64,000 nucleotides of DNA, taken from contig NZ_CP047210.1 of NCBI RefSeq assembly GCF_030408775.1, positions 310,001 to 374,000 on the forward strand. Direction: 5' to 3'. This document shows positions 1-64,000 of the stretch, piece after piece (within the stretch, counting starts at the first letter, position 1; every line of letters starts with the position of its first letter). This DNA is from Corynebacterium fournieri (GTDB lineage Bacteria; Actinomycetota; Actinomycetes; Mycobacteriales; Mycobacteriaceae). Position numbers and translations under genes: made by a program. The notes under the pieces were generated by a model, which saw only the letters and a program-made list of their open reading frames with translations, ran no database searches and had not been told where the DNA came from.

Positions 1-462
1 CAACCGCAGCCGCGCTACGAGGAGCGCTACGCCCAGCCCGCCTACGAGCAGCAGCAATACCAGCAGCCCTACCAGGACCCGTACTACGACAACGGGTATG
101 AGCCGGAGCCGGAGAAGGGCACGTCGGCAGGCGCGATTGCGCTCGGCGTGTTCGCGGCGCTGAGCTTCATCGCCGCGGTGGTGCTGGCCGTGCTGTGGCG
201 CGGCGCGGCGGCGGAGGCGAACAAGCCGCCGGTGACGGAGACCAGCACCATCGTGCAAACCACCACCGAGCGCGAGACGAAGACGGAGACCACCACCAAG
301 TTCCCGTCCATTTTCCGCGACCGGGACAACCCCACCGCCACGCTGGAGCCGACGGAACCGACGCCGGATCCGAACGAGATTGAGCGCGAGATCCGCGACG
401 GCGCCCGCGACATTCTGGACCAGCTGCGCGGCGGCGCGGACGAGTACCTACAGGAGCAGTAG
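1..462 (+). CDS. Pro/Gln/Tyr-rich single-pass membrane protein (5' end outside window)
   Basis: The reading frame is open from base 1 and stops at 460-462, so the start lies outside the window. The visible part begins with a Gln/Pro/Tyr-rich stretch (repeated QQ, YQ, PxY), then has one hydrophobic segment (about residues 43-66, TSAGAIALGVFAAL and following), then a Thr/Glu-rich tail. An internal ATG at 148 would give a 104-residue protein, but it lies inside the hydrophobic segment and the frame continues upstream, so the longer reading is preferred. It abuts menD with no gap. Corynebacteria carry an uncharacterised membrane protein at this place before menD. I assign no function. Confidence 0.7.
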   Translation, partial: QPQPRYEERYAQPAYEQQQYQQPYQDPYYDNGYEPEPEKGTSAGAIALGVFAALSFIAAVVLAVLWRGAAAEANKPPVTETSTIVQTTTERETKTETTTKFPSIFRDRDNPTATLEPTEPTPDPNEIEREIRDGARDILDQLRGGADEYLQEQ

Positions 463-2079
463 ATGGCAGCTATGGAGATTGCGGCGGCGGTGGCGGAGCT
501 CGTCGCCAAGCATTGCACCGATGTGGTCATGAGCCCGGGCTCGCGCAACTCGCCGCTGGCATACGCGCTGCTCGCGCGCCGCGACGTGCGGGTGCACATG
601 CGTATCGACGAGCGCTCCGCCGCCTTCACCGCCCTCGGTTTGGCGCGCGTGCAGCGCCGCCACGTCGGCGTGGTGATGACCTCCGGCACCGCCGTGGCGA
701 ATGCGTACCCGGCGGTGATCGAGGCGCACATGTCCCACACCCCGCTCGCGGTGATCAGCGCGGACCGCCCGGAGCGCCTCGTCGGCACCGGGGCGAGCCA
801 AACCATCTGGCAGCAGGGCATCTTCGGCCGCTACGCCGAAACGCAGCAGGTGCAATCGCTTGACGACGTCCACGCGGCCTCCTTTACCGCCACCCAGGTC
901 CACATCAACGTGGCCCTGGACACCCCGCTCGTGCCGGAGCAGCTGCCGGAGCCGGTGGGGCAGCCGCGCCGGGTTGGGCCGGGAGCGCTCGAAGGGTCGC
1001 GCGACTGGGTCGACCACGGCGCCGTCGACGTGGACCTGACCCGAAACACCCTGGTCATCGCCGGCGACGAAGCCTGGGAGGTGCCGGGACTGGAGCACGT
1101 GCCCACCATCGCTGAGCCGACCGCGCCCACGCCGTTCCACCAGGTGCACCCGCTGGCCGCGCGCTTTTTCGCCCAGTCCGAGGTGGCCATCTCCCACGAC
1201 GGGGGCGACTTCGCTGCCGACACCAAGCCGGAGCAGGTCATCGTGGTGGGCCACCCGACGCTGCACCGCGACGTGATGGCGTTGTTGGCGGACCCGGACA
1301 TCGAGGTCGTCGGCATCTCGCGCACCGAGACGTTCACCGGGCAGCCGGATAAGCGCGGCTCGCGGGTCAACGCCACCGGCCAGCCCACGGACACGTGGCT
1401 GAAGATCTGCGAGGCCGCCGGCGATGTCGGCGCCGAAACCGTGCGCCAAGCGCTCACCGAAGACGAGTTCGGGTTCACCGGCCTGCACGTCGCCGCCGCG
1501 GTGTGCGACACCCTAGGCGTGGGCGACACGCTGGTGCTCGGCTCGTCCAACCCGGTGCGCGACGCGTCGTTCGTGGGCATGCCCTTCGACGGGGTGGACA
1601 CCTATTCCGCCCGGGGTGCCGCGGGCATCGACGGCACCGTCTCCCAGGCCGTCGGCGTGGCCCTTGCCACCCAGGCGCTGCGCCCGGACGAGATCCGCGC
1701 CCCGCGCACCGTCGCGCTCATGGGGGATTTGACCTTCCTCCACGACGCCAACGGCCTGCTCATCGGGCCCGACGAGCCGCGCCCGGGCAACCTCACCATC
1801 GTGGTGGCCAACGACGACGGCGGAGGCATCTTCGAGGCCCTCGAACCGGGCGCGGACAATCTCCGCGGCGCGTTCGAGCGGGTCTTCGGCACGCCGCACG
1901 GCGTGGACGTCGAGAAGCTTGCGGAAGCGTACGGGGCCGACTACCGGCGCGCCGACACCCTCGCCGAGCTCAACGAGGTGCTGCTGGAGCTCGAAGCGCA
2001 GCCGAGCCCGATCACCGTCGTGGAGGCCGCCACCACACGCACCACCCGCCGAGCGTTGGCGGCGCGCCTGAACCGATGA
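463..2079 (+). CDS. menD: MenD, SEPHCHC synthase (menaquinone pathway)
   Basis: Thiamine-diphosphate enzyme that joins 2-oxoglutarate to isochorismate to make 2-succinyl-5-enolpyruvyl-6-hydroxy-3-cyclohexene-1-carboxylate, the first committed menaquinone step. The 538-residue protein has the MenD N-terminal motif SPGSRNSP (residues 24-31), the ThDP-activating Glu of DERSAAF (E50), and the C-terminal cofactor region MGDLTFLHD (about 420-428) followed by [11 protein letters not shown]. Length is normal for actinobacterial MenD. The ATG directly follows the upstream stop, and its own stop overlaps the next start (ATGA), so it is probably translationally coupled on both sides. menG/ubiE, menJ and a polyprenyl synthase of the same pathway lie within 8 kb. 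Confidence 0.96.
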
Positions 2080-2486
2080 GGTGGCGCCGCCGCGCGCACC
2101 AGGTGGTGCTCGCGCTCTACGCCTTTGCCACCCTCGGCAGCGTGGCCATGGTCGCAGGTCCCGCGCTCAACGACGCCCGCATCCAGGCCAACCCCGGCCG
2201 CGGCACCGCGATAGTCACCGAAGCCGGGCGCATGCGCACCTTTGTGGAGTACCAGACCGAAGACGGCCAGCTGGTCTCCCCGCCGCGCGGGCTGCTGTAC
2301 CCGACCGGGCTAGGGGAGGGGCAGCAGGTGTGGGTGACCTACGACAAAACCGACCCTGACCTGGTCAAGGTGGAAGGCCGCGGCTGGGCGCTGGCGCTTC
2401 TGCCCGCCCTGTCGATGTGGGCGGTGGCCACACTCGTCGCCGCCGCGGCGTGGTTCGCTGCCGGACGGTGGGTGCCGGAGGGGTAA
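2076..2486 (+). CDS. DUF3592-type small membrane protein
   Basis: Protein of 136 residues with a hydrophobic N-terminal segment (about 8-28), a small soluble domain containing [21 protein letters not shown], and a second hydrophobic segment near the C-terminus ([20 protein letters not shown]). The two-helix layout and the soluble middle part match DUF3592 proteins. The start ATG overlaps the menD stop by four bases. The gene holds the position of the conserved transmembrane gene between menD and mgtA in mycobacteria (Rv0556) and corynebacteria. Function unknown; the position alone suggests an envelope or quinone-related role. Confidence 0.75.
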
Positions 2487-2550
2487 AAATTCATGTTTGG
2501 TTCAACCAAAATTGGCGGCAAATTTGGATTGCAGTGGGAGAGTGCCTGAT

Positions 2551-3774
2551 ATGCGAGTGGGAATCGTGGCGGAGTCTTTCCTCCCCAACGTCAACGGAGT
2601 GACCAATTCGGTGCTGCGCGTGCTCGAGCACCTCAAGCGCGAAGGCCACGAGGCGATGGTCGTCGCACCCGGCGCGCGCGACTTCCAGGACGAGATCCCC
2701 GACTACTTGGGCTTCGAGATCGTCCGCGTGCCCACCGTCATGGTCCCCCTGGTGGATTCGCTGCCGATCGGCGTGCCCACCTCCACCGTCGCGGCGGCGC
2801 TGTCCGGGTTCAAGCCGGACATCATCCACCTGGCTAGCCCGTTCGTCCTCGGCGGGGCCGGCGTGTTCGCGGCGCGCCAGCTCGGTGTGCCGGCGGTGGC
2901 GCTGTACCAGACGGACGTCGCCGGCTTCGCCACCAAGTACCACCTGCCCATGGTGGCGAACTTGGCGTGGGATTGGACGCGCACGATCCACAACATGAGC
3001 GAGATGACGCTGGCGCCGTCGTCGAGCTATATCCGCATGCTCGAGTCCCACGGCATCAACAACGTGCGCCACTGGGGCCGCGGCGTGGACACCGAGCTGT
3101 TCAATCCGGCAAAGCGCTCCGACGTGCTGCGCCGCATGTGGGATCCCACGGGCGAGAAGAAGATCGTCGGCTTCGTGGGCAGGTTGGCCGCGGAGAAGTC
3201 GGTGCACCGCCTTGCCCCGCTTGTCGACGACCCTGCGGTCCAACTCGTCATCGTCGGCGACGGCCCGGAGCGGGATTGCCTTGCCGAGACCCTGCCTTCC
3301 GCCGTGTTCACCGGCGCGCTGTCCGGCGAGGAGCTCGCCCGCGCCTACGCGTCGCTGGACCTGTTCGTGCACACCGGCGAGTTTGAGACGTTCTGCCAGG
3401 CCATCCAGGAGGCGCAGGCCTCGGGCGTGCCGACGATCGGCCCGCGCGCCGGCGGCCCCATCGACCTGATTAAGCACGGCGACAACGGCCTGCTGCTTGA
3501 GGTGGACACCTTCGAAGACGAGCTGCCGGACGCCGCGCGCTGGATCCTCGACGACGCCCGCCACGCCACCCTGCAGGCCGCCGCCCGCGAGTCCGTGGCC
3601 GACAAGACCTGGGCCGCACTCGGCGACCAGCTGCTGGGTTACTACACCGAGGTGCTGGACTCCTACGAGCGCAAGGTGGTCAGCCTGTTCGGCCGCGACG
3701 TGGCCCTGCCGCGCTGGGCACCGGCACGCCTAGGCCAATCCCGCAGGCAAGCGCGGCGCGGCGACACCGCGTAG
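2551..3774 (+). CDS. mgtA: GT4-family mannosyltransferase MgtA
   Basis: Glycosyltransferase family 4 protein of 407 residues with two Rossmann-like halves. The N-terminus MRVGIVAESFLPNVNGVTNS is typical of GDP-mannose-dependent enzymes. The nucleotide-binding half has GFVGRLAAEKSVHRL and the E-x7-E motif ETFCQAIQE followed by SGVPTIGPRAGG. By synteny with mycobacterial Rv0557 and its corynebacterial counterpart it should add mannose to glucuronosyl-diacylglycerol at the cytoplasmic membrane, feeding lipomannan-like glycolipids. I chose ATG 2551 because GGGAG (2536-2540) sits ten bases upstream; a longer frame from 2497 would place this Shine-Dalgarno inside the coding region. The acceptor is inferred from family and position. 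Confidence 0.85.
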   Translation: MRVGIVAESFLPNVNGVTNSVLRVLEHLKREGHEAMVVAPGARDFQDEIPDYLGFEIVRVPTVMVPLVDSLPIGVPTSTVAAALSGFKPDIIHLASPFVLGGAGVFAARQLGVPAVALYQTDVAGFATKYHLPMVANLAWDWTRTIHNMSEMTLAPSSSYIRMLESHGINNVRHWGRGVDTELFNPAKRSDVLRRMWDPTGEKKIVGFVGRLAAEKSVHRLAPLVDDPAVQLVIVGDGPERDCLAETLPSAVFTGALSGEELARAYASLDLFVHTGEFETFCQAIQEAQASGVPTIGPRAGGPIDLIKHGDNGLLLEVDTFEDELPDAARWILDDARHATLQAAARESVADKTWAALGDQLLGYYTEVLDSYERKVVSLFGRDVALPRWAPARLGQSRRQARRGDTA

Positions 3775-3793
3775 GCGCATGCGCGCCGCCAAG

Positions 3794-3799
3794 TAGAGT
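3794..3799 (+). promoter_or_regulatory. -10 box of leaderless mntR promoter
   Basis: TAGAGT ends seven bases before the ATG at 3807. No Shine-Dalgarno is visible in this short gap, so transcription probably begins at or next to the start codon. An in-frame GTG at 3798 falls inside the -10 box and is therefore unlikely to be used. Confidence 0.55.
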
Positions 3800-3806
3800 G
3801 GCGAGC

Positions 3807-4484
3807 ATGTCCGTCGGCGACCTGTCCACCAGTACCCAGAACTACCTCAAAGGCATCTGGGCGCTTTCGGAGTGGTCAGATACGCCGGTGACACCGTCGT
3901 CAGTGGCCAAGCACCTTGGACTGCGCAAATCCACCGTCTCCGACGGGGTGCGCAAGCTCGGCGAGCAGGGCCTGGTGGAACATAAGCCCTACGGCGCCGT
4001 CGAGCTGACCGACACAGGCCGCACGTACGCGGTGGCGATGATCCGCCGCCACCGCCTGATTGAAACGTTTTTGGTGGAGGCGTTGGGCTACACCTGGGAC
4101 CAGGTGCACGACGAGGCCGAAAACCTCGAACACTCGGTGAGCGACTTTATGGTCGACCGCATCGACGCGTTTTTGGACTACCCCAGCCGCGACCCCCACG
4201 GTGACCCCATCCCCTCAGCCAGCGGGCGTGTTGATGCCCCCGAGGCCGTCCCACTGACCGGCGTGCAGCCGGGGCAGAAGGCCACGATTGAACGCATTGC
4301 CGACGACGACCCGAAACTGCTGCAATTCTTCGACAGTCACGGGCTCGTCGTCGGCGCAACCCTCGAGGTGGGAGAGGGTGCCCCTTACTCCGGCGCGGTC
4401 GCGGTCCGGCTTGCCGGCGCGGCGGAGGCGGTGCCGCTCGGCGAGGAAGCCACGGATTCCGTCTTCGTGCGCGTGGATGCGTAA
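3807..4484 (+). CDS. mntR: MntR/DtxR-family metal-dependent repressor
   Basis: DtxR-superfamily regulator of 225 residues. It has an N-terminal winged helix (SSVAKHLGLRKSTVSDGVRKL), a metal-binding/dimerisation domain (ETFLVEALGY, then VHDEAENLEHSVSDFMVDRI, where E, H and D supply the usual ligands) and a C-terminal FeoA-like SH3 domain (TGVQPGQKATIERIADDDPK). It lies tail-to-tail with a metal ABC transporter that ends with an H-H-E-D binding protein, so Mn2+-dependent repression of that operon is the best guess. An IdeR/DtxR-like iron role is the alternative. The last 100 bases overlap the permease gene on the other strand. Confidence 0.82.
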   Translation: MSVGDLSTSTQNYLKGIWALSEWSDTPVTPSSVAKHLGLRKSTVSDGVRKLGEQGLVEHKPYGAVELTDTGRTYAVAMIRRHRLIETFLVEALGYTWDQVHDEAENLEHSVSDFMVDRIDAFLDYPSRDPHGDPIPSASGRVDAPEAVPLTGVQPGQKATIERIADDDPKLLQFFDSHGLVVGATLEVGEGAPYSGAVAVRLAGAAEAVPLGEEATDSVFVRVDA

Positions 4485-5308
4485 CGACGACCCCGCAGCA
4501 CCCCATGCGGGCCGAACAGGTACACCACACCAAACACCACACCTTGGGCGAGCACGATCATGCCGCCAGAGGCCGTGTCCAGGTAGTAGGAGCAGTACAG
4601 GCCCACAATCGCACACGCCGCCGACATGGTCGGGGCGATGATCAGCATCGTGCCGAATTTGTTGGTGAGCAGGTAGGCGGTCGCACCCGGGATGATCAGC
4701 ATCGCCACCACCAGGATCACGCCAACGGCCTGGAGTGCCACCACTGACGTCAGCGCCAGCAGTGCCAGCAGGGCCGCACCGAGCAGGCGCGGATTCAACC
4801 CAATCGCGTGTGCATGGGTGGGATCGAACGCGTAGAGGGTGAAGTCGCGCCGCTTGAGCACCAGCACGCTCAACACGATCGCTCCCAGGATGGCCACCTG
4901 CAGCAGGTCCCCACGGGACACACCAAGCAGATTGCCGAAGATGATGTGGTTCAGATCCGTGTGCGAAGGGGTTACCGAAATGAGCACGAGCCCCAGCGCG
5001 AACATGGTGGTGAACACAATGCCAATGGCCGCATCCTCCTTCACCCGGGACGTATCGCGCACCAGCCCGATCAGTGCCACCGCAAGGAACCCGAACACCA
5101 CCGCGCCGACGGCAAACGGCACGCCCAGAATGTAGGCCAGCACCACGCCGGGCAGGACAGCGTGGCTTACCGCATCGCCCATCAGCGACCAGCCAACCAA
5201 CACCAGCCAGCACGACAACAGCGCGCAGACAATCGACGCCACCAGCGAGGTCGCAAGCGCACGCATCATGAACTCGTACCCAAACGGCTCCGTAAGCAGC
5301 GCAATCAT
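4385..5308 (-). CDS. mntC: Manganese/zinc ABC transporter permease
   Basis: Permease of the ABC-3 family (FecCD-like metal subfamily), 307 residues with about eight to nine hydrophobic segments. The family signature GDAVSHAVLPGVVLAYILG is near residues 44-62 and RVKEDAAIGIVFT is at about 89. It moves the metal delivered by MntA across the membrane, powered by the adjacent ATPase. The start overlaps the ATPase stop by four bases. The protein carries about 30 extra hydrophilic residues (Arg/Ser/Thr/Ala-rich) at the C-terminus, encoded entirely opposite the 3' end of mntR, suggesting the original stop was lost. Only one permease is present; some related loci have two (MntC and MntD), so the letter is by convention. 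Confidence 0.85.
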   Translation of the reverse strand: MIALLTEPFGYEFMMRALATSLVASIVCALLSCWLVLVGWSLMGDAVSHAVLPGVVLAYILGVPFAVGAVVFGFLAVALIGLVRDTSRVKEDAAIGIVFTTMFALGLVLISVTPSHTDLNHIIFGNLLGVSRGDLLQVAILGAIVLSVLVLKRRDFTLYAFDPTHAHAIGLNPRLLGAALLALLALTSVVALQAVGVILVVAMLIIPGATAYLLTNKFGTMLIIAPTMSAACAIVGLYCSYYLDTASGGMIVLAQGVVFGVVYLFGPHGVLRGRRYASTRTKTESVASSPSGTASAAPASRTATAPE

Positions 5309-6030
5309 GCTGACACCCCCATACCGAAGCCCTGTACCAAATTGTCCGGCTCTAACACCACTTCAGTCGGGGCGTGCATCAACACCCGGCGGTTCAACAG
5401 CACTGTCTCCGGCGCGAGCTGGGGCAAGGCAACCAGGTCGTGCGTCACCACAAAAATAGTGGTGCCTTCTGCCGCGAGGTCACGCAGCAGCTCAGTGATG
5501 GTGGCCTCGGAATGTTTGTCCACGCCGGCGAAGGGTTCGTCGAGAAGCATGATGCTCGCACCCTGAGCGATACCGCGGGCGATGAAGGCACGCTTCTTCT
5601 GGCCACCCGAAAGCTGACCGATCTGGCGGTCTGCGAACGACTCAAGGTGGGTGCGCTCAAGCGCGCGATCCACAGCCGCAATGTCCTCCGCACGCGCGTG
5701 GCGGGTAAAGCCCATGTGGCCGTAGCGGCCCATCATGACCACATCACGCACTGTGACCGGGAACTGCCAGTCCACGTCCTCGCTCTGCGGGACGTAGCCC
5801 AGCACCTGCGTCTTGCGGGCGCGCATGGGGTCGATGCCGTTGATACGAACCGTGCCGCGATCCGGCTTGACCAACCCCATGATCGCCTTGAGTAGCGTGG
5901 ATTTGCCCGCGCCGTTCATCCCGATCAGCCCACAGATACGGCCTGGTTGGACGCTCAAAGTTGCGCCGTCGAGCGCGACGACGTCGCCGTAGCGCACCGC
6001 AACATCGTCAACCGCGATTGCGGGGATCAC
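5305..6030 (-). CDS. mntB: Manganese/zinc ABC transporter ATP-binding protein
   Basis: ABC ATPase of 241 residues. Walker A is GMNGAGKST (about residues 38-46), the Q-loop is in YVPQSEDVDWQFP, the signature is LSGGQKKRAFIARG, Walker B is IMLLDEPFAGVD and the switch His is in VVTHDL. The W-Q/D-F-P sequence after the Q-loop is typical of ATPases of Mn/Zn importers. It energises import with the permease downstream and the lipoprotein MntA upstream; start and stop overlap both neighbours by four bases, so the three genes form one operon. Confidence 0.92.
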   Translation of the reverse strand: MIPAIAVDDVAVRYGDVVALDGATLSVQPGRICGLIGMNGAGKSTLLKAIMGLVKPDRGTVRINGIDPMRARKTQVLGYVPQSEDVDWQFPVTVRDVVMMGRYGHMGFTRHARAEDIAAVDRALERTHLESFADRQIGQLSGGQKKRAFIARGIAQGASIMLLDEPFAGVDKHSEATITELLRDLAAEGTTIFVVTHDLVALPQLAPETVLLNRRVLMHAPTEVVLEPDNLVQGFGMGVSA

Positions 6031-6950
6031 TGCTTGCCCCCGTTCAAACCGTCGATGATCACCTTCGTGTCGTGGCGAATCAGATCCAGGTAGGTCGGCA
6101 CCGGACCGTTTTCCTCAGAAAGCGAATCGACGTAGAGGGTGCCGCCGTACTCCGCGCCGGTGGCCTTCACGACCTGCATCATCGGCGCGTTAGAGACCGT
6201 GGATTCACAGAACACAGACGGGACGTTGTTTTCCTTCACAAACTCGATCGCGCCGGCGATCTGCTGCGGGGTGGCTTCCTGCTCAGCGTTGACCGGCCAG
6301 ATGTAGCGCTCGGTCAACTTCGCGTCGCGAGCCAGATAGGAGAACGCACCTTCGCAGGTGACCAAGGCGCGCTGCTTGTCGGGGACAGCGGCGAGCTTGG
6401 TTTCCAGCTCGTCTTGCACAGCCTGCAGTTCCTGCTTGTATGTTTCGCCGTTGGCCTTGAAATCATCGGCGTGCTCCGGGTCGAGTTCGCTGAACGCGTC
6501 GACGATGTTGTCCACGTACTTCTGCACGTTCACCGGACTCATCCAGGCGTGCGGGTTGGGCTTGCCGGCGTAGGCGTCCTCCGCGATGTCGATCGGGTCG
6601 ACACCTTCGCTGACCACGGCGTGGGGCACGTCCAGGTCGGCGACGAACTGGGAGAACCAGTTTTCCAGGTTCATGCCGTTGTCCAGGATCAGGTCGGCGT
6701 CGGAGGCGCGCGAGATGTCGCCCGGGGTGGGCTCGTAGCCGTGGATTTCCGCGCCGGGTTTGGTGATGGACTCCACCCGCAGGTGGTCGCCGGCGACGTT
6801 CGAAGCGATGTCCTGGATCACCGTGAACGTGGTGAGTACCACGGGGGTGTCTTTGCCGCCTGCGGCGTCGGCGCTGTCCTGCGAACAGCCTGCGAGGCCG
6901 GCAGTTAGCGCAGCCGTGGCGGCGAGCGCGAGCACCTTGGATTTCAGCAT
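6027..6950 (-). CDS. mntA: Manganese-type ABC transporter substrate-binding lipoprotein
   Basis: Cluster A-1 metal-binding lipoprotein of 307 residues. It has a signal peptide with lipobox LAGC (Cys22). The four metal ligands are visible: H70 in EIHGYEP, H134 in PNPHAWMSP, E200 in VTCEGAFSYLA and D275 in YVDSLSEE. This H-H-E-D set is that of PsaA/MntC-type manganese proteins, while zinc proteins usually have His at the third place. The start ATG has AAAGGACC just upstream. It is the second gene of the operon whose promoter carries the palindrome at 7238-7257. Metal choice is inferred from the ligand set. Confidence 0.88.
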   Translation of the reverse strand: MLKSKVLALAATAALTAGLAGCSQDSADAAGGKDTPVVLTTFTVIQDIASNVAGDHLRVESITKPGAEIHGYEPTPGDISRASDADLILDNGMNLENWFSQFVADLDVPHAVVSEGVDPIDIAEDAYAGKPNPHAWMSPVNVQKYVDNIVDAFSELDPEHADDFKANGETYKQELQAVQDELETKLAAVPDKQRALVTCEGAFSYLARDAKLTERYIWPVNAEQEATPQQIAGAIEFVKENNVPSVFCESTVSNAPMMQVVKATGAEYGGTLYVDSLSEENGPVPTYLDLIRHDTKVIIDGLNGGKQ

Positions 6951-6986
6951 GTTGGTCCTTTTCTTTCTGTGTACTTTTCCGTGCGG

Positions 6987-7223
6987 TTAGAGAAGCGGCG
7001 GCGGGCCGACGCGGTGGGACGTGGCAATGAATCGGTCGAGCTTTTCCGGGGATTCGTCGTGCAGGTAGACGGCGAGCAGCCGCATCAGGTTGAGCGTGAC
7101 GTCTTCCGGGTTGGCGCTGGAGCGCACGAGCCGCGCGGACGCGAGGTAGTCGCCTTCGCGGGCGGTCTCGAACAATGCGATGGCTTCGAGCCATGCGCCC
7201 ATGTTGGAGTCATCAAGTCCCAT
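6987..7223 (-). CDS. Small helical protein leading the mnt operon
   Basis: Protein of 78 residues, beginning MGLDDSNMGAWLEAIALFET, with no signal peptide, membrane segment or recognised domain; it looks mostly helical (ARLVRSSANPEDVTLNLMRL). It is the first gene behind the mnt promoter and ends 36 bases before mntA. The ATG lies eight bases after a TATTAT -10 box, so it is probably translated from a leaderless message. Co-transcription with mntA suggests a role in metal homeostasis, but nothing in the sequence shows one. Not recognised. Confidence 0.6.
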   Translation of the reverse strand: MGLDDSNMGAWLEAIALFETAREGDYLASARLVRSSANPEDVTLNLMRLLAVYLHDESPEKLDRFIATSHRVGPPPLL

Positions 7224-7231
7224 ACCGGCGA

Positions 7232-7261
7232 ATAATAAAGTTCGGCACGCCGAACTTGCAA
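7232..7261 (-). promoter_or_regulatory. Promoter of the mnt operon
   Basis: On the minus strand TTGCAA (7256-7261) and TATTAT (7232-7237) are separated by 18 bases. The -10 box ends eight bases before the first ATG of the operon at 7223. The spacer is filled by the 20-base palindrome described separately, so a bound repressor would block RNA polymerase. Confidence 0.65.
7238..7257. promoter_or_regulatory. Palindromic operator, probably for MntR
   Basis: AAGTTCGGC-AC-GCCGAACTT is a perfect 9-2-9 inverted repeat between the -35 and -10 boxes of the mnt promoter. Size and position fit a dimeric DtxR/MntR-type repressor. The site is also about 50 bases upstream of the menG -10 box, so an effect on that gene is possible. 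That MntR is the binder is inferred. Confidence 0.6.
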
Positions 7262-7302
7262 GTGTTGTGTTGTCGTACGGCCTCCGTTTGTGGGTGGCAA
7301 AG

Positions 7303-7308
7303 TAGACT
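7303..7308 (+). promoter_or_regulatory. -10 box of leaderless menG/ubiE promoter
   Basis: TAGACT ends eight bases before ATG 7317. No ribosome binding site fits in the gap, so the message is probably leaderless. No good -35 box is seen. Confidence 0.5.
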
Positions 7309-7316
7309 TGCGCACC

Positions 7317-8006
7317 ATGGCCAAGGCGGATCTGGAGAAAAAGCCCTTCGACGTCGCGGGGATGTTCGACGATGTCGGCGCGAAGTACGATACGACGAAC
7401 ACCGTGCTGTCGTTCGGCTTGGACAAGTACTGGCGACGTCGCACCCGCGAGCGCCTGGACTTAAAGCCCGGCGAGCTCGTGCTCGATCTGGCCGCCGGCA
7501 CCGCCGTGTCCACCGTGGAGCTGGGCAAGTCCGGCGCGTGGGTGGTGGCCTGCGACTTTTCCCAGGGCATGCTCGCCGCCGGCAAGGACCGCGACGTGCC
7601 CAAGGTCGTCGGCGACGCGATGCACCTGCCGTTCGCCGACGAGACCTTCGACGCGGTGACCATCTCCTACGGCCTGCGCAACGTCCACGACTTCGAGGCC
7701 GGCCTGCGCGAGATGGCGCGCGTGACCAAGCCGGGCGGGCGCCTCGCCGTCAACGAGTTCTCCACGCCCGTCGTGCCCGGCTTCCGTACGCTGTACAAGG
7801 AGTACCTGCCGCTGGCGGTGCCGGCGCTGGCGAAGCTATTTTCCTCCAACGCGGAGGCCTACGAATACCTCGCCGAATCCATCCGCGCCTGGCCGGGCCA
7901 AGAAGAGCTCGCCGCGGCAATTAACGCCAACGGTTGGACTGACGCCAGTTGGCAGAACCTCACCGGCGGTATTGTCGCGCTGCACAGCGCGGTCAAGCCT
8001 GCCTAG
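7317..8006 (+). CDS. menG: Demethylmenaquinone methyltransferase
   Basis: Class I SAM-dependent methyltransferase of the UbiE/MenG family, 229 residues, which methylates demethylmenaquinone in the last ring step. Seen are the N-terminal [21 protein letters not shown] motif I ([15 protein letters not shown], about residues 56-70), [16 protein letters not shown] and the family sequence [14 protein letters not shown] 7317 is chosen because it follows the TAGACT box at leaderless distance; the frame stays open to a GTG at 7290, which would lie upstream of the promoter. Its 3' end overlaps menJ by four bases, tail to tail. Confidence 0.9.
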
Positions 8007-9223
8007 CGTACGCCCCAAAGCGGCTGGTCGCCCGACACCGCCCGCGCGCCCTTACCGGCCATACGCCACAGCCTTGCGACGAGGTCCGTGTCTTCCTCAG
8101 TAACCAGATTGCCCATCAACCGCGCCGCCGCCGGCATGAGGTAGCGCCCGCCCAGCCCGCGCAGCGCCACCGGGCCCGCCAGCGGCAAAAACTGCGGGTA
8201 GGTCAACAGCCGCGCCAGGCTGCGCGCCAGGGTAAACGCCTCGCCGTAGGTCTCACGCAGAAGCGCCGGCCACGCCAGCGTCAGATCCCCGCCGCCGGCG
8301 ATCAACTCCACCGCCAGCACTGCGGTTTCCAGCCCGTAGTCGATGCCCTCGCCGTTGAGCGGGTTCACGCACGCCGCCGCGTCGCCGATCAGCGCCCAGT
8401 TCGGCCCCGCCACGTTCGACACCGCCCCGCCCATGGGCAGCAGGGCAGAGGCCACCTGCTGCTCGGCTCCCAGCTGCCACGTTTCGCGCTGCTGCGAGGC
8501 GTACAAGGCGAGCAGCTTTTTCGTGTTCACCTTCGCCGGGCGTGCGTCGGTGGACAACGCCCCGCAGCCCAAGTTCACGTGCCCGTCGCCAAGCGGGAAG
8601 ATCCAGCCGTAGCCGGGTTGGATGGCGCCGGAGGCGTCGCGAAGCTCCACATGCGAATGCATCCACGGCTCCTGCGACAACGGCGAGGAACAGTACGACC
8701 GCGCCGCGATGCCATAGACCTGCCCCTTGTGCCAGGTGCGCCCCAGTTCCTTGCCGATGGGTGAGCGCACCCCGTCCGCCACCACGACCCACTTCGTGCG
8801 CACCGTGCCCTGGTCGGTCTCCACCGCCGAAATCGCGCCACCGTCGAACTGCACACCGGTGGCGGCGCAGCTTTGGCGGATGGTGGCGCCGGCGGCGCGG
8901 GCTGCGTCGACAAGCATCGCGTCGAACGTCGCGCGCGCAGACGCCGAGCCCTCACCCCGCGGCCAGGGGGCGACCACATCGCCGCCGAAGCCGTGCAGCT
9001 TCAACCCAAAGTTGCGGTAGGCAGGCACCTCAAGGCCCAAACGCTGCAGCGTATCGACGGCGCGAGGCGTCAACCCGTCGCCGCACGTCTTGTCGCGGTT
9101 AGGACCTTGGGCGTCGAGAAGCAACGTGGCTAAACCGGCGCGCTGCGCGGCCACAGCGGCGGCGGAACCGGAAGGGCCCGCGCCAACAACGACGAGGTCG
9201 AAGAACTCACTCACCCGCAACAT
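8003..9223 (-). CDS. menJ: FAD-dependent geranylgeranyl-reductase-family protein, probable menaquinone reductase MenJ
   Basis: Flavoprotein of 406 residues. The N-terminal dinucleotide-binding motif is [20 protein letters not shown] (about 10-29), [15 protein letters not shown] follows, and the second FAD motif is [20 protein letters not shown]. This is the geranylgeranyl reductase family. The position next to menG and a polyprenyl synthase equals that of Rv0561c (MenJ), which saturates one isoprene unit of the menaquinone side chain. The substrate is inferred from this synteny. The gene runs against menG and is divergent from the polyprenyl synthase gene. Confidence 0.82.
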
Positions 9224-9318
9224 TGTGCCAGCGCCACCCGTTGGTGCACGGCGCGGGGTAATTGGGCTACGGTTAGTGCGTTATACATGGGCCCATCCAA
9301 CCTGCAAGGACGTTATCT

Positions 9319-10344
9319 ATGACGTACGGCACCACCCCGTCACCGCGCCACGGATTCAACCTGGACCTGGGCGACGACGCGCTCAACACCCGGCTGACCG
9401 CGGGGCTCGAGGCGGTGGAGGAGTTGCTGATAGCGGAGCTCAGCCGCGGGGAAAGCTTCCTCACCGACAAAGTCACCCACCTGGCCAAAGCCGGCGGTAA
9501 ACGCTTCCGGCCGATGATGGCGCTGCTGTGCAGCGAATTCGGGCCGAACCCCGGGGCGCAAAACGTCATCCGCGGCGCCACAGTGACCGAAATGGTGCAC
9601 CTGGCCACCCTCTACCACGACGACGTGATGGACGAAGCCGAGCGCCGCCGCGGCGTCGAATCCGCCAACACGCGCTGGAACAACACCGTGGCCATCCTCG
9701 CCGGCGACATCCTGTTCGCCCATGCCTCGCGCCAGATGGCGCTGATGGACCTCGACACCGTCGCCCACTTCGCCGACACCTTCTCCGAGCTGGTCACCGG
9801 CCAGATGCGAGAAACCGTCGGCGCGGAAGGCGCGGGCGAGGCCGACCCGGTGGAGCACTACCTCAAGGTCATCGAGGAAAAGACCGGGGTGCTCATCGCC
9901 TCGGCGGCCTATCTGGGTGCGCGCCACGCCGGCGCCGACGAGGAGACCGTGGCGCGCTGCTCGCGCATCGGCGACGCGGTGGGCATGGTCTTCCAGATCG
10001 TCGACGACATCATCGACATCTTCTCCGACCCGGAGCAGTCCGGAAAGACCCCCGGCACCGACCTGCGCGAGGGCGTGTTTACCCTGCCGGTGCTCTACGC
10101 GCTGCAGGAGGACTCCCCGGCGGGCGAAGAGCTGCGCGGTCTGCTCACCGGCCCGCTGACCGCCGACGAGGACGTTGCGCGCGCCCTGGAGCTTCTGGGG
10201 CAGTCCCGCGGGCGCGAGCGTGCCCTGGACACGGTGCGCGGCTACGTCGACACCGTGGAGCGCGAACTCGACGCCCTGCCCGCCGGGCCGGCGCGCGAAG
10301 CGCTTCGCACCATGACCCGCATGACCGTCGAACGAGTGGGTTAA
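9319..10344 (+). CDS. trans-polyprenyl diphosphate synthase (menaquinone side chain)
   Basis: Class I isoprenyl diphosphate synthase of 341 residues. The two aspartate-rich motifs are DDVMD (first, in LYHDDVMDEAERRRG) and DDIID (second, in FQIVDDIIDIFSD); GGKRFRPMMALL is the usual isopentenyl diphosphate-binding region. It should chain isopentenyl units to the long prenyl tail used by menaquinone, as ispB or grcC1 products do. AAGGA lies about six bases before the ATG. Its place beside menJ and menG supports the quinone role. The chain length cannot be read with confidence here. Confidence 0.88.
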   Translation: MTYGTTPSPRHGFNLDLGDDALNTRLTAGLEAVEELLIAELSRGESFLTDKVTHLAKAGGKRFRPMMALLCSEFGPNPGAQNVIRGATVTEMVHLATLYHDDVMDEAERRRGVESANTRWNNTVAILAGDILFAHASRQMALMDLDTVAHFADTFSELVTGQMRETVGAEGAGEADPVEHYLKVIEEKTGVLIASAAYLGARHAGADEETVARCSRIGDAVGMVFQIVDDIIDIFSDPEQSGKTPGTDLREGVFTLPVLYALQEDSPAGEELRGLLTGPLTADEDVARALELLGQSRGRERALDTVRGYVDTVERELDALPAGPAREALRTMTRMTVERVG

Positions 10345-10408
10345 CCTGCCGATTTGCGTCGTTTGCGGGACGGTGTTGTAGAGTAAATCCCGCACTTTGA
10401 ACGTGCTT

Positions 10409-10490
10409 GCCAGGTTGCCCGAGCGGCCAAAGGGAGCGGACTGTAAATCCGCCGGCATTGCCTTCAGAAGTTCGAATCTTCTACCTGGCA
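10409..10490 (+). tRNA. tRNA-Tyr (anticodon GTA)
   Basis: Class II tRNA with a long variable arm. The acceptor stem GCCAGGT pairs with ACCTGGC at 10483-10489, the anticodon GTA is at 10443-10445 and the T loop has TTCGAAT. CCA is not encoded (CCG follows). A TAGAGT -10-like box lies at 10379-10384. Confidence 0.93.
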
Positions 10491-10498
10491 CCGCAGAC

Positions 10499-10528
10499 AA
10501 ACCCCGTCGGTTTTCACCGGCGGGGTTT
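10499..10528 (+). terminator. Rho-independent terminator after tRNA-Tyr
   Basis: AAACCCCG-TCGG pairs with CCGG-CGGGGTTT around a short loop, with one G-U pair. The hairpin starts nine bases after the tRNA and ends in TTT. Confidence 0.75.
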
Positions 10529-10593
10529 CGCGTTTAAGCAAACGCTTTACGACGTCTATAGCACCCCGCAAAAACGCCCAATAGCCAGGCGAT

Positions 10594-10623
10594 TTGTGTT
10601 TGAAAACAACATCGGGTTAATCT
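10594..10623 (+). promoter_or_regulatory. Promoter upstream of tRNA-Thr
   Basis: TTGTGT (10594-10599) and TAATCT (10618-10623) are 18 bases apart, about 60 bases before the tRNA. They may serve tRNA-Thr and tRNA-Met. Confidence 0.45.
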
Positions 10624-10683
10624 TTCCAAGGCTTCAACGGAGCGGGTCAGAGCGAAAGCGAAGATCCACAACAGAGAAGCTGT

Positions 10684-10756
10684 GCCCCCTTAGCTCAGTC
10701 GGCAGAGCGTTTCCATGGTAAGGAAAAGGTCGACAGTTCGATTCTGTCAGGGGGCT
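10684..10756 (+). tRNA. tRNA-Thr (anticodon GGT)
   Basis: The acceptor stem GCCCCCT pairs with AGGGGGC, the D arm is TAGCTCAGTCGGCAGAGC, the anticodon loop ATGGTAA carries GGT, and the T arm is GACAGTTCGATTCTGTC. No encoded CCA. Confidence 0.93.
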
Positions 10757-10791
10757 CTGTTGTTTGCTGGGGTTGTCATCAGCGAACACAT

Positions 10792-10863
10792 GGCGGTGTA
10801 GCTCAGTGGTAGAGCAAGCGACTCATAATCGCTGTGTCGAGAGTTCAATTCTCTCCATCGCTA
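10792..10863 (+). tRNA. tRNA-Met, elongator type (anticodon CAT)
   Basis: The acceptor GGCGGTG pairs with CATCGCT (two G-U pairs). The anticodon loop CTCATAA carries CAT. The anticodon stem lacks the three G-C pairs of initiator tRNA, so this is taken as an elongator; an Ile2 tRNA with modified CAT cannot be excluded from sequence alone. Confidence 0.85.
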
Positions 10864-10927
10864 CTCACCTCGAACGGGTGCCGAAAGGTGTCCGTGGTAG
10901 GGTTAGGCGCACTTGAATGAGTGCCCT

Positions 10928-11000
10928 AGGGGCGTGGCGCAATTGGTAGCGCAACGGTCTCCAAAACCGTAGGTTGCAGGTTCGAGTCCTGTCGCCCCTG
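10928..11000 (+). tRNA. tRNA-Trp (anticodon CCA)
   Basis: The acceptor AGGGGCG pairs with CGCCCCT, the anticodon loop CTCCAAA carries CCA, and the T arm is GCAGGTTCGAGTCCTGT. It lies 24 bases upstream of secE, as in many actinobacteria. A TAGGGT box lies at 10898-10903. Confidence 0.93.
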
Positions 11001-11024
11001 CCAAAACAACCTGGAGGAGTGTTT

Positions 11025-11345
11025 GTGACTAACCCCAACGGTCAAAACCCGGCACAGCCGACCGGTAAGCGTCAGCTGCGCGGGGCAACTCCCGTCTCCT
11101 CCGAGGGCTACGAGGCGAAGCGCACCCCCGTCACCGCCGACGATGCCGACGAGAAGAACGGCTCCAGCATCACCGCCTTCCCGGGTGAAGTCGCCTCCGA
11201 GATGGGCAAGGTCATCTGGCCCACCGGCAAGCAGATGCTCAACTACACGCTCATCGTGTTCGCCTTCCTCATCGTGCTGACCATCTTCGTGTGGGGCACC
11301 GACGCGCTGTCCTCCATGCTGATTCGCTGGATCTTCATCCGGTAA
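11025..11345 (+). CDS. secE: SecE, preprotein translocase subunit
   Basis: Small SecE of 106 residues. It has a hydrophilic N-terminal region of about 50 residues and one C-terminal membrane helix (LNYTLIVFAFLIVLTIFVWG), preceded by the conserved amphipathic stretch FPGEVASEMGKVIWPTGKQM. It stabilises SecY in the translocon. The GTG at 11025 is chosen for its strong GGAGGAG (11013-11019); the frame stays open further upstream into tRNA-Trp. It is followed by nusG as in most bacteria. Confidence 0.93.
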   Translation: MTNPNGQNPAQPTGKRQLRGATPVSSEGYEAKRTPVTADDADEKNGSSITAFPGEVASEMGKVIWPTGKQMLNYTLIVFAFLIVLTIFVWGTDALSSMLIRWIFIR

Positions 11346-11368
11346 GTACAATTACGCGCACAACGTTT

Positions 11369-11398
11369 CCCGCCGCCTCGGACGCCGAGGAGGGCGGG
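11369..11398 (+). terminator. Terminator-like hairpin between secE and nusG
   Basis: CCCGCC pairs with GGCGGG, and CCTCGG with CCGAGG inside it around an ACG loop; ATAATTTTTG follows. It probably ends or attenuates secE transcription before the nusG promoter. Confidence 0.65.
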
Positions 11399-11404
11399 AT
11401 AATT

Positions 11405-11434
11405 TTTGCCCCGGTACCCTGGGGCGCATACGTT
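11405..11434 (+). promoter_or_regulatory. Possible nusG promoter
   Basis: TTTGCC (11405-11410) and TACGTT (11429-11434) are 18 bases apart, just after the hairpin. The nusG start follows with its own GAGGAG. Confidence 0.4.
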
Positions 11435-11457
11435 TCGCACGAATGAGGAGATAAACC

Positions 11458-12483
11458 ATGACTGAGGCAAACAAGGACGTCAGCGGCGCTATCGAGAACA
11501 ACGAGCAGGAAATGATCGACGAGGGCGCGCCCGTGCAGCCGTCCACCGACCCCGTCCTCGACGGCGGCGACGACGACCCGGCCGGCACCGAGGGCGGTGA
11601 CTCCTCCGACGAGGAGGGCGACAGTCCCGCAGCTGGCGCCGAGCTTTCCGACGCTGAAGTGCGCGACGCCGCGCAGGCCTCCGTCGACACCGATGACACC
11701 GACGGCTCTGTTGGCGCAGCGGCGGCTGACACCGACGCCGACGGCGCGGTGGAGGAGCCGGTCCAGGAGACCGACCTGAACGTCGCCGAGACTGCTGAAG
11801 GCGAGGGGGAGGCCGCCGCAGACGCGGAGGCAGACTCCGACGGCGAGTACCGCCGCCGCCTGCGCGAGTACACCCGCGAGCTGAAGAAGCAGCCGGGTGA
11901 CTGGTATATCATCCAGTCCTACTCGGGCTACGAGAACAAGGTGAAGACCAACCTGGAGATGCGCTCCCAGACCCTCGAGGTGGAAGACTCCATCTACGAG
12001 GTGGTCGTGCCCATCGAGCAGGCCATCGAGAACAAGGACGGCAAGAAGAAGCTGGTCAAGCGCAAGCTGCTGCCAGGCTACGTGCTGGTGCGCATGGACA
12101 TGAACGACGCCGCGTGGTCCGTGGTCCGCGAGACCCCGGGCGTGACGTCGTTCGTGGGCAACGAAGGCAACGCGACGCCGGTGAAGCACCGCGACGTGGC
12201 CAAGTTCCTGCTGCCCAAGTCCACCGCAACCGGCGCGAAGCCGGAAGTCAACGCGGAGGGCGAGACCGTCGTGGCGATGCCGGAGGAGGAAGCTCCGAAG
12301 AAGCTCGCGCACGACTACAAGGTCGGCGAGGCCGTCACCATCCTCTCCGGCGCGCTGGCGTCGGTGTCCGCAACCATCAACGCGATCGACCCGGAGACCG
12401 GCAAGATCGAGGCGCTCGTGTCCATCTTCGGCCGCGAGACCCCGGTGGAGCTGACCGCGGATCAGATCGAGCGGATCATGTAA
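11458..12483 (+). CDS. nusG: NusG, transcription elongation/antitermination factor
   Basis: NusG of 341 residues that binds RNA polymerase and couples it to Rho or the ribosome. The NGN domain begins at about residue 140 (DWYIIQSYSGYENKVKTNL) with the PGYVLVRMDM motif; a KOW domain closes the protein (YKVGEAVTILSGALASVSA). Before the NGN domain is an acidic, low-complexity extension of about 130 residues (Asp/Glu/Ala-rich), much longer than the E. coli protein; extensions of this kind occur in actinobacterial NusG. GAGGAG precedes the ATG. Confidence 0.96.
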   Translation: MTEANKDVSGAIENNEQEMIDEGAPVQPSTDPVLDGGDDDPAGTEGGDSSDEEGDSPAAGAELSDAEVRDAAQASVDTDDTDGSVGAAAADTDADGAVEEPVQETDLNVAETAEGEGEAAADAEADSDGEYRRRLREYTRELKKQPGDWYIIQSYSGYENKVKTNLEMRSQTLEVEDSIYEVVVPIEQAIENKDGKKKLVKRKLLPGYVLVRMDMNDAAWSVVRETPGVTSFVGNEGNATPVKHRDVAKFLLPKSTATGAKPEVNAEGETVVAMPEEEAPKKLAHDYKVGEAVTILSGALASVSATINAIDPETGKIEALVSIFGRETPVELTADQIERIM

Positions 12484-12490
12484 GGGCGTT

Positions 12491-12520
12491 TTGCTTTTCC
12501 GCGTCCTTTCGGCGTAATCT
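12491..12520 (+). promoter_or_regulatory. Promoter for rplK-rplA
   Basis: TTGCTT (12491-12496) and TAATCT (12515-12520) are separated by 18 bases. Transcription would begin near 12527, at the foot of the hairpin at 12525-12550, giving a leader of about 125 bases before rplK. Confidence 0.55.
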
Positions 12521-12524
12521 ATCT

Positions 12525-12550
12525 CGTCGCGCGTGCTCGCACGCGCGACG
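12525..12550 (+). terminator. Strong hairpin with T-rich tail between nusG and rplK
   Basis: A perfect 11-base-pair stem (CGTCGCGCGTG / CACGCGCGACG) with a CTCG loop is followed by TTTTCGTTTCGTTTT. It fits a terminator for nusG, but it also sits at the 5' end of the predicted rplK message, where it could protect the RNA. Confidence 0.7.
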
Positions 12551-12651
12551 TTTTCGTTTCGTTTTCCCCGGTGGCTGGGTTCACCCCCGGCATCCGGAAG
12601 CCCCGCGGCAGCTCATCGTGGCTGCGGGCGCTGTATCTAGGAGGTAATGCG

Positions 12652-13080
12652 ATGGCAAAGAAGAAGGTCACTGGCCTGATCAAGCTTCAGATCGAAGCTG
12701 GCATGGCAAACCCGGCTCCGCCGGTCGGTCCGGCTCTGGGTGCGCACGGCGTGAACATCGTCGAGTTCACCAAGGCCTACAACGCGGCTACCGAGTCCAT
12801 GCGCGGCAACATCGTCCCGGTGGAGATCACGGTCTACGAAGACCGCTCCTTCGACTTCATCCTGAAGTCCCCGCCGGCGGCATCCCTGCTGCTGAAGGCT
12901 GCAGGCCTGAAGAAGGGCTCCGGCGTTCCCCACACTGACAAGGTTGGCAAGGTCACCTGGGAGCAGTGCAAGGAGATCGCCGAGACCAAGAAGAACGACC
13001 TCAACGCCCGCGACATCGAGGCCGGCGCCGCGATCATCGCTGGTACCGCCCGTTCCATGGGCATTGACGTCGAGAAGTAA
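12652..13080 (+). CDS. rplK: 50S ribosomal protein L11
   Basis: L11 of 142 residues, part of the GTPase-associated centre of the 50S subunit. The sequence starts [20 protein letters not shown], has the Pro-rich [19 protein letters not shown] and ends with [14 protein letters not shown]. The start is fixed by AGGAGG (12639-12644) eight bases before the ATG. It is followed by rplA; the usual direct link to rplJ is broken here by an 8 kb insertion. Confidence 0.97.
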
Positions 13081-13153
13081 GAACACACTTCTCGTTCACG
13101 TGGCAGGGCCTTTAGCCAGGCCCGCTGACCACAACTCCTGAAAGGAATCCAAC

Positions 13154-13864
13154 ATGGCTAAGAAGTCCAAGCACTACATCGAGCAGCTGGCAAAGGTCGA
13201 CCGCGACAACCTGTACCACCCGCTCGACGCCGTTGCGCTTGCGAAGGAGACCTCCTCCGACAAGTACGACGCCACTATCGACGTTGCTATGCGCCTGTCC
13301 GTCGACCCGCGCAAGGCCGACCAGCTGGTCCGCGGCACCGTCAACCTGCCGCACGGCACCGGTAAGACCGTCCGCGTGGCAGTCTTCGCCGAGGGCGAGA
13401 ACGCGACCAAGGCCCAGGAGGCTGGCGCGGACATCGTCGGCACCGACGAGCTGATCGAGCAGATCAACGCCGGCCAGATCGACTTCGACGTGGCTATCGC
13501 TACGCCGGACCAGATGGCCAAGGTCGGCCGCGTCGCCCGCGTGCTGGGCCCGCGTGGTCTGATGCCGAACCCGAAGACCGGCACGGTCACCCCGGACGTC
13601 GCTAAGGCGATCCAGGAGTCCAAGGGCGGCAAGATCGCCTTCCGTGTGGACAAGGCGTCCAACCTGCACGCGATCATCGGCAAGGCCTCCTTCACCCCGG
13701 AGCAGCTCGCTGAGAACTACGGTGCGCTCCTCGACGAGGTCATCCGTTTGAAGCCGTCTTCCGCTAAGGGCGTGTACCTGAAGAAGATCACGGTTTCCGC
13801 AACCCAGGGCCCGGGTGTCCCGGTCGACCCGTCCGTGGAGAAGAACTACGCCAACAAGGCATAG
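13154..13864 (+). CDS. rplA: 50S ribosomal protein L1
   Basis: L1 of 236 residues, which forms the L1 stalk and helps release deacylated tRNA. The conserved core [20 protein letters not shown] is at about residues 120-139 and the C-terminal [18 protein letters not shown] is present. AAAGGA precedes the ATG. A terminator follows directly, closing the rplK-rplA unit. Confidence 0.97.
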
Positions 13865-13879
13865 TCGATCCCCGCGTCG

Positions 13880-13901
13880 CGCCCCAGCTTCGGCTGGGGC
13901 G
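13880..13901. terminator. Terminator after rplA
   Basis: CGCCCCAGC-TTCG-GCTGGGGCG is a nine-pair stem on a stable TTCG loop, followed by TTTTGCGTTTT. It lies between rplA and the converging DUF222 gene. Confidence 0.85.
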
Positions 13902-13912
13902 TTTTGCGTTTT

Positions 13913-14658
13913 CTAGTGTGGTCCGAAGAGTTGGTCGAGGGCTCCGCGGGTGGTGTTGCGGATGTGGTGTCCGTGTGGGGAGATCCATACGGGGGCACCC
14001 CGGTCATGGTGGTGCCGTCGGTGAGCACAAGTTCGATGTCGTCACCACTACCGGTAAGGATGCGGGTGTGCGCATCCAGGGGCACCATCACGATCGGCCG
14101 GGGTACAGCCGCGACGACGCCGCTGTCGGTGCCGTCCAGGATGCGCCAGAGGGCGTCTTCCATCTGGGGTGCGGCGGGCTGGGTGGGGTCGATGTGTTGG
14201 TGCAGGCGGTGCTCTAAGTCTGCGGCGTTGCGGTCGGTGGTGTCGATGGTGATGCGTGCCCGGCCGTTGCGGGAGCCGGAAAACGCCACTTGTCTGCGTG
14301 CGGGTGTGTCGTTGTTGGGGATGAGGTTGCGGGCGGCGCGCTCAATGGCGCGGTACCCGCCTTCAACGTGGAGCAGTTCCAGGCGCAGCCGCCACCGCTC
14401 AGCAGCGGACTTCACGCAAGCGAGGCGGCGTTCGATCAGGGCGAGCTCGTCCAGGGAGAAGCCTTGTGCCCGGGAGAGTGCTGTGGCTTGCTTGCGGGTG
14501 AAAGTGGTTTTCCCGTAGTAGGTCTCGCGCAGCCGGCCGAACGCGCGTGCCTTGTCCGGTGCGAAGCCTGCGGCGAGGGCAGCGTCAACGTCGAAGTCGG
14601 CCAAGGTTGCTAGCGCCTTGGTCGACATCGCTTCGATGAGTGCTGCGAACGGGTTCAT
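13913..14658 (-). pseudogene. DUF222-type protein with a probable frameshift near its 3' end
   Basis: The open frame codes MNPFAALIEAMSTKALATL and continues as the N-terminal DUF222 region found in corynebacterial HNH-endonuclease-like proteins (RRLACVKSAAERWRLRLELL; AVPRPIVMVPLDAHTRILTG; ELVLTDGTTMTG). After about residue 223 the frame becomes low in family character and runs to 13846, across the rplA terminator and 19 bases into rplA. A one-base shift near the run of G at 13991-13995 instead gives VWISPHGHHIRNTTRGALDQ and a stop at 13913-13915, just before the terminator. No HNH motif is present in either version. ATG 14658 follows a TAGCGT box by seven bases; a longer upstream start (14796) is less likely. 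Confidence 0.6.
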
Positions 14659-14700
14659 GGCCCACACGCTAAACCAACCGCAACCCCACCCAGACCCAGC

Positions 14701-14741
14701 CTGTGGATAACCCCCGACGCAGGCTGAAAGGTTGTCCACAG
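14701..14741. promoter_or_regulatory. Pair of inverted DnaA-box-like sites
   Basis: TGTGGATAA (14702-14710) and TTGTCCACA (14732-14740) are inverted DnaA-box sequences in an 11-base inverted repeat with one mismatch. They lie upstream of the DUF222 gene and the anchored-repeat locus. Two sites alone do not make an origin; they may be a DnaA-responsive element or a relic of mobile DNA. Confidence 0.45.
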
Positions 14742-14808
14742 CCGTGGGAGACCTCTTGCGGTTTCCCCGACACGGGGGTACGGTTCCGCACTTCACTCTT
14801 ATTGGGAT

Positions 14809-14814
14809 TAATGT
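14809..14814 (+). promoter_or_regulatory. -10 box of the anchored-repeat ABC locus
   Basis: TAATGT ends seven bases before the GTG at 14822, and no Shine-Dalgarno is present in between. The first gene is therefore probably leaderless. No clear -35 box. Confidence 0.5.
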
Positions 14815-14821
14815 TCACTAA

Positions 14822-15811
14822 GTGTTGAAAAATGGTTTCATTAGTGTCGCGTTGCTGCTCGTCGCCCTTGTTGCGTCTCCGCTGGCGCAGGCCGAGGCGC
14901 AACGCCTGGATCAGGGCCACATCGACGCCTTCAACGTCACCTCGGACGGTGGGGCGCTGACCCTGGATCTGAAGGAAGATGTCACCGGCTCGCACGTGCG
15001 CCACGACCCGGCGGACGTGGAGCTAGTTGTCGGCGCCGACTCGTTCACTGAGGAGACGGCGAATGTGCCGGAGATCGGTGCGGCGGGCTACATGCTGCCG
15101 CAGACCCAGCGCGCTGATTTGATTTGGCCGGGGTGGGACACGCAGGAGGCGCGCGATGTAGGCGCGGTGGACCTGGAGTTTGTAGAGGTCTCCGGCCCCG
15201 GCGAGGTCTACCTGTTCCAGACCGGCAGCTTCGGTTCCTTCGAGCCGGTGCTCAAGGATGGCTCGCCGCGCTTGGCCACTGGCTCGGTGATCGCGCAGGA
15301 TCACCCGGCGCACGTGCACGCGAACTGGCTGTTTACCGAGCCCGGCACCTACGAAATGCGCGTGGTGGCCAACGGCGGCGGCGCGAGCTCCAACGAGGCC
15401 ACCTACACCTGGGTCGTGGGCGATGGGGAGGCGAAGCCTGCGGCCGCCGCCGACACTGACAAGTCGAGCGCAACGCCCACGTCGAAGGCGGCCGCGTCAA
15501 AGGAGGCCGCGCCCAAAGCGACCAAGTCGACCACGGCGCCCAAGGCGAGCACGGCTGCCAAGTCAGCCCCCTCGCAGGCGGCGACCTCGTCCACCGCGGC
15601 GGCCGCGAATGCCGGCGGCGGCCCTGCCCAGCCGGGGGCGTTGTCGAGCGAGGGCACCCGCCCGGACGAGCTCGCCGAGACCGGCACGACGGTGATGACC
15701 GTCCCGTTCGCCGTCCTCGGCCTGGGTGTGGCGGTGTTTGGCGCGGCGATGTGCTTTTTGGATACCGCGCTGCGCCGCCGCCTGCTCGGCCTTGTGGGAG
15801 GCCAACAGTGA
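14822..15811 (+). CDS. Surface-anchored choice-of-anchor M domain protein with LAETG sorting signal
   Basis: Secreted protein of 329 residues. A signal peptide covers about residues 1-25 (VALLLVALVASPLAQA). Residues about 27-200 form one choice-of-anchor M domain, ending with the HVHANWLFTEPGTYEMRVVA motif (H164, H166). An Ala/Lys/Thr/Ser-rich linker follows (205-280). The C-terminus has LAETG (284-288), a hydrophobic segment and an Arg-rich tail, the pattern of a sortase substrate; LAxTG is the form recognised by class E sortases of high-G+C bacteria. It is the first of six overlapping genes for a metal ABC importer. A surface metal-handling role is inferred from that setting and the HxH pair. 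Confidence 0.8.
   Translation: MLKNGFISVALLLVALVASPLAQAEAQRLDQGHIDAFNVTSDGGALTLDLKEDVTGSHVRHDPADVELVVGADSFTEETANVPEIGAAGYMLPQTQRADLIWPGWDTQEARDVGAVDLEFVEVSGPGEVYLFQTGSFGSFEPVLKDGSPRLATGSVIAQDHPAHVHANWLFTEPGTYEMRVVANGGGASSNEATYTWVVGDGEAKPAAAADTDKSSATPTSKAAASKEAAPKATKSTTAPKASTAAKSAPSQAATSSTAAAANAGGGPAQPGALSSEGTRPDELAETGTTVMTVPFAVLGLGVAVFGAAMCFLDTALRRRLLGLVGGQQ
14826..14840. promoter_or_regulatory. Candidate Zur-type operator overlapping the start codon region
   Basis: TGAAA-AATGG-TTTCA is a 5-5-5 inverted repeat resembling the actinobacterial Zur box (TGAAAATGATTTTCA) in both half-sites. It begins four bases after the first base of the GTG start, so a bound repressor would cover the transcription start of this leaderless gene. 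The identity of the regulator is inferred from the half-sites and the zinc-type ligands of the binding protein. Confidence 0.4.
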
Positions 15812-17307
15812 AACGCGTAGCGGCGGCGCTGGCTGCTGCTGGCCTGCTCGCGGGGTGTGCGCAGTCCCCGGCGGAGGGGGACGGGCGGGTGAAGGTGGTG
15901 GCGTCGACAAGCATTCTTGCGGATGTGGTGGACAACGTCGCCGGCGACGCCGCGGAGGTGACCCCGCTGATGCGCCGCGGCGCGGATCCGCACGCCTACG
16001 AGCCGACGCTGCATAACACCCGCGATATCGCGTACGCGGACGCGGTGTTTACGAACGGTCTGCTGTTGGAGCCGCAGTCGCTTACCCGCACGATCGATGC
16101 GACGGCGCGGCCCGGGGCGCGTGTGGTGGCTTTGGCGGAGCAGACGCAGCGCTACGGCTACGCGCCGATTCCGCTGGTGGAGGACGCGAGTCTGGACACG
16201 GTGTGGCTGGGGTTGCGGTTTGCGGCGGATCTGCCGCGCACGGCGGTGGCGGAGCTTGAGCTTGTCGACGCCTCCGGTCCCGGCACCGCTTCCGCCTTCA
16301 TCCTGGGCACGTTTGGCACTCCGGAGCTGTTGTTTGATTCCACCGGAGGCGAGACCACGCTGCCGGTGGACGCGCACACCCACGTCAGCTGGGCTTTTTC
16401 GGCCCCCGGCGTGTACGAGCTGCGGCTGCACGCGACGGTGCGCGATGCCGTCGGCGCGCCGATGCGCAGTGAGGCGGAGCAGACGGTCACGCTGGTTGTC
16501 GGCCAGGATCCGGCGCAGGCCGCCCCGGGCAAGCATGCGGTGGAGCGCGGGCACGTGGACATTGCCACGGTCGCCGACAACGACAACACGCAGCTGACCC
16601 TGCGCACGGACGATGAGGGCGACCTGGACCCCGCGGGCTCGGTGGTCGTGGTGCCGTCGAAGACGCTGCAGCCGATCCCGCCGCAGCGCGAGTTCCGCTT
16701 CCTCGGCGACCCGGGAGAGGAGACGTACCTGCTGCCGCAGGCGGTGCTGGGCCGCCACGTCCACGGGGAGCTGGATCCGCACATCTGGCACGACCCGGCC
16801 GCGATGGACGCGGTGGTGCAGGTGGTGCGCGACGAGCTGTCCGCGGCGGATCCGCGCCACGCCAGCGCGTACGCCGACAACGCGGAGCGCTACCGTGCCC
16901 AGCTCAAGCAGGTGGCGCAGGAGGTGCGCGAGCAGCTCGACCAGGTCCCGGAGGCCAACCGCAACCTGATCACCACCCACCACGGATACGCGTATCTGGC
17001 GCGCGCGTACGGGCTGCGCGTGGCCGGGTTTGTCACCCCGAACCCGAGCGTGGAGCCGAGCCCGCGCGACCTGATGGCGTTGTCGCGCACGCTGGAGAAC
17101 TTGGGTGTGCCGGCGGTGTTCGTCGAGCACGGCAACGAAGACGAAACGCCCGTTTTGAACGAAACCGCTGCCTCGCACGGGGTTGAGGTGTGCCCGATCT
17201 GGGGCGACACCTTGGACCCGCCGGGGGAGGGGCCTGCGCAGACGTATGTGGATCTGGTGCGGGCCAATGGGGCGTCGATAAGCAAATGTTTGAAAGGACA
17301 ACCATGA
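15808..17307 (+). CDS. Anchored-repeat ABC transporter substrate-binding lipoprotein with inserted choice-of-anchor M domain
   Basis: Lipoprotein of 499 residues (lipobox LAGC, Cys17). It is a cluster A-1 metal-binding protein split by an insert: lobe 1 has VVASTSILADVVDNVAGD and H62 (ADPHAYEP). Residues about 115-318 are a choice-of-anchor M domain with DAHTHVSWAFSAPGVYELRL. The binding-protein fold then resumes with H325 (LDPHIWHDP), H391 (TTHHGYAYLARAYGL) and D467 (WGDTLDPPGEG). The H-H-H-D ligand set is that of zinc proteins and differs from MntA in this window. The GTG overlaps the previous stop and the stop overlaps the next ATG. It matches the family of binding proteins of anchored-repeat ABC transporters. 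Confidence 0.85.
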   Translation: MKRVAAALAAAGLLAGCAQSPAEGDGRVKVVASTSILADVVDNVAGDAAEVTPLMRRGADPHAYEPTLHNTRDIAYADAVFTNGLLLEPQSLTRTIDATARPGARVVALAEQTQRYGYAPIPLVEDASLDTVWLGLRFAADLPRTAVAELELVDASGPGTASAFILGTFGTPELLFDSTGGETTLPVDAHTHVSWAFSAPGVYELRLHATVRDAVGAPMRSEAEQTVTLVVGQDPAQAAPGKHAVERGHVDIATVADNDNTQLTLRTDDEGDLDPAGSVVVVPSKTLQPIPPQREFRFLGDPGEETYLLPQAVLGRHVHGELDPHIWHDPAAMDAVVQVVRDELSAADPRHASAYADNAERYRAQLKQVAQEVREQLDQVPEANRNLITTHHGYAYLARAYGLRVAGFVTPNPSVEPSPRDLMALSRTLENLGVPAVFVEHGNEDETPVLNETAASHGVEVCPIWGDTLDPPGEGPAQTYVDLVRANGASISKCLKGQP

Positions 17308-18158
17308 AGATTCCCGCCATTATCACCGCCGCAATGATCGCGGCCGCACCCGTCGCTGCCGCGCAGGTGCCGGACAACGACCCGGCGTTGCAGCAGGTCG
17401 TCGGCGCCGACGAGCAGGTCGTCCCGCTGGGCGAGCGCGCCGTCATCGACGCTGGCCACGCGGACCTGGGCCCCGTCTTCGCCGACGGCAAAATGCAGTT
17501 CCTGGTGCGCGACGACACGCAGGACACGCCCGTGTGGCGCCACCTCGAGGACGTGGTCTTCGCCGTCGGCGACGGCGCGAAGCAGACTCTGCCGGAGACC
17601 GACCAGTTTGCGTTCACCGGTGCGAAGCCGGGGGCCGAGGTGTGGGTGATCCCGCAGACTGAGGTTGCCGGCGTGCCGTGGCTGGGGTGGAACTCGCAGG
17701 CGCCGTCGCTTCTGGAACGCTCCGCCAACGGGATGAGCCTGGAGTTCGGCGGGCACGAGGGCCCGGGCCAGTTCTCCCTGTTTGTCCAGCCCGGCGGGTT
17801 CCACGAGCCGCAGCAGCTGTGGAACGAGCAGGAACCCGGCACGCAGTCGATGTGGGTGGAGCCGAACACGCACACCCACGCCAACTGGGTGTTCACCGAG
17901 CCGGGCGCCCACCTGGTGGGGGTGCGCGCGACGGTGGAGGACCAAGATGGCACCGTGCACACCGACGAGCAGGTCGTGCGTATCGCCGTGGGTGTGGACC
18001 CGGCGGAGGCGGCGGATGCGACGTTCGGCGAATTCCGGGCTGAGGGGCAGGCCGGCGCAGAGCAGCAGAACAACGGCCTGAAAATCGGGCTGCTGGCGGG
18101 CGCGGGCGTGCTGCTTCTCGCTTTGATTGCGCTGTTTGTTGTGCGGGGCCGCCGATGA
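17304..18158 (+). CDS. Membrane-anchored choice-of-anchor M domain protein
   Basis: Protein of 284 residues with a signal peptide (about 1-20), one choice-of-anchor M domain (HADLGPVFADGKMQFLVRDD to the NTHTHANWVFTEPGAHLVGV motif) and a C-terminal membrane helix followed by RGRR (KIGLLAGAGVLLLALIALFV). There is no LPxTG-like motif, so it should stay in the membrane by this helix. It overlaps the genes on both sides by four bases, which implies balanced production with the binding protein and the ATPase. Three His in five residues (HTH plus neighbours) suggest metal binding; that is inference. Confidence 0.78.
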   Translation: MKIPAIITAAMIAAAPVAAAQVPDNDPALQQVVGADEQVVPLGERAVIDAGHADLGPVFADGKMQFLVRDDTQDTPVWRHLEDVVFAVGDGAKQTLPETDQFAFTGAKPGAEVWVIPQTEVAGVPWLGWNSQAPSLLERSANGMSLEFGGHEGPGQFSLFVQPGGFHEPQQLWNEQEPGTQSMWVEPNTHTHANWVFTEPGAHLVGVRATVEDQDGTVHTDEQVVRIAVGVDPAEAADATFGEFRAEGQAGAEQQNNGLKIGLLAGAGVLLLALIALFVVRGRR

Positions 18159-18907
18159 GAAGGATTGAGGTGCGCGACCTGGCGGTGTCGTATCCGGGCC
18201 GCGACGTGTTCCGCGGGGTGGACCTCACGCTGCGCGGCGGCGAGTTCGTCGGCCTGCTCGGGCCCAACGGCGCGGGCAAGACCACCCTCATGCGTGCGGT
18301 GCTAGGCCTTATCCCCGCTGACGCGGGGACGGTCTCCGCCGGCAGGCGCCCGGTGCGCAAGGTGGTGGGGTACGTGCCGCAGGCGCACAACGTGGCCTGG
18401 GATTTCCCCATCGACGTCTACGACGCCACGCTCAACGCCACCCTGGGCCAGCGCCCGTGGTGGCAACGCGCTGGCGAGCGCGAGCACCGCGCCGCCGAGC
18501 GAGCTTTGGAAATGGTCAACCTGACCGACCTGGCCGCGCGCCCAATCCACGACCTGTCCGGCGGCCAGCGCCAGCGTGTGCTCATCGCGCGCGCCCTGGT
18601 GCGGCGGCCGGGCATGCTGCTTCTCGACGAACCGTTTACCGGCCTGGACATCCCCACCACCGAGCACCTGCTGCGGCTGTTCCGCCGCCTGGTGGACCGG
18701 GGACTCGGCGTGGTCATGTCCACCCACAACATCGCCGAGGCCATCGATTCCTGCGACCGCTTGGTGCTGTTCAACCGTGGTGTTGTCGCCGATGCCGCGA
18801 CGCATGAGCTTAACGATGACGCCCCGTGGACCCGCACCTTCTCCGTCGACGAGGATTCGCCGTGGCTGCGCGGCGTGCGAGCGCATTTGGAGGCTGTCCG
18901 TGCCTGA
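18155..18907 (+). CDS. Anchored-repeat ABC transporter ATP-binding protein
   Basis: ABC ATPase of 250 residues. Walker A is GPNGAGKTT, the Q-loop YVPQAHNVAWDFP, the signature LSGGQRQRVLIARA, Walker B MLLLDEPFTGLD and the switch His is in MSTHNI. The W-D-F-P after the Q-loop is the same feature as in MntB, marking it as a Mn/Zn-type importer ATPase. The start overlaps the upstream stop; the stop overlaps the permease start by eight bases. Confidence 0.9.
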   Translation: MRRIEVRDLAVSYPGRDVFRGVDLTLRGGEFVGLLGPNGAGKTTLMRAVLGLIPADAGTVSAGRRPVRKVVGYVPQAHNVAWDFPIDVYDATLNATLGQRPWWQRAGEREHRAAERALEMVNLTDLAARPIHDLSGGQRQRVLIARALVRRPGMLLLDEPFTGLDIPTTEHLLRLFRRLVDRGLGVVMSTHNIAEAIDSCDRLVLFNRGVVADAATHELNDDAPWTRTFSVDEDSPWLRGVRAHLEAVRA

Positions 18908-19769
18908 GATTTCGTTTGTGCAATTCCTGGCCGACATGGCCAACCCCCAGCTGGCGTTTCTGCCGCGCGCGCTGGCGGCCGCGGTAATCGCGGCGGTGCT
19001 GTGCGCGGTGGTGGGCTGTTTTGTGGTGCTGCGCGGCATGGCCTTTATCGGCGACGCGGTGGCGCACGCCGTCTTTCCGGGCATCGCGGTGGCGTTTGCG
19101 TGGCAGGTCTCTGTGTTGTTGGGCGGGGCGGTGGCCGGTGCGATTGTCGCTGTGCTGATCGCGGTGATGTCGCAGCGGCGCACGATCAAAGAGGACTCGG
19201 TGATCGGCATCGTGTTCACCGCCGCGTTCGCTTTCGGCTTGGTGGTGATCTCCAGGGCGGAGGGCTACACCGCCTCCGTCAGCTCGTTCCTGTTCGGCTC
19301 GCTGACAGGCGTCAGCTCCGCCACACTGGCCATCCACGCCGTCGCCGGCGCGTTGATCGTGGCCGTGGTGGTGGCGCTTCGCCCGTGGCTGACGGCGGTG
19401 GCACTGGACCGGGAGACCGCCCGCGCGATGAACCTGCCGGTCGCCGGCCTGGATCTGGCGCTGTACCTGTGCGTGACCTTCGCGGTGGTGCTGGCTGTGC
19501 AGACGGTGGGCAACATCCTGGTGGTGGCGCTGCTGATCACCCCGGCCGCCGCGGCGCGGCTGTTTACGGACAAGCTGGGCGCGATGATGTGCATCGCCGC
19601 CGCGTTCGGCGTGGCCGGCAGCGTGGCGGGGGTGTGGCTGGCGTGGTCTTACGACTCGCCCACGGGCGCGACCATCGTTTTGTCCGTGACCGTCATCTTC
19701 GCGCTGAGCTGGCTGTTCGCCCCGAAGCGCGGTGCACTCGCTGGCTGGCTTCAGGGGGTGAAACGATGA
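18900..19769 (+). CDS. Anchored-repeat ABC transporter permease
   Basis: ABC-3-family metal permease of 289 residues with about eight hydrophobic segments. The family signature GMAFIGDAVAHAVFPGIAVA is at about residues 43-62, and RTIKEDSVIGIVFTAAFAFG marks the cytoplasmic loop. The GTG at 18900 is chosen because it overlaps the ATPase stop (GTGCCTGA), as all genes in this locus overlap; the frame is open further upstream inside the ATPase gene. It should carry the metal, probably zinc, across the membrane. Confidence 0.88.
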   Translation: MPEISFVQFLADMANPQLAFLPRALAAAVIAAVLCAVVGCFVVLRGMAFIGDAVAHAVFPGIAVAFAWQVSVLLGGAVAGAIVAVLIAVMSQRRTIKEDSVIGIVFTAAFAFGLVVISRAEGYTASVSSFLFGSLTGVSSATLAIHAVAGALIVAVVVALRPWLTAVALDRETARAMNLPVAGLDLALYLCVTFAVVLAVQTVGNILVVALLITPAAAARLFTDKLGAMMCIAAAFGVAGSVAGVWLAWSYDSPTGATIVLSVTVIFALSWLFAPKRGALAGWLQGVKR

Positions 19770-22045
19770 AGCGATTCGTTGCAGCAGCAGCCGTAGTGGC
19801 GCTCACGCTCGCGGCCGCGCCGCTTGCGCAGGCCGCGGAGCACAACCCCGGCGACCCGGGCCACAGCGTGGAACTGGGGAAGATCGACCACCCATGCGCT
19901 GGGCGCAAACTGCTCTACCACTCCCACAACGACGCGCTCTACGGCACCTACAAAAACGACAAGCTCACCGTGATGGCGGTGGACGGCCAGCAGGTCACCG
20001 ACCAGGAAAAGGTCTGCTTCCGCCTTGCCCCGGACGCCGACGCCGACGGCAACGACGTGTCCACCTTGACCGTGCCTGAGGACGGCTCCCTGGACTTCCT
20101 CGGCGAGCCCGGCAGCACCGTGTGGGCCGCGCCGCAGTCCGCGGACTGGACCGACAGCTGGCGGCCCATCTGGTCTGGCCTGGGCGCCTTCGACCCCGCG
20201 CACGAGGCGGGCGAGATCCCGGATAACTTCGTCGACGACGTCGTGCACTTCGACCTGGTGGACATGGACGGCCCCGGCGACGTCAACGTGTTTTTCTCCT
20301 CGCGCGTGGGCGATCCGGAGCGGCTGTTTAGCTCCGCCGAGGAGGACATGCGCACCATCACCTACGACGTCGGCGGCCACGGCCACTTCACCTGGACGTT
20401 TTCTGAACCGGGCATCTACGAAATGACCTGGCAGGGCCGCGCCGAGCTCGACGGCGGCGGCACGGAGCGCTCCGAGCCGGTGACCCAGTACTGGCTCGTC
20501 GGCGACGACGCCACCGTCGGCCTGCCCGAGGGCACCACCACCGATCTGCGCACCCCGAAGTCTGCGGAGGAGACCGCCTCGCCGACCGCGACTGCGCCGA
20601 CCTCGACTGCGCCGACGACGACTGCGCCGACCTCGACTGCGCCGACGACGACTGCGCCGACGTCGAACACCACCACTTCAGCGCCGCCCACCACTTCGCG
20701 CGCGCCGAAGCAGACCACGTCGCGCCCGGCGGCAGCGGCGGACAAGCGCACGCTCATCGAGGCGGGCCACATGGATATGGCGTTGGCGGCCGAAGGGTCG
20801 CAGTTAAGCGCCATGCTTATCGACGACTCCGACCCCCACAACCAGGCCAAACGCGAATCCGGCTCGTTCGTGTTCGCCGTGCCGGACGCGGCGCGCAAAA
20901 CTCTGCCGGACAGCGCGCGAGGCAGCTTCCCCGGTGAGCCCGAGACGATGTGGATCCTGCCGCAGGCGCAGGAAAAGGGCCTGCCGTGGCTGGGCTTTTC
21001 CACCACCCGCGTCGGTGCGAACGCGCTGGCAGACGGCTCAAAGATCGATGTGAGCATGCGCGACGTCAACGGTCCTGGGCGAATCTTTACCTGGCACGAG
21101 GACCTGCAGGGGCTGCGCATCGAGCTCGACTCCGCAGACGAGAACAAGACGCTGAAGTACCCCGTCAACGCCCACGACCACCAGGGCTTCGGATTCACCG
21201 ACCCCGGCGTGTACACCGCCACCTTTGCCTTCCGCGGCACTGCGGCGTCCGGCGAGGAGTTTACAAAGGAGCTCGTGGCCACCTTCGCCGTCGGCGACGA
21301 GGCTGTCACCGCGGCGCGCGATGGCAACTTGGAGGCCGACGCTGGTGCAGGTGGCGGCGGCAAGCTCACGCTTCCCGACGCTTTAGCCTCCGGCCTGCGC
21401 TCCCTGGAAAAGGAGATCAAAAAGGCCGGCGACACCCTCGCCCCGCTCGCACGGAAGAAGGACGCCCCGCAGACGTCCTCGGCCGCTCCGACGCCGGCAG
21501 CCCCGGCACCGGCAGCCCCGGCAGCTCCGGCAACGGCGGCTGCGCCTCCCGCTGCACCGCCGCAGCGCCCGGCAACCGATGCGGCCTCGGCCGCGCAGCC
21601 AAAGCAGGATCGGGCAGCCCAGCCCGCCCCGCAGCGCTCGCAGCGTCAGGCCCAATCCTCCGGCAGCAGCGGGAGCGCGTCGCGGCAGTCGCGTTCTGAC
21701 GGCAGCTCGTCCGGTTCCGCGTCCGGCAAGTCCAGCGCGAAGTCCTCGGGGTCGTCGCCTACCTCCGAGCGGGCCACGGAACATGCGCTGGCAACCCAAG
21801 CTGCAGCGCCGAGCAGCACCGGCGGTGCGGCGAGTGGTGCGGCTGGCGGCGGCATCCATTCGTCTTTGGACTCCAGCGACACCAGCGGCCAGCAGCCGCA
21901 AAACGAGCCGCAAGACAACTCCGCTACGGCGGGCGGGTTCTGGGCGGGCCTTGCCATCGGCGTCGGTGTCATGGCGCTGCTCGGCGGGTGCGTGCTGTTC
22001 GTCGCGGCGGCGCGGTTGTTGAAGAAGGTGGAGCGGAGCTCGTAG
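19766..22045 (+). CDS. ABC-transporter-associated repeat protein with two choice-of-anchor M domains
   Basis: Large exported protein of 759 residues. After a signal peptide (LTLAAAPLAQA) come domain 1 (about 25-260, with DVGGHGHFTWTFSEPGIYEM), a Thr/Pro linker made of TAPTS and TAPTT units, and domain 2 (about 335-520, with NAHDHQGFGFTDPGVYTATF). A long Ala/Pro/Ser/Gln/Gly-rich region follows, then a membrane helix (FWAGLAIGVGVMALLGGCVL) and a KK-containing tail. The low-complexity part could span the thick envelope. It overlaps the permease stop by four bases. No sortase motif is seen. Proteins of this type occur only beside such transporters; the ligand is unknown. Confidence 0.8.
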   Translation: MKRFVAAAAVVALTLAAAPLAQAAEHNPGDPGHSVELGKIDHPCAGRKLLYHSHNDALYGTYKNDKLTVMAVDGQQVTDQEKVCFRLAPDADADGNDVSTLTVPEDGSLDFLGEPGSTVWAAPQSADWTDSWRPIWSGLGAFDPAHEAGEIPDNFVDDVVHFDLVDMDGPGDVNVFFSSRVGDPERLFSSAEEDMRTITYDVGGHGHFTWTFSEPGIYEMTWQGRAELDGGGTERSEPVTQYWLVGDDATVGLPEGTTTDLRTPKSAEETASPTATAPTSTAPTTTAPTSTAPTTTAPTSNTTTSAPPTTSRAPKQTTSRPAAAADKRTLIEAGHMDMALAAEGSQLSAMLIDDSDPHNQAKRESGSFVFAVPDAARKTLPDSARGSFPGEPETMWILPQAQEKGLPWLGFSTTRVGANALADGSKIDVSMRDVNGPGRIFTWHEDLQGLRIELDSADENKTLKYPVNAHDHQGFGFTDPGVYTATFAFRGTAASGEEFTKELVATFAVGDEAVTAARDGNLEADAGAGGGGKLTLPDALASGLRSLEKEIKKAGDTLAPLARKKDAPQTSSAAPTPAAPAPAAPAAPATAAAPPAAPPQRPATDAASAAQPKQDRAAQPAPQRSQRQAQSSGSSGSASRQSRSDGSSSGSASGKSSAKSSGSSPTSERATEHALATQAAAPSSTGGAASGAAGGGIHSSLDSSDTSGQQPQNEPQDNSATAGGFWAGLAIGVGVMALLGGCVLFVAAARLLKKVERSS
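20591..20665 (+). repeat. 30-bp tandem repeat, 2.5 copies, in the Thr/Pro linker
   Basis: Two identical 30-base units (20591-20620, 20621-20650) and half of a third encode TAPTSTAPTT repeats. The exact identity at the DNA level suggests recent slippage, so the linker length may vary between strains. Confidence 0.85.
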
Positions 22046-22047
22046 TA

Positions 22048-22191
22048 GAGCAGGGACTCCTTGTTGAGTACGACCCTTTACACGGCCACGTCGAGGGCAA
22101 TAACCTGCGAGGGAGACATATTGGAGTGTTTGATGCCGTAACAGCAGGAAGAATCGGAGATGCAGTGAGGGGGAGACGGATCGATGTTTAA
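22048..22191 (+). pseudogene. C-terminal fragment of a colicin-E3/cloacin-type rRNase toxin
   Basis: In the +1 frame the DNA codes VEYDPLHGHVEG, then RGRHIGVFDAVTAG and RGRRIDV before a stop at 22189-22191. This matches the end of the colicin E3 cytotoxic domain (EWDSQHGELEG..HLGSFDPKTG), including its catalytic D-x-x-H-x-x-x-E spacing (here codons at 22072, 22081 and 22093). No ATG, GTG or TTG lies in frame between the end of the previous gene and this stretch, and the frame upstream is only a shadow of that gene. The export and receptor parts are missing. I read it as the tail of a polymorphic toxin left by a deletion or insertion next to rplJ. Confidence 0.6.
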
Positions 22192-22405
22192 ACCTTTCGT
22201 TGAGCGGTGCCTCGAGGGCAGCGCAAAGCCGAGCGAGATTGACACTTGGGTGGATGCTTGGCACGAATGCGCAGCGGACAGTGAGGGCCTGACGCTGGAC
22301 CAATACCTCGGGTTTACCGAGCAGGAGGGCGCAATCTGGGCGCGGTACCCGATGAAGCTCGACGAAATCCTCGAGCGCAGGCGACACCAACGACAACCCG
22401 CATAG
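22184..22405 (+). CDS. Small acidic protein, probable immunity/antitoxin partner of the E3-type fragment
   Basis: Protein of 73 residues (MFKPFVERCLEGSAKPSEID; WVDAWHE; LDQYLGFTEQEGAIWARYP), predicted helical, with no signal or membrane segment. GGGGGAG (22168-22174) lies ten bases before the ATG. The start overlaps the end of the toxin-like frame by eight bases, the usual arrangement of a toxin and its immunity or antitoxin gene. The sequence is unlike the classical colicin E3 immunity protein, so the role rests on position and size. The frame is intact, so it may still give protection against related toxins. Confidence 0.55.
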   Translation: MFKPFVERCLEGSAKPSEIDTWVDAWHECAADSEGLTLDQYLGFTEQEGAIWARYPMKLDEILERRRHQRQPA

Positions 22406-22425
22406 TCGCGCCCCGCACTCGCGAT

Positions 22426-22455
22426 TTGGCCAAACACCCAACCACCCGCTAACAT
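22426..22455 (+). promoter_or_regulatory. Promoter of rplJ-rplL
   Basis: TTGGCC (22426-22431) and TAACAT (22450-22455) are 18 bases apart. Transcription would start near 22462, giving a leader of about 258 bases before rplJ. Confidence 0.55.
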
Positions 22456-22461
22456 CCCCTA

Positions 22462-22720
22462 CCGAAGTTTGAACGGCCCGCAAAGGCCGAGCTCAAGTTT
22501 CACCGAAGACCGTCGGTCACTCTCGAGAGGGAGTCGAAGGTGCTCCACTCCAGGGGCCGACCCACGCAGGAGAAACGCGGCACACTACGAAACGTATGCC
22601 TCGTGCTTCTGCACGGGGCATTTTTGTTTGAATACGTCAGCTTCTTGCGAAGCAAACGTCGACAAGCAATATGCTCCGGGCGGATTGAACAACATGAAGT
22701 ATCGGAAGGAGGCGTGTGTC
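22462..22720 (+). promoter_or_regulatory. Ribosomal protein L10 leader with attenuator
   Basis: The 315-base gap before rplJ holds a structured leader, as expected for the L10 leader family to which the L10-L12 complex binds. It contains several GC-rich inverted repeats (for example around CGGCCCGCAAAGGCCG at 22475-22490) and ends in the terminator hairpin at 22596-22621, about 100 bases before the start. Excess L10-L12 would favour the terminator. Assignment is by position, length and the terminator; I did not trace every conserved base. Confidence 0.6.
22596..22629 (+). terminator. Attenuator terminator in the rplJ leader
   Basis: ATGCCTCGTGC pairs with GCACGGGGCAT (11 pairs, one G-U) around a TTCT loop, followed by TTTTTGTTTG. 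It lies inside the leader, upstream of the rplJ start. Confidence 0.8.
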
Positions 22721-23242
22721 ATGGCAAACCCGAAGAACACTGCGGACCTTGCAGCTCTGAAGGAGAAGTTCGCTGAGGCGGATTCCCTCGTGCTGACTGA
22801 GTACCGTGGCCTGACCGTCGGCCAGCTCCAGCAGCTGCGCGGCGATATGGGCTTCGATGTCGAGTACCACGTCGCCAAGAACACCCTCATCAAGATCGCT
22901 GCGAACGAGCAGGGCATCGAGGGTCTCGATGATCTTCTCACCGGCCCGACCGCCGTCGCGTTCATCAAGGGCGACGCTGCTGTCGACGCTGCGAAGGTGA
23001 TGAAGAAGTTCAACAAGGACCACGACGCGTTCGTGATCAAGGGCGGCTACATGGACGGCAACGTCCTGGACGCTTCCCAGATCGACGCTCTGGCCGAGAT
23101 GGACAACCGCGAGACCACCCTGGCCAAGATCGCTGGCGCATTCGAGGGCTCTCTGGCAAAGGCAGCCGGCCTGTTCCAGGCTCCGGCATCCAAGACGGCC
23201 CGCCTTGTCGCTGCACTGCAGGACAAGCAGGAAGCCGCATAA
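22721..23242 (+). CDS. rplJ: 50S ribosomal protein L10
   Basis: L10 of 173 residues, base of the L7/L12 stalk. It has the N-terminal rRNA-binding part (LVLTEYRGLTVGQLQQLRGD; AKNTLIKIAANE) and the C-terminal helix that binds L12 dimers (QAPASKTARLVAALQDKQEA). The start is set by AAGGAGG about ten bases upstream; the frame is open far into the leader, but no other start has a ribosome site. Confidence 0.96.
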   Translation: MANPKNTADLAALKEKFAEADSLVLTEYRGLTVGQLQQLRGDMGFDVEYHVAKNTLIKIAANEQGIEGLDDLLTGPTAVAFIKGDAAVDAAKVMKKFNKDHDAFVIKGGYMDGNVLDASQIDALAEMDNRETTLAKIAGAFEGSLAKAAGLFQAPASKTARLVAALQDKQEAA

Positions 23243-23294
23243 ACACACTTTTACATCCGGGCTGTAAACGCCCACCAACAGAAAGGAAGCCACA

Positions 23295-23684
23295 ATGGCT
23301 AAGCTCACCAAGGACGAGCTCATCGAGCAGTTCAAGGAAATGACCCTCATCGAGCTCTCCGAGTTCCTGAAGGAGTTCGAGGAGGTCTTCGACGTGACCG
23401 CAGCTGCTCCGGTTGCTGCTGTCGCTGCAGGCGCTCCGGCCGCTGGCGGCGAGGCTGCCGCTGAGGAGAAGGACGAGTTCGACGTCGTTCTCGAGGACGC
23501 TGGCGACAAGAAGATCGGCGTGATCAAGGTTGTCCGCGAGCTGGTTCCGGGCCTTGGCCTGAAGGACGCCAAGGAAATGGTCGAGGGTGCCCCGAAGGCA
23601 ATCCTCGAGGGCGCCAACAAGGACGACGCCGAGGCTGCCAAGACCAAGCTCGAGGAGGCTGGTGCAAAGGTCACCCTCAAGTAA
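23295..23684 (+). CDS. rplL: 50S ribosomal protein L7/L12
   Basis: L7/L12 of 129 residues, the flexible stalk protein that recruits translation GTPases. It has an N-terminal dimerisation domain ([20 protein letters not shown]), an Ala/Gly hinge ([20 protein letters not shown]) and a C-terminal domain with [29 protein letters not shown] precedes the ATG. A strong terminator follows, ending the rplJL unit before the accessory island. Confidence 0.97.
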
Positions 23685-23707
23685 GAGCTTTTTGCTTGAC
23701 GACGAAC

Positions 23708-23744
23708 ACCCCCGTCGCCGGTATTCACACCGGCGGGCGGGGGT
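23708..23744 (+). terminator. Terminator after rplL
   Basis: ACCCCCG pairs with CGGGGGT, enclosing a second stem GCCGGT / ACCGGC; TTTCG follows. It separates rplL from the island. Confidence 0.8.
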
Positions 23745-23813
23745 TTCGCGTGTCTGGGGGACGAAACGCGTGTATTTTCGGGCGCAAAACGTGCTACCCG
23801 GAGGAGTGCACCT

Positions 23814-24320
23814 TTGATTTGCTACGAGATTCTGCCCGCGATTCGAACGGCCATCTTTATGTATGACGAGTCTGTCCACGCGTTGCGCGTGACTGAGACT
23901 CAAGACTTCAGCGAGTTCGACGGCCGGGCGTTCGAGGTGTTGGAGGACCGGAAGGAAGTCGATGGTTCGGACATGCCGCAGTATGGCCTGACGGCGGCAC
24001 TGGGGGCATTGGTGGCTGATGAAGAGAAGGCACCCGCTATCCGTGAGGCGTTAAATCGAGGTGGGGCGAAGATTGCGGAGGCGACGTTTGTCAGCCAGTT
24101 CGGCACTTACTACGGGTTCCGCGCCTTCAACTTGTACGAGGAGACGCCCGAGGCACCGGTGTTCCGCACCCGCACTACGCCGTCGAACCCTGACCTGTGG
24201 AGGAAGCAGTTTTACACCCCGCAGTTTGCGGAGTGGCTGAAGGCGAACTTCGACACCCGCGGGCTAAGCATCAACAGGGTGGAACGCGACCCATACTTCT
24301 ACCGCCCGGACCGCACCTAG
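23814..24320 (+). CDS. Hypothetical protein, first gene of the rplL-rpoB island
   Basis: Protein of 168 residues starting at TTG (GGAGGAG at 23800-23806, seven bases upstream). It reads MICYEILPAIRTAIFMYDES and later FGTYYGFRAFNLYEETPEAP and NPDLWRKQFYTPQFAEWLKA. No signal peptide, membrane helix or known catalytic motif. The mixed alpha/beta look, small size and presence in an array of similar small genes suggest an immunity-type protein, but I do not recognise the family. Confidence 0.6.
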   Translation: MICYEILPAIRTAIFMYDESVHALRVTETQDFSEFDGRAFEVLEDRKEVDGSDMPQYGLTAALGALVADEEKAPAIREALNRGGAKIAEATFVSQFGTYYGFRAFNLYEETPEAPVFRTRTTPSNPDLWRKQFYTPQFAEWLKANFDTRGLSINRVERDPYFYRPDRT

Positions 24321-24328
24321 AGCGTTTT

Positions 24329-24381
24329 CGGAAAACGCTGGACATCCGTCTGGGATTTCGGCACGCTGGGTTGCAACGGTG
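24329..24381 (+). repeat. Island leader repeat, copy 1
   Basis: Fifty-three bases that match 25982-26034 at about three positions in four, without gaps. The best conserved core is TTTCGGCACGCT (24356-24367). It lies just before the start of the gene at 24403. One frame of both copies encodes similar short peptides (KTLDIRLGFRHA here), so it could be either a shared regulatory leader or the relic of a gene end. Confidence 0.6.
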
Positions 24382-24402
24382 ACCCGCCTGGAGGGAGGCG
24401 TT

Positions 24403-24993
24403 TTGAACGAGTTGGTAAACGAATTCGCAGCATCCGTAGGGCTCCACACCCCGGTGCCGTCGCGCTGGGAGGAAATGCCCGATGATTTGCTGGAGCATTA
24501 CATCGTGGGTATGACGGAGGCTGTTCGGCGAAATGAGTACACGCCAATTGGGGTTGACCAGATGGTGTGTGCCGTCAACGAGTTTCTCAAGGCACGGCAT
24601 CATCGCTTCTTCGATGAGTTTGAAGAGATCTACTACGCGGTGCCTACCCTGACACCCCGCGACCAGGTGTTTTTCTCGTTGGACCGGTTGGCGGGGACGA
24701 AGGGACCATTGCTGGACCGGATGCTTGAGATGTATATGACGGATCGTCGCAGCATCGGGTCCACTAGCGAAATGATCAAAGAGTATTTCCAGCTCATGGT
24801 GGCCCGCAAGGGAAAGCAGCGCCACTGGGATCTCATCGCGCAAACCGCGGATACGCAGCGGGATATCGAGATGCTCGTTCTGTTCTCCAATAAGTTCAAG
24901 AAGAAATTGGATCGTCGCGGTGTGAATGCGTGGATACCTGAGCTTGATATCACGCAACGCGTAATCAGCGTCCCACCCACTACTGAGGATTAG
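24403..24993 (+). CDS. Hypothetical helical protein, paralogue of the gene at 25418
   Basis: Protein of 196 residues, starting at TTG 24403 after GGAGGGAGG (24390-24398). The frame is open from GTG 24379, but that start would put the ribosome site inside the gene. The C-terminal 120 residues are clearly related to the gene at 25418: RHHRFFDEFEEIYYAVPTLT, DRLAGTKGPLLDRMLEMYMT, YFQLMVARKGKQRHWDLIAQ and TADTQRDIEMLVLFS align with it. It is soluble and mainly helical. No family recognised. Two copies in one array suggest duplication and divergence, as in immunity loci. Confidence 0.6.
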   Translation: MNELVNEFAASVGLHTPVPSRWEEMPDDLLEHYIVGMTEAVRRNEYTPIGVDQMVCAVNEFLKARHHRFFDEFEEIYYAVPTLTPRDQVFFSLDRLAGTKGPLLDRMLEMYMTDRRSIGSTSEMIKEYFQLMVARKGKQRHWDLIAQTADTQRDIEMLVLFSNKFKKKLDRRGVNAWIPELDITQRVISVPPTTED

Positions 24994-25001
24994 GAGCCCC
25001 A

Positions 25002-25403
25002 ATGATCATTCCGTTTTATGTCGCATTTAGCCAGGACGAATACGAGCAAGCGCAAGCGTCCGAAGCAGAGTCACGCCGGGACACGATCACGGAGGCGCTT
25101 GAGACGTCGAACCGTCCGGTGGCGGATATTGACCAGTTCTTCGGCGGTGTTGTCGAGGAATTGAAAGCCAGCCTTGATGAGGAAACTGCCAACAGCATCG
25201 TCTTCGGCGCCGCGGATTGGGACGGCGAAAACCTGACCGACGGGATGCGCATCAACACGCCAGACCAGGTAGGCAGCTTCGCCGAGGCGTTGGAGAGCGT
25301 TGAGCCGGAGGACTTCGACTCTCCCGACGCCGTGGAAACACTCATCGAGTTCTACACAGCAGCAGCGCAGCGTGGCGACGCCGTTGCGGTGTACTTCAGC
25401 TAG
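25002..25403 (+). CDS. DUF1877-like small protein
   Basis: Protein of 133 residues (MIIPFYVAFSQDEYEQAQAS). The second half, with NSIVFGAADWDGENLTDGMR, TPDQVGSFAEALESVE and FYTAAAQRGDAVAVYFS, resembles the DUF1877/YfbM family, which ends with a similar FYxxAAxxGDAV motif. Members are cytoplasmic and poorly understood; some stand in toxin-immunity arrays. AGGAG precedes the ATG, eight bases after the previous gene, so the two are probably one operon. Family call is by eye. Confidence 0.5.
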   Translation: MIIPFYVAFSQDEYEQAQASEAESRRDTITEALETSNRPVADIDQFFGGVVEELKASLDEETANSIVFGAADWDGENLTDGMRINTPDQVGSFAEALESVEPEDFDSPDAVETLIEFYTAAAQRGDAVAVYFS

Positions 25404-25417
25404 AGGAGATTCTCGCG

Positions 25418-25939
25418 ATGGCGGCACTACCTACTCGATACGACACGGTCAGCGACGAAGAGCTGGATGCCTTTGTTTCCGATCTCACTGATCAACTCGC
25501 GGTATCCGACCGTGACTTAGATGCGGTGTCCGGCCTGGCCCGAGTCGTCGATGAGCATCTTCGTCCAAGGCATACGAAGCACTTCGACACCATCTACCGC
25601 TGCTATCTTGCGGAACCGCGGTTCGCAGTGCGCTTCCACATGTTCCAGTGCCTTGACCGCCTGACCGCGCACGACCCTGAATTGCTGGACCAGATGTTGG
25701 AACTCTACGAGCAAGACCACCGCACGGTCGACGCGCCGTACCCACGCGAAGAGATCAAGGGCTTATTCCAGTACCTCTTTGCCACGAAGGGGCATCAGCA
25801 TCACTGGGATGCGGTAGCGCGGACCGCCAACACCGCGGCTGATCTGGATATGCTCAAAGCCTTGTCTTACAAGCCGAGAGAGACCAATACCAACGGCCTC
25901 GATACCTGGCTGCCCGGGCAAATCAGCTCCGAACATTAG
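25418..25939 (+). CDS. Hypothetical helical protein, paralogue of the gene at 24403
   Basis: Protein of 173 residues (MAALPTRYDTVSDEELDAFV). It shares with the gene at 24403 the blocks RHTKHFDTIYRCYL, CLDRLTAHDPELLDQMLELY, YLFATKGHQHHWDAVARTAN and TAADLDMLKAL. GAGGAG precedes the ATG and the gap to the previous gene is 14 bases, so it closes a three-gene unit. No signal peptide or membrane segment. Unknown function; immunity-type protein is a guess from context. Confidence 0.6.
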   Translation: MAALPTRYDTVSDEELDAFVSDLTDQLAVSDRDLDAVSGLARVVDEHLRPRHTKHFDTIYRCYLAEPRFAVRFHMFQCLDRLTAHDPELLDQMLELYEQDHRTVDAPYPREEIKGLFQYLFATKGHQHHWDAVARTANTAADLDMLKALSYKPRETNTNGLDTWLPGQISSEH

Positions 25940-25981
25940 ACACTACTGCCGTTATGGCGGACCATCTGAACAGGATGTTTG

Positions 25982-26034
25982 CCGAAAACGGTGGAAATCT
26001 TTGCGGAGTTTCGGCACGCTTGACCGCAATGGTG
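25982..26034 (+). repeat. Island leader repeat, copy 2
   Basis: Related to 24329-24381 over 53 ungapped bases; the core TTTCGGCACGCT is identical (26009-26020). It lies 31 bases before the gene at 26066. The shared frame here reads KTVEIFAEFRHA and then stops. Confidence 0.6.
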
Positions 26035-26065
26035 TGATTCCGATGAGCGTCAGGAGGCCGACGCG

Positions 26066-27025
26066 ATGAGTGGTCCGACCCGAAAGCAGCTTGTGGAGCG
26101 TTGGGAGGACGCCTGCACGCCTGAGATGTTGCTCGCCCCGTCGCCGTTCGGCTTGTTTGATGGCCGGGAAGATTTTCGTGGTTTTCACTGGACGTACCCG
26201 TTGGATAAGTGGGGGTTTCCGAAGAAGGTGTTTTCGGTCAGCGGGCAGACGGTTGACAATGTTGATCTCAGTTATGCGGAGATCAGTCCGTTTACAGCCC
26301 GAGAATTCACGCTGACTAATAGTTACGCTAAGCGGGCGAAGATCTTCGTGGCCGACTGGGTGCATGGCAGTGTGGCTGACTGCGAGTTTGAGCGTTGCAC
26401 GGTGAAAGGTAGGATGCCCTGGCTTAAGACGACTGTGACTAATTGCGTGTTTCGGGCGTGCAAGTTTCCGGAGGTCTTTGCTTGGGGAGCGCGCTACGAC
26501 AATTGCCAGGCCATTGACATGCGGTTGAAGGGGCCGGTAGGCGGAGGACTTAACAACCCGGTGTTGACCAATGTGACGGTGAGCGGCAAGTGGAAAGAGT
26601 GCAGTCTTGAAGAGACGGTCGAGGGGGATCAGCTCGTTGGCTGCGATTTCAGCGAGGTTGAATTTGGCACGGCCAGCTTCAAATACGTGGATATGCGCAA
26701 GGTGAAAATCCCGGCAGAGCTGCAGCGCCTCACTGTGCTGAACTGGGAGGATATTCGCGGACGCGTGGTGGAGCTGGTGAAGGAATTACATGAGGCGTCT
26801 TCCCAGGGGGAAGAAGCGTTTAAGCAGTCGAGCTTGGCGCTGATCTTCATGGAGGACGACTTCAGGGGACAACACGACGAAGCACCACGGCCCCGTGGCG
26901 CCCGATATTGCCTTGAACTCGATGCCTGGGCCGACTGGGGGCATAGTCACGACTACCTGTTGGGGTTGTACCGCGACGCGGGGGCGGAGTTCATGCGTGA
27001 CCCGTTTGAAGAAAGTGAGGACTAA
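26066..27025 (+). CDS. Pentapeptide-like beta-helix protein, paralogue of the gene at 27886
   Basis: Protein of 319 residues. The middle part (about 60-215) shows short repeated units rich in Phe, Asp, Cys and Asn (VDNVDLSYAEISPFTAREF; SVADCEFERCTVKG; VGCDFSEVEFGTASFKYVD), as in pentapeptide-type right-handed helices. The C-terminal 100 residues form a helical domain with LNWEDIRGRVVELVKEL and PRGARYCLELDAWADWGHSH, which recurs in the gene at 27886. No signal peptide. AGGAGG precedes the ATG. Such beta-helix proteins can bind DNA gyrase or toxins; no such activity can be shown here. Confidence 0.6.
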   Translation: MSGPTRKQLVERWEDACTPEMLLAPSPFGLFDGREDFRGFHWTYPLDKWGFPKKVFSVSGQTVDNVDLSYAEISPFTAREFTLTNSYAKRAKIFVADWVHGSVADCEFERCTVKGRMPWLKTTVTNCVFRACKFPEVFAWGARYDNCQAIDMRLKGPVGGGLNNPVLTNVTVSGKWKECSLEETVEGDQLVGCDFSEVEFGTASFKYVDMRKVKIPAELQRLTVLNWEDIRGRVVELVKELHEASSQGEEAFKQSSLALIFMEDDFRGQHDEAPRPRGARYCLELDAWADWGHSHDYLLGLYRDAGAEFMRDPFEESED

Positions 27026-27027
27026 AG

Positions 27028-27438
27028 ATGAGTATTAATGCAGGGTTTGAATACATCGACGGTGACTGGGAGATCGGCGATCCGGGTATTGGCCCCGAGG
27101 AAGACTGGATGATCAGCGTCGCCGATCTGGACATGTGTTTCATCACCATCAGCACCGCCGACGGTAATAAAGAGTACTTTTTCGGCGCGAACCCCACCCT
27201 TGTGGACGGGGTTGAGCCGGAGCACGTCCCTGACTACGACATCGAGAGGTTCGACGCATTCTTCGCCGAGCGTTACCCGGAGGCGAAGGACGGCATCGCG
27301 GAGTTTGTGCGCAAGTACCGCATTATGTCCACGGACACCGAGAGTAAGTTTGACGACGCGGCCAGCGACGGCGGCGACCTCGTTGCGTTGTGGTGCGAGA
27401 CGTTGGGGCTGCCGAACCCGCTGAGCGCCGCTGCTTAG
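27028..27438 (+). CDS. Hypothetical acidic protein
   Basis: Protein of 136 residues (MSINAGFEYIDGDWEIGDPG; SVADLDMCFITISTADGNKE; FDAFFAERYPEAKDGIAEFV). Very acidic and soluble, with no recognised motif. The ATG is two bases after the previous stop with GAGGAC just upstream, so it is co-translated with the beta-helix gene. Acidic, small and in an array of the same kind, it fits an immunity protein, but this is inference. Confidence 0.55.
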   Translation: MSINAGFEYIDGDWEIGDPGIGPEEDWMISVADLDMCFITISTADGNKEYFFGANPTLVDGVEPEHVPDYDIERFDAFFAERYPEAKDGIAEFVRKYRIMSTDTESKFDDAASDGGDLVALWCETLGLPNPLSAAA

Positions 27439-27450
27439 GGCTGATTAAAG

Positions 27451-27882
27451 ATGTCTGATACCCCGGCAAAGCAACCTGGTCGCGTCGTTCCGTGGAGGTG
27501 GCCAATCGATCCGGATGTGCTCGAGCTCTCACTGTCGTGTGTGCCTGATTGGGTGCCGTCCGAGTACCGCGAATTTTTCGACTCGTACAACTCGTTCAAT
27601 TTCGAACACGGCGAGTGGCTCTATCCGGAGATTCCGCCGGGTGATCCTTTGAGTATCAAGTCGATCCTGAGCAGTGTCCGCGAGGAAGCCGAGGCGTTCG
27701 GAGACGACCCTGACGCCTGGTTCCCGGTCGCGATCGTTGGTGATGGCGCGTACGCCGTGTACCACCGCAACGACGACGGTTCGGTCGAGTTTGGCCGCTA
27801 CCACTTCTGGGACAGGCAGTACCTGGACGGGCCGTATCCCAGCATGGCCGAGTGGATGCGCACCTACGGGGTGGAGCTGTAG
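27451..27882 (+). CDS. SMI1/KNR4 (SUKH)-like protein
   Basis: Protein of 143 residues. The layout WVPSEYREFFDSYNSFNFEH, then WFPVAIVGDGAYAVYHRNDD and GRYHFWDRQYLDGPYPSMAE, resembles the SUKH fold: an early PxxYxxFLxxxNG-like helix, a central GDG strand and an acidic FWD strand before a final helix. SUKH proteins are frequent immunity factors against contact-dependent nuclease toxins. It stands four bases before the next gene in a probable four-gene operon (26066-28635). Family call is by eye. Confidence 0.5.
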   Translation: MSDTPAKQPGRVVPWRWPIDPDVLELSLSCVPDWVPSEYREFFDSYNSFNFEHGEWLYPEIPPGDPLSIKSILSSVREEAEAFGDDPDAWFPVAIVGDGAYAVYHRNDDGSVEFGRYHFWDRQYLDGPYPSMAEWMRTYGVEL

Positions 27883-27885
27883 ATC

Positions 27886-28635
27886 ATGGAATTGCATGCT
27901 GTGCGTTACGACGATCGCACGTTCGACGAGCCCAGCGTCGACAACATCAACTTTTCGACGGTCCGATTCGAGTCCTGCACCATCACCCGCCCGCGCGGGA
28001 ACCCGGGCAAGGTCAACGATATTGCGTTCATAGATACTGATTTGTCGGCCCCAGAATTTGGCTTCCGTGCCGACTGGTTGAGCACCGTTACCGGTTCCAC
28101 CCTGCGCGATGTGGTGATCGAGGGGCGCGGTGCACAGTTTCCAATTCGCGCGCGTGTGCTGGATTCGACGATTACTGGCGAGCTGCGCAATGTCGGTTTT
28201 GGCGAGCACTACCGCTACGACCAGCTCGACGGCGTCGACTTGTCCGGGTGCAAGCTGGAAAACGTCAGTTTCCAGGGCATCCCGATGGAGCGCGTGAAGC
28301 TTTCCCCGGAGGACGAGGCGCTGGTGGTCGAGGATTGGGCGTCGGTCGCAAACGACGTGTACTCGGTTGTTCGGGAGGCGATGGCGAGTCCCGACCAGAA
28401 GGTCGAGTACGCGTCCATCGAGGTTTTCGACGCCCTGTCGCAGGACGCATCGCTGTCCCGCAGCTCCAACAGCGGATTCAGTAGCGACGATTCGCTCGAC
28501 TACGACGAGAGCCGCGGCGCGCGGTATGTCCACGAGCTCGCATTCACCGACAAGCCGGAGTGGTTCATGGACGTGATCCACTCGCTATACCGCAAGGTTG
28601 GCGACGGGCGGCTGGTTCCTGTCCTGTATCAGTAA
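27886..28635 (+). CDS. Pentapeptide-like beta-helix protein, paralogue of the gene at 26066
   Basis: Protein of 249 residues, the shorter partner of the gene at 26066. Repeat-like units include FDEPSVDNINFSTVRFESC and LDGVDLSGCKLENVSFQGIP. The C-terminal domain has VVEDWASVANDVYSVVREAM and ESRGARYVHELAFTDKPEWF, which align with the paralogue. The ATG is three bases after the previous stop with no good ribosome site, so translation is probably coupled. Last gene of the island; the DUF3068 gene follows with its own promoter. Confidence 0.6.
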   Translation: MELHAVRYDDRTFDEPSVDNINFSTVRFESCTITRPRGNPGKVNDIAFIDTDLSAPEFGFRADWLSTVTGSTLRDVVIEGRGAQFPIRARVLDSTITGELRNVGFGEHYRYDQLDGVDLSGCKLENVSFQGIPMERVKLSPEDEALVVEDWASVANDVYSVVREAMASPDQKVEYASIEVFDALSQDASLSRSSNSGFSSDDSLDYDESRGARYVHELAFTDKPEWFMDVIHSLYRKVGDGRLVPVLYQ

Positions 28636-28672
28636 CGGTAGTTCGCAGCGCTGGCGCGCCCACCGGCTGCGC

Positions 28673-28678
28673 TACACT
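28673..28678 (+). promoter_or_regulatory. -10 box of the leaderless DUF3068 gene
   Basis: TACACT ends eight bases before ATG 28687 with no Shine-Dalgarno between. This promoter is at the right edge of the accessory island. Confidence 0.5.
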
Positions 28679-28686
28679 TTCCCACC

Positions 28687-29625
28687 ATGCTGCCCACTTC
28701 CCGCATTCTTTCCGTGCTACTCGCCGGCGTCGGTGCTGCGCTGGTGGTGGCGGGGCTGCTGGCGCCGAGCGTGCTGCTTTCCGGCAACCGCCTGCCGTTG
28801 GCGCTGGGGGAGGCCACGTGGACCATCACGGACCCGAACGGCACCCGCGAGGGCGAGGCGGCGCCGGTGACGCGCCAGCTGCACATGGAGATCCAGGAGC
28901 CGTCCGACGGTGACACGGCGAGCGTGCGCGTGGGCGACACGCTGCGGGCGGGGGAGTCCGGTTCCGACTTCAATGACCTGCTCACGGCGTCGACGTGGTC
29001 GTACGCCGTGGACCGCGTTTCAGGTGCCGCGCAAGGCCCGGCGGAGGCGCTGATGGTCATGGGCATGCCCGCAACACAGGTGCCTATCGACGGCGCGTGG
29101 TTGACCTTCCCCGCCCCCGCGCCGCAGGACACCGTCCAGGTCTTCGACGCGGTGCTGCGTGGCGCGGCGCCTGCGGAGTTTGCCGGTGAAGAGGAGATCG
29201 CCGGGCGTACGGTGTACCGCTATACCCAACGCATCGCGCCGACGAACGTGGCCATGCGCTACGCCGACCCGCGCAACACGCTCACGCTCGAGGACGACAA
29301 CGGCGAGCCGCAGCGCACCTTCCTGCACCACGCCGCCGAGCGCGAAATCCTGGTGGATCAGGAAACCGGCGTGGTCGTGGGCATCGACGAGAAGGTGGAC
29401 GACTACTACGCCGACGCAGAAGGCAACGGCGTGAAGAACGTGGTCACCTATGACGGGGTGATGGACCGGCAGGACGTCGAGAAGCTTGTGCGCAAAGTGG
29501 ATGATGCGCAGACCGCCGCCGCGGACCGCGGGCTGTGGCGCGTGCTGGCCTGGGTCGGTGCGGCGCTGACCCTTGCGGGCCTGGCGGGCGCGCTGCGGCC
29601 GGGGCGTGCGGCGCGTCGCGATTGA
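28687..29625 (+). CDS. DUF3068 (PorA-family) envelope protein
   Basis: Protein of 312 residues with an N-terminal membrane segment (ILSVLLAGVGAALVVAGLLA), a large outside domain and a C-terminal membrane helix (VLAWVGAALTLAGLAGALRP). This two-helix layout and blocks such as AGRTVYRYTQRIAPTNVAMR and LVDQETGVVVGIDEKVDDYY are those of actinobacterial DUF3068 proteins, annotated as porin PorA-like. It is found before rpoB in other corynebacteria, so it is part of the ancestral order. The function is not settled; an envelope role is likely. Confidence 0.82.
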   Translation: MLPTSRILSVLLAGVGAALVVAGLLAPSVLLSGNRLPLALGEATWTITDPNGTREGEAAPVTRQLHMEIQEPSDGDTASVRVGDTLRAGESGSDFNDLLTASTWSYAVDRVSGAAQGPAEALMVMGMPATQVPIDGAWLTFPAPAPQDTVQVFDAVLRGAAPAEFAGEEEIAGRTVYRYTQRIAPTNVAMRYADPRNTLTLEDDNGEPQRTFLHHAAEREILVDQETGVVVGIDEKVDDYYADAEGNGVKNVVTYDGVMDRQDVEKLVRKVDDAQTAAADRGLWRVLAWVGAALTLAGLAGALRPGRAARRD

Positions 29626-29718
29626 CCGCGCGCGGACGACGGGTGGTAGGCTTCCGGCAGCAACCGCACGAGTGACCCAGACGGCATCGGGCAACCCGGC
29701 GGACCGCAGGCGGGGGCC

Positions 29719-29747
29719 TTTACAAACGGGGGAGATTACTCTATGGT
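29719..29747 (+). promoter_or_regulatory. Promoter of rpoB-rpoC
   Basis: TTTACA (29719-29724) and TATGGT (29742-29747) are 17 bases apart, about 210 bases before rpoB. A second candidate is the extended -10 TGCTAACTT near 29871-29879. The 333-base gap otherwise holds a leader with small hairpins and no gene. Confidence 0.55.
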
Positions 29748-29958
29748 TGTTCTTTGCGCTGGAAGCCGTCTCCAGTACGCGTAGAGAGCCTTGTGCAACG
29801 GATTGAGAAAATCCGATTTGACAAGGTGATTTTGTTGTCTCTGGGGGCGGGTCTTCTAAAGCAGACCGAATGCTAACTTATCCTGCGGAAATGCCGCCGG
29901 GCCGCGAAGCCAGACGCGGTGTGGCGAGCCTCCGCCAGAGGTGCTGGAAGGACCCAAC

Positions 29959-33438
<3,480 letters not shown>

Positions 33439-33448
33439 GCGCCAGGTA

Positions 33449-33478
33449 GCCGTCGTAAAGCAAGTGCTTTGCGACGGC
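33449..33478 (+). other. Stem-loop between rpoB and rpoC
   Basis: GCCGTCGTAAAGCA pairs with TGCTTTGCGACGGC over 14 pairs (one G-U) around AG. There is no T-run, so it is not a terminator; RNase III cleavage or message stabilisation is more likely. Confidence 0.65.
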
Positions 33479-33522
33479 ACGACGAACGAACAGCACACAC
33501 CTAGAAGAAAAGGAATTTTTAC

Positions 33523-37536
<4,014 letters not shown>

Positions 37537-37580
37537 ACGCAAGGCCCAGCACTTCTGGCTTTTAGCTAGGTCTGCGTAAC

Positions 37581-37615
37581 GCGCCCGGCGTCTCCTTTAA
37601 CGGGGAGCTGGGCGC
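37581..37615 (+). terminator. Terminator after rpoC
   Basis: GCGCCCGGC pairs with GCTGGGCGC and TCTCC with GGGGA around TTTAAC; TTCTTTTGT follows. Confidence 0.8.
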
Positions 37616-37642
37616 TTCTTTTGTGTCGGGTCTAAACCGTGT

Positions 37643-38269
37643 CTAATCCACCCTGGCGCCGCGGGCTGCGCGGACGATGCCCACCCCGCCCATCAGCGCG
37701 AACCCCCGGATACGCAGCACGGGGGCGTTGGCAGGCAGGTCATCGCGGGAGATGGTGCAGGAGGGGTGGTCCTCTATGCCGAAGCCGCCCATGAGTGCGG
37801 CGCCGTTGTCCACCACCCGGACGTCTTCGGGCACGATGATCTCGATGCCGCCCATCAAAGCCACCGCATTGATCACAGTTTCCTGCGCAGAAAACCGAGC
37901 CTCGCGCAGGTCCAAGGAGTTGCCGCCCATCAGCGTCAACGAGGTGTGCGCCGGAGCGACGAGCCATTCGCCGGTGCGCTCGGAGCCGCCCATCAGCGAC
38001 ACGGAAAACGCGGTGCCGCCGGGCTCCCCGGTGACCTGGGCGTGCGAGGCGTGGGACGCCACCGCGCGGTGGGGATGTTCGACGGGGGAGAGGTCCTCTG
38101 TGAGAGCGGGCAGCTCATCAGTGTAAGTGGCGTTGTACACCGCGCGGGAGCGCTCGTCGAACTCGGTGATGGAGAGTTGACCGTCGGCGAACGCGTCCTG
38201 TAGGCGTTTAGCGGTGCTGTCGCGGTCGGAGTCGGTAGCGCGTTTGCGTGGCTCAGGCGTGTTGTCCAT
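37643..38269 (-). CDS. DUF1707 protein with LiaF-like C-terminal domain
   Basis: Protein of 208 residues. The N-terminal DUF1707 domain reads RLQDAFADGQLSITEFDERS and VYNATYTDELPALTEDL. The C-terminal half has the repeated SLMGG, TLMGG, ALMGGIEIIVPEDV and ALMGGFGI motifs of the LiaF/YvqF cell-wall-stress domain. No membrane helix. Proteins of this type in actinobacteria are thought to regulate or report envelope stress; target unknown. ATG 38269 follows a TACCGT box by seven bases, so the message may be leaderless. It faces rpoC tail-to-tail. Confidence 0.75.
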   Translation of the reverse strand: MDNTPEPRKRATDSDRDSTAKRLQDAFADGQLSITEFDERSRAVYNATYTDELPALTEDLSPVEHPHRAVASHASHAQVTGEPGGTAFSVSLMGGSERTGEWLVAPAHTSLTLMGGNSLDLREARFSAQETVINAVALMGGIEIIVPEDVRVVDNGAALMGGFGIEDHPSCTISRDDLPANAPVLRIRGFALMGGVGIVRAARGARVD

Positions 38270-38338
38270 ATTGAATACGGTAGTCGCCGAAGGTGGCGTC
38301 GGCAGGCGAATGCCGCGCGAAGCTGCCCATACTCTGCT

Positions 38339-38344
38339 TATATT
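38339..38344 (+). promoter_or_regulatory. -10 box of the leaderless three-gene envelope operon
   Basis: TATATT ends six bases before GTG 38351, with no ribosome site between. It is about 70 bases from, and divergent to, the DUF1707 start. Confidence 0.5.
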
Positions 38345-38350
38345 CCACCT

Positions 38351-38959
38351 GTGAATGAAAAGTCGGCGAAGCGCCAGTCGGTGCGCGGGTTGGCCAAATC
38401 GGTCGCCTCCGACATCGGCACGCGCGCCAACGCCTCCATAGCCGGCTTGCTCGCCCTTGCCGGAGTGACCGGGCTGGCCGGAGGCTTCGAAGAGGCAGAC
38501 CCGGAAGGCGTCGTGCTGACCGCGGCGCCGGAAGCGACGGTACTGCAGGTCACACCGCTCGAAGTGGAGGTACGGCGCAGCTACGTCGTCGACGACGCAC
38601 GGGCAGTGGAGATGCGGCTGACCAACACGGCAGACCGGCCGATCCACGCGCAGCAGTGGCACTTGGCATTCCAGCTCGAGTACTCCGAGCAAGACGAAAC
38701 GCAGCCGCGAATGCAGGTTGCCGACCATCGCGTCACCGACGGCGACCAGTTGCAGGAGGTCCCGCTGTCGGAGTCGCTCACCTTGAACCCGGGCGTGCCC
38801 ATGGACGTTGTGGTCCTGTTCCGCGCAGAGCCCGGCACCCAGCCCGCGGCTGAGGCGGACACTTTAGTGCTGCGTTCCATGGAGTACCGCACGTCCTTCC
38901 TGGACGGCAACACGACGTGGCTGACCGGCAATACCGCGGCCGAAGTGAGGTTGCGATGA
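38351..38959 (+). CDS. Hypothetical membrane-anchored exported protein
   Basis: Protein of 202 residues with one hydrophobic segment near residues 26-44 (ASIAGLLALAGVTGLAGG) and a soluble beta-rich part (VEVRRSYVVDDARAVEMRLT; WHLAFQLEYSEQDETQPRMQ). The latter looks like an immunoglobulin-type domain. It overlaps the next gene (ATGA). I know such three-gene sets only as corynebacterial envelope proteins of unknown function. Confidence 0.6.
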   Translation: MNEKSAKRQSVRGLAKSVASDIGTRANASIAGLLALAGVTGLAGGFEEADPEGVVLTAAPEATVLQVTPLEVEVRRSYVVDDARAVEMRLTNTADRPIHAQQWHLAFQLEYSEQDETQPRMQVADHRVTDGDQLQEVPLSESLTLNPGVPMDVVVLFRAEPGTQPAAEADTLVLRSMEYRTSFLDGNTTWLTGNTAAEVRLR

Positions 38960-39453
38960 GATCCCGGCGAGTGTGGGCCACCGCTGCGGCGCTGGCGCTG
39001 CTGGTGGGCGGCATGCAAATCCGCGACGCGTTGCCCAGCGCCGCTGAGCGCGCGGCGGCGCCGTTTTACTCCGAATCCACCGCGCCGATCATCGGCGCTG
39101 TGCAGGATGTGAACGTCGCGGCCGCGAAAACCTTCAACGGCACCGCCACCGACGCCGACTGGGTCATGGTGGATTACCAATTCGTGCCGGATAAGCAGGT
39201 GCTGCTCGGCGCGGAGATTGAAAGTGCCGACGGCACCGTGTACGCCTCCGCCAACACGGTGGGAAACGCGTGCGGATCCACCTACCCGGGGATGCGCAGC
39301 GAGTGCACGCTTGTCTTTGAGATGCCCGCGGAACAAGCGGAGGGCGCGAAGTTGATGTTGTACGTGAGCAACCAGATGGGCCCGCAGCTTGTGGTGCCGT
39401 TGGGCCAGTTGGCCGCGGAGGCAGACGTGGTGCGTTCGGGGGTGTGGTTGTGA
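38956..39453 (+). CDS. Hypothetical exported protein
   Basis: Protein of 165 residues with an N-terminal signal or anchor (RRVWATAAALALLVGGMQI) and a soluble domain holding two Cys (NACGSTYPGMRSEC), which could form a disulphide outside the cell. The ATG overlaps the previous stop; its own stop overlaps the next GTG. No family recognised. Operon position suggests that the three proteins act together at the envelope. Confidence 0.6.
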   Translation: MRSRRVWATAAALALLVGGMQIRDALPSAAERAAAPFYSESTAPIIGAVQDVNVAAAKTFNGTATDADWVMVDYQFVPDKQVLLGAEIESADGTVYASANTVGNACGSTYPGMRSECTLVFEMPAEQAEGAKLMLYVSNQMGPQLVVPLGQLAAEADVVRSGVWL

Positions 39454-40097
39454 ACAAGCTTTGGTGGGTCAGTGCGCCGGTCGCGGCCGCGCTCATGCTC
39501 GCGGCCTCATCGCAGCCGTATTTCAGCCTGGTGCGCCCGTGGTCGTGGTCGCAGGAGCGCGCGTTCGAGGCTTCTGCCCCCGCGAACTTCGACCTTCCCG
39601 TCGCCAACTTCGACGGCGCCCGCCACGCAGCGGACGTTGAGGTGCTGGGGTTTCAGTCCGTGGAGGACGGACATCAGATCGGCCTGCACGCCCCGGACGG
39701 CTTCACCATCTGGGCGGTACTTACGCAGTGGGGTGCACCGGCAGAATCCGTGCTCGCTGGCTGCCGCATGTGGGTGACGGGTTCGGACGGCAAGGAGTAC
39801 CAGCGCACGGATGCCGTGTTCGGCTCCGTCGTCGATGACTTCAGCTCGCGCTACGGCTGCACACCCCCGGGCGAGGAGGGCCCGACCGTGAGCGCGCCAG
39901 ACATCGGGACGGACGAGATGCAGCTCGACGCCGGGTCGCCGCGCCCGGAGCAGTGGCGCAAGGTCACGCCCTGGGCGCTGCCAGACGGGGTGCAGCCGAC
40001 AAGGCTGCACATCGGGTGGGATTTTCCCCACTACCTCACGATTGAGCTGCCGGCACCGGCAGCCTTCGTGGACCCGGAGCCGCCCGCCGGGGTGTAG
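39450..40097 (+). CDS. Hypothetical exported protein
   Basis: Protein of 215 residues with an N-terminal hydrophobic stretch (LWWVSAPVAAALMLAASSQP) and a soluble part with two Cys (LAGCRMWVTGS; SSRYGCTPPGEEG). GTG 39450 is chosen because it overlaps the upstream stop; GTG 39444 is possible. The last 67 bases overlap the 3' end of the membrane-protein gene on the other strand. No family recognised; likely partner of the two genes before it. Confidence 0.6.
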   Translation: MNKLWWVSAPVAAALMLAASSQPYFSLVRPWSWSQERAFEASAPANFDLPVANFDGARHAADVEVLGFQSVEDGHQIGLHAPDGFTIWAVLTQWGAPAESVLAGCRMWVTGSDGKEYQRTDAVFGSVVDDFSSRYGCTPPGEEGPTVSAPDIGTDEMQLDAGSPRPEQWRKVTPWALPDGVQPTRLHIGWDFPHYLTIELPAPAAFVDPEPPAGV

Positions 40098-41329
40098 CTG
40101 CGGCGCAGGAAGTAGTCCAACCCGGAAGCGATCAGGCATACCACCACCAGCAGGTACACCGCGCGCGCCACAACGAGGATGTACGCGATCACCTGCTCCG
40201 CAACACCGTTGCTGTCCTGCGGGCCCACGACCATCCGGCCAAGTTCCACCACGCCTAGTTCCACACTGGTTGCCAGCATGAACACGATGCAAAACACCGT
40301 CATGGGTACAAGGCCCGCGCGTGCGAGGGTGCGCAGCCCCTTCCAGGTGGTCTTGATGGGGCCAGCGACCGGCTGCAGTGCCTCATCGAGCGCGTGTTTC
40401 GCCTCTCCCCGCGCTGCTTTGCGCATGCGGGAGCGCATGCTTGTCGACCCCTCCGGTGCCCCCTTCTCCTCCTTAGCCTCTTTTGCTGCCAGGGTTGTGC
40501 CGAAGATCACCGCACCGAGCGTGAGCCACGCGACCGGGATGGTCACCAGCTGGTTCAGTGCCGACAGGTGGGCGGCGAGCCAGTCCCATGCGCTACCAAG
40601 CACACCGGTGTGTTCGGAAAGATCCGTTTTGAGCTCTTCATAGCGCTGGTGCGCTGGTGCGAGCCCACGGCGGCTCAGCGCCCAATCCTGCACAGCGCTG
40701 AGGCGGTTGGTAATGAACACCGACACTGTGGCCATCCACAGCACTTCCAGGTAGGCGGCGAGGTAAGTAAATCCCAGTCCCTTTTCCGCCAGCGCGAAGT
40801 AGCCGATGATTTTGCGCAACACGATGGTGCCTGCGATCAACGCGATCAGCGCCGCAGTGTCGTCGACGAATGCGCGGGAGAAATCGGCGTCGAAGCCCTG
40901 GTTGAAGTACTCGTCGTTGGTGACCGCCCGCCGGAAGGCGGCGAGGTCTTCCTTGAGCAGCCCGTGCGTGGCGTAGACGGTGAGGAAGGAGATGAGCATG
41001 CCGCCGGCGGACAACACGCGCACTCGGGTGGACGTCTCCGCCCGGTCCGGAAATGTTGCCGACAGAAACGGCAGGGAGGGCCGCAGCAGCCAGAGCGAAA
41101 CAATAATGGACAGCATCACCGACAGCGGTGCCAGCGGCATGATCAGGCTGGCGGCGAGGCTGCTGTAGCTGGATACCCAGACAGCAATCCAGACCACGGC
41201 TTGGCGCCCGGCAAGTCCGAGGCAGATTGCGGTGACCAACTGGGGCAGGTGGCGCAGCAACAACACGGCAGCTCGGGCCGGAATTATAAGGCTTTCCGCG
41301 GCGAAATCGCGCAGCGCGGGGGCGGTCAT
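40031..41329 (-). CDS. Multi-pass membrane protein of unknown function
   Basis: Protein of 432 residues with about seven to eight hydrophobic segments (for example IAVWVSSYSSLAASLIMPLA, LSVMLSIIVSLWLL, FCIVFMLATSVELGVVELG and LVVARAVYLLVVVCLIASGL). A basic loop lies in the middle (SMRSRMRKAARGEAKHALD). No transporter signature is recognised. ATG 41329 lies six bases after a TACACT box (41336-41341), so a leaderless start is likely; the open frame continues upstream without a ribosome site. The 3' end overlaps the convergent gene by 67 bases. Confidence 0.65.
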   Translation of the reverse strand: MTAPALRDFAAESLIIPARAAVLLLRHLPQLVTAICLGLAGRQAVVWIAVWVSSYSSLAASLIMPLAPLSVMLSIIVSLWLLRPSLPFLSATFPDRAETSTRVRVLSAGGMLISFLTVYATHGLLKEDLAAFRRAVTNDEYFNQGFDADFSRAFVDDTAALIALIAGTIVLRKIIGYFALAEKGLGFTYLAAYLEVLWMATVSVFITNRLSAVQDWALSRRGLAPAHQRYEELKTDLSEHTGVLGSAWDWLAAHLSALNQLVTIPVAWLTLGAVIFGTTLAAKEAKEEKGAPEGSTSMRSRMRKAARGEAKHALDEALQPVAGPIKTTWKGLRTLARAGLVPMTVFCIVFMLATSVELGVVELGRMVVGPQDSNGVAEQVIAYILVVARAVYLLVVVCLIASGLDYFLRRSYTPAGGSGSTKAAGAGSSIVR

Positions 41330-41553
41330 GGCAGCAGTGTAACCGGAGGGACGTCGCCACGCATTTGCTTTTCCGCAGACCTTTGGGGTAGTTTTGCGGA
41401 GGTTTCGCCCGTATCTTGCGGTGCGAAGTACGACGAACTCCATGCGACTCGTTCACACGGTAGTTCATGCAATCGGCAGGGCCCCGAAGAAGAGCCCCCA
41501 TTTTTGCATGTATGGCCTAGTGTGTGCGGGAAGCGCCAACAGAAAGGGCATCA

Positions 41554-41925
41554 ATGCCTACTATTCAGCAGCTGGTCCGCAAGGGCCGCCACGACAAGTC
41601 CACCAAGGTGGCAACCGCTGCGCTGAAGGGTTCCCCGCAGCGTCGCGGCGTGTGCACCCGCGTGTACACCACCACTCCGAAGAAGCCGAACTCTGCTCTG
41701 CGAAAGGTCGCCCGTGTGCGCCTGACCTCCGGCATCGAGGTTTCCGCATACATCCCGGGCGAGGGCCACAACCTGCAGGAGCACTCCATGGTGCTCGTGC
41801 GCGGCGGTCGTGTGAAGGACCTGCCGGGTGTGCGCTACAAGATCATCCGCGGCGCGCTGGACACCCAGGGCGTGAAGGATCGCAAGCAGGCTCGCTCCCG
41901 TTACGGCGCGAAGAAGGGACAGTAA
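41554..41925 (+). CDS. rpsL: 30S ribosomal protein S12
   Basis: S12 of 123 residues, part of the decoding centre. It has [20 protein letters not shown], the [17 protein letters not shown] loop with the streptomycin-relevant Lys, and [16 protein letters not shown] with the second one; both are wild type. The ATG follows AGAAAGGGC; upstream in-frame GTG 41524 lacks a ribosome site. A 224-base gap before it carries a possible -10 (TATCTT, 41412-41417) and no clear gene. First gene of the str operon. Confidence 0.96.
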
Positions 41926-41928
41926 ACA

Positions 41929-42396
<468 letters not shown>

Positions 42397-42422
42397 TCGC
42401 TGGAGCCCGGCGATGCTGGAGC

Positions 42423-42480
42423 ACCCGGAAACTGCATACCCGCTTCCACAGGGAGCGAGCCACTGCGTTTCCGGGTTTTT
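42423..42480 (+). terminator. Terminator-like hairpin between rpsG and fusA
   Basis: ACCCGGAAAC (42423-42432) pairs with GTTTCCGGGT (42467-42476), followed by TTTTCC. The loop is long (34 bases), so it may be a partial terminator. Confidence 0.6.
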
Positions 42481-42598
42481 CCAGCTGAGTCGAACCTCAC
42501 GCTGCCGTTTCAGAGATGAAGTGGCAGAATTGACAAAGGACAACTGACCGACAACGGCGCCGCAAGGCGTCGACGACTTCAAAGTTGGGGTAATCAAC

Positions 42599-44722
42599 GT
42601 GGCACAAGAAGTGCTTAAGGATCTTGCAAAGGTCCGCAACATCGGCATCATGGCCCACATCGATGCTGGTAAGACGACCACCACCGAGCGCATCCTCTTC
42701 TACACGGGTATCAACCGCAAGGTTGGCGAGACCCACGACGGTGGCGCGACCACCGACTGGATGGAGCAGGAGAAGGAGCGCGGCATCACCATTACGTCCG
42801 CTGCCGTGACCTGCTTCTGGAACAACAACCAGATCAACATCATCGACACCCCGGGCCACGTGGACTTCACCGTCGAGGTGGAGCGCTCCCTGCGCGTGCT
42901 TGACGGCGCTGTTGCCGTGTTCGACGGCAAGGAGGGCGTTGAGCCGCAGTCCGAGCAGGTGTGGCGTCAGGCAGCCAAGTACGACGTTCCGCGCATCTGC
43001 TTCGTTAACAAGATGGACAAGCTGGGCGCCGACTTCTTCTACACGGTGGGCACCATCGTTGACCGCCTCGGTGCGAAGCCGTTGGTTATGCAGATCCCGA
43101 TCGGCGCCGAGGACGACTTTGACGGCGTCATCGACCTGCTCGAGATGAAGGCGCTCGTGTGGCCGGGCAGGGTCGAGACCGGCACCCCGCCGCAGATCCA
43201 GGAGATCCCGGCTGAGCTCAAGGACAAGGCTGAGGAGTACCGCGAGAAGCTGCTCGAGAGCGTTGCTGAGTCCGACGAAGAGCTCATGGAGAAGTACTTC
43301 GGCGGCGAAGAGCTGACCATCGACGAGATCAAGGGCGCTATCCGCAAGCTCACCGTCAACTCCGAGATCTACCCGGTCTACTGCGGCTCCGCTTACCGCA
43401 ACAAGGGCATCGAGCCGGTGCTCGACGCTGTTGTGGACTTCCTGCCGAGCCCGATGGATGTCGGCGAGGTGCACGGCACCTCTGTCGACGGCACCGAGGA
43501 CCTGACCCGTAAGCCGTCCGTGGAGGAGCCGTTCTCCGCTCTGGCGTTCAAGATCGCCGTCCACCCGTTCTTCGGCAAGCTCACCTACGTGCGCGTCTAC
43601 TCCGGCCAGGCCATCCCGGGCGAGCAGATGCTCAACTCCACGAAGTCCAAGAAGGAGCGCGTGGGCAAGCTCTTCCAGATGCACGCGAACAAGGAGAACC
43701 CGGTCGAGCACGCTGACGCCGGCAACATCTACGCGTTCATCGGTCTGAAGGAAACCACCACGGGTGACACCCTGTGCAACCCGGACCACCCGATCATCCT
43801 GGAGTCCATGGACTTCCCGGATCCGGTGATCCAGGTGGCCATCGAGCCGAAAACCAAGGCTGACCAGGAGAAGCTGGGCACCGCTATTCAGAAGCTCGCC
43901 GAGGAGGACCCGACCTTCACCGTCAAGCTGGACGACGAGACCGGCCAGACCGTCATCGGCGGCATGGGCGAGCTGCACCTCGACGTCCTGGTGGACCGCA
44001 TGAAGCGCGAGTTCAAGGTTGAGGCGAACATCGGTTCCCCGCAGGTTGCGTACCGTGAGACCATCCGCAAGAAGGTCGAGTCCCTGGACTACACCCACAA
44101 GAAGCAGACGGGTGGTTCCGGCCAGTTCGCGAAGGTCATCGTCACCATCGAGCCGTACAGCCCGGACCCGGAAGAGCTGGAAGAGGGCGAGTCCGCTTCC
44201 TACAAGTTCGAGAATGCCGTCACCGGCGGCCGCGTGCCGAAGGAGTACATCCCGTCCGTGGACGCTGGTATCCAGGACGCGATGCAGTACGGCTTCCTCG
44301 CCGGCTTCCCGCTGGTGAACATCAAGGCCACCCTCGAGGACGGCGCCTACCACGACGTCGACTCCTCCGAGATGGCGTTCAAGCTCGCCGGCTCCCAGGT
44401 GCTGAAGGAAGCCGTGGCAAAGGCGAAGCCGGTTCTGCTCGAGCCGGTCATGGCCGTCGAGGTTGTTACTCCTGAGGAGTACATGGGCACCGTCAACGGC
44501 GACATCTCTTCTCGCCGTGGCCAGGTCTACGCAATGGAGGACCGCTCCGGCGCGAAGGTCGTCAAGGCGAAGGTGCCGCTGTCCGAGATGTTCGGCTACA
44601 TCGGCGACCTGCGTTCCTCTACTGCTGGTCGTGCGAACTTCACCATGGTGTTCGACTCCTACGCTGAGGTTCCGCAGTCCGTCGCGCAGGACATCATCGA
44701 CGAGCGCAACGGCAACAAGTAA
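42599..44722 (+). CDS. fusA: Elongation factor G
   Basis: EF-G of 707 residues, the GTPase that drives translocation. G1 is [10 protein letters not shown] (about residues 19-28), switch I ends in [10 protein letters not shown]3 is DTPGHVDF and G4 is [10 protein letters not shown]; domain IV has [23 protein letters not shown] start with only a weak GGGG upstream. It follows rpsG after 202 bases and is followed by a 324-base gap and tuf. Confidence 0.97.
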
Positions 44723-45046
44723 GTTGCCTCCCTTCCTCCCCGGGCAACTGCATCGCGTGCCAGCGGTGTAGGGCGATTGTCCCGGGGAAGGAGCCCCGGA
44801 GGGCAGCGGCTGTGCTGAAGTACCGCCAGCGTGTTGGCGGTGTTTGAGCCGGCCGTTACCCTCTAGGTCGATCCGGGGGAAACGGCGGCGCCGGTTTGAA
44901 AACTGGTCGCTGAATACCTAGGATCTTGTAACTGGCACATTGTGAAATGGCTCCCGTTTCGTACCCATCAACGGATACGGGCCGGGGCGTGTACAAACCA
45001 CGTGGTTGCGAAGACCGTAGCCACCTGAAGTCCAGGAGGACATACC
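44723..45046 (+). promoter_or_regulatory. fusA-tuf intergenic region with tuf promoter
   Basis: This 324-base gap holds a TTGAAA (44896-44901) and TAGGAT (44919-44924) pair spaced 17 bases, a good tuf promoter that gives a leader of about 115 bases. Upstream of it are a long GC-rich hairpin around CCCCGGG / CCCGGGG (44737-44786) and a smaller one, ACCGCCA / TGGCGGT (44822-44841) followed by GTTT, which may stop transcription from fusA. No gene is seen. Confidence 0.6.
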
Positions 45047-46237
45047 TTGTCTAAGGAAAAGTTCGAGCGCACTAAGCCGCACGTGAACATCGGCACCATC
45101 GGTCACGTCGACCACGGCAAGACCACCACTACCGCCGCTATCACCAAGGTGCTGGCAGACGCTTACCCGGATGAGAACAAGGCTTTCGCCTTCGACACCA
45201 TCGATAAGGCTCCGGAGGAGCGCGAGCGCGGTATTACCATCAACATCTCCCACGTGGAGTACAACACCCCGAAGCGCCACTACGCTCACGTGGACGCTCC
45301 GGGCCACGCCGACTACATCAAGAACATGATTACCGGCGCTGCTCAGATGGACGGCGCAATCCTCGTGGTTGCTGCTACCGACGGCCCGATGCCGCAGACC
45401 CGCGAGCACGTGCTGCTGGCTCGCCAGGTTGGCGTTCCGTACATCCTCGTTGCGCTGAACAAGTGCGACATGGTTGACGACGAGGAGATCATCGAGCTCG
45501 TCGAGATGGAGGTCCGCGAGCTGCTGGCCGAGCAGGACTACGACGAGGAAGCTCCGATCGTCCACATCTCCGCTCTGAAGGCTCTCGAGGGCGACGAGAA
45601 GTGGGTTCAGTCCGTCGTGGACCTCATGCAGGCTTGCGACGACGCCATCCCGGATCCGGAGCGCGAGACCGACAAGCCGTTCCTGATGCCGATCGAGGAC
45701 ATCTTCACGATTTCCGGCCGCGGTACCGTGGTTACCGGTCGTGTGGAGCGTGGCGTGCTCAACCTCAACGACGAGGTCGAGATCATCGGTATCCGCGAGA
45801 AGGCGCAGAAGACCACCGTCACCTCCATCGAGATGTTCAACAAGCTTCTCGACACCGCTGAGGCCGGCGACAACGCTGCTCTGCTGCTGCGTGGCCTGAA
45901 GCGTGAGGACGTCGAGCGTGGCCAGGTTGTCATCGCTCCGGGCGCTTACACCCCGCACTCCAAGTTCGAGGGTTCCGTCTACGTCCTGTCCAAGGACGAG
46001 GGCGGCCGCCACACCCCGTTCTTCGACAACTACCGTCCGCAGTTCTACTTCCGCACCACCGACGTGACCGGTGTTGTGAAGCTGCCGGAGGGCACCGAGA
46101 TGGTCATGCCGGGCGACAACGTCGACATGAGCGTTGAGCTCATCCAGGCTGTCGCGATGGACGAGGGCCTGCGCTTCGCTATCCGCGAGGGCTCCCGCAC
46201 CGTCGGCGCTGGCCGCGTTACCAAGATCCTCGACTAA
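45047..46237 (+). CDS. tuf: Elongation factor Tu
   Basis: EF-Tu of 396 residues, which brings aminoacyl-tRNA to the ribosome. G1 is GHVDHGKTT, switch I has [13 protein letters not shown]3 DAPGHADY and G4 [28 protein letters not shown] is in domain 3. The TTG start is set by CAGGAGG seven bases upstream. A terminator follows. Only one copy is seen here. Confidence 0.98.
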
Positions 46238-46267
46238 TTCGAGCCTTGGCTTAACCGCCTGACGCTT

Positions 46268-46300
46268 AACGCCGCTCTTCCCGCTGGGGATGGCGGCGTT
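46268..46300 (+). terminator. Terminator after tuf
   Basis: AACGCCGC pairs with GCGGCGTT around a 17-base loop; TTTCGTCGTTT follows. Confidence 0.7.
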
Positions 46301-46369
46301 TTCGTCGTTTCTGCAACGTTCGAACCGTCTGGACGCCCGTTTGCGCACGCGGTGCTCTACGTTGGATGG

Positions 46370-47092
46370 GTGCACGATCCCACCCGAATTCCCCGTCTCA
46401 TGGCCGCGCTGCAAGACGCATGGGAGGGGCAGCCCGATCTCTCCCTGCCAGCATTTCTGAGCATGCTGGCCCACCGCGGGATGTCTTGGTCGACGTCCGA
46501 GGAGGAGCTCTTGGCGCTTCTCGACGACCTCCGGTGCTCCCATCCCGCTCTCATCGACAGCCCGCCCGCTGCACCCACGCTGCTGACTACTGACCAGCCG
46601 CGCATGGTGGTGACGCTAACCCGGTTCGGCGCTGATTCGAACGGTGCAGGCCAACCGTGCCTTGTGGCGCGCAACGCGGAGGATCCGCAGCGGATGCCGG
46701 CCGTGTGGCGATACTCCGCGCTCAGGCCAACCGGACCGGGCCGTCCGTTGGTGGTCGCGGATGAGGAGGGGGTGGAACACCGGCTGGGCGTCGTCGAGAT
46801 GGCCAGCTCGTTTGCAGACCGCACCGCGGACTCGAAAGGGATTTCCGGTCTCGCAAGCGACGAGATTGGGTCTTCGCGCTGGCTTCTGCTGTTTGCGGAC
46901 GGCACCCGCGGCATCCTTGGACCGCGTCTTCGCCTCTGGCAGACGCAGGGACGCGAAACGGTGCTTACCACTTCGGCCTGGGAGCGAGTCGAGGAATGCG
47001 CGCCTGGGCGCGAAATGGTGATAGCCCCAGCCGGCGGCGGAAAGCGTCGTCGGCTGGGGCGATTACAGGAGCTGCTGCTGTTGGAGCGCTAG
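46370..47092 (+). CDS. Hypothetical protein
   Basis: Protein of 240 residues, soluble, starting HDPTRIPRLMAALQDAWEGQ after the GTG, with LPAFLSMLAHRGMSWSTSEE, PCLVARNAEDPQRMPAVWRY and SSRWLLLFADGTRGILGPR. No domain recognised; conserved-looking hypothetical at the tuf 3' side. GTG 46370 is preferred because TACGTT (46358-46363) ends six bases before it, giving a leaderless message; an in-frame GTG at 46352 would lie upstream of the -10 box. The 3' end overlaps the Asp23 operon by four bases. Confidence 0.55.
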   Translation: MHDPTRIPRLMAALQDAWEGQPDLSLPAFLSMLAHRGMSWSTSEEELLALLDDLRCSHPALIDSPPAAPTLLTTDQPRMVVTLTRFGADSNGAGQPCLVARNAEDPQRMPAVWRYSALRPTGPGRPLVVADEEGVEHRLGVVEMASSFADRTADSKGISGLASDEIGSSRWLLLFADGTRGILGPRLRLWQTQGRETVLTTSAWERVEECAPGREMVIAPAGGGKRRRLGRLQELLLLER

Positions 47093-47649
47093 GCAGTCAC
47101 TCGGTCCAGGTGCAGCTTCCACACCGTGTCTAGCTCCATGGTGTGGTTGGCCATGCGGAAGTCCTGGTCCGCGGCCTCGATCATGCGAACGGCATCCTCA
47201 AAGGGATAGTCCGGGTTACCAACGACGGTGAACGTAGCGGTCGGGCGCTGGCCCACCATCGCCACCTTGCTGGACGCGCGTTGGATCTCGTTCGCGTGCT
47301 CCAGGGAGGCACAGGCCGCCTCAGAGACGCGCTGGACGTTGACAATCGTCTCGCCGTGCTCCGGATCCGCCGGCACGATGCCGCGGTTGGAAAACGCGCG
47401 GGAGCGAATGTTAGCCAACAAAATCCACAGCCCCAGCACCGCGGCTACGATCGCCGCGATGATCAGCGCGGTGACGTAGGCCTCACTGTCGACCAGGTCG
47501 ATCAAGCGGGTGCGGTCGAGGTACTCAGCCGCGTCGATGAGGTAGGGGATGTCCCAATACTCGGCGACCGGGATGAGCCCTGCAGCGATGAGCAGCAGAG
47601 CCACCACGAAGACGATCAGGCGGTTGAAGAAACTCAGCGTCTTAGTCAT
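47089..47649 (-). CDS. AmaP-like alkaline-shock membrane anchor protein
   Basis: Protein of 186 residues with two membrane helices (LIVFVVALLLIAAGLIPVAE; AYVTALIIAAIVAAVLGLWI) and a C-terminal soluble domain (GETIVNVQRVSEAACASLEH; RPTATFTVVGNPDYPF). This matches the layout of AmaP, which anchors Asp23 at the membrane in Gram-positive bacteria. It is the last gene of a six-gene operon and overlaps the one before it by four bases. An anchoring role is inferred from the layout and neighbours. Confidence 0.7.
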   Translation of the reverse strand: MTKTLSFFNRLIVFVVALLLIAAGLIPVAEYWDIPYLIDAAEYLDRTRLIDLVDSEAYVTALIIAAIVAAVLGLWILLANIRSRAFSNRGIVPADPEHGETIVNVQRVSEAACASLEHANEIQRASSKVAMVGQRPTATFTVVGNPDYPFEDAVRMIEAADQDFRMANHTMELDTVWKLHLDRVTA

Positions 47650-48311
47650 CGCGTCACCTCCGGGGTGTTCGGGGCGGGCTCCGCCGCCGGGCGGGTGTTG
47701 CGCTGTGCCGCTGCCTGCTGCGTGGCCGGGTTGGACAGCAACTTGACCGATACTGCTGGCGGAGTGCGCAAAGCGTGGAACTCGTTGTTCAGGGCACGAG
47801 TCACGCGCTCCTGCATGGCGGGGCCGGAGCCGTCATCCACGACTTGCACCTTCACAGACTTGCGGTTCGCCTTCGTTTGAACCTGCTCGCCGCCGAGGTC
47901 CCCGCGCGTGGTGTACGTGGCCTTGCGGGCGACGTCCACCGGGCGGGTCCAGATAGAGGCGGGAGAGTTCACCCGCACGTAGCCGTGCGGACGCGGCTTG
48001 AATGTGAAAAACAGAAGGATCAAACCGAGCAACACAAGGATGATGCCCACCGTCACCGCCACGACGTCGGAAGCGAACGATCCGAGGAAGTTCCACGTGC
48101 GGCCGAGCCAGGAATCAGCCAGCGACTCGTCCCCGTAGAAGTGGTACCAGATGTCTCGAGCGGCCACACCGGACAGCGCGAGCAGCAGCAGGCTGGTCAG
48201 CACCGCGAGCCAACGGGACGCCGGGTTGCCCAGCGGCTCGTCGCCCGGGTGCGGTCCAACGGCGCGGCTCTGCTCAGCCACGGCGGGCGTGGCGTTAGCG
48301 GGAGCGGTCAT
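47646..48311 (-). CDS. DUF6286-type membrane protein of the Asp23 cluster
   Basis: Protein of 221 residues with two membrane helices (WLAVLTSLLLLALSGVAARD; VVAVTVGIILVLLGLILLFF) followed by a soluble domain (PHGYVRVNSPASIWTRPVDV; SVKVQVVDDGSGPAMQERVT). This is the DUF6286 arrangement found in actinobacterial Asp23/Gls24 operons. It overlaps its upstream neighbour by 17 bases and its downstream one by four. Probably a second membrane anchor; function otherwise unknown. Confidence 0.7.
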   Translation of the reverse strand: MTAPANATPAVAEQSRAVGPHPGDEPLGNPASRWLAVLTSLLLLALSGVAARDIWYHFYGDESLADSWLGRTWNFLGSFASDVVAVTVGIILVLLGLILLFFTFKPRPHGYVRVNSPASIWTRPVDVARKATYTTRGDLGGEQVQTKANRKSVKVQVVDDGSGPAMQERVTRALNNEFHALRTPPAVSVKLLSNPATQQAAAQRNTRPAAEPAPNTPEVTR

Positions 48312-49275
48312 AGTACTTCACCACCGGTTCAATCGTGATCTGCTTAAGCGGCTTCGGCGCGGGCGCCGTAGGGACAACCACCGGCTGCGGGGCCGGTGCG
48401 GAAGCGATCGGCGTGCGCTTGACCGGTTCCACCGTGATGGGTTTAAGCGGCTGGCGGTTGACCGTAATCTGCTTCAGCGGAGCGCGGCGAGGCACAGGTA
48501 CCTCGCGCGGCGGGGCGAAGCGCACGACCTCCACCGGCTTGAGCGCCTGCAACGGCGGCAACTGCGGGTGGCTGGGCACGACCTCGCGTGAGCGCGGCGC
48601 CCACGGCTGAATCGGCTCGGGCGGGAACGGCACGCGCGCCTCGGTGGGGGAGGTGTGGATCGCAGCGAGGCGCTGCGGCTCAGGTACCTCCGGGGAGAAC
48701 GTGCGCACCGGCTCCGGAGTGTCCACGCCTTCAACGCGGACGGGAGCAGGTGTGTTGGGGTGTGCCACCTCGAGCGGGGCAGGAACGACAACGCCGCGCA
48801 TGTCTTCCACGAGGGAGCGCGCCTGAATTTCGGCGAGTTCCTCGCGCGGCTTGGTCACGGGGTGCTCCACGCGGGTGGAAGAGACCTCGATGGGGGTCGG
48901 GATCACGAACGCTTCGTGCTCCGCCACCTGGTCCCAGGTCACGCGGCCGGTGTCGGGGAGGGTTTCCACGTTGGCCACCGTGACTTTCACGCGGGAGACG
49001 TCCAAGCCCACCAGCGTGCGAATGTGCGCGATGATGGTCGCGCGCACGGCATCGGTAATGGCAGCGACCGGAGCGGGGTAGGAGGTGGCAATTTCGGTGT
49101 CCACCGCCACAGAGCCCGTCGCTTGGTCCAGCCGGGCGTTGATGCGCGGGAAGCTGCGTCCCGCGAGTCCGGCCAGTTTTGCGTCGATGGTCCGGCACCC
49201 CGGCACCGCCGCAGCTGCCACCTCAGCCACGCGCTCGATGGTGCGCTCACTGACGTGGTAGAAGGAGTTATCCAT
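48295..49275 (-). CDS. Asp23/Gls24-type protein with long proline-rich C-terminus
   Basis: Protein of 326 residues. The first 125 residues form an Asp23-like domain (ERTIERVAEVAAAAVPGCRT; TDAVRATIIAHIRTLVGLDV; VKVTVANVE). The rest is a Pro/Val/Arg-rich region with repeats such as LKQITV, LKPITVEPVKRTPI and LKQITIEPVVK. No membrane helix, so it presumably binds the anchors encoded downstream. The Pro-rich extension is unusual for the family and may be a docking arm. Confidence 0.7.
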   Translation of the reverse strand: MDNSFYHVSERTIERVAEVAAAAVPGCRTIDAKLAGLAGRSFPRINARLDQATGSVAVDTEIATSYPAPVAAITDAVRATIIAHIRTLVGLDVSRVKVTVANVETLPDTGRVTWDQVAEHEAFVIPTPIEVSSTRVEHPVTKPREELAEIQARSLVEDMRGVVVPAPLEVAHPNTPAPVRVEGVDTPEPVRTFSPEVPEPQRLAAIHTSPTEARVPFPPEPIQPWAPRSREVVPSHPQLPPLQALKPVEVVRFAPPREVPVPRRAPLKQITVNRQPLKPITVEPVKRTPIASAPAPQPVVVPTAPAPKPLKQITIEPVVKYYDRSR

Positions 49276-49475
49276 TAGCTTCGGCCTCTGCCGGTGCCAT
49301 TACCCAGGGCCGCGGACAGATCCAGGCGGCCGTCGAGCTGGGCCCCGACAACCCCGCCGATGATGGTGAACAGCAGCAGCCAGAGCAGGCCCGGCCAGCC
49401 GCCGAAGGTGACAAAGAAGGCGATGACGGCACCGATGATGATGCCGGCGAGTGCCTTGTTAGAGAAAAGATTCAT
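49275..49475 (-). CDS. DUF2273-type small membrane protein
   Basis: Protein of 66 residues with two tightly packed hydrophobic segments (ALAGIIIGAVIAFFVTFGGW; GLLWLLLFTIIGGVVGAQLD), as in DUF2273 proteins of Asp23 operons. It shares one base with the next start. It probably helps to hold the Asp23 proteins at the membrane. Confidence 0.65.
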   Translation of the reverse strand: MNLFSNKALAGIIIGAVIAFFVTFGGWPGLLWLLLFTIIGGVVGAQLDGRLDLSAALGNGTGRGRS

Positions 49476-49531
49476 AATAAAACCACGTTTCGGGTTATGA
49501 GGTTGGGCGAACAGCGTGGCTGCGCAAGCTG

Positions 49532-49834
49532 TTACTGCGCGTCGCCTGCGACAACGTCGACGAACTCCGCGTCCGATGCGTCGAGCACCGCTTTGCGGAC
49601 GTCCTCGGCGACATCCTGCACCTTGCGGCCGGAGGCGACATCGAAGACGAAGTGGACTTCGAAGCCCTCCCGGCCGTCCCTAGATATGGCTTTTACGCCT
49701 TCGATCCGGGTATTGGGCAGGTAGGTCGCGATCTCGCCGACGCGGCCGCCGTGCAACGCGGCGACCCCGTCGACGGCGACGGCAGCATCGCGCACGCCCT
49801 CCGCAACCTCGCGGCTCACGGGGGTGTACGCCAT
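49532..49834 (-). CDS. Small Asp23-like protein
   Basis: Protein of 100 residues (REVAEGVRDAAVAVDGVAAL; FEVHFVFDVASGRKVQDVAE; VRKAVLDASDAEFVDVVAGD). The fold pattern of a short helix, strands and the VxDVAxxVRxAV helix is that of a reduced Asp23 domain. It starts three bases after its upstream neighbour ends. Second of three Asp23-type proteins here. Confidence 0.6.
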   Translation of the reverse strand: MAYTPVSREVAEGVRDAAVAVDGVAALHGGRVGEIATYLPNTRIEGVKAISRDGREGFEVHFVFDVASGRKVQDVAEDVRKAVLDASDAEFVDVVAGDAQ

Positions 49835-49837
49835 GGC

Positions 49838-50374
49838 TTACTGGTTGAGCGGCTGGTTGACAGCCTGGTAGTTAGCGTTGGTCTCGTCCTGCTGCTCAGC
49901 GTTCTCCTGCTCCGGCAGGTGCACGTCGTGGACGGTGACGTCAACGCGGTCCACGATCAGGCCGGTCATGCGGGTGATGGCGACAGTGACGTTCTCGCGG
50001 ATGGCGTTTGCCAGCTCGTGAATGGCGACACCGTACTCGGCGATGATGGCAACTGCGACGGAGGCGTGACCGTCCTCAACCGCCACGTTGACGCCCTGCT
50101 GGACGTTGGAGGAGGAGGTGAGGGACTCGCGCACAGCACCCCACATGCGGGCAGCGCCGCCGCCGAGGTTGTTCACGCCGGAGACCTCGCGGGCCGCGAT
50201 GCCGGCGATCTTGCCCACAACGTTGTCGTCGATGACGGTGGAGCCGTGCTCGGTCTCCAGGTTCTCGTTGCGCGGGCGGGCCTTCTCCGGCTCCACAGCG
50301 GTGGAGGTGGAGTGCTGAGCCGGGGTGTTCGCAGCGGTGTTGTTCGTGGTCTCGTTCACGTTCTTGTCGGCCAT
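49838..50374 (-). CDS. Asp23/Gls24 family envelope stress response protein
   Basis: Protein of 178 residues and first gene of the operon. The Asp23 domain (about 45-155) has GSTVIDDNVVGKIAGIAARE, VSGVNNLGGG and VAVEDGHASVAVAIIAEYGV; the N- and C-termini are disordered and polar. In staphylococci Asp23 is an abundant membrane-tethered protein linked to cell-wall stress. AAAGGACC precedes the ATG. The upstream region (50375-50470) has AT-rich promoter-like sequence but no clear sigma box. Confidence 0.78.
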   Translation of the reverse strand: MADKNVNETTNNTAANTPAQHSTSTAVEPEKARPRNENLETEHGSTVIDDNVVGKIAGIAAREVSGVNNLGGGAARMWGAVRESLTSSSNVQQGVNVAVEDGHASVAVAIIAEYGVAIHELANAIRENVTVAITRMTGLIVDRVDVTVHDVHLPEQENAEQQDETNANYQAVNQPLNQ

Positions 50375-50959
50375 GATGGTCCTTTCAACAGGTAATTAGT
50401 GCATTTCCGCGCGTGCTCGAGGGCAAACGCGCGGTCTGTGTCTAAAGGGTACACACATATATTCCGCTGAGCCGGGGACGAATGCAGGTGATATCAAGTT
50501 GCAACAGTTTGGGGCGGGCCGAAGGAACGTCGATAAGCAGGCTTGTGTTTCCTGCAACCTTGTGTTTTAATACCCAGGTTGCCTTGACATGGGCCGGGCA
50601 GAACCGGCCGGTGGCTCGGCAAACATGACACCTTCCAACCGGAAGAACCGGAGAAGGGCCATGGCAAATTCACAGCGGCAGTACGCAAGGGTCACGCACC
50701 CTTCCGAGTCTGACACCCAGGCGCGCGCGTTTGAGCGAACGTGCCTTGGCGGAAGCACTGAACAGCATGTTTTTGCTCGGTCACCTTCCGGACGTGTCAT
50801 GGCAGTCAGAAACGACACTGGCGTTGAGCCAAGGGCCCAGCCCGGACAACGTTATAGAGAAACTAGAAGCTACAAACCCCACCGCTTCGCTCTCGTTTCA
50901 CTTCGTTCAACTTCGAGCGAAGCGAGAGTTGAACGTGGGGATGCGAGGAAGAGGTAAGC
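50375..50959 (+). promoter_or_regulatory. S10 operon upstream region with structured leader
   Basis: This 585-base gap separates the Asp23 operon from rpsJ. TTGTGT (50543-50548) with TTTAAT/TAATAC (50566-50573) is the likely S10 promoter, giving a leader of nearly 390 bases. The leader contains AAGGGT / ACCCTT (about 50686-50702) and, just before rpsJ, two interleaved stems described separately. Open frames inside it have no ribosome site and no protein-like composition, so I see no gene. Confidence 0.5.
50883..50935 (+). promoter_or_regulatory. Mutually exclusive stems in the rpsJ leader
   Basis: Stem A is CGCTTCGCTC (50883-50892) with GAGCGAAGCG (50915-50924), ten perfect pairs. Stem B is CGTTCAAC (50904-50911) with GTTGAACG (50928-50935), eight perfect pairs. 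The arms interleave, so they form either alternatives or a pseudoknot. They end 25 bases before rpsJ and could control S10 operon expression. Confidence 0.5.
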
Positions 50960-51265
50960 GTGGCGGGACAGAAGATCCGCATCAGGCTCAAGGCCTACGA
51001 CCACGAGGCGATCGACGCATCTGCGAAGAAGATCGTTGAGACGGTCACCCGCACGGGTGCCCGTGTCGTCGGCCCGGTGCCGTTGCCCACCCAGAAGAAC
51101 GTGTACGCCGTTATTCGTTCTCCCCACAAGTACAAGGATTCTCGCGAGCACTTCGAGATGCGCACTCACAAGCGCCTCATCGACATTCTCGACCCGACGC
51201 CCAAGACGGTGGACGCGCTCATGCGCATCGACCTGCCGGCAAGCGTCGACGTGAACATCCAGTAG
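50960..51265 (+). CDS. rpsJ: 30S ribosomal protein S10
   Basis: S10 of 101 residues, in the head of the 30S subunit; it also serves as NusE in antitermination. [39 protein letters not shown] and [20 protein letters not shown] are family blocks. GTG start with GGAAGAGG upstream. First gene of an eleven-gene operon ending with rpsQ. Confidence 0.97.
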
Positions 51266-51301
51266 AGCAATCCCCAACGTAAGTAGTGGAGAACTAACAA
51301 C

Positions 51302-51958
51302 ATGTCTGACAACCAGATCAAGGGCATTCTGGGCAAGAAGCTCGGCATGACCCAGATCTTCGACGAGGACAACCGAGTCATTCCGGTTACCGTCGTCGAG
51401 GCTGGGCCGTGCGTGGTCACCCAGATCCGTACCCCTGAGACCGATGGCTACTCTGCCATCCAGATCGCCTACGGCGACATCGATCCCCGTAAGGCTAAGA
51501 AGCCCCAGGCCGGCCACTTTAAGAAGGCCGGCGTGAACCCCCGCCGTTTCGTTGCCGAGATCCGCATGGACGACACCTCCGGCTACGAGCTCGGCCAGGA
51601 GTTCAACGCAACCATCTTCGAAGGCGACACCTACGTGGATGTCGCAGGCACCACCAAGGGCCACGGCTACGCCGGCGCAATGAAGCGCCACGGCTTCGCC
51701 GGCCAGGGTGCTGCTCACGGTAACCAGGCCGCCCACCGCCGCGTGGGTTCCATCGGCGCCTGCGCGACCCCGGGTCGCGTGTTCAAGGGCACCCGCATGG
51801 CAGGCCGCATGGGCGGTAACCGCGTTACCACCCAGAACCTGAAGATCCAACGCATCGACGGCGACAACAACCTCATCCTGATCAAGGGCGCCATCCCGGG
51901 CGCGAAGGGTTCCGTTGTTACCGTCAAGACCGCAGTGAAGGGCGGTGCTCACGCATGA
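51302..51958 (+). CDS. rplC: 50S ribosomal protein L3
   Basis: L3 of 218 residues, reaching close to the peptidyl transferase centre. [20 protein letters not shown], the [20 protein letters not shown] region and [20 protein letters not shown] are conserved. GTGGAG precedes the ATG loosely. Its stop overlaps the rplD start (ATGA). Confidence 0.97.
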
Positions 51959-52632
51959 CGAACCTGACGCTTGACGTCCACACCGCTGACGGAGCCACCA
52001 AGGGCTCCGTCGATCTCCCGGCCGAGTACTTCGACCGCGAGGCTTCCGTGGCGCTGATGCACCAGGTTGTGAACGCACAGCTTGCTGCCGCACGCCAGGG
52101 CACCCACGCGACGAAGACTCGCGGCATGGTCTCCGGCGGCGGCAAGAAGCCGTTCCGCCAGAAGGGCACCGGCCGCGCTCGCCAGGGTTCCACCCGTGCG
52201 CCGCACTTCGCTGGCGGTGGCACTGTGCACGGTCCGCAGCCGCGTTCCTACGCACAGCGCACCCCGAAGAAGATGATCAAGGCTGCCCTCGCAGGCGCCC
52301 TGACCAACCGCGCACAGAACGAGCGCATCCACATCGTGGAGGACCTGGTTCCGGGCCAGACCCCGTCGACCAAGTCCGCACGCGCTTTCATCGAGCGCCT
52401 CACGGACCGCAAGTCCGTTCTGCTCGTGATCGGCCGTGATGACCAGAACTCCCGCCTTTCCGCAAGGAACCTGCCGGGCGTCCACGTCATTGAGCCGGCT
52501 CAGCTGAACGCATACGACGTGCTGTACGCAGACGATGTCGTGTTCTCGGTCGAGGCGCTGCACACCTTCATCAACCGCGAGTCCGCGGCTGTATCCGCCG
52601 GCGCGGCAGCGACGGCTGAGGAGGAGAAGTAA
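51955..52632 (+). CDS. rplD: 50S ribosomal protein L4
   Basis: L4 of 225 residues. The extended loop lining the exit tunnel is [20 protein letters not shown], followed by [20 protein letters not shown]. In enteric bacteria L4 represses its own operon; whether it does so here is unknown, but the long rpsJ leader makes it possible. Overlaps rplC by four bases and touches rplW. Confidence 0.97.
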
Positions 52633-52938
52633 ATGGCTAAGATCGCGAACCCGCGCGACATCATCATCGCGCCCGTGCTCTCCGAGAAGAGCTACGGCCT
52701 GATGGAGCAGAACACCTACACGTTCTTCGTCGCTCCGTCGGCCAACAAGACCCAGATCAAGATTGCCGTGGAGCAGATCTTCGGCGTCGACGTCGCTTCG
52801 GTGAACACCGCTAACCGCGAGGGCAAGCGCAAGCGCTCCCGCACCGGTTACGGTCAGCGCAAGGACACCAAGCGCGCCTACGTCACTCTCCGCGAGGGCA
52901 GCGACTCCATCGACATCTTCGGAGGTGCGACGGCCTAA
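52633..52938 (+). CDS. rplW: 50S ribosomal protein L23
   Basis: L23 of 101 residues at the tunnel exit, where trigger factor and SRP dock. [40 protein letters not shown] and [20 protein letters not shown] are present. It starts directly after the rplD stop with GAGGAG inside the rplD end. Confidence 0.97.
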
Positions 52939-52980
52939 CGGCTATCGCACAGCGAAGAGGACGATAGATAAGGAACAACT

Positions 52981-53814
52981 ATGGCTATTCGTAAGTACAA
53001 GCCGACAACTCCGGGTCGCCGTGCCAGCTCCGTTTCCGCGTTCGACGAGATCACTCGCTCGACCCCGGAGAAGACGCTGCTGCGCCCGCTCCCGAAGAAG
53101 GGCGGCCGTAACTCTCACGGCCACATCACCACCCGTCACCGCGGCGGCGGCCACAAGCGTCGCTACCGCGTGATCGACTTCCGCCGCTCCGATAAGGACG
53201 GCGTGCTGGCCAAGGTCGCTCACATCGAGTACGACCCGAACCGCACCGCGAACATCGCGCTGCTGCACTACTACGACGGCGAGAAGCGCTACATCATCGC
53301 CCCGAAGGGCCTGAAGCAGGGCACCGTCATCGAGTCCGGCGCAAACGCGGATATCAAGGTTGGCAACAACCTGCCGCTGCGCAACATCCCGACCGGTACG
53401 ACCATCCACGCTGTGGAGCTCAAGCCGGGCGCTGGCGCCAAGCTGGCCCGCTCCGCTGGTACGTCCATTCAGCTGCTGGGTAAGGAAGGCAACTACGCAG
53501 TGCTGCGTATGCCGTCTTCCGAGATCCGCCGCGTGGACATCCGCTGCCGCGCGACCGTTGGCGAGGTCGGCAACGCCGACCAGATCAACATCCGCTGGGG
53601 CAAGGCTGGCCGTATGCGCTGGAAGGGCTGGCGCCCGACCGTGCGTGGTGTGGTCATGAACCCGGTCGACCACCCGCACGGTGGTGGCGAGGGCAAGACC
53701 TCGGGTGGCCGTCACCCGGTGTCCCCGTGGGGTCAGAAGGAAGGCCGCACCCGCAACCCGAACCGTTATTCCAACAACATGATCGTGCGGCGCCGCCGCT
53801 CGAAGAAGCGCTAA
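52981..53814 (+). CDS. rplB: 50S ribosomal protein L2
   Basis: L2 of 277 residues, needed for subunit joining and peptidyl transfer. [40 protein letters not shown] and the C-terminal [20 protein letters not shown] (with the conserved His) are seen. AAGGAA precedes the ATG. Confidence 0.97.
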
Positions 53815-53830
53815 GAGGAGGTAAACAGAC

Positions 53831-54106
53831 ATGCCACGTAGCCTGAAGAAAGGCCCGTTCGTCGATGAGCACCTCCTCAACAAGGTGGACGCTCAGAACG
53901 AGGCAGGCACCAAGCAGGTCATCAAGACCTGGTCGCGCCGTTCGACCATTCTCCCCGATTTCATCGGTCACACCTTCGCCGTCCACGACGGACGCAAGCA
54001 CGTGCCGGTGTTCGTCGACGAGTCCATGGTCGGCCACAAGCTCGGCGAGTTTGCACCAACCAAGACCTTTAAGGGTCACGTGAAGGCAGAGAAGGGACGT
54101 CGATAA
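53831..54106 (+). CDS. rpsS: 30S ribosomal protein S19
   Basis: S19 of 91 residues in the 30S head. [40 protein letters not shown] and [17 protein letters not shown] are typical. GAGGAGG stands nine bases before the ATG, the best ribosome site in the operon. Confidence 0.97.
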
Positions 54107-54109
54107 GCA

Positions 54110-54469
54110 ATGGCTGACACAATCACCACTGCATCCGCGACTGCCAAGTTCGTCCGCGTCTCGCCGATGAAGGCCCGCCGCGTGCTGGCTCTCGTCCGCG
54201 GCAAGGACGTTGCCGAGGCCCTCGCGATCCTGAAGTACGCACCGCAGGGTGCTGCAAAGGACGTTGCGAAGGTTGTCGCCTCCGCAGCCGCCAACGCTGA
54301 GAACAACTTCGGCCTGGACCCGCGCACGCTCGTCATTTCCGAGTGCTACGCAAACGAGGGTCCGACCATGCGCCGCTACCAGCCGCGCGCCCAGGGCCGT
54401 GCGTTCCAGATCCGGAAGCGCACCTCCCACATCACCGTTGTTGTCGAGTCCAAGGAAGGGGCCAAGTAA
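54110..54469 (+). CDS. rplV: 50S ribosomal protein L22
   Basis: L22 of 119 residues with a beta-hairpin loop in the exit tunnel ([20 protein letters not shown]). [20 protein letters not shown] is the conserved N-terminal part. It starts three bases after rpsS and its stop shares one base with the rpsC start. Confidence 0.97.
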
Positions 54470-55206
54470 TGGGCCAGAAGATTCACCCGCACGGCCTGCG
54501 CCTGGGTATCACTTCCGACTGGAAGTCCCACTGGTACGCCGACAAGAACTACGCCGACTACGTCGCCGAAGACATCAAGGTCCGCGAGTACCTCGAGAAG
54601 AACCTCGAGCGCGCTGGCATCTCCGACATTGTCATCGAGCGCACCCGCGACCGCGTGCGTGTGGACATCCACACCGCTCGTCCGGGCATCGTCATCGGCC
54701 GTCGTGGCGCTGAGGCTGACCGCATCCGCCGCGAGCTGGAGAAGCTCACCGGCAAGATGGTGGCGCTGAACATCATCGAGGTCAAGAACATCGATGCCGA
54801 CGCAACGCTCGTTGCGCAGTCCATCGCCGAGCAGCTGGTCAACCGTGTCGCGTTCCGTCGCGCCATGCGTAAGGCCATCCAGTCCGCGATGCGCAACCCG
54901 CAGGTCAAGGGCATCAAGGTTATGACGTCCGGCCGTCTCGGCGGCGCGGAAATGTCCCGTGTCGAGCGCTACCACGAGGGTCGCGTTCCGCTGCACACGC
55001 TGCGCGCGGAGATCGACTACGGCACGGCAGAAGCACACACCACCTTCGGCGTCATCGGCGTCAAGGTGTGGATCTACAAGGGTGACGTCGTGGGCGGTGT
55101 CCGCGAGTCTGAGCTGAACGCTCCGAAGCACGATCGCCGAGGCGACCGTCGCCCGCGCCGCGGCGGCCAGCGTCGTCAGCGTGCAGAGCAGAAGAAGGAG
55201 GGCTAA
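54469..55206 (+). CDS. rpsC: 30S ribosomal protein S3
   Basis: S3 of 245 residues at the mRNA entry channel. [20 protein letters not shown] opens the protein, the KH domain has [20 protein letters not shown], and the C-terminus is Arg/Lys-rich ([20 protein letters not shown]). The ATG overlaps the rplV stop by one base; the open frame upstream is a shadow of rplV. Confidence 0.97.
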
Positions 55207-55209
55207 TTC

Positions 55210-55626
55210 ATGCTCATCCCTAAGCGCGTGAAGTACCGCCGCCAGCACCGCCCGAACCGCACGGGCGTTTCCAAGGGCGGCAACAAGATCACCTTCGGCG
55301 ACTACGGCCTTCAGGCACTCGAGCCGGCGTACATCACCAACCGCCAGATCGAGTCCGCACGTATCGCCATCAACCGCCACGTCAAGCGCGGCGGCAAGGT
55401 GTGGATCAACATCTTCCCGGACCGTCCGTTGACCCAGAAGCCGCTCGGCGTGCGTATGGGTTCCGGTAAGGGCCCGGTGGAGAAGTGGGTGGCCAACGTC
55501 AAGCCTGGCCGCATCCTTTTCGAAATGTCCTACCCCAACGAGGAAACTGCACTTGAGGCTCTGCGCCGCGCTGGCGCGAAGCTGCCGTGCAAGGTCCGCG
55601 TGATCAAGAAGGAGGACCAGTTCTAA
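55210..55626 (+). CDS. rplP: 50S ribosomal protein L16
   Basis: L16 of 138 residues near the A site. [40 protein letters not shown] and [20 protein letters not shown] are family blocks. It begins three bases after rpsC and its stop shares one base with the rpmC start. Confidence 0.97.
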
Positions 55627-55865
55627 TGGCAACCGGTACCCCCGCATCTGAGTTCCGCGAGCTCAACGACGACGAGCTGCGCACCCGCCTTACCGAGGCA
55701 AAGGAAGAGCTGTTTAACCTGCGCTTCCAGCTCGCGACCGGCCAGCTGACCAACAACCGCCGCATCTCCACCGTGAAGCGCGACATCGCTCGCATCTACA
55801 CGGTGCTCCGCGAGCGTGAGCTCGGCCTGTCCGTCGTCCCGGAGTCCACGGGAGCTGAGGCATAA
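55626..55865 (+). CDS. rpmC: 50S ribosomal protein L29
   Basis: L29 of 79 residues at the tunnel exit. [20 protein letters not shown] and [20 protein letters not shown] form the two-helix family core. The start ATG shares a base with the rplP stop and has AAGGAGG upstream within rplP. A short acidic tail is present. Confidence 0.95.
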
Positions 55866-55867
55866 CC

Positions 55868-56152
55868 ATGAGTGAGGCAAACGTGACTGAGAACACCAAG
55901 GTCAAGGCAGTGCAGAAGCGTCGTCGTGGCTACGTTGTGTCCGACAAGATGGACAAGACGATCGTCGTCGAGGTTGAGGACCGCAAGTCCCACGCCCTGT
56001 ACGGCAAGATCGTGCGTACGACCACCCGCGTGAAGGCACACGACGAGGAAAACACCGCCGGTGTCGGCGACCTCGTCCTGATCGAGGAGACGCGTCCGCT
56101 GTCCAAGGACAAGCACTTCCGTCTCGTCGAGATCATCGAGAAGGCACGCTAA
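55868..56152 (+). CDS. rpsQ: 30S ribosomal protein S17
   Basis: S17 of 94 residues, an OB-fold protein in the 30S body. [20 protein letters not shown] and [20 protein letters not shown] are typical. It is the last gene of the S10 operon here: a terminator follows and the genes for the spc operon are not in the next 8 kb, so in this chromosome the S10 and spc clusters are separated by at least phoX, glmS and others. Confidence 0.96.
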
Positions 56153-56177
56153 ACGCAGCGCGCTTTTCGACGACGTA

Positions 56178-56202
56178 CCCGTCCAACCCCGTGTTGGGCG
56201 GG
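56178..56202 (+). terminator. Terminator after rpsQ
   Basis: CCCGTCCAAC pairs with GTTGGGCGGG (one G-U) around CCCGT; TGCTTTCGT follows. Confidence 0.7.
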
Positions 56203-56321
56203 TGCTTTCGTATTTGGGGTGCAATTCGCGCTTTGTTCACCTAGAAGTCGGCGTACGTTAACACGTGTCTCCTAGTGTCTTGTGGGTCAATGTCTGTTTC
56301 CGTATCTCTCGGGGAGAAGCA

Positions 56322-58418
56322 ATGCCTTTAAAGGGTTTGAACCTGTTGTTCCAGTCGAAGCGCTCTGCACTGACCTGCACCTACAAGTGCGGCAACGCCT
56401 GCGCCGGTGAGTGCACCAACACCTCCGACAACCCGTACTTCGGCGACCTGATGTCACGCCGCGGCGTGCTCAAGGCCTTCGGCGCCGGCACGGTGACCCT
56501 CGGCGGCGGCGCACTGCTGGCCGCCTGCGGCGTCGACGACACGGACACGGAGGCCACCAGCACCGTGTCCGAGACCGCTACCTCGACCGCCACCGCCAAG
56601 GCTGAGATTCGCCCGGCTGCGGGCATGCGCTTCGAAGGTGTGCAGCCGAACGAAAAGGACGAGGTTGTCGTTCCGGCCGGCTACGCCACCTCCGTCCTAA
56701 TCGCGTGGGGTGACCCGGTGTACGAGGACGCTCCCGCGTTCGACCCGCAGAACCAGACTGCGGCTGCCGCCGCCCGCCAGTTCGGCTTCAACAATGACTT
56801 CGCTGGTTTGATGGAGCACCCGACCGACAAGGACCGCATGGTCTACGTCTGTTCCCACGAGTACTCCACCGAGCCGCACATGCTGCCGAACTACGATCCG
56901 GAGAACCCGACGGACGAGCAGATCAATATCGGCATTGCCAGCCACGGCCACACCGTCCTCGAGGTCTCCCGCGACGCCAAGACTGGCGAGCTCAAGCGCG
57001 AGTTCGGCCCGTTGAACCGCCGTATCACCGGCGAGACCGAGTTCAAGATCGTCGGCCCGGCAGCGGGTCACGAGATGCTCAAGACCTCCGCTGATCCGAC
57101 CGGCACCAAAGTCTTCGGCACTTTCAACAACTGCTCCGGCGGCGTGACCCCGTGGGGTACCTTCCTATCCGGCGAGGAGAACATCGACCAGTACTGGGCC
57201 AACGCCAAGGCCGTCACCGGCGAGCGCGCTGCCGAAGATGTGAAGCGCTTCGGCGTGGCGGAGGAGGCGTCTCAGCGTAAGTGGGAGCGCCTGCACGACC
57301 GGTTCGACCTTGCCAAGGAGCCGAACGAGTTCAACCGCTTCGGCTACCTGGTGGAGATCAACCCGTACGACCCGGAATCCACCCCGGTCAAGCACACGGC
57401 GCTGGGCCGCTTCAAGCACGAGGCTGGCAACGTCCACGTGGACAAGGACGGCACCGTGGTGTGCTACTCCGGCGACGACTCCCGTTTCGAGTACATCTAC
57501 AAGTTCGTCTCGTCCAAGAAGGTCAAAGACGGCGATGTCGAGCACAACATGACCATCCTCGACGAGGGCACCCTCTACGTGGCCAACCTGGAGGGCAACT
57601 CGCCGGCAGGCGAGATCACCGGCGACGGCGACCTGCCCAAGGACGGCAACTTCGACGGCAACGGCACGTGGATTCCGCTGCTGACCGCACACGCGGACGG
57701 CACCGCCGAGTCCCACGTCGACGGCTTCACCGGCGAGGAGGTGGCGATCTACACCCGCTTCGCGGCGGACGCAGCCGGCGCCACCAAGATGGACCGCCCG
57801 GAGGACTTCCAGGTCAATCCGGTCAACGGCAAGCTCTACGTCGCGTTGACGAACAACAAGTACCGCGGCGCTGCAGGCGAGAACGCCAAGAAGAGCAAGG
57901 AAGACGTCACCGAGTACGCGCCGATCCGCGAGAACAAGAACGGCCTGGTCATGGAGTTCGACGACGACTACGCGGGCACCGAGTTCAAGTGGAACCTGCT
58001 GCTGGTATGCGGCGACCCGAAGGCGGCGTCGACCTACTTCGGCGGCTTCCCCAAGGAGCAGGTTTCCCCGATTTCCTGCCCGGACAACCTGGCGTTCGAC
58101 ACTCACGGCAACCTGTGGATCTCCACCGACGGCAACGCGCTCGGCACTAACGATGGCCTGTACGCCGTGGGTTTGGAGGGGGAGAACCGCGGACAGGTGC
58201 TGTGCTTCCTCACCGTGCCGGTGGCGGCGGAGACCTGCGGCCCGATCGTGACCGACGAGCTCGTGATGGTCAACGTCCAGCACCCGGGCGAGGCGGACGA
58301 CGCCACCTTTGAAAAGCCGGCTTCCCACTGGCCGGACGGCGGCAACGCTGTTCCGCGCCCGGCGGTTGCTCAGGTGTTCCGCACTGACGGTCAGAAGATC
58401 GGTATGGAAAAGGCCTAA
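56322..58418 (+). CDS. PhoX-type secreted alkaline phosphatase (DUF839), Tat lipoprotein
   Basis: Protein of 698 residues of the PhoX/DUF839 family, calcium-iron phosphatases that release phosphate from esters outside the cell. The Tat motif is SRRGVLKAF (residues 45-53), followed by a hydrophobic stretch and lipobox LAAC (Cys69). Family blocks are FNNCSGGVTPWGTFLSGEEN, RFKHEAGNVHVDKDG and SPISCPDNLAFDTHGNLWIS. Before the Tat motif is a 44-residue segment with four evenly spaced Cys (C19, C23, C27, C31), a layout also found in other actinobacterial members. ATG 56322 has GGGGAGAAG upstream. Activity is inferred from family. Confidence 0.82.
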   Translation: MPLKGLNLLFQSKRSALTCTYKCGNACAGECTNTSDNPYFGDLMSRRGVLKAFGAGTVTLGGGALLAACGVDDTDTEATSTVSETATSTATAKAEIRPAAGMRFEGVQPNEKDEVVVPAGYATSVLIAWGDPVYEDAPAFDPQNQTAAAAARQFGFNNDFAGLMEHPTDKDRMVYVCSHEYSTEPHMLPNYDPENPTDEQINIGIASHGHTVLEVSRDAKTGELKREFGPLNRRITGETEFKIVGPAAGHEMLKTSADPTGTKVFGTFNNCSGGVTPWGTFLSGEENIDQYWANAKAVTGERAAEDVKRFGVAEEASQRKWERLHDRFDLAKEPNEFNRFGYLVEINPYDPESTPVKHTALGRFKHEAGNVHVDKDGTVVCYSGDDSRFEYIYKFVSSKKVKDGDVEHNMTILDEGTLYVANLEGNSPAGEITGDGDLPKDGNFDGNGTWIPLLTAHADGTAESHVDGFTGEEVAIYTRFAADAAGATKMDRPEDFQVNPVNGKLYVALTNNKYRGAAGENAKKSKEDVTEYAPIRENKNGLVMEFDDDYAGTEFKWNLLLVCGDPKAASTYFGGFPKEQVSPISCPDNLAFDTHGNLWISTDGNALGTNDGLYAVGLEGENRGQVLCFLTVPVAAETCGPIVTDELVMVNVQHPGEADDATFEKPASHWPDGGNAVPRPAVAQVFRTDGQKIGMEKA

Positions 58419-58437
58419 GCACCCCTCTTCGCTCTGT

Positions 58438-58473
58438 AAACCCCGCCTTTCGGTTGGCTCGGAGGCGGGGTTT
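58438..58473 (+). terminator. Terminator after the PhoX-type gene
   Basis: AAACCCCGCCT pairs with AGGCGGGGTTT over 11 perfect pairs; the loop is 14 bases and the stem itself ends in TTT. Confidence 0.8.
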
Positions 58474-58542
58474 CGCCGTTGTTTACCTAGTTTTTACCCC
58501 GCCTACCGGGTTCTCGACCACAGAGTTTCGCCGCACGTTCTG

Positions 58543-58548
58543 TAAACT
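58543..58548 (+). promoter_or_regulatory. -10 box of leaderless glmS promoter
   Basis: TAAACT ends eight bases before ATG 58557; no Shine-Dalgarno in between. Confidence 0.5.
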
Positions 58549-58556
58549 TTTGACTC

Positions 58557-60422
58557 ATGTGTGGAATCGTTGGATACGTAGGCGTCGGAGCGAATGAGCG
58601 CGACGCCAAAAATGTCATTATCGAGGGCCTTCGCCGCCTCGAGTACCGCGGTTACGACTCGGCGGGTGTGGCCGTGGTCAACGACGGCACAATCGAATGC
58701 CGGAAGAAAGCGGGCAAGGTCGCTGACCTGGAAGCTGAGATTGCGGACAATCCCATTCCGGCATCCAACCTGGGCATCGGTCACACCCGCTGGGCCACCC
58801 ACGGCGGCCCGACGGACGCCAACGCCCACCCGCACGTCGTCGGCGACGGCCGTTTGGCAGTCGTCCACAACGGCATCATCGAGAACTTCGCGCACATCAA
58901 GGCGGAGCTCGTAGAGAAGGGCTACACCTTCAAGTCTGAAACCGACACCGAAGTTGCCGGCACGCTGCTGCTGGACATCTACGACAAGGAGACCGACGGC
59001 GACCTGACCCGCGCGATGCAGCTGACCGCGCAGCGCCTGGAGGGTGCCTTCACGCTGCTGGCCATCCACGCGGACCACCAGGACCGCATCGTCGCCGCGC
59101 GCTGGAACTCTCCGCTGGTCATCGGCGTGGGCGAGGACGAGAACTTCCTCAGCTCCGACGTCGCCGGCTTCATCGAGTTCACCCGCGACGCCGTGGAGAT
59201 GGACAACGGCCAGATTGTCACCCTCACCGCCGACAGCTACGAGGTCTGCGACTTCGACGGCACCCCGGCCACCGCAAAGCCGTTCACCGTCGAGTGGGAC
59301 GTCACCGCAGCCGAGAAGGGTGGCTACAACTCCTTCATGGAAAAGGAGATCCACGACCAGCCTTCCGCCGTCCGCGACACCCTTTACGGCCGCTACGACG
59401 AGGAGGGCAAGCTCGCCCTCGACGAGCTGCGTATCGACGAGTCGGTGCTGCGCTCCATCAACAAGATCATCATCGTCGCCTGCGGTACCGCCTCCTACGC
59501 AGGTCAGGTGGCGCGCTACGCCATCGAGCACTGGTGCCGCATCCCGACGGAGGTGGAGCTGGCACACGAGTTCCGCTACCGTGACCCGATTGTCAACGAG
59601 CACACCCTCGTGGTGGCCGTGTCCCAGTCCGGCGAGACCATGGACACCCTCATGGCGGTGCGCCACGCCCGCGAGCAGGGCGCGAAGGTGATTGCCATCT
59701 GCAACACCGTGGGCTCGTCCATCCCGCGCGAGGCGGACGCCTCCCTGTACACCTACGCGGGCCCGGAGATCGCTGTGGCCTCGACGAAGGCGTTCATCTC
59801 CCAGATCGTGGCCGCGTACCTGTTGGCCCTCTACCTGGCGCAGGTGCGCGGCGACAAATACGCCGACGAGATCCGCCAGATTGTGGACGAGCTGCAGGAG
59901 ATGCCGGACAAGATCCAGCGCGTCCTGGACAACGAAGACCAGGTCAAGCAGCTGGGCCAGGACATGGCGGACGCGAAGTCCGTGCTGTTTTTGGGCCGCC
60001 ACGTGGGCTTCCCGGTCGCTCTTGAAGGCGCTCTAAAGCTCAAGGAGGTCGCCTACCTGCACTCCGAGGGCTTCGCGGCCGGCGAGCTCAAGCACGGGCC
60101 GATCGCGCTTGTGGAGGAAGGCCAGCCGGTGTTCATCATCGTGCCGTCCAAGCGCTCCCGCAATAACCTGCACGCCAAGGTCGTCTCCAACATCCAGGAG
60201 GTTCGTGCCCGCGGCGCCGTGACCATCGTGATCGCGGAGGAAGGCGACACGGACGTGGAGGCCTACGCCGACCACATCATCCGCATCCCGCAGTCCGCCG
60301 GCCTGATGCAGCCGCTGCTGTCCACCATCCCGCTGCAGATCTTCGCCTGCTCGGTGGCAGAAGCCCGCGGCTTGAACGTGGACCAGCCGCGCAACCTGGC
60401 TAAGTCCGTGACGGTGGAGTAA
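58557..60422 (+). CDS. glmS: Glutamine-fructose-6-phosphate aminotransferase (isomerising)
   Basis: GlmS of 621 residues, making glucosamine-6-phosphate from fructose-6-phosphate and glutamine for cell-wall precursors. The N-terminal glutaminase starts MCGIVGYVGV with the catalytic Cys after Met removal and has LRRLEYRGYDSAGVAV and GHTRWATHGGPTDANAHPH. Two SIS domains follow (IIVACGTASYAGQVARYAIE; SVLFLGRHVGFPVALEGALK), and the C-terminus is NLAKSVTVE as usual. No glmS ribozyme is visible: the promoter is directly at the start. Confidence 0.97.
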   Translation: MCGIVGYVGVGANERDAKNVIIEGLRRLEYRGYDSAGVAVVNDGTIECRKKAGKVADLEAEIADNPIPASNLGIGHTRWATHGGPTDANAHPHVVGDGRLAVVHNGIIENFAHIKAELVEKGYTFKSETDTEVAGTLLLDIYDKETDGDLTRAMQLTAQRLEGAFTLLAIHADHQDRIVAARWNSPLVIGVGEDENFLSSDVAGFIEFTRDAVEMDNGQIVTLTADSYEVCDFDGTPATAKPFTVEWDVTAAEKGGYNSFMEKEIHDQPSAVRDTLYGRYDEEGKLALDELRIDESVLRSINKIIIVACGTASYAGQVARYAIEHWCRIPTEVELAHEFRYRDPIVNEHTLVVAVSQSGETMDTLMAVRHAREQGAKVIAICNTVGSSIPREADASLYTYAGPEIAVASTKAFISQIVAAYLLALYLAQVRGDKYADEIRQIVDELQEMPDKIQRVLDNEDQVKQLGQDMADAKSVLFLGRHVGFPVALEGALKLKEVAYLHSEGFAAGELKHGPIALVEEGQPVFIIVPSKRSRNNLHAKVVSNIQEVRARGAVTIVIAEEGDTDVEAYADHIIRIPQSAGLMQPLLSTIPLQIFACSVAEARGLNVDQPRNLAKSVTVE

Positions 60423-60440
60423 GCACCACCGAACTGCGGT

Positions 60441-60611
60441 CTACTCGGCGCCCAGCTCCCTCAAATACGGGGGCTGGGCGCCGGTGCGTGAGACGGTGAT
60501 TGCCGCAGCGCGCGCCGCGAAGGACAAGATCGCGCGCCAGTCGTCCTCGCCGAGTGCGGCGATCCCGCTGCGGTCGAGCCCGCGCGCCGCCAGCTGGTGC
60601 ACCAGCGTGGC
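60441..60611 (-). pseudogene. 3' fragment of a PfkB-type sugar kinase (fructokinase-like)
   Basis: Read on the minus strand, 56 codons before the stop at 60441-60443 give TLVHQLAARGLDRSGIAALG, DDWRAILSFAARAAAITVSR and TGAQPPYLREL. This is the usual C-terminal end of PfkB kinases (final helix with AAxTVxRxGAxPP). Upstream of about 60611 the similarity stops and the sequence becomes the linker of a PTS gene on the other strand. The catalytic GAGD part is missing. The gene is therefore broken by a deletion. Confidence 0.6.
60446..60483. other. Stable hairpin downstream of glmS
   Basis: CGGCGCCCAGCTCCC pairs with GGGGGCTGGGCGCCG (15 pairs, one G-U) around TCAAATAC. No T-run follows on either strand. 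It may act as a terminator for glmS in a U-poor context. Confidence 0.5.
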
Positions 60612-61223
60612 TCCATCGACCCGGACACCACGGGCGACACGCGCGCCGATGCGGCCGCGGCAGCCGCCTTGGACGACTCCCCGCGCGAGGCATCTACGGA
60701 TGCGCTGCCCGTCATCTCCCCGCTGACCGGCGAGGCCGTGGCCCTGTCCGACGTGTCGGATCCGATGTTCGCGCAGCGCAAGCTCGGTGAGGGGGTGGCC
60801 GTCAGGCCGTCGATAGGCGAGCTGCGTTCGCCGATCGACGGCAAGGTGGCGGTGACCTTCCCGTCCGGCCACGCCTACGCCATCCGCGGCACAGGCCGCG
60901 ACGGCAAGCCGGTGGATGTGCTGATGCACATCGGCTTCGACACCGTGAACCTGAAGGGCGAGCACTTCACGGCGCATGTGAACAAGGGCGACGAGGTCAG
61001 CGCGGGCCAGCTGCTGGCCACCTTCGACATTGAGGCCATTGAGGCGGCGGGCTATGAAACGACCACGCCGGTGGTGGTCTCGAAATCCAAGAAGGTCGGC
61101 GACGTCATCCCGGCGCTGCTGCTGCCTGGCGACGTGGCCGCCGGCGAGCCGCTGTTCGCCGTGGAGCCGAAGCCGGTGGCGCAGGGCGAGGCCAAAGACG
61201 CGGCGGGCTCGACCGCGGTCTAA
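60597..61223 (+). pseudogene. C-terminal EIIA (glucose-type) part of a truncated PTS EIIBCA gene
   Basis: The frame from GTG 60597 codes an Asp/Ala-rich linker and then a glucose-type EIIA domain (about residues 40-190: VISPLTGEAVALSDVSDPMF; GVAVRPSIGELRSPIDGKVA). It includes the phosphorylation motif VLMHIGFDTVNLKGEHFTAH. In corynebacterial sucrose or glucose permeases this domain is the C-terminal end of a fused EIIBCA protein; no EIIB or EIIC part is present upstream, where a kinase fragment lies instead. Whether the remaining 208 residues are translated as a free EIIA cannot be told; no ribosome site is visible before the GTG. Confidence 0.65.
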
Positions 61224-61242
61224 AAAGCGCTGAAACCGCCGG

Positions 61243-62064
61243 CTACACCCCGCCGGCCAGGCGGTAGAGGCGGTGGAAGTGGTGCACGGGGCCGTGGCCG
61301 CGGCCGACGCTGAGCTCGTCCGCGTGGGCGATCGCCTCGTGCAGCCACTGCGAAGCCCAGGCGAGCGCATCGGGGGTGGTATCGAGCACCATACGCGTGG
61401 CCAGCGCGGACGATAGCGAGCACCCGGTGCCGTGGGTGTTTTTCGTGTCCACGCGCGCCACCTCGGCGACATGGGTTTCGCCGTCGGGGGAGATGAGCGC
61501 GTTGGAGGCGCGGTCGCCGTTGAGGTGGCCGCCTTTGACCAGTACCTGCACGCCAGCCTTAGTGGCGTACTGGCGCCCGGCGGCGACTGCTTCGCCGAAG
61601 GAATGAGGCACCGCCGCGCCGGTGAGCACGGCCAGCTCCGGCAGGTTGGGGGTGACTACGGTGGCGTGGTCGCGGATGAGTTGGCGCAGCGCCTCCTCGG
61701 CATCTTCGGTGAGCAGCCGGTCGCCGGAGGTGGCCACCATCACCGGGTCCACCACCACGACCGGCACGGGGTGGGCTGCCAGGTATTCGGCGACGGTGCG
61801 GGTGGTTTGCGCGTCGCCCAGCATGCCGATTTTCACCGCGTCGACCTCGACGTCGTCGAAGATCGCGTCGAGCTGCGCGAGCAGGAACTGCTGCGGGGGC
61901 GTGTGAATTTCGCGCACTCCCTGGGTGTTCTGCGCTACCAGCGCGGTGATGGCGCTCATGCCGTAGCCGCCGGCGGCGGCGATGGATTTCAGGTCGGCCT
62001 GGACACCTGCCCCTCCGGTGGGGTCGGTGCCGGCGATGGACAAAACTCTCGGGATGCGTGCCAT
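61243..62064 (-). CDS. thiD: Hydroxymethylpyrimidine (phospho)kinase
   Basis: ThiD of 273 residues, a ribokinase-fold enzyme that phosphorylates HMP and HMP-phosphate for thiamine synthesis. IAGTDPTGGAGVQADLKSIA is at residues about 11-30, VVDPVMVATSGDRLL in the middle, and the anion-hole motif is KNTHGTGCSLSSALA. ATG 62064 lies eight bases after a TACGGT box (62073-62078), so a leaderless start is likely; an upstream in-frame start at 62085 is possible. It lies just downstream of, and in the same direction as, the GTPase genes. Confidence 0.9.
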   Translation of the reverse strand: MARIPRVLSIAGTDPTGGAGVQADLKSIAAAGGYGMSAITALVAQNTQGVREIHTPPQQFLLAQLDAIFDDVEVDAVKIGMLGDAQTTRTVAEYLAAHPVPVVVVDPVMVATSGDRLLTEDAEEALRQLIRDHATVVTPNLPELAVLTGAAVPHSFGEAVAAGRQYATKAGVQVLVKGGHLNGDRASNALISPDGETHVAEVARVDTKNTHGTGCSLSSALATRMVLDTTPDALAWASQWLHEAIAHADELSVGRGHGPVHHFHRLYRLAGGV

Positions 62065-62086
62065 GCCCGCCGACCGTACCGCCAAA

Positions 62087-63679
62087 CTATCCGGCGGCGA
62101 GGGCGATACGTTCGGCGAAGCGCGAGTAGTCCTGACGAATCGCCAGGAGAGGATCCACCACCGCGGTCTGGGAGACCTCCGCGACCTGCTTCTGCACTGC
62201 GGAGCGAGTGCGCCGCTTCACCCCGGCACCGAGCATCCCACCGAAGACCGCACTGATCAGCCCGATGATCAGTCCGGTGAGCAGGCCCGCCATGATCAAC
62301 AGCGTCGGGATGGGCCAGCCCTCCACGTCGGGGACAAGGTCGGTGCCCAGCAGGGGAGTGAGCACGCCCGGCACGAATGCGACCAGCAGGTACCACAGCA
62401 CGCCCACCAGCGCGGCGAGCAGGGCGAACCACTGGACCACGGTCAAAAGCGACCAGCCCTTCGACGGCTCCGCGGGCAGCGAGGCGCGGGCGACGGCGCG
62501 GTCCAGCTCTGCCGGAAGCCCGGTGGAGACTTCTTCGGCGCGGTCGGCCACTGCGGCGGACCACTCCTGTGGCAGGCCGTCGGCCACTTCGGCTGCGTAG
62601 TCGCGCACGCCGCGGTTGGCCACGGCCTTGGAGGCGGCGTCGAGCTCTGGCATGGAGGTGCGGTGCACGCCCAGCTCGTCGGGTGCTTCGCGCAGCCCCA
62701 GCCGGCGCAGCGGGTCGGGCTTGAAGCGGGTAATCCAGGAGGTGAGCAGCCAGCCGGTGCGCTCTCGCAGCCGCTTGCGGTAGGCCGCCGCTGTGGTGTC
62801 TGCGATGCGCTCGGCGCCGGCCGCCTGCGCGAGCACGGCGTCCATGTCGCGCTTCGCGTGCTTGTCGACGCCTCCGGCACCCCTTGCGCCGGCATAACCT
62901 TGCGCCACCGAACGGATGTCTGCCTCGATGCGAGCCGTTTGCGCGGTGTGCGCTTTGGCCACCCGGGCGATTGCTCCGCGCAGGTCCTCGACGCCCGCTC
63001 CGGAAAGGGTGGAGGTGGCGACGACCTGGACGTTGGACAGGCCGTCGTCACGCAGCAGCCCCGCGTATGAGTCCGCAACGGTGCCCACGTCGTGGGCGGC
63101 GAGCAGGTCGGACTTGTTTAGCACCGCGAGCGTGACCGCGGAGTGGTTGGCGTGGGGGCGGATGAACTGGTCGTGGATGACGCTGTCGGCGTACTTCTCC
63201 GGATCGGAAACCCACACCAGCACGTCCACCTGGCCGGCGAGCCGCTCCGCGACCGCGCGGTTCGACGCCTCCACGGAGTCGAAGTCCGGCAGGTCCAGCA
63301 GGATCAGCGGGCCAGCGCCGCGGGCGAACTCGCCCGGGCGGGCGCGCCTATCCTCCACCCCCAGCCAGTCCAGCAGCTCTTCAGACCCGTCCGGTTCCCA
63401 AATGGCGGCCAGCGGCGAGGAGGTGGTGGGCCGCCGCGCGGCGGCCTTGCCCAGGTCCTCGCCGACGACGGCGTTAAACAGGGAGGTCTTGCCGGATCCG
63501 GTGGCACCGAAGAAGCCGACAACGGTGTGGTCGCCGGACAGCGCACGCCGCTCCGCGCCGGCGCGCGCCACGCGCTCAAGCCCCTCGCGGTTTGTAGAAG
63601 ACAGGTACGGTGCACCGATCTGCGCGGCCTCTTCCAGCGCCTCAAGCCGCTCTGAAAGTCCCGGCTTTTTCTTAAACAT
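62087..63679 (-). CDS. Dynamin-type membrane GTPase
   Basis: Protein of 530 residues. The GTPase domain has G1 GFFGATGSGKTSLFNAVVG (about residues 55-73), G3 in LLDLPDFDSVEASN and G4 NKSDLL. Two membrane helices lie near the C-terminus (VVQWFALLAALVGVLWYLLV; TLLIMAGLLTGLIIGLISAV), with basic and helical parts between. This is the layout of bacterial dynamin-like/YfjP GTPases found in pairs in actinobacteria. ATG 63679 overlaps the end of the upstream partner by eight bases. A membrane-remodelling or stress role is inferred from the family. Confidence 0.75.
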   Translation of the reverse strand: MFKKKPGLSERLEALEEAAQIGAPYLSSTNREGLERVARAGAERRALSGDHTVVGFFGATGSGKTSLFNAVVGEDLGKAAARRPTTSSPLAAIWEPDGSEELLDWLGVEDRRARPGEFARGAGPLILLDLPDFDSVEASNRAVAERLAGQVDVLVWVSDPEKYADSVIHDQFIRPHANHSAVTLAVLNKSDLLAAHDVGTVADSYAGLLRDDGLSNVQVVATSTLSGAGVEDLRGAIARVAKAHTAQTARIEADIRSVAQGYAGARGAGGVDKHAKRDMDAVLAQAAGAERIADTTAAAYRKRLRERTGWLLTSWITRFKPDPLRRLGLREAPDELGVHRTSMPELDAASKAVANRGVRDYAAEVADGLPQEWSAAVADRAEEVSTGLPAELDRAVARASLPAEPSKGWSLLTVVQWFALLAALVGVLWYLLVAFVPGVLTPLLGTDLVPDVEGWPIPTLLIMAGLLTGLIIGLISAVFGGMLGAGVKRRTRSAVQKQVAEVSQTAVVDPLLAIRQDYSRFAERIALAAG

Positions 63680-64000
63680 TGCCGTCCCCCTTGCCGAAAT
63701 TGCCGCGCAGCTGGTCGAACAGGCCGCGCAGCGTGCCGCGCTCGAAGCTTTCCGCAACATCGTCCTGCACTGCGGGCAGCTGCGGCGTGTCCGCGATGCC
63801 GAGGAGCTTGACGTTGACCGCCCGCTTCGCCTGCGCGGAGGCGTCGCGCAGCTGCTCGGCCGACGCGCCCTCCAGCAGGGGATCGGTGAAGACGTGGTAG
63901 CGGTCGCGCTCTGCGGCGAAGAGCTCGCCCAGCCGCTGGTTTAAGTCCTCTCGGGCCTCGGTGACCATGCGGCGCACGGTGTCTTCGCCGAAGATGGTCT
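63672..64000 (-). CDS. Partner dynamin-type GTPase, C-terminal part (5' end outside window)
   Basis: The frame is open to the right edge, so only the last 109 residues are visible (TIFGEDTVRRMVTEAREDLN; FTDPLLEGASAEQLRDASAQ; GLFDQLRGNFGKGDGNV). It is helical and hydrophilic, with no GTPase motif in this part. Its stop overlaps the start of the next GTPase, as in tandem pairs of these genes. The family call comes mainly from the neighbour. Confidence 0.5.
   Translation of the reverse strand, partial: TIFGEDTVRRMVTEAREDLNQRLGELFAAERDRYHVFTDPLLEGASAEQLRDASAQAKRAVNVKLLGIADTPQLPAVQDDVAESFERGTLRGLFDQLRGNFGKGDGNV

What the first reader, a model, noticed from the sequence alone, without database searches (positions are those of the whole stretch)
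23814..28635. Island of eight small immunity-like genes between rplL and rpoB
Where other corynebacteria have rplL, the DUF3068 gene and rpoB close together, this window has eight small cytoplasmic genes in two or three operons. They include two paralogous pairs (24403/25418 and 26066/27886), a SUKH-like and a DUF1877-like protein, and no toxin. Arrays of diverged immunity genes without toxins are known to protect against toxins of neighbours. The helical pair and the beta-helix pair are not families I can name. Together with the toxin tail at 22048, this marks rplA-rpoB as a cassette hotspot.
Basis: partly seen in the sequence, partly recalled or inferred. Interest (0 to 1): 0.75.

Follow-up and report, generated by a model that had tools for sequence, protein, structure and literature searches.

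The report
Orphan toxin-immunity gene array
This Corynebacterium carries a shelf of eight intact genes, most of which in related species sit behind large toxin genes and probably block those toxins, but here the toxins are missing, so the array most likely shields the cell against toxins fired by its neighbours.

Summary
The eight-gene island between rplL and the PF11271 (DUF3068) gene is real. It is a clean, AT-richer 4.9-kb insertion (about 23758-28668); none of the six closest relatives examined has these genes at the site. It consists of three modules plus one single gene. In other corynebacteria each module follows one kind of RHS toxin tip: w2-w3-w4 (helical, DUF1877, helical) behind Tox-REase-7 tips; w5-w6 (beta-helix-like plus a small acidic protein) behind a tip without a Pfam name; w7-w8 (SUKH plus beta-helix-like) behind LHH nuclease tips. 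In Corynebacterium sp. Marseille-P3884, and by all signs in p3-SID1145 (rplL side at a contig end), the same genes lie at this chromosomal site within an ESX (type VII) and RHS toxin locus. The window's genome has none of the three tips. All eight genes are intact, with dN/dS well below 1 (dS saturated). Another species has a toxin-less array with overlapping content at the same site, and a second orphan array lies elsewhere in this genome. The kind (heterogeneous polyimmunity locus) is known; I found no description of the beta-helix-like immunity family or its toxin tip. Protection is untested.

The parts
23758..28668 (.). Inserted island; approximate junctions with the empty site seen in G002 and G038
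   Evidence: Pairwise alignment with empty sites; GC 58.3% vs 65.6%
23814..24320 (+). w1, 168 aa, immunity-array gene of unknown family, toxin partner unknown
   Evidence: 83% identical gene in the toxin-less array of G220 at the same site; 57% paralogue in this genome's second orphan array; no Pfam match at E<=1
24403..24993 (+). w2, 196 aa (TTG start), helical protein, probable immunity protein; module M1
   Evidence: 67% identical to the gene 2 nt behind an RHS/Tox-REase-7 toxin in L073; alpha-solenoid model, pLDDT 81
25002..25403 (+). w3, 133 aa, DUF1877; module M1
   Evidence: PF08974 3.5e-8; follows w2 behind the toxin in L073 and L093
25418..25939 (+). w4, 173 aa, paralogue of w2; module M1
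   Evidence: 32% identical to w2, 71% to the L073 and L074 copies
26066..27025 (+). w5, 319 aa, beta-helix-like (sub-threshold pentapeptide) protein with helical C-terminus in a poor model; module M2
   Evidence: 55% identical gene directly behind an RHS toxin in L119; w5 family near 6 of 6 M2-tip sites; model pLDDT 57 with regular strands 61-206
27028..27438 (+). w6, 136 aa, acidic, no family; module M2
   Evidence: Near w5 at 6 of 6 M2-tip sites, on the other strand in G141; pI 4.05
27451..27882 (+). w7, 143 aa, SUKH-1 protein; module M3
   Evidence: PF09346 5.1e-6; next to LHH-nuclease RHS tips at 6 of 10 sites
27886..28635 (+). w8, 249 aa, beta-helix-like protein, paralogue of w5; module M3
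   Evidence: Pentapeptide_4 9.6e-5, below cut-off; fused to a SUKH-like part in one 402-aa protein in L116
24324..24381 (+). 58-nt direct repeat ahead of module M1
   Evidence: 74% identical to 25977-26034; role unknown
25977..26034 (+). 58-nt direct repeat ahead of module M2

Best explanation
The island is an orphan heterogeneous immunity array. Each module encodes cytoplasmic proteins that bind and block one type of nuclease tip carried by RHS toxins, which ESX/T7SS-bearing corynebacteria deliver into neighbours: M1 (w2-w3-w4) against Tox-REase-7 tips, M2 (w5-w6) against an unnamed tip, M3 (w7-w8) against LHH (HNH/EndoVII) tips; w1 against a tip not identified. Such arrays arise when RHS toxin tips are exchanged and old immunity modules are kept beside the locus; here the array is kept without toxin or dedicated secretion genes and most likely protects against non-kin toxins. 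Shown: insertion, intact ORFs, module structure, matching of modules with tips in other species, absence of the three tips in this genome. Inferred: secretion of the toxins, binding and neutralisation, present-day protection.
For: In L073 (Corynebacterium sp. p3-SID1145) w2-w3-w4-w5-w6 follow a 1714-aa RHS toxin with a 2-nt gap, behind EccC-like and WXG100 genes, with PF11271-rpoB downstream; w7-w8 lie at the other end of the same contig. In G070 (Marseille-P3884) the tip is GIY-YIG with a weakly Imm51-like gene behind it, and w7-w8 and w2-w6 stand in front of the ESX genes as an orphan array. Tip-side searches of 242 genus genomes: Tox-REase-7 tips with E<=1e-22 have the w2/w4 family next in 6 of 6 genomes (4 of them built the profile); the M2 tip has w5 and w6 at 6 of 6 sites (3 built the profile); LHH tips have w7 and/or w8 at 7 of 10 sites (3 built the profile). 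Tox-REase-7/HEAT and LHH/SUKH are pairings listed by Zhang et al. (PMC3482391). This genome has none of the three tips and no match to the L073 RHS toxin. G220 has a toxin-less array w5-w6-w7-w8...w1 at the same site. dN/dS 0.04-0.24 for window copies, no stops.
Confidence: 0.83

Rival explanations
1. Non-functional remnant: an ESX-RHS toxin locus once lay here, the toxin was lost, and the immunity genes are drifting without a role.
For: No toxin, WXG100 or dedicated ESX genes were seen at the site. w1 lacks the gene of about 211-220 aa that follows it in G220 and in this genome's second array (likeness of those two genes judged by eye). No sigma-70-like promoter in the island by a simple scan, though that scan is weak for this genus.
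Against: Eight of eight ORFs are intact at 57-83% identity to relatives; dN/dS 0.04-0.24 with saturated dS. G220 keeps a toxin-less array at the same site.
Confidence: 0.12
2. Mixed array: only the first gene of each module (w2, w5, w7) is immunity; the others (w3, w4, w6, w8) are accessory, such as regulators, chaperones for the toxin tip or decoys.
For: The first gene behind the tip is the classical immunity position; w7 is found without w8 within 1.5 kb at 5 of the 7 occupied LHH sites.
Against: The genes travel together without the toxin, which fits immunity better than a toxin chaperone; w8-like and SUKH-like parts are fused in L116; long DUF1877 proteins are the next recognised gene behind weaker Tox-REase-7-like tips at 5 of 9 sites, so DUF1877 can hold the immunity position; at one LHH site (G033) a w8-like gene stands without w7.
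Confidence: 0.3
3. Anti-phage defence island or a core function peculiar to this lineage.
For: Small clustered genes of odd composition; one weak NCBIfam match of w5 to HalA of the Hailong anti-phage system (2.6e-5, 23.6 bits against a cut-off of 250).
Against: No PADLOC match at E<=1 for any of the eight; relatives lie behind RHS toxins; nearest relatives lack the genes at this site.
Confidence: 0.04

Closest known systems
Heterogeneous polyimmunity loci (Zhang et al. 2012, PMC3482391; passages read)
   Same: Tandem genes of unrelated immunity families without toxin, content varying between relatives, proposed preemptive defence against non-kin toxins
   Different: Built from recognisable 2-3-gene modules traceable to three toxin tips; includes beta-helix-like and DUF1877 genes (words 'DUF1877' and 'pentapeptide': 0 occurrences in the held 300,000 of 357,715 characters); no recombinase gene among the eight
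Orphan Rhs immunity genes in Serratia T6SS loci (PMC10539506; passages read)
   Same: Orphan immunity genes kept beside an Rhs locus; one was shown there to protect against a different tip
   Different: T6SS and Gram-negative; there the Rhs toxin is still present, here it is absent
esaG and tsaI strings of the Staphylococcus aureus T7SS (PMC9484751; passages read)
   Same: Type VII-linked orphan immunity genes in Gram-positive strains lacking the toxin (esaG)
   Different: Many copies of one family by tandem recombination; here several unrelated families
Bacteroidales acquired interbacterial defence islands (search listing only; otherwise recalled)
   Same: Toxin-less arrays of orphan immunity genes gained as islands
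   Different: T6SS; mobile with integrase-like genes (recalled); none was seen here
Pentapeptide-repeat proteins QnrB, McbG-like, MfpA
   Same: The w5/w8 profile matches their PDB sequences weakly (8e-4 to 1.6e-2); the SV2 luminal domain matches at 3e-4 to 6e-3
   Different: Those guard DNA gyrase (recalled); w5/w8 are below Pfam's cut-offs and their relatives sit behind RHS toxin tips

Membership tests
Heterogeneous polyimmunity locus | Tandem immunity genes of structurally unrelated families | tested here: met
   SUKH and DUF1877 above cut-off, helical and beta-helix-like families, all on one strand; immunity role of the unnamed families rests on context
Heterogeneous polyimmunity locus | No cognate toxin gene in the locus or genome | tested here: met
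   0 hits in G000 for the three tips and for the L073 RHS toxin; not testable for w1, whose tip is unknown
Heterogeneous polyimmunity locus | Content varies between close relatives | tested here: met
   Nearest relatives G038, G002, G077, G069 have gaps of 1.33-1.35 kb, G016 and G121 carry an aldehyde-dehydrogenase-cluster gene instead; G220, G035, G070 have other combinations
Heterogeneous polyimmunity locus | Protects against delivered toxins | not testable with these tools
   Needs expression or competition assays
SUKH-1 (PF09346), w7 | Score above the curated cut-off | tested here: met
   27.5 bits against 25.4
DUF1877 (PF08974), w3 | Score above the curated cut-off | tested here: met
   34.2 bits against 22
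HEAT-type immunity to Tox-REase-7, w2/w4 | All-alpha helical-repeat fold | tested here: inconclusive
HEAT-type immunity to Tox-REase-7, w2/w4 | Gene next to a Tox-REase-7 toxin | tested here: met
   For relatives of w2/w4: 6 of 6 genomes with strong tips, 0 of 9 weaker sites
Pentapeptide repeat proteins, w5/w8 | Score above the curated cut-off | tested here: not met
   Best 17.8 against 27 (w5); 22.8 against 38 and 16.2 against 20.2 (w8)
Pentapeptide repeat proteins, w5/w8 | Right-handed beta-helix fold | tested here: inconclusive
   Regular short strands at 61-206 of w5 but pLDDT 57; Foldseek gave no match at E<=0.001
ESX-linked RHS toxin locus | RHS toxin, WXG100 and EccC/EccD genes together | tested here: not met
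   Not seen at the site in the window; present in L073, L017/L018 and L097

The most novel reading that the evidence does not exclude
w5 and w8 found a new immunity superfamily: beta-helix, pentapeptide-like proteins that neutralise RHS nuclease tips (perhaps as acidic nucleic-acid mimics), acting in a two-part module with a second protein (w6 or SUKH w7); and the M2 tip is an undescribed toxin domain. The rplL-rpoB interval of corynebacteria is a site where ESX-RHS loci and their toxin-less remnants are kept.
Probability: 0.45. Interest if true: 0.68.

Novelty: new member of a known kind. Interest (0 to 1): 0.56.

Why it matters
It ties a toxin-less gene array to specific predicted toxins, module by module, so 'orphan immunity genes protect against neighbours' becomes directly testable in a Gram-positive, type VII-bearing genus. 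Comparing the window, G220, p3-SID1145 and Marseille-P3884 at one chromosomal site lays out what look like stages of toxin-tip exchange, immunity displacement and toxin loss. It also offers candidate functions for DUF1877 and for a beta-helix-like family, and one toxin tip without a Pfam name.

Tried and rejected
Anti-phage defence: no PADLOC match at E<=1 for the eight proteins; the HalA match of w5 is far below its cut-off. Mobile carriers: no tblastn match of w5 or w2 in 72,556 plasmid records (the other six were not tried); no relative of A1 or A3 confirmed in viral contigs; no tRNA in 14000-30000 and no Rfam match in 22000-29000. PDB by sequence: no convincing relative of w2/w4, w3, w7, the REase-7 tips or the M2 tips. 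Foldseek gave no match at E<=0.001 for w2 or w5; the VIA second look gave helical-repeat proteins for w2. A search of 239 order-level genomes with w5/w8 gave 8 weak hits besides the own genome, E 3.5e-6 to 7.6e-4, which I read as general pentapeptide repeats. The named genome scan with the w2/w4 alignment found two loci, L073 and L074. Promoter scan: none. The 58-nt repeat had no significant match in the other loci searched; one weak hit upstream of w7 in L090, E 0.24. Idea considered and dropped: array gained by homologous exchange through rplL/rpoB from the G035/G070/G220 clade; the junctions are sharp, and rplL and the PF11271 protein are 100% and 95% identical to G038, so no flank was exchanged. 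Ancient presence with repeated loss is not excluded.
Full report
What is there. Eight ORFs on one strand run from 23814 to 28635 between rplL (23295-23684) and the PF11271 gene (which I recall as the former DUF3068; 28687-29625), followed by rpoB (PF11271 1.3e-60). I call them w1 to w8. All are free of stops and score as coding, and the number of long open stretches exceeds that of 200 simulated islands (9 against a mean of 2.2, maximum 7). w2/w4 and w5/w8 are paralogous pairs (32% and 25% identity). Pfam names only w3 (DUF1877) and w7 (SUKH-1) above cut-off; w5 and w8 resemble pentapeptide repeats below cut-off; w1, w2, w4 and w6 have nothing above a cut-off. No PADLOC match at E<=1. All eight are acidic with negative mean hydropathy (pI 4.05-5.47).

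It is an insertion. In 139 of 151 genomes of the genus rplL and rpoB were found on one contig in normal order, so the gap could be measured; 12 were left out (5 without one or both anchors, 5 with the anchors on different contigs, 2 with them far apart). The gap is under 1.85 kb in 81 (3 of them under 1 kb), 1.85 kb or more in 58, and 6.26 kb here. Of the six nearest relatives by rplL and rpoB, G038, G002, G077 and G069 have 1.33-1.35 kb, and G016 and G121 have 2.8-2.9 kb with a gene of the aldehyde dehydrogenase cluster instead. Alignment with the empty sites of G002 and G038 puts the junctions near 23758 and 28668, with both flanks colinear. Island G+C is 58.3%, the rest of the window 65.6%. 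Among 70 stretches fetched from 68 genomes at this interval (56 of the 57 other long-gap genomes, one of them in part only, and 12 short ones), relatives of w2-w8 occurred in one genome, G070. Other species carry unrelated cargo at this site: aldehyde dehydrogenase in 11 loci, short-chain dehydrogenase in 6, ABC-3 transporters in 6, HTH_3 proteins in 7, MFS in 5, Mutator transposase in 3 (counts, Pfam on one representative each; the ABC-3 cluster groups several ORF types, and many single genes were not looked up). So the interval is a hotspot, mostly for other things as far as seen.

Where the relatives live. The named scan of bacterial genomes with the w2/w4 alignment returned Corynebacterium sp. 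p3-SID1145 (L073, the same contig as G035:C5) and Marseille-P3884 (L074, the same contig as G070:C27); both are listed as same genus as the window, which is how I place the window in Corynebacterium. In L073 an EccC-like gene, a 256-aa gene and four small genes (three are WXG100 by Pfam) precede a 1714-aa RHS toxin (RHS_repeat, DUF6531). w2 begins 2 nt behind the toxin stop and is followed by w3, w4, w5, w6, a transposase piece, a long DUF1877 gene, the PF11271 gene and rpoB; w7 and w8 are at the start of the same contig. Its rplL lies at the very end of another contig (G035:C4:43-429), so the rplL side of that locus is inferred. In G070, where rplL and rpoB are on one contig, the 29.5-kb interval holds w7-w8, other small genes, w2-w3-w4-w5-w6 and a 331-aa gene with a weak, sub-threshold Imm51 match (c56) in front of the ESX genes; the toxin there is like L073's but has a different tip and is followed by a second c56 gene. 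This is what tip exchange with retention of old immunity would look like.

Modules match toxin tips. From the immunity side, RHS tips beside the families fell into types: Tox-REase-7 (PF15649) in L073, L093, L097 and L100; LHH (PF14411) in L117, L098 and L125; an unnamed tip shared by L118, L119 and L125 (M2 tip); GIY-YIG in G070. From the tip side, profiles of the first three tips were searched in 242 genus genomes and the 1.5 kb behind each match was scanned. Tox-REase-7: 9 genomes, 16 matches; in the six genomes with E<=1e-22 the w2/w4 family comes next in 6 of 6 (four built the profile; of the two new ones G135 is a close relative of G026; G226 has a second, partial tip, also with a w2-family gene), while 9 weaker sites in G033 (2), G167 (2) and G120 (5) have none, 5 of them having a long DUF1877 protein instead. 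M2 tip: 6 sites in 6 genomes, w5 and w6 at 6 of 6 (three built the profile; in G141 w6 is on the other strand; the tips of G133 and G075 contain a stop). LHH: 10 sites in 8 genomes, w7 and/or w8 at 7 (three built the profile), two misses at contig ends and one at a weak match in G221. GIY-YIG, not searched genus-wide: c56 family next at 3 of 3 sites in the loci held (G070, L121, L125). At 16 of 16 sites measured a possible start of the immunity gene lies within 83 nt of the toxin stop (the weaker and broken sites were not measured). In L125 several cassettes of RHS end, tip and immunity gene follow one another. In L116 w7-like and w8-like sequences are one 402-aa protein.

No toxin here. G000 has no match for any of the three tips nor for the L073 RHS toxin at E<=0.001; its best EccC match, G000:C1:399233-402469, is 33-50% identical in pieces and I take it for the core ESX system; a second weak match lies at 1405651. 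Toxin-less arrays recur: G220 has w5-w6-w7-w8, three more genes, w1 (83% identical), a 220-aa gene and the long DUF1877 between rplL and the PF11271 gene; it was not among the genomes with any of the three tips. This genome has a second one at G000:C1:1510841-1513662: SUFU (3.8e-25), a w1 paralogue (57%), a 211-aa gene and a c56-like gene.

Kept or decaying? Window copies against relatives give dN/dS 0.04-0.24 with no internal stops; dS is saturated (1.2-4.2), so this shows long-term constraint of the families, not selection on this copy today.

Literature. Zhang et al. 2012 (PMC3482391; table and section passages read) list Tox-REase-7 with ImmHEAT, Imm23 and Imm54 and Tox-LHH with SUKH, both with T7SS (WXG) and RHS, and define homogeneous and heterogeneous polyimmunity loci. 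PMC10539506 (passages) shows an orphan Rhs immunity protein protecting Serratia. PMC9484751 (passages) describes orphan T7SS immunity genes in S. aureus. 'DUF1877' occurs in 2 papers of the library; I read the passage in one (PMC5118866), which is not about immunity, and saw the other in the listing only. Searches for pentapeptide repeats with immunity and polymorphic toxins or T7SS listed nothing whose title or shown abstract start describes such immunity proteins; I read two passages of PMC12419801 and no more of the rest.

How it most likely works. A neighbour delivers an RHS toxin; its nuclease tip enters the cytoplasm; the matching module protein binds the tip and blocks it. The genes come from toxin loci of corynebacteria and are kept as insurance. 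Context, absence of the three tips and intactness are shown; secretion, binding and protection are inferred. Kind: heterogeneous polyimmunity locus, known; new as far as I could find are the module-by-module tip assignment, the beta-helix-like family behind an unnamed tip, and the shared chromosomal site.

Noticed in passing
window 22048-22405: Truncated Cytotoxic tail (PF09000 8.5e-7, positions 34-79 of 80) overlapping a 73-aa ORF (22184-22405); the 73-aa ORF is also upstream of rplJ in G038 and G002, which lack the island. A separate small toxin remnant with a possible immunity gene.
   Followed up: partly
G000:C1:1510841-1513662 (L133:8842-11663): Second toxin-less array in this genome: SUFU, w1-like (57%), 211-aa and c56-like genes; w1-like and c56-like genes stand in the same order in G187 (L134), the c56-like match there split over two frames.
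   Followed up: partly
L095:7398-9542 (G025): A 714-aa ORF made of w2/w4-like repeats (four matches in one frame) lies beside genes that look ribosomal by eye: a candidate polyimmunity protein.
   Followed up: no
L116:8107-9315 (G175): SUKH (w7-like, weak) and beta-helix-like (w8-like) parts fused in one 402-aa protein.
   Followed up: partly
window 24324-24381 and 25977-26034: 58-nt direct repeat, 74% identical, ahead of modules M1 and M2; could be a promoter region or a junction left by module joining.
   Followed up: partly
L016 (G009:C1:205172-205558 and 219896-220282): Two rplL copies 14.7 kb apart in one genome, the first followed by a piece of the PF11271 gene, suggesting a duplication that spans this hotspot.
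   Followed up: no
L117, L121, L125, L135: Strings of RHS-end, toxin-tip and immunity cassettes, at least one further tip without a Pfam match (L117:7992-8513).
   Followed up: partly
L145, L146, L147, L152, L154: Long DUF1877 proteins are the next recognised gene behind weaker Tox-REase-7-like tips, suggesting that DUF1877 is itself an immunity family.
   Followed up: partly
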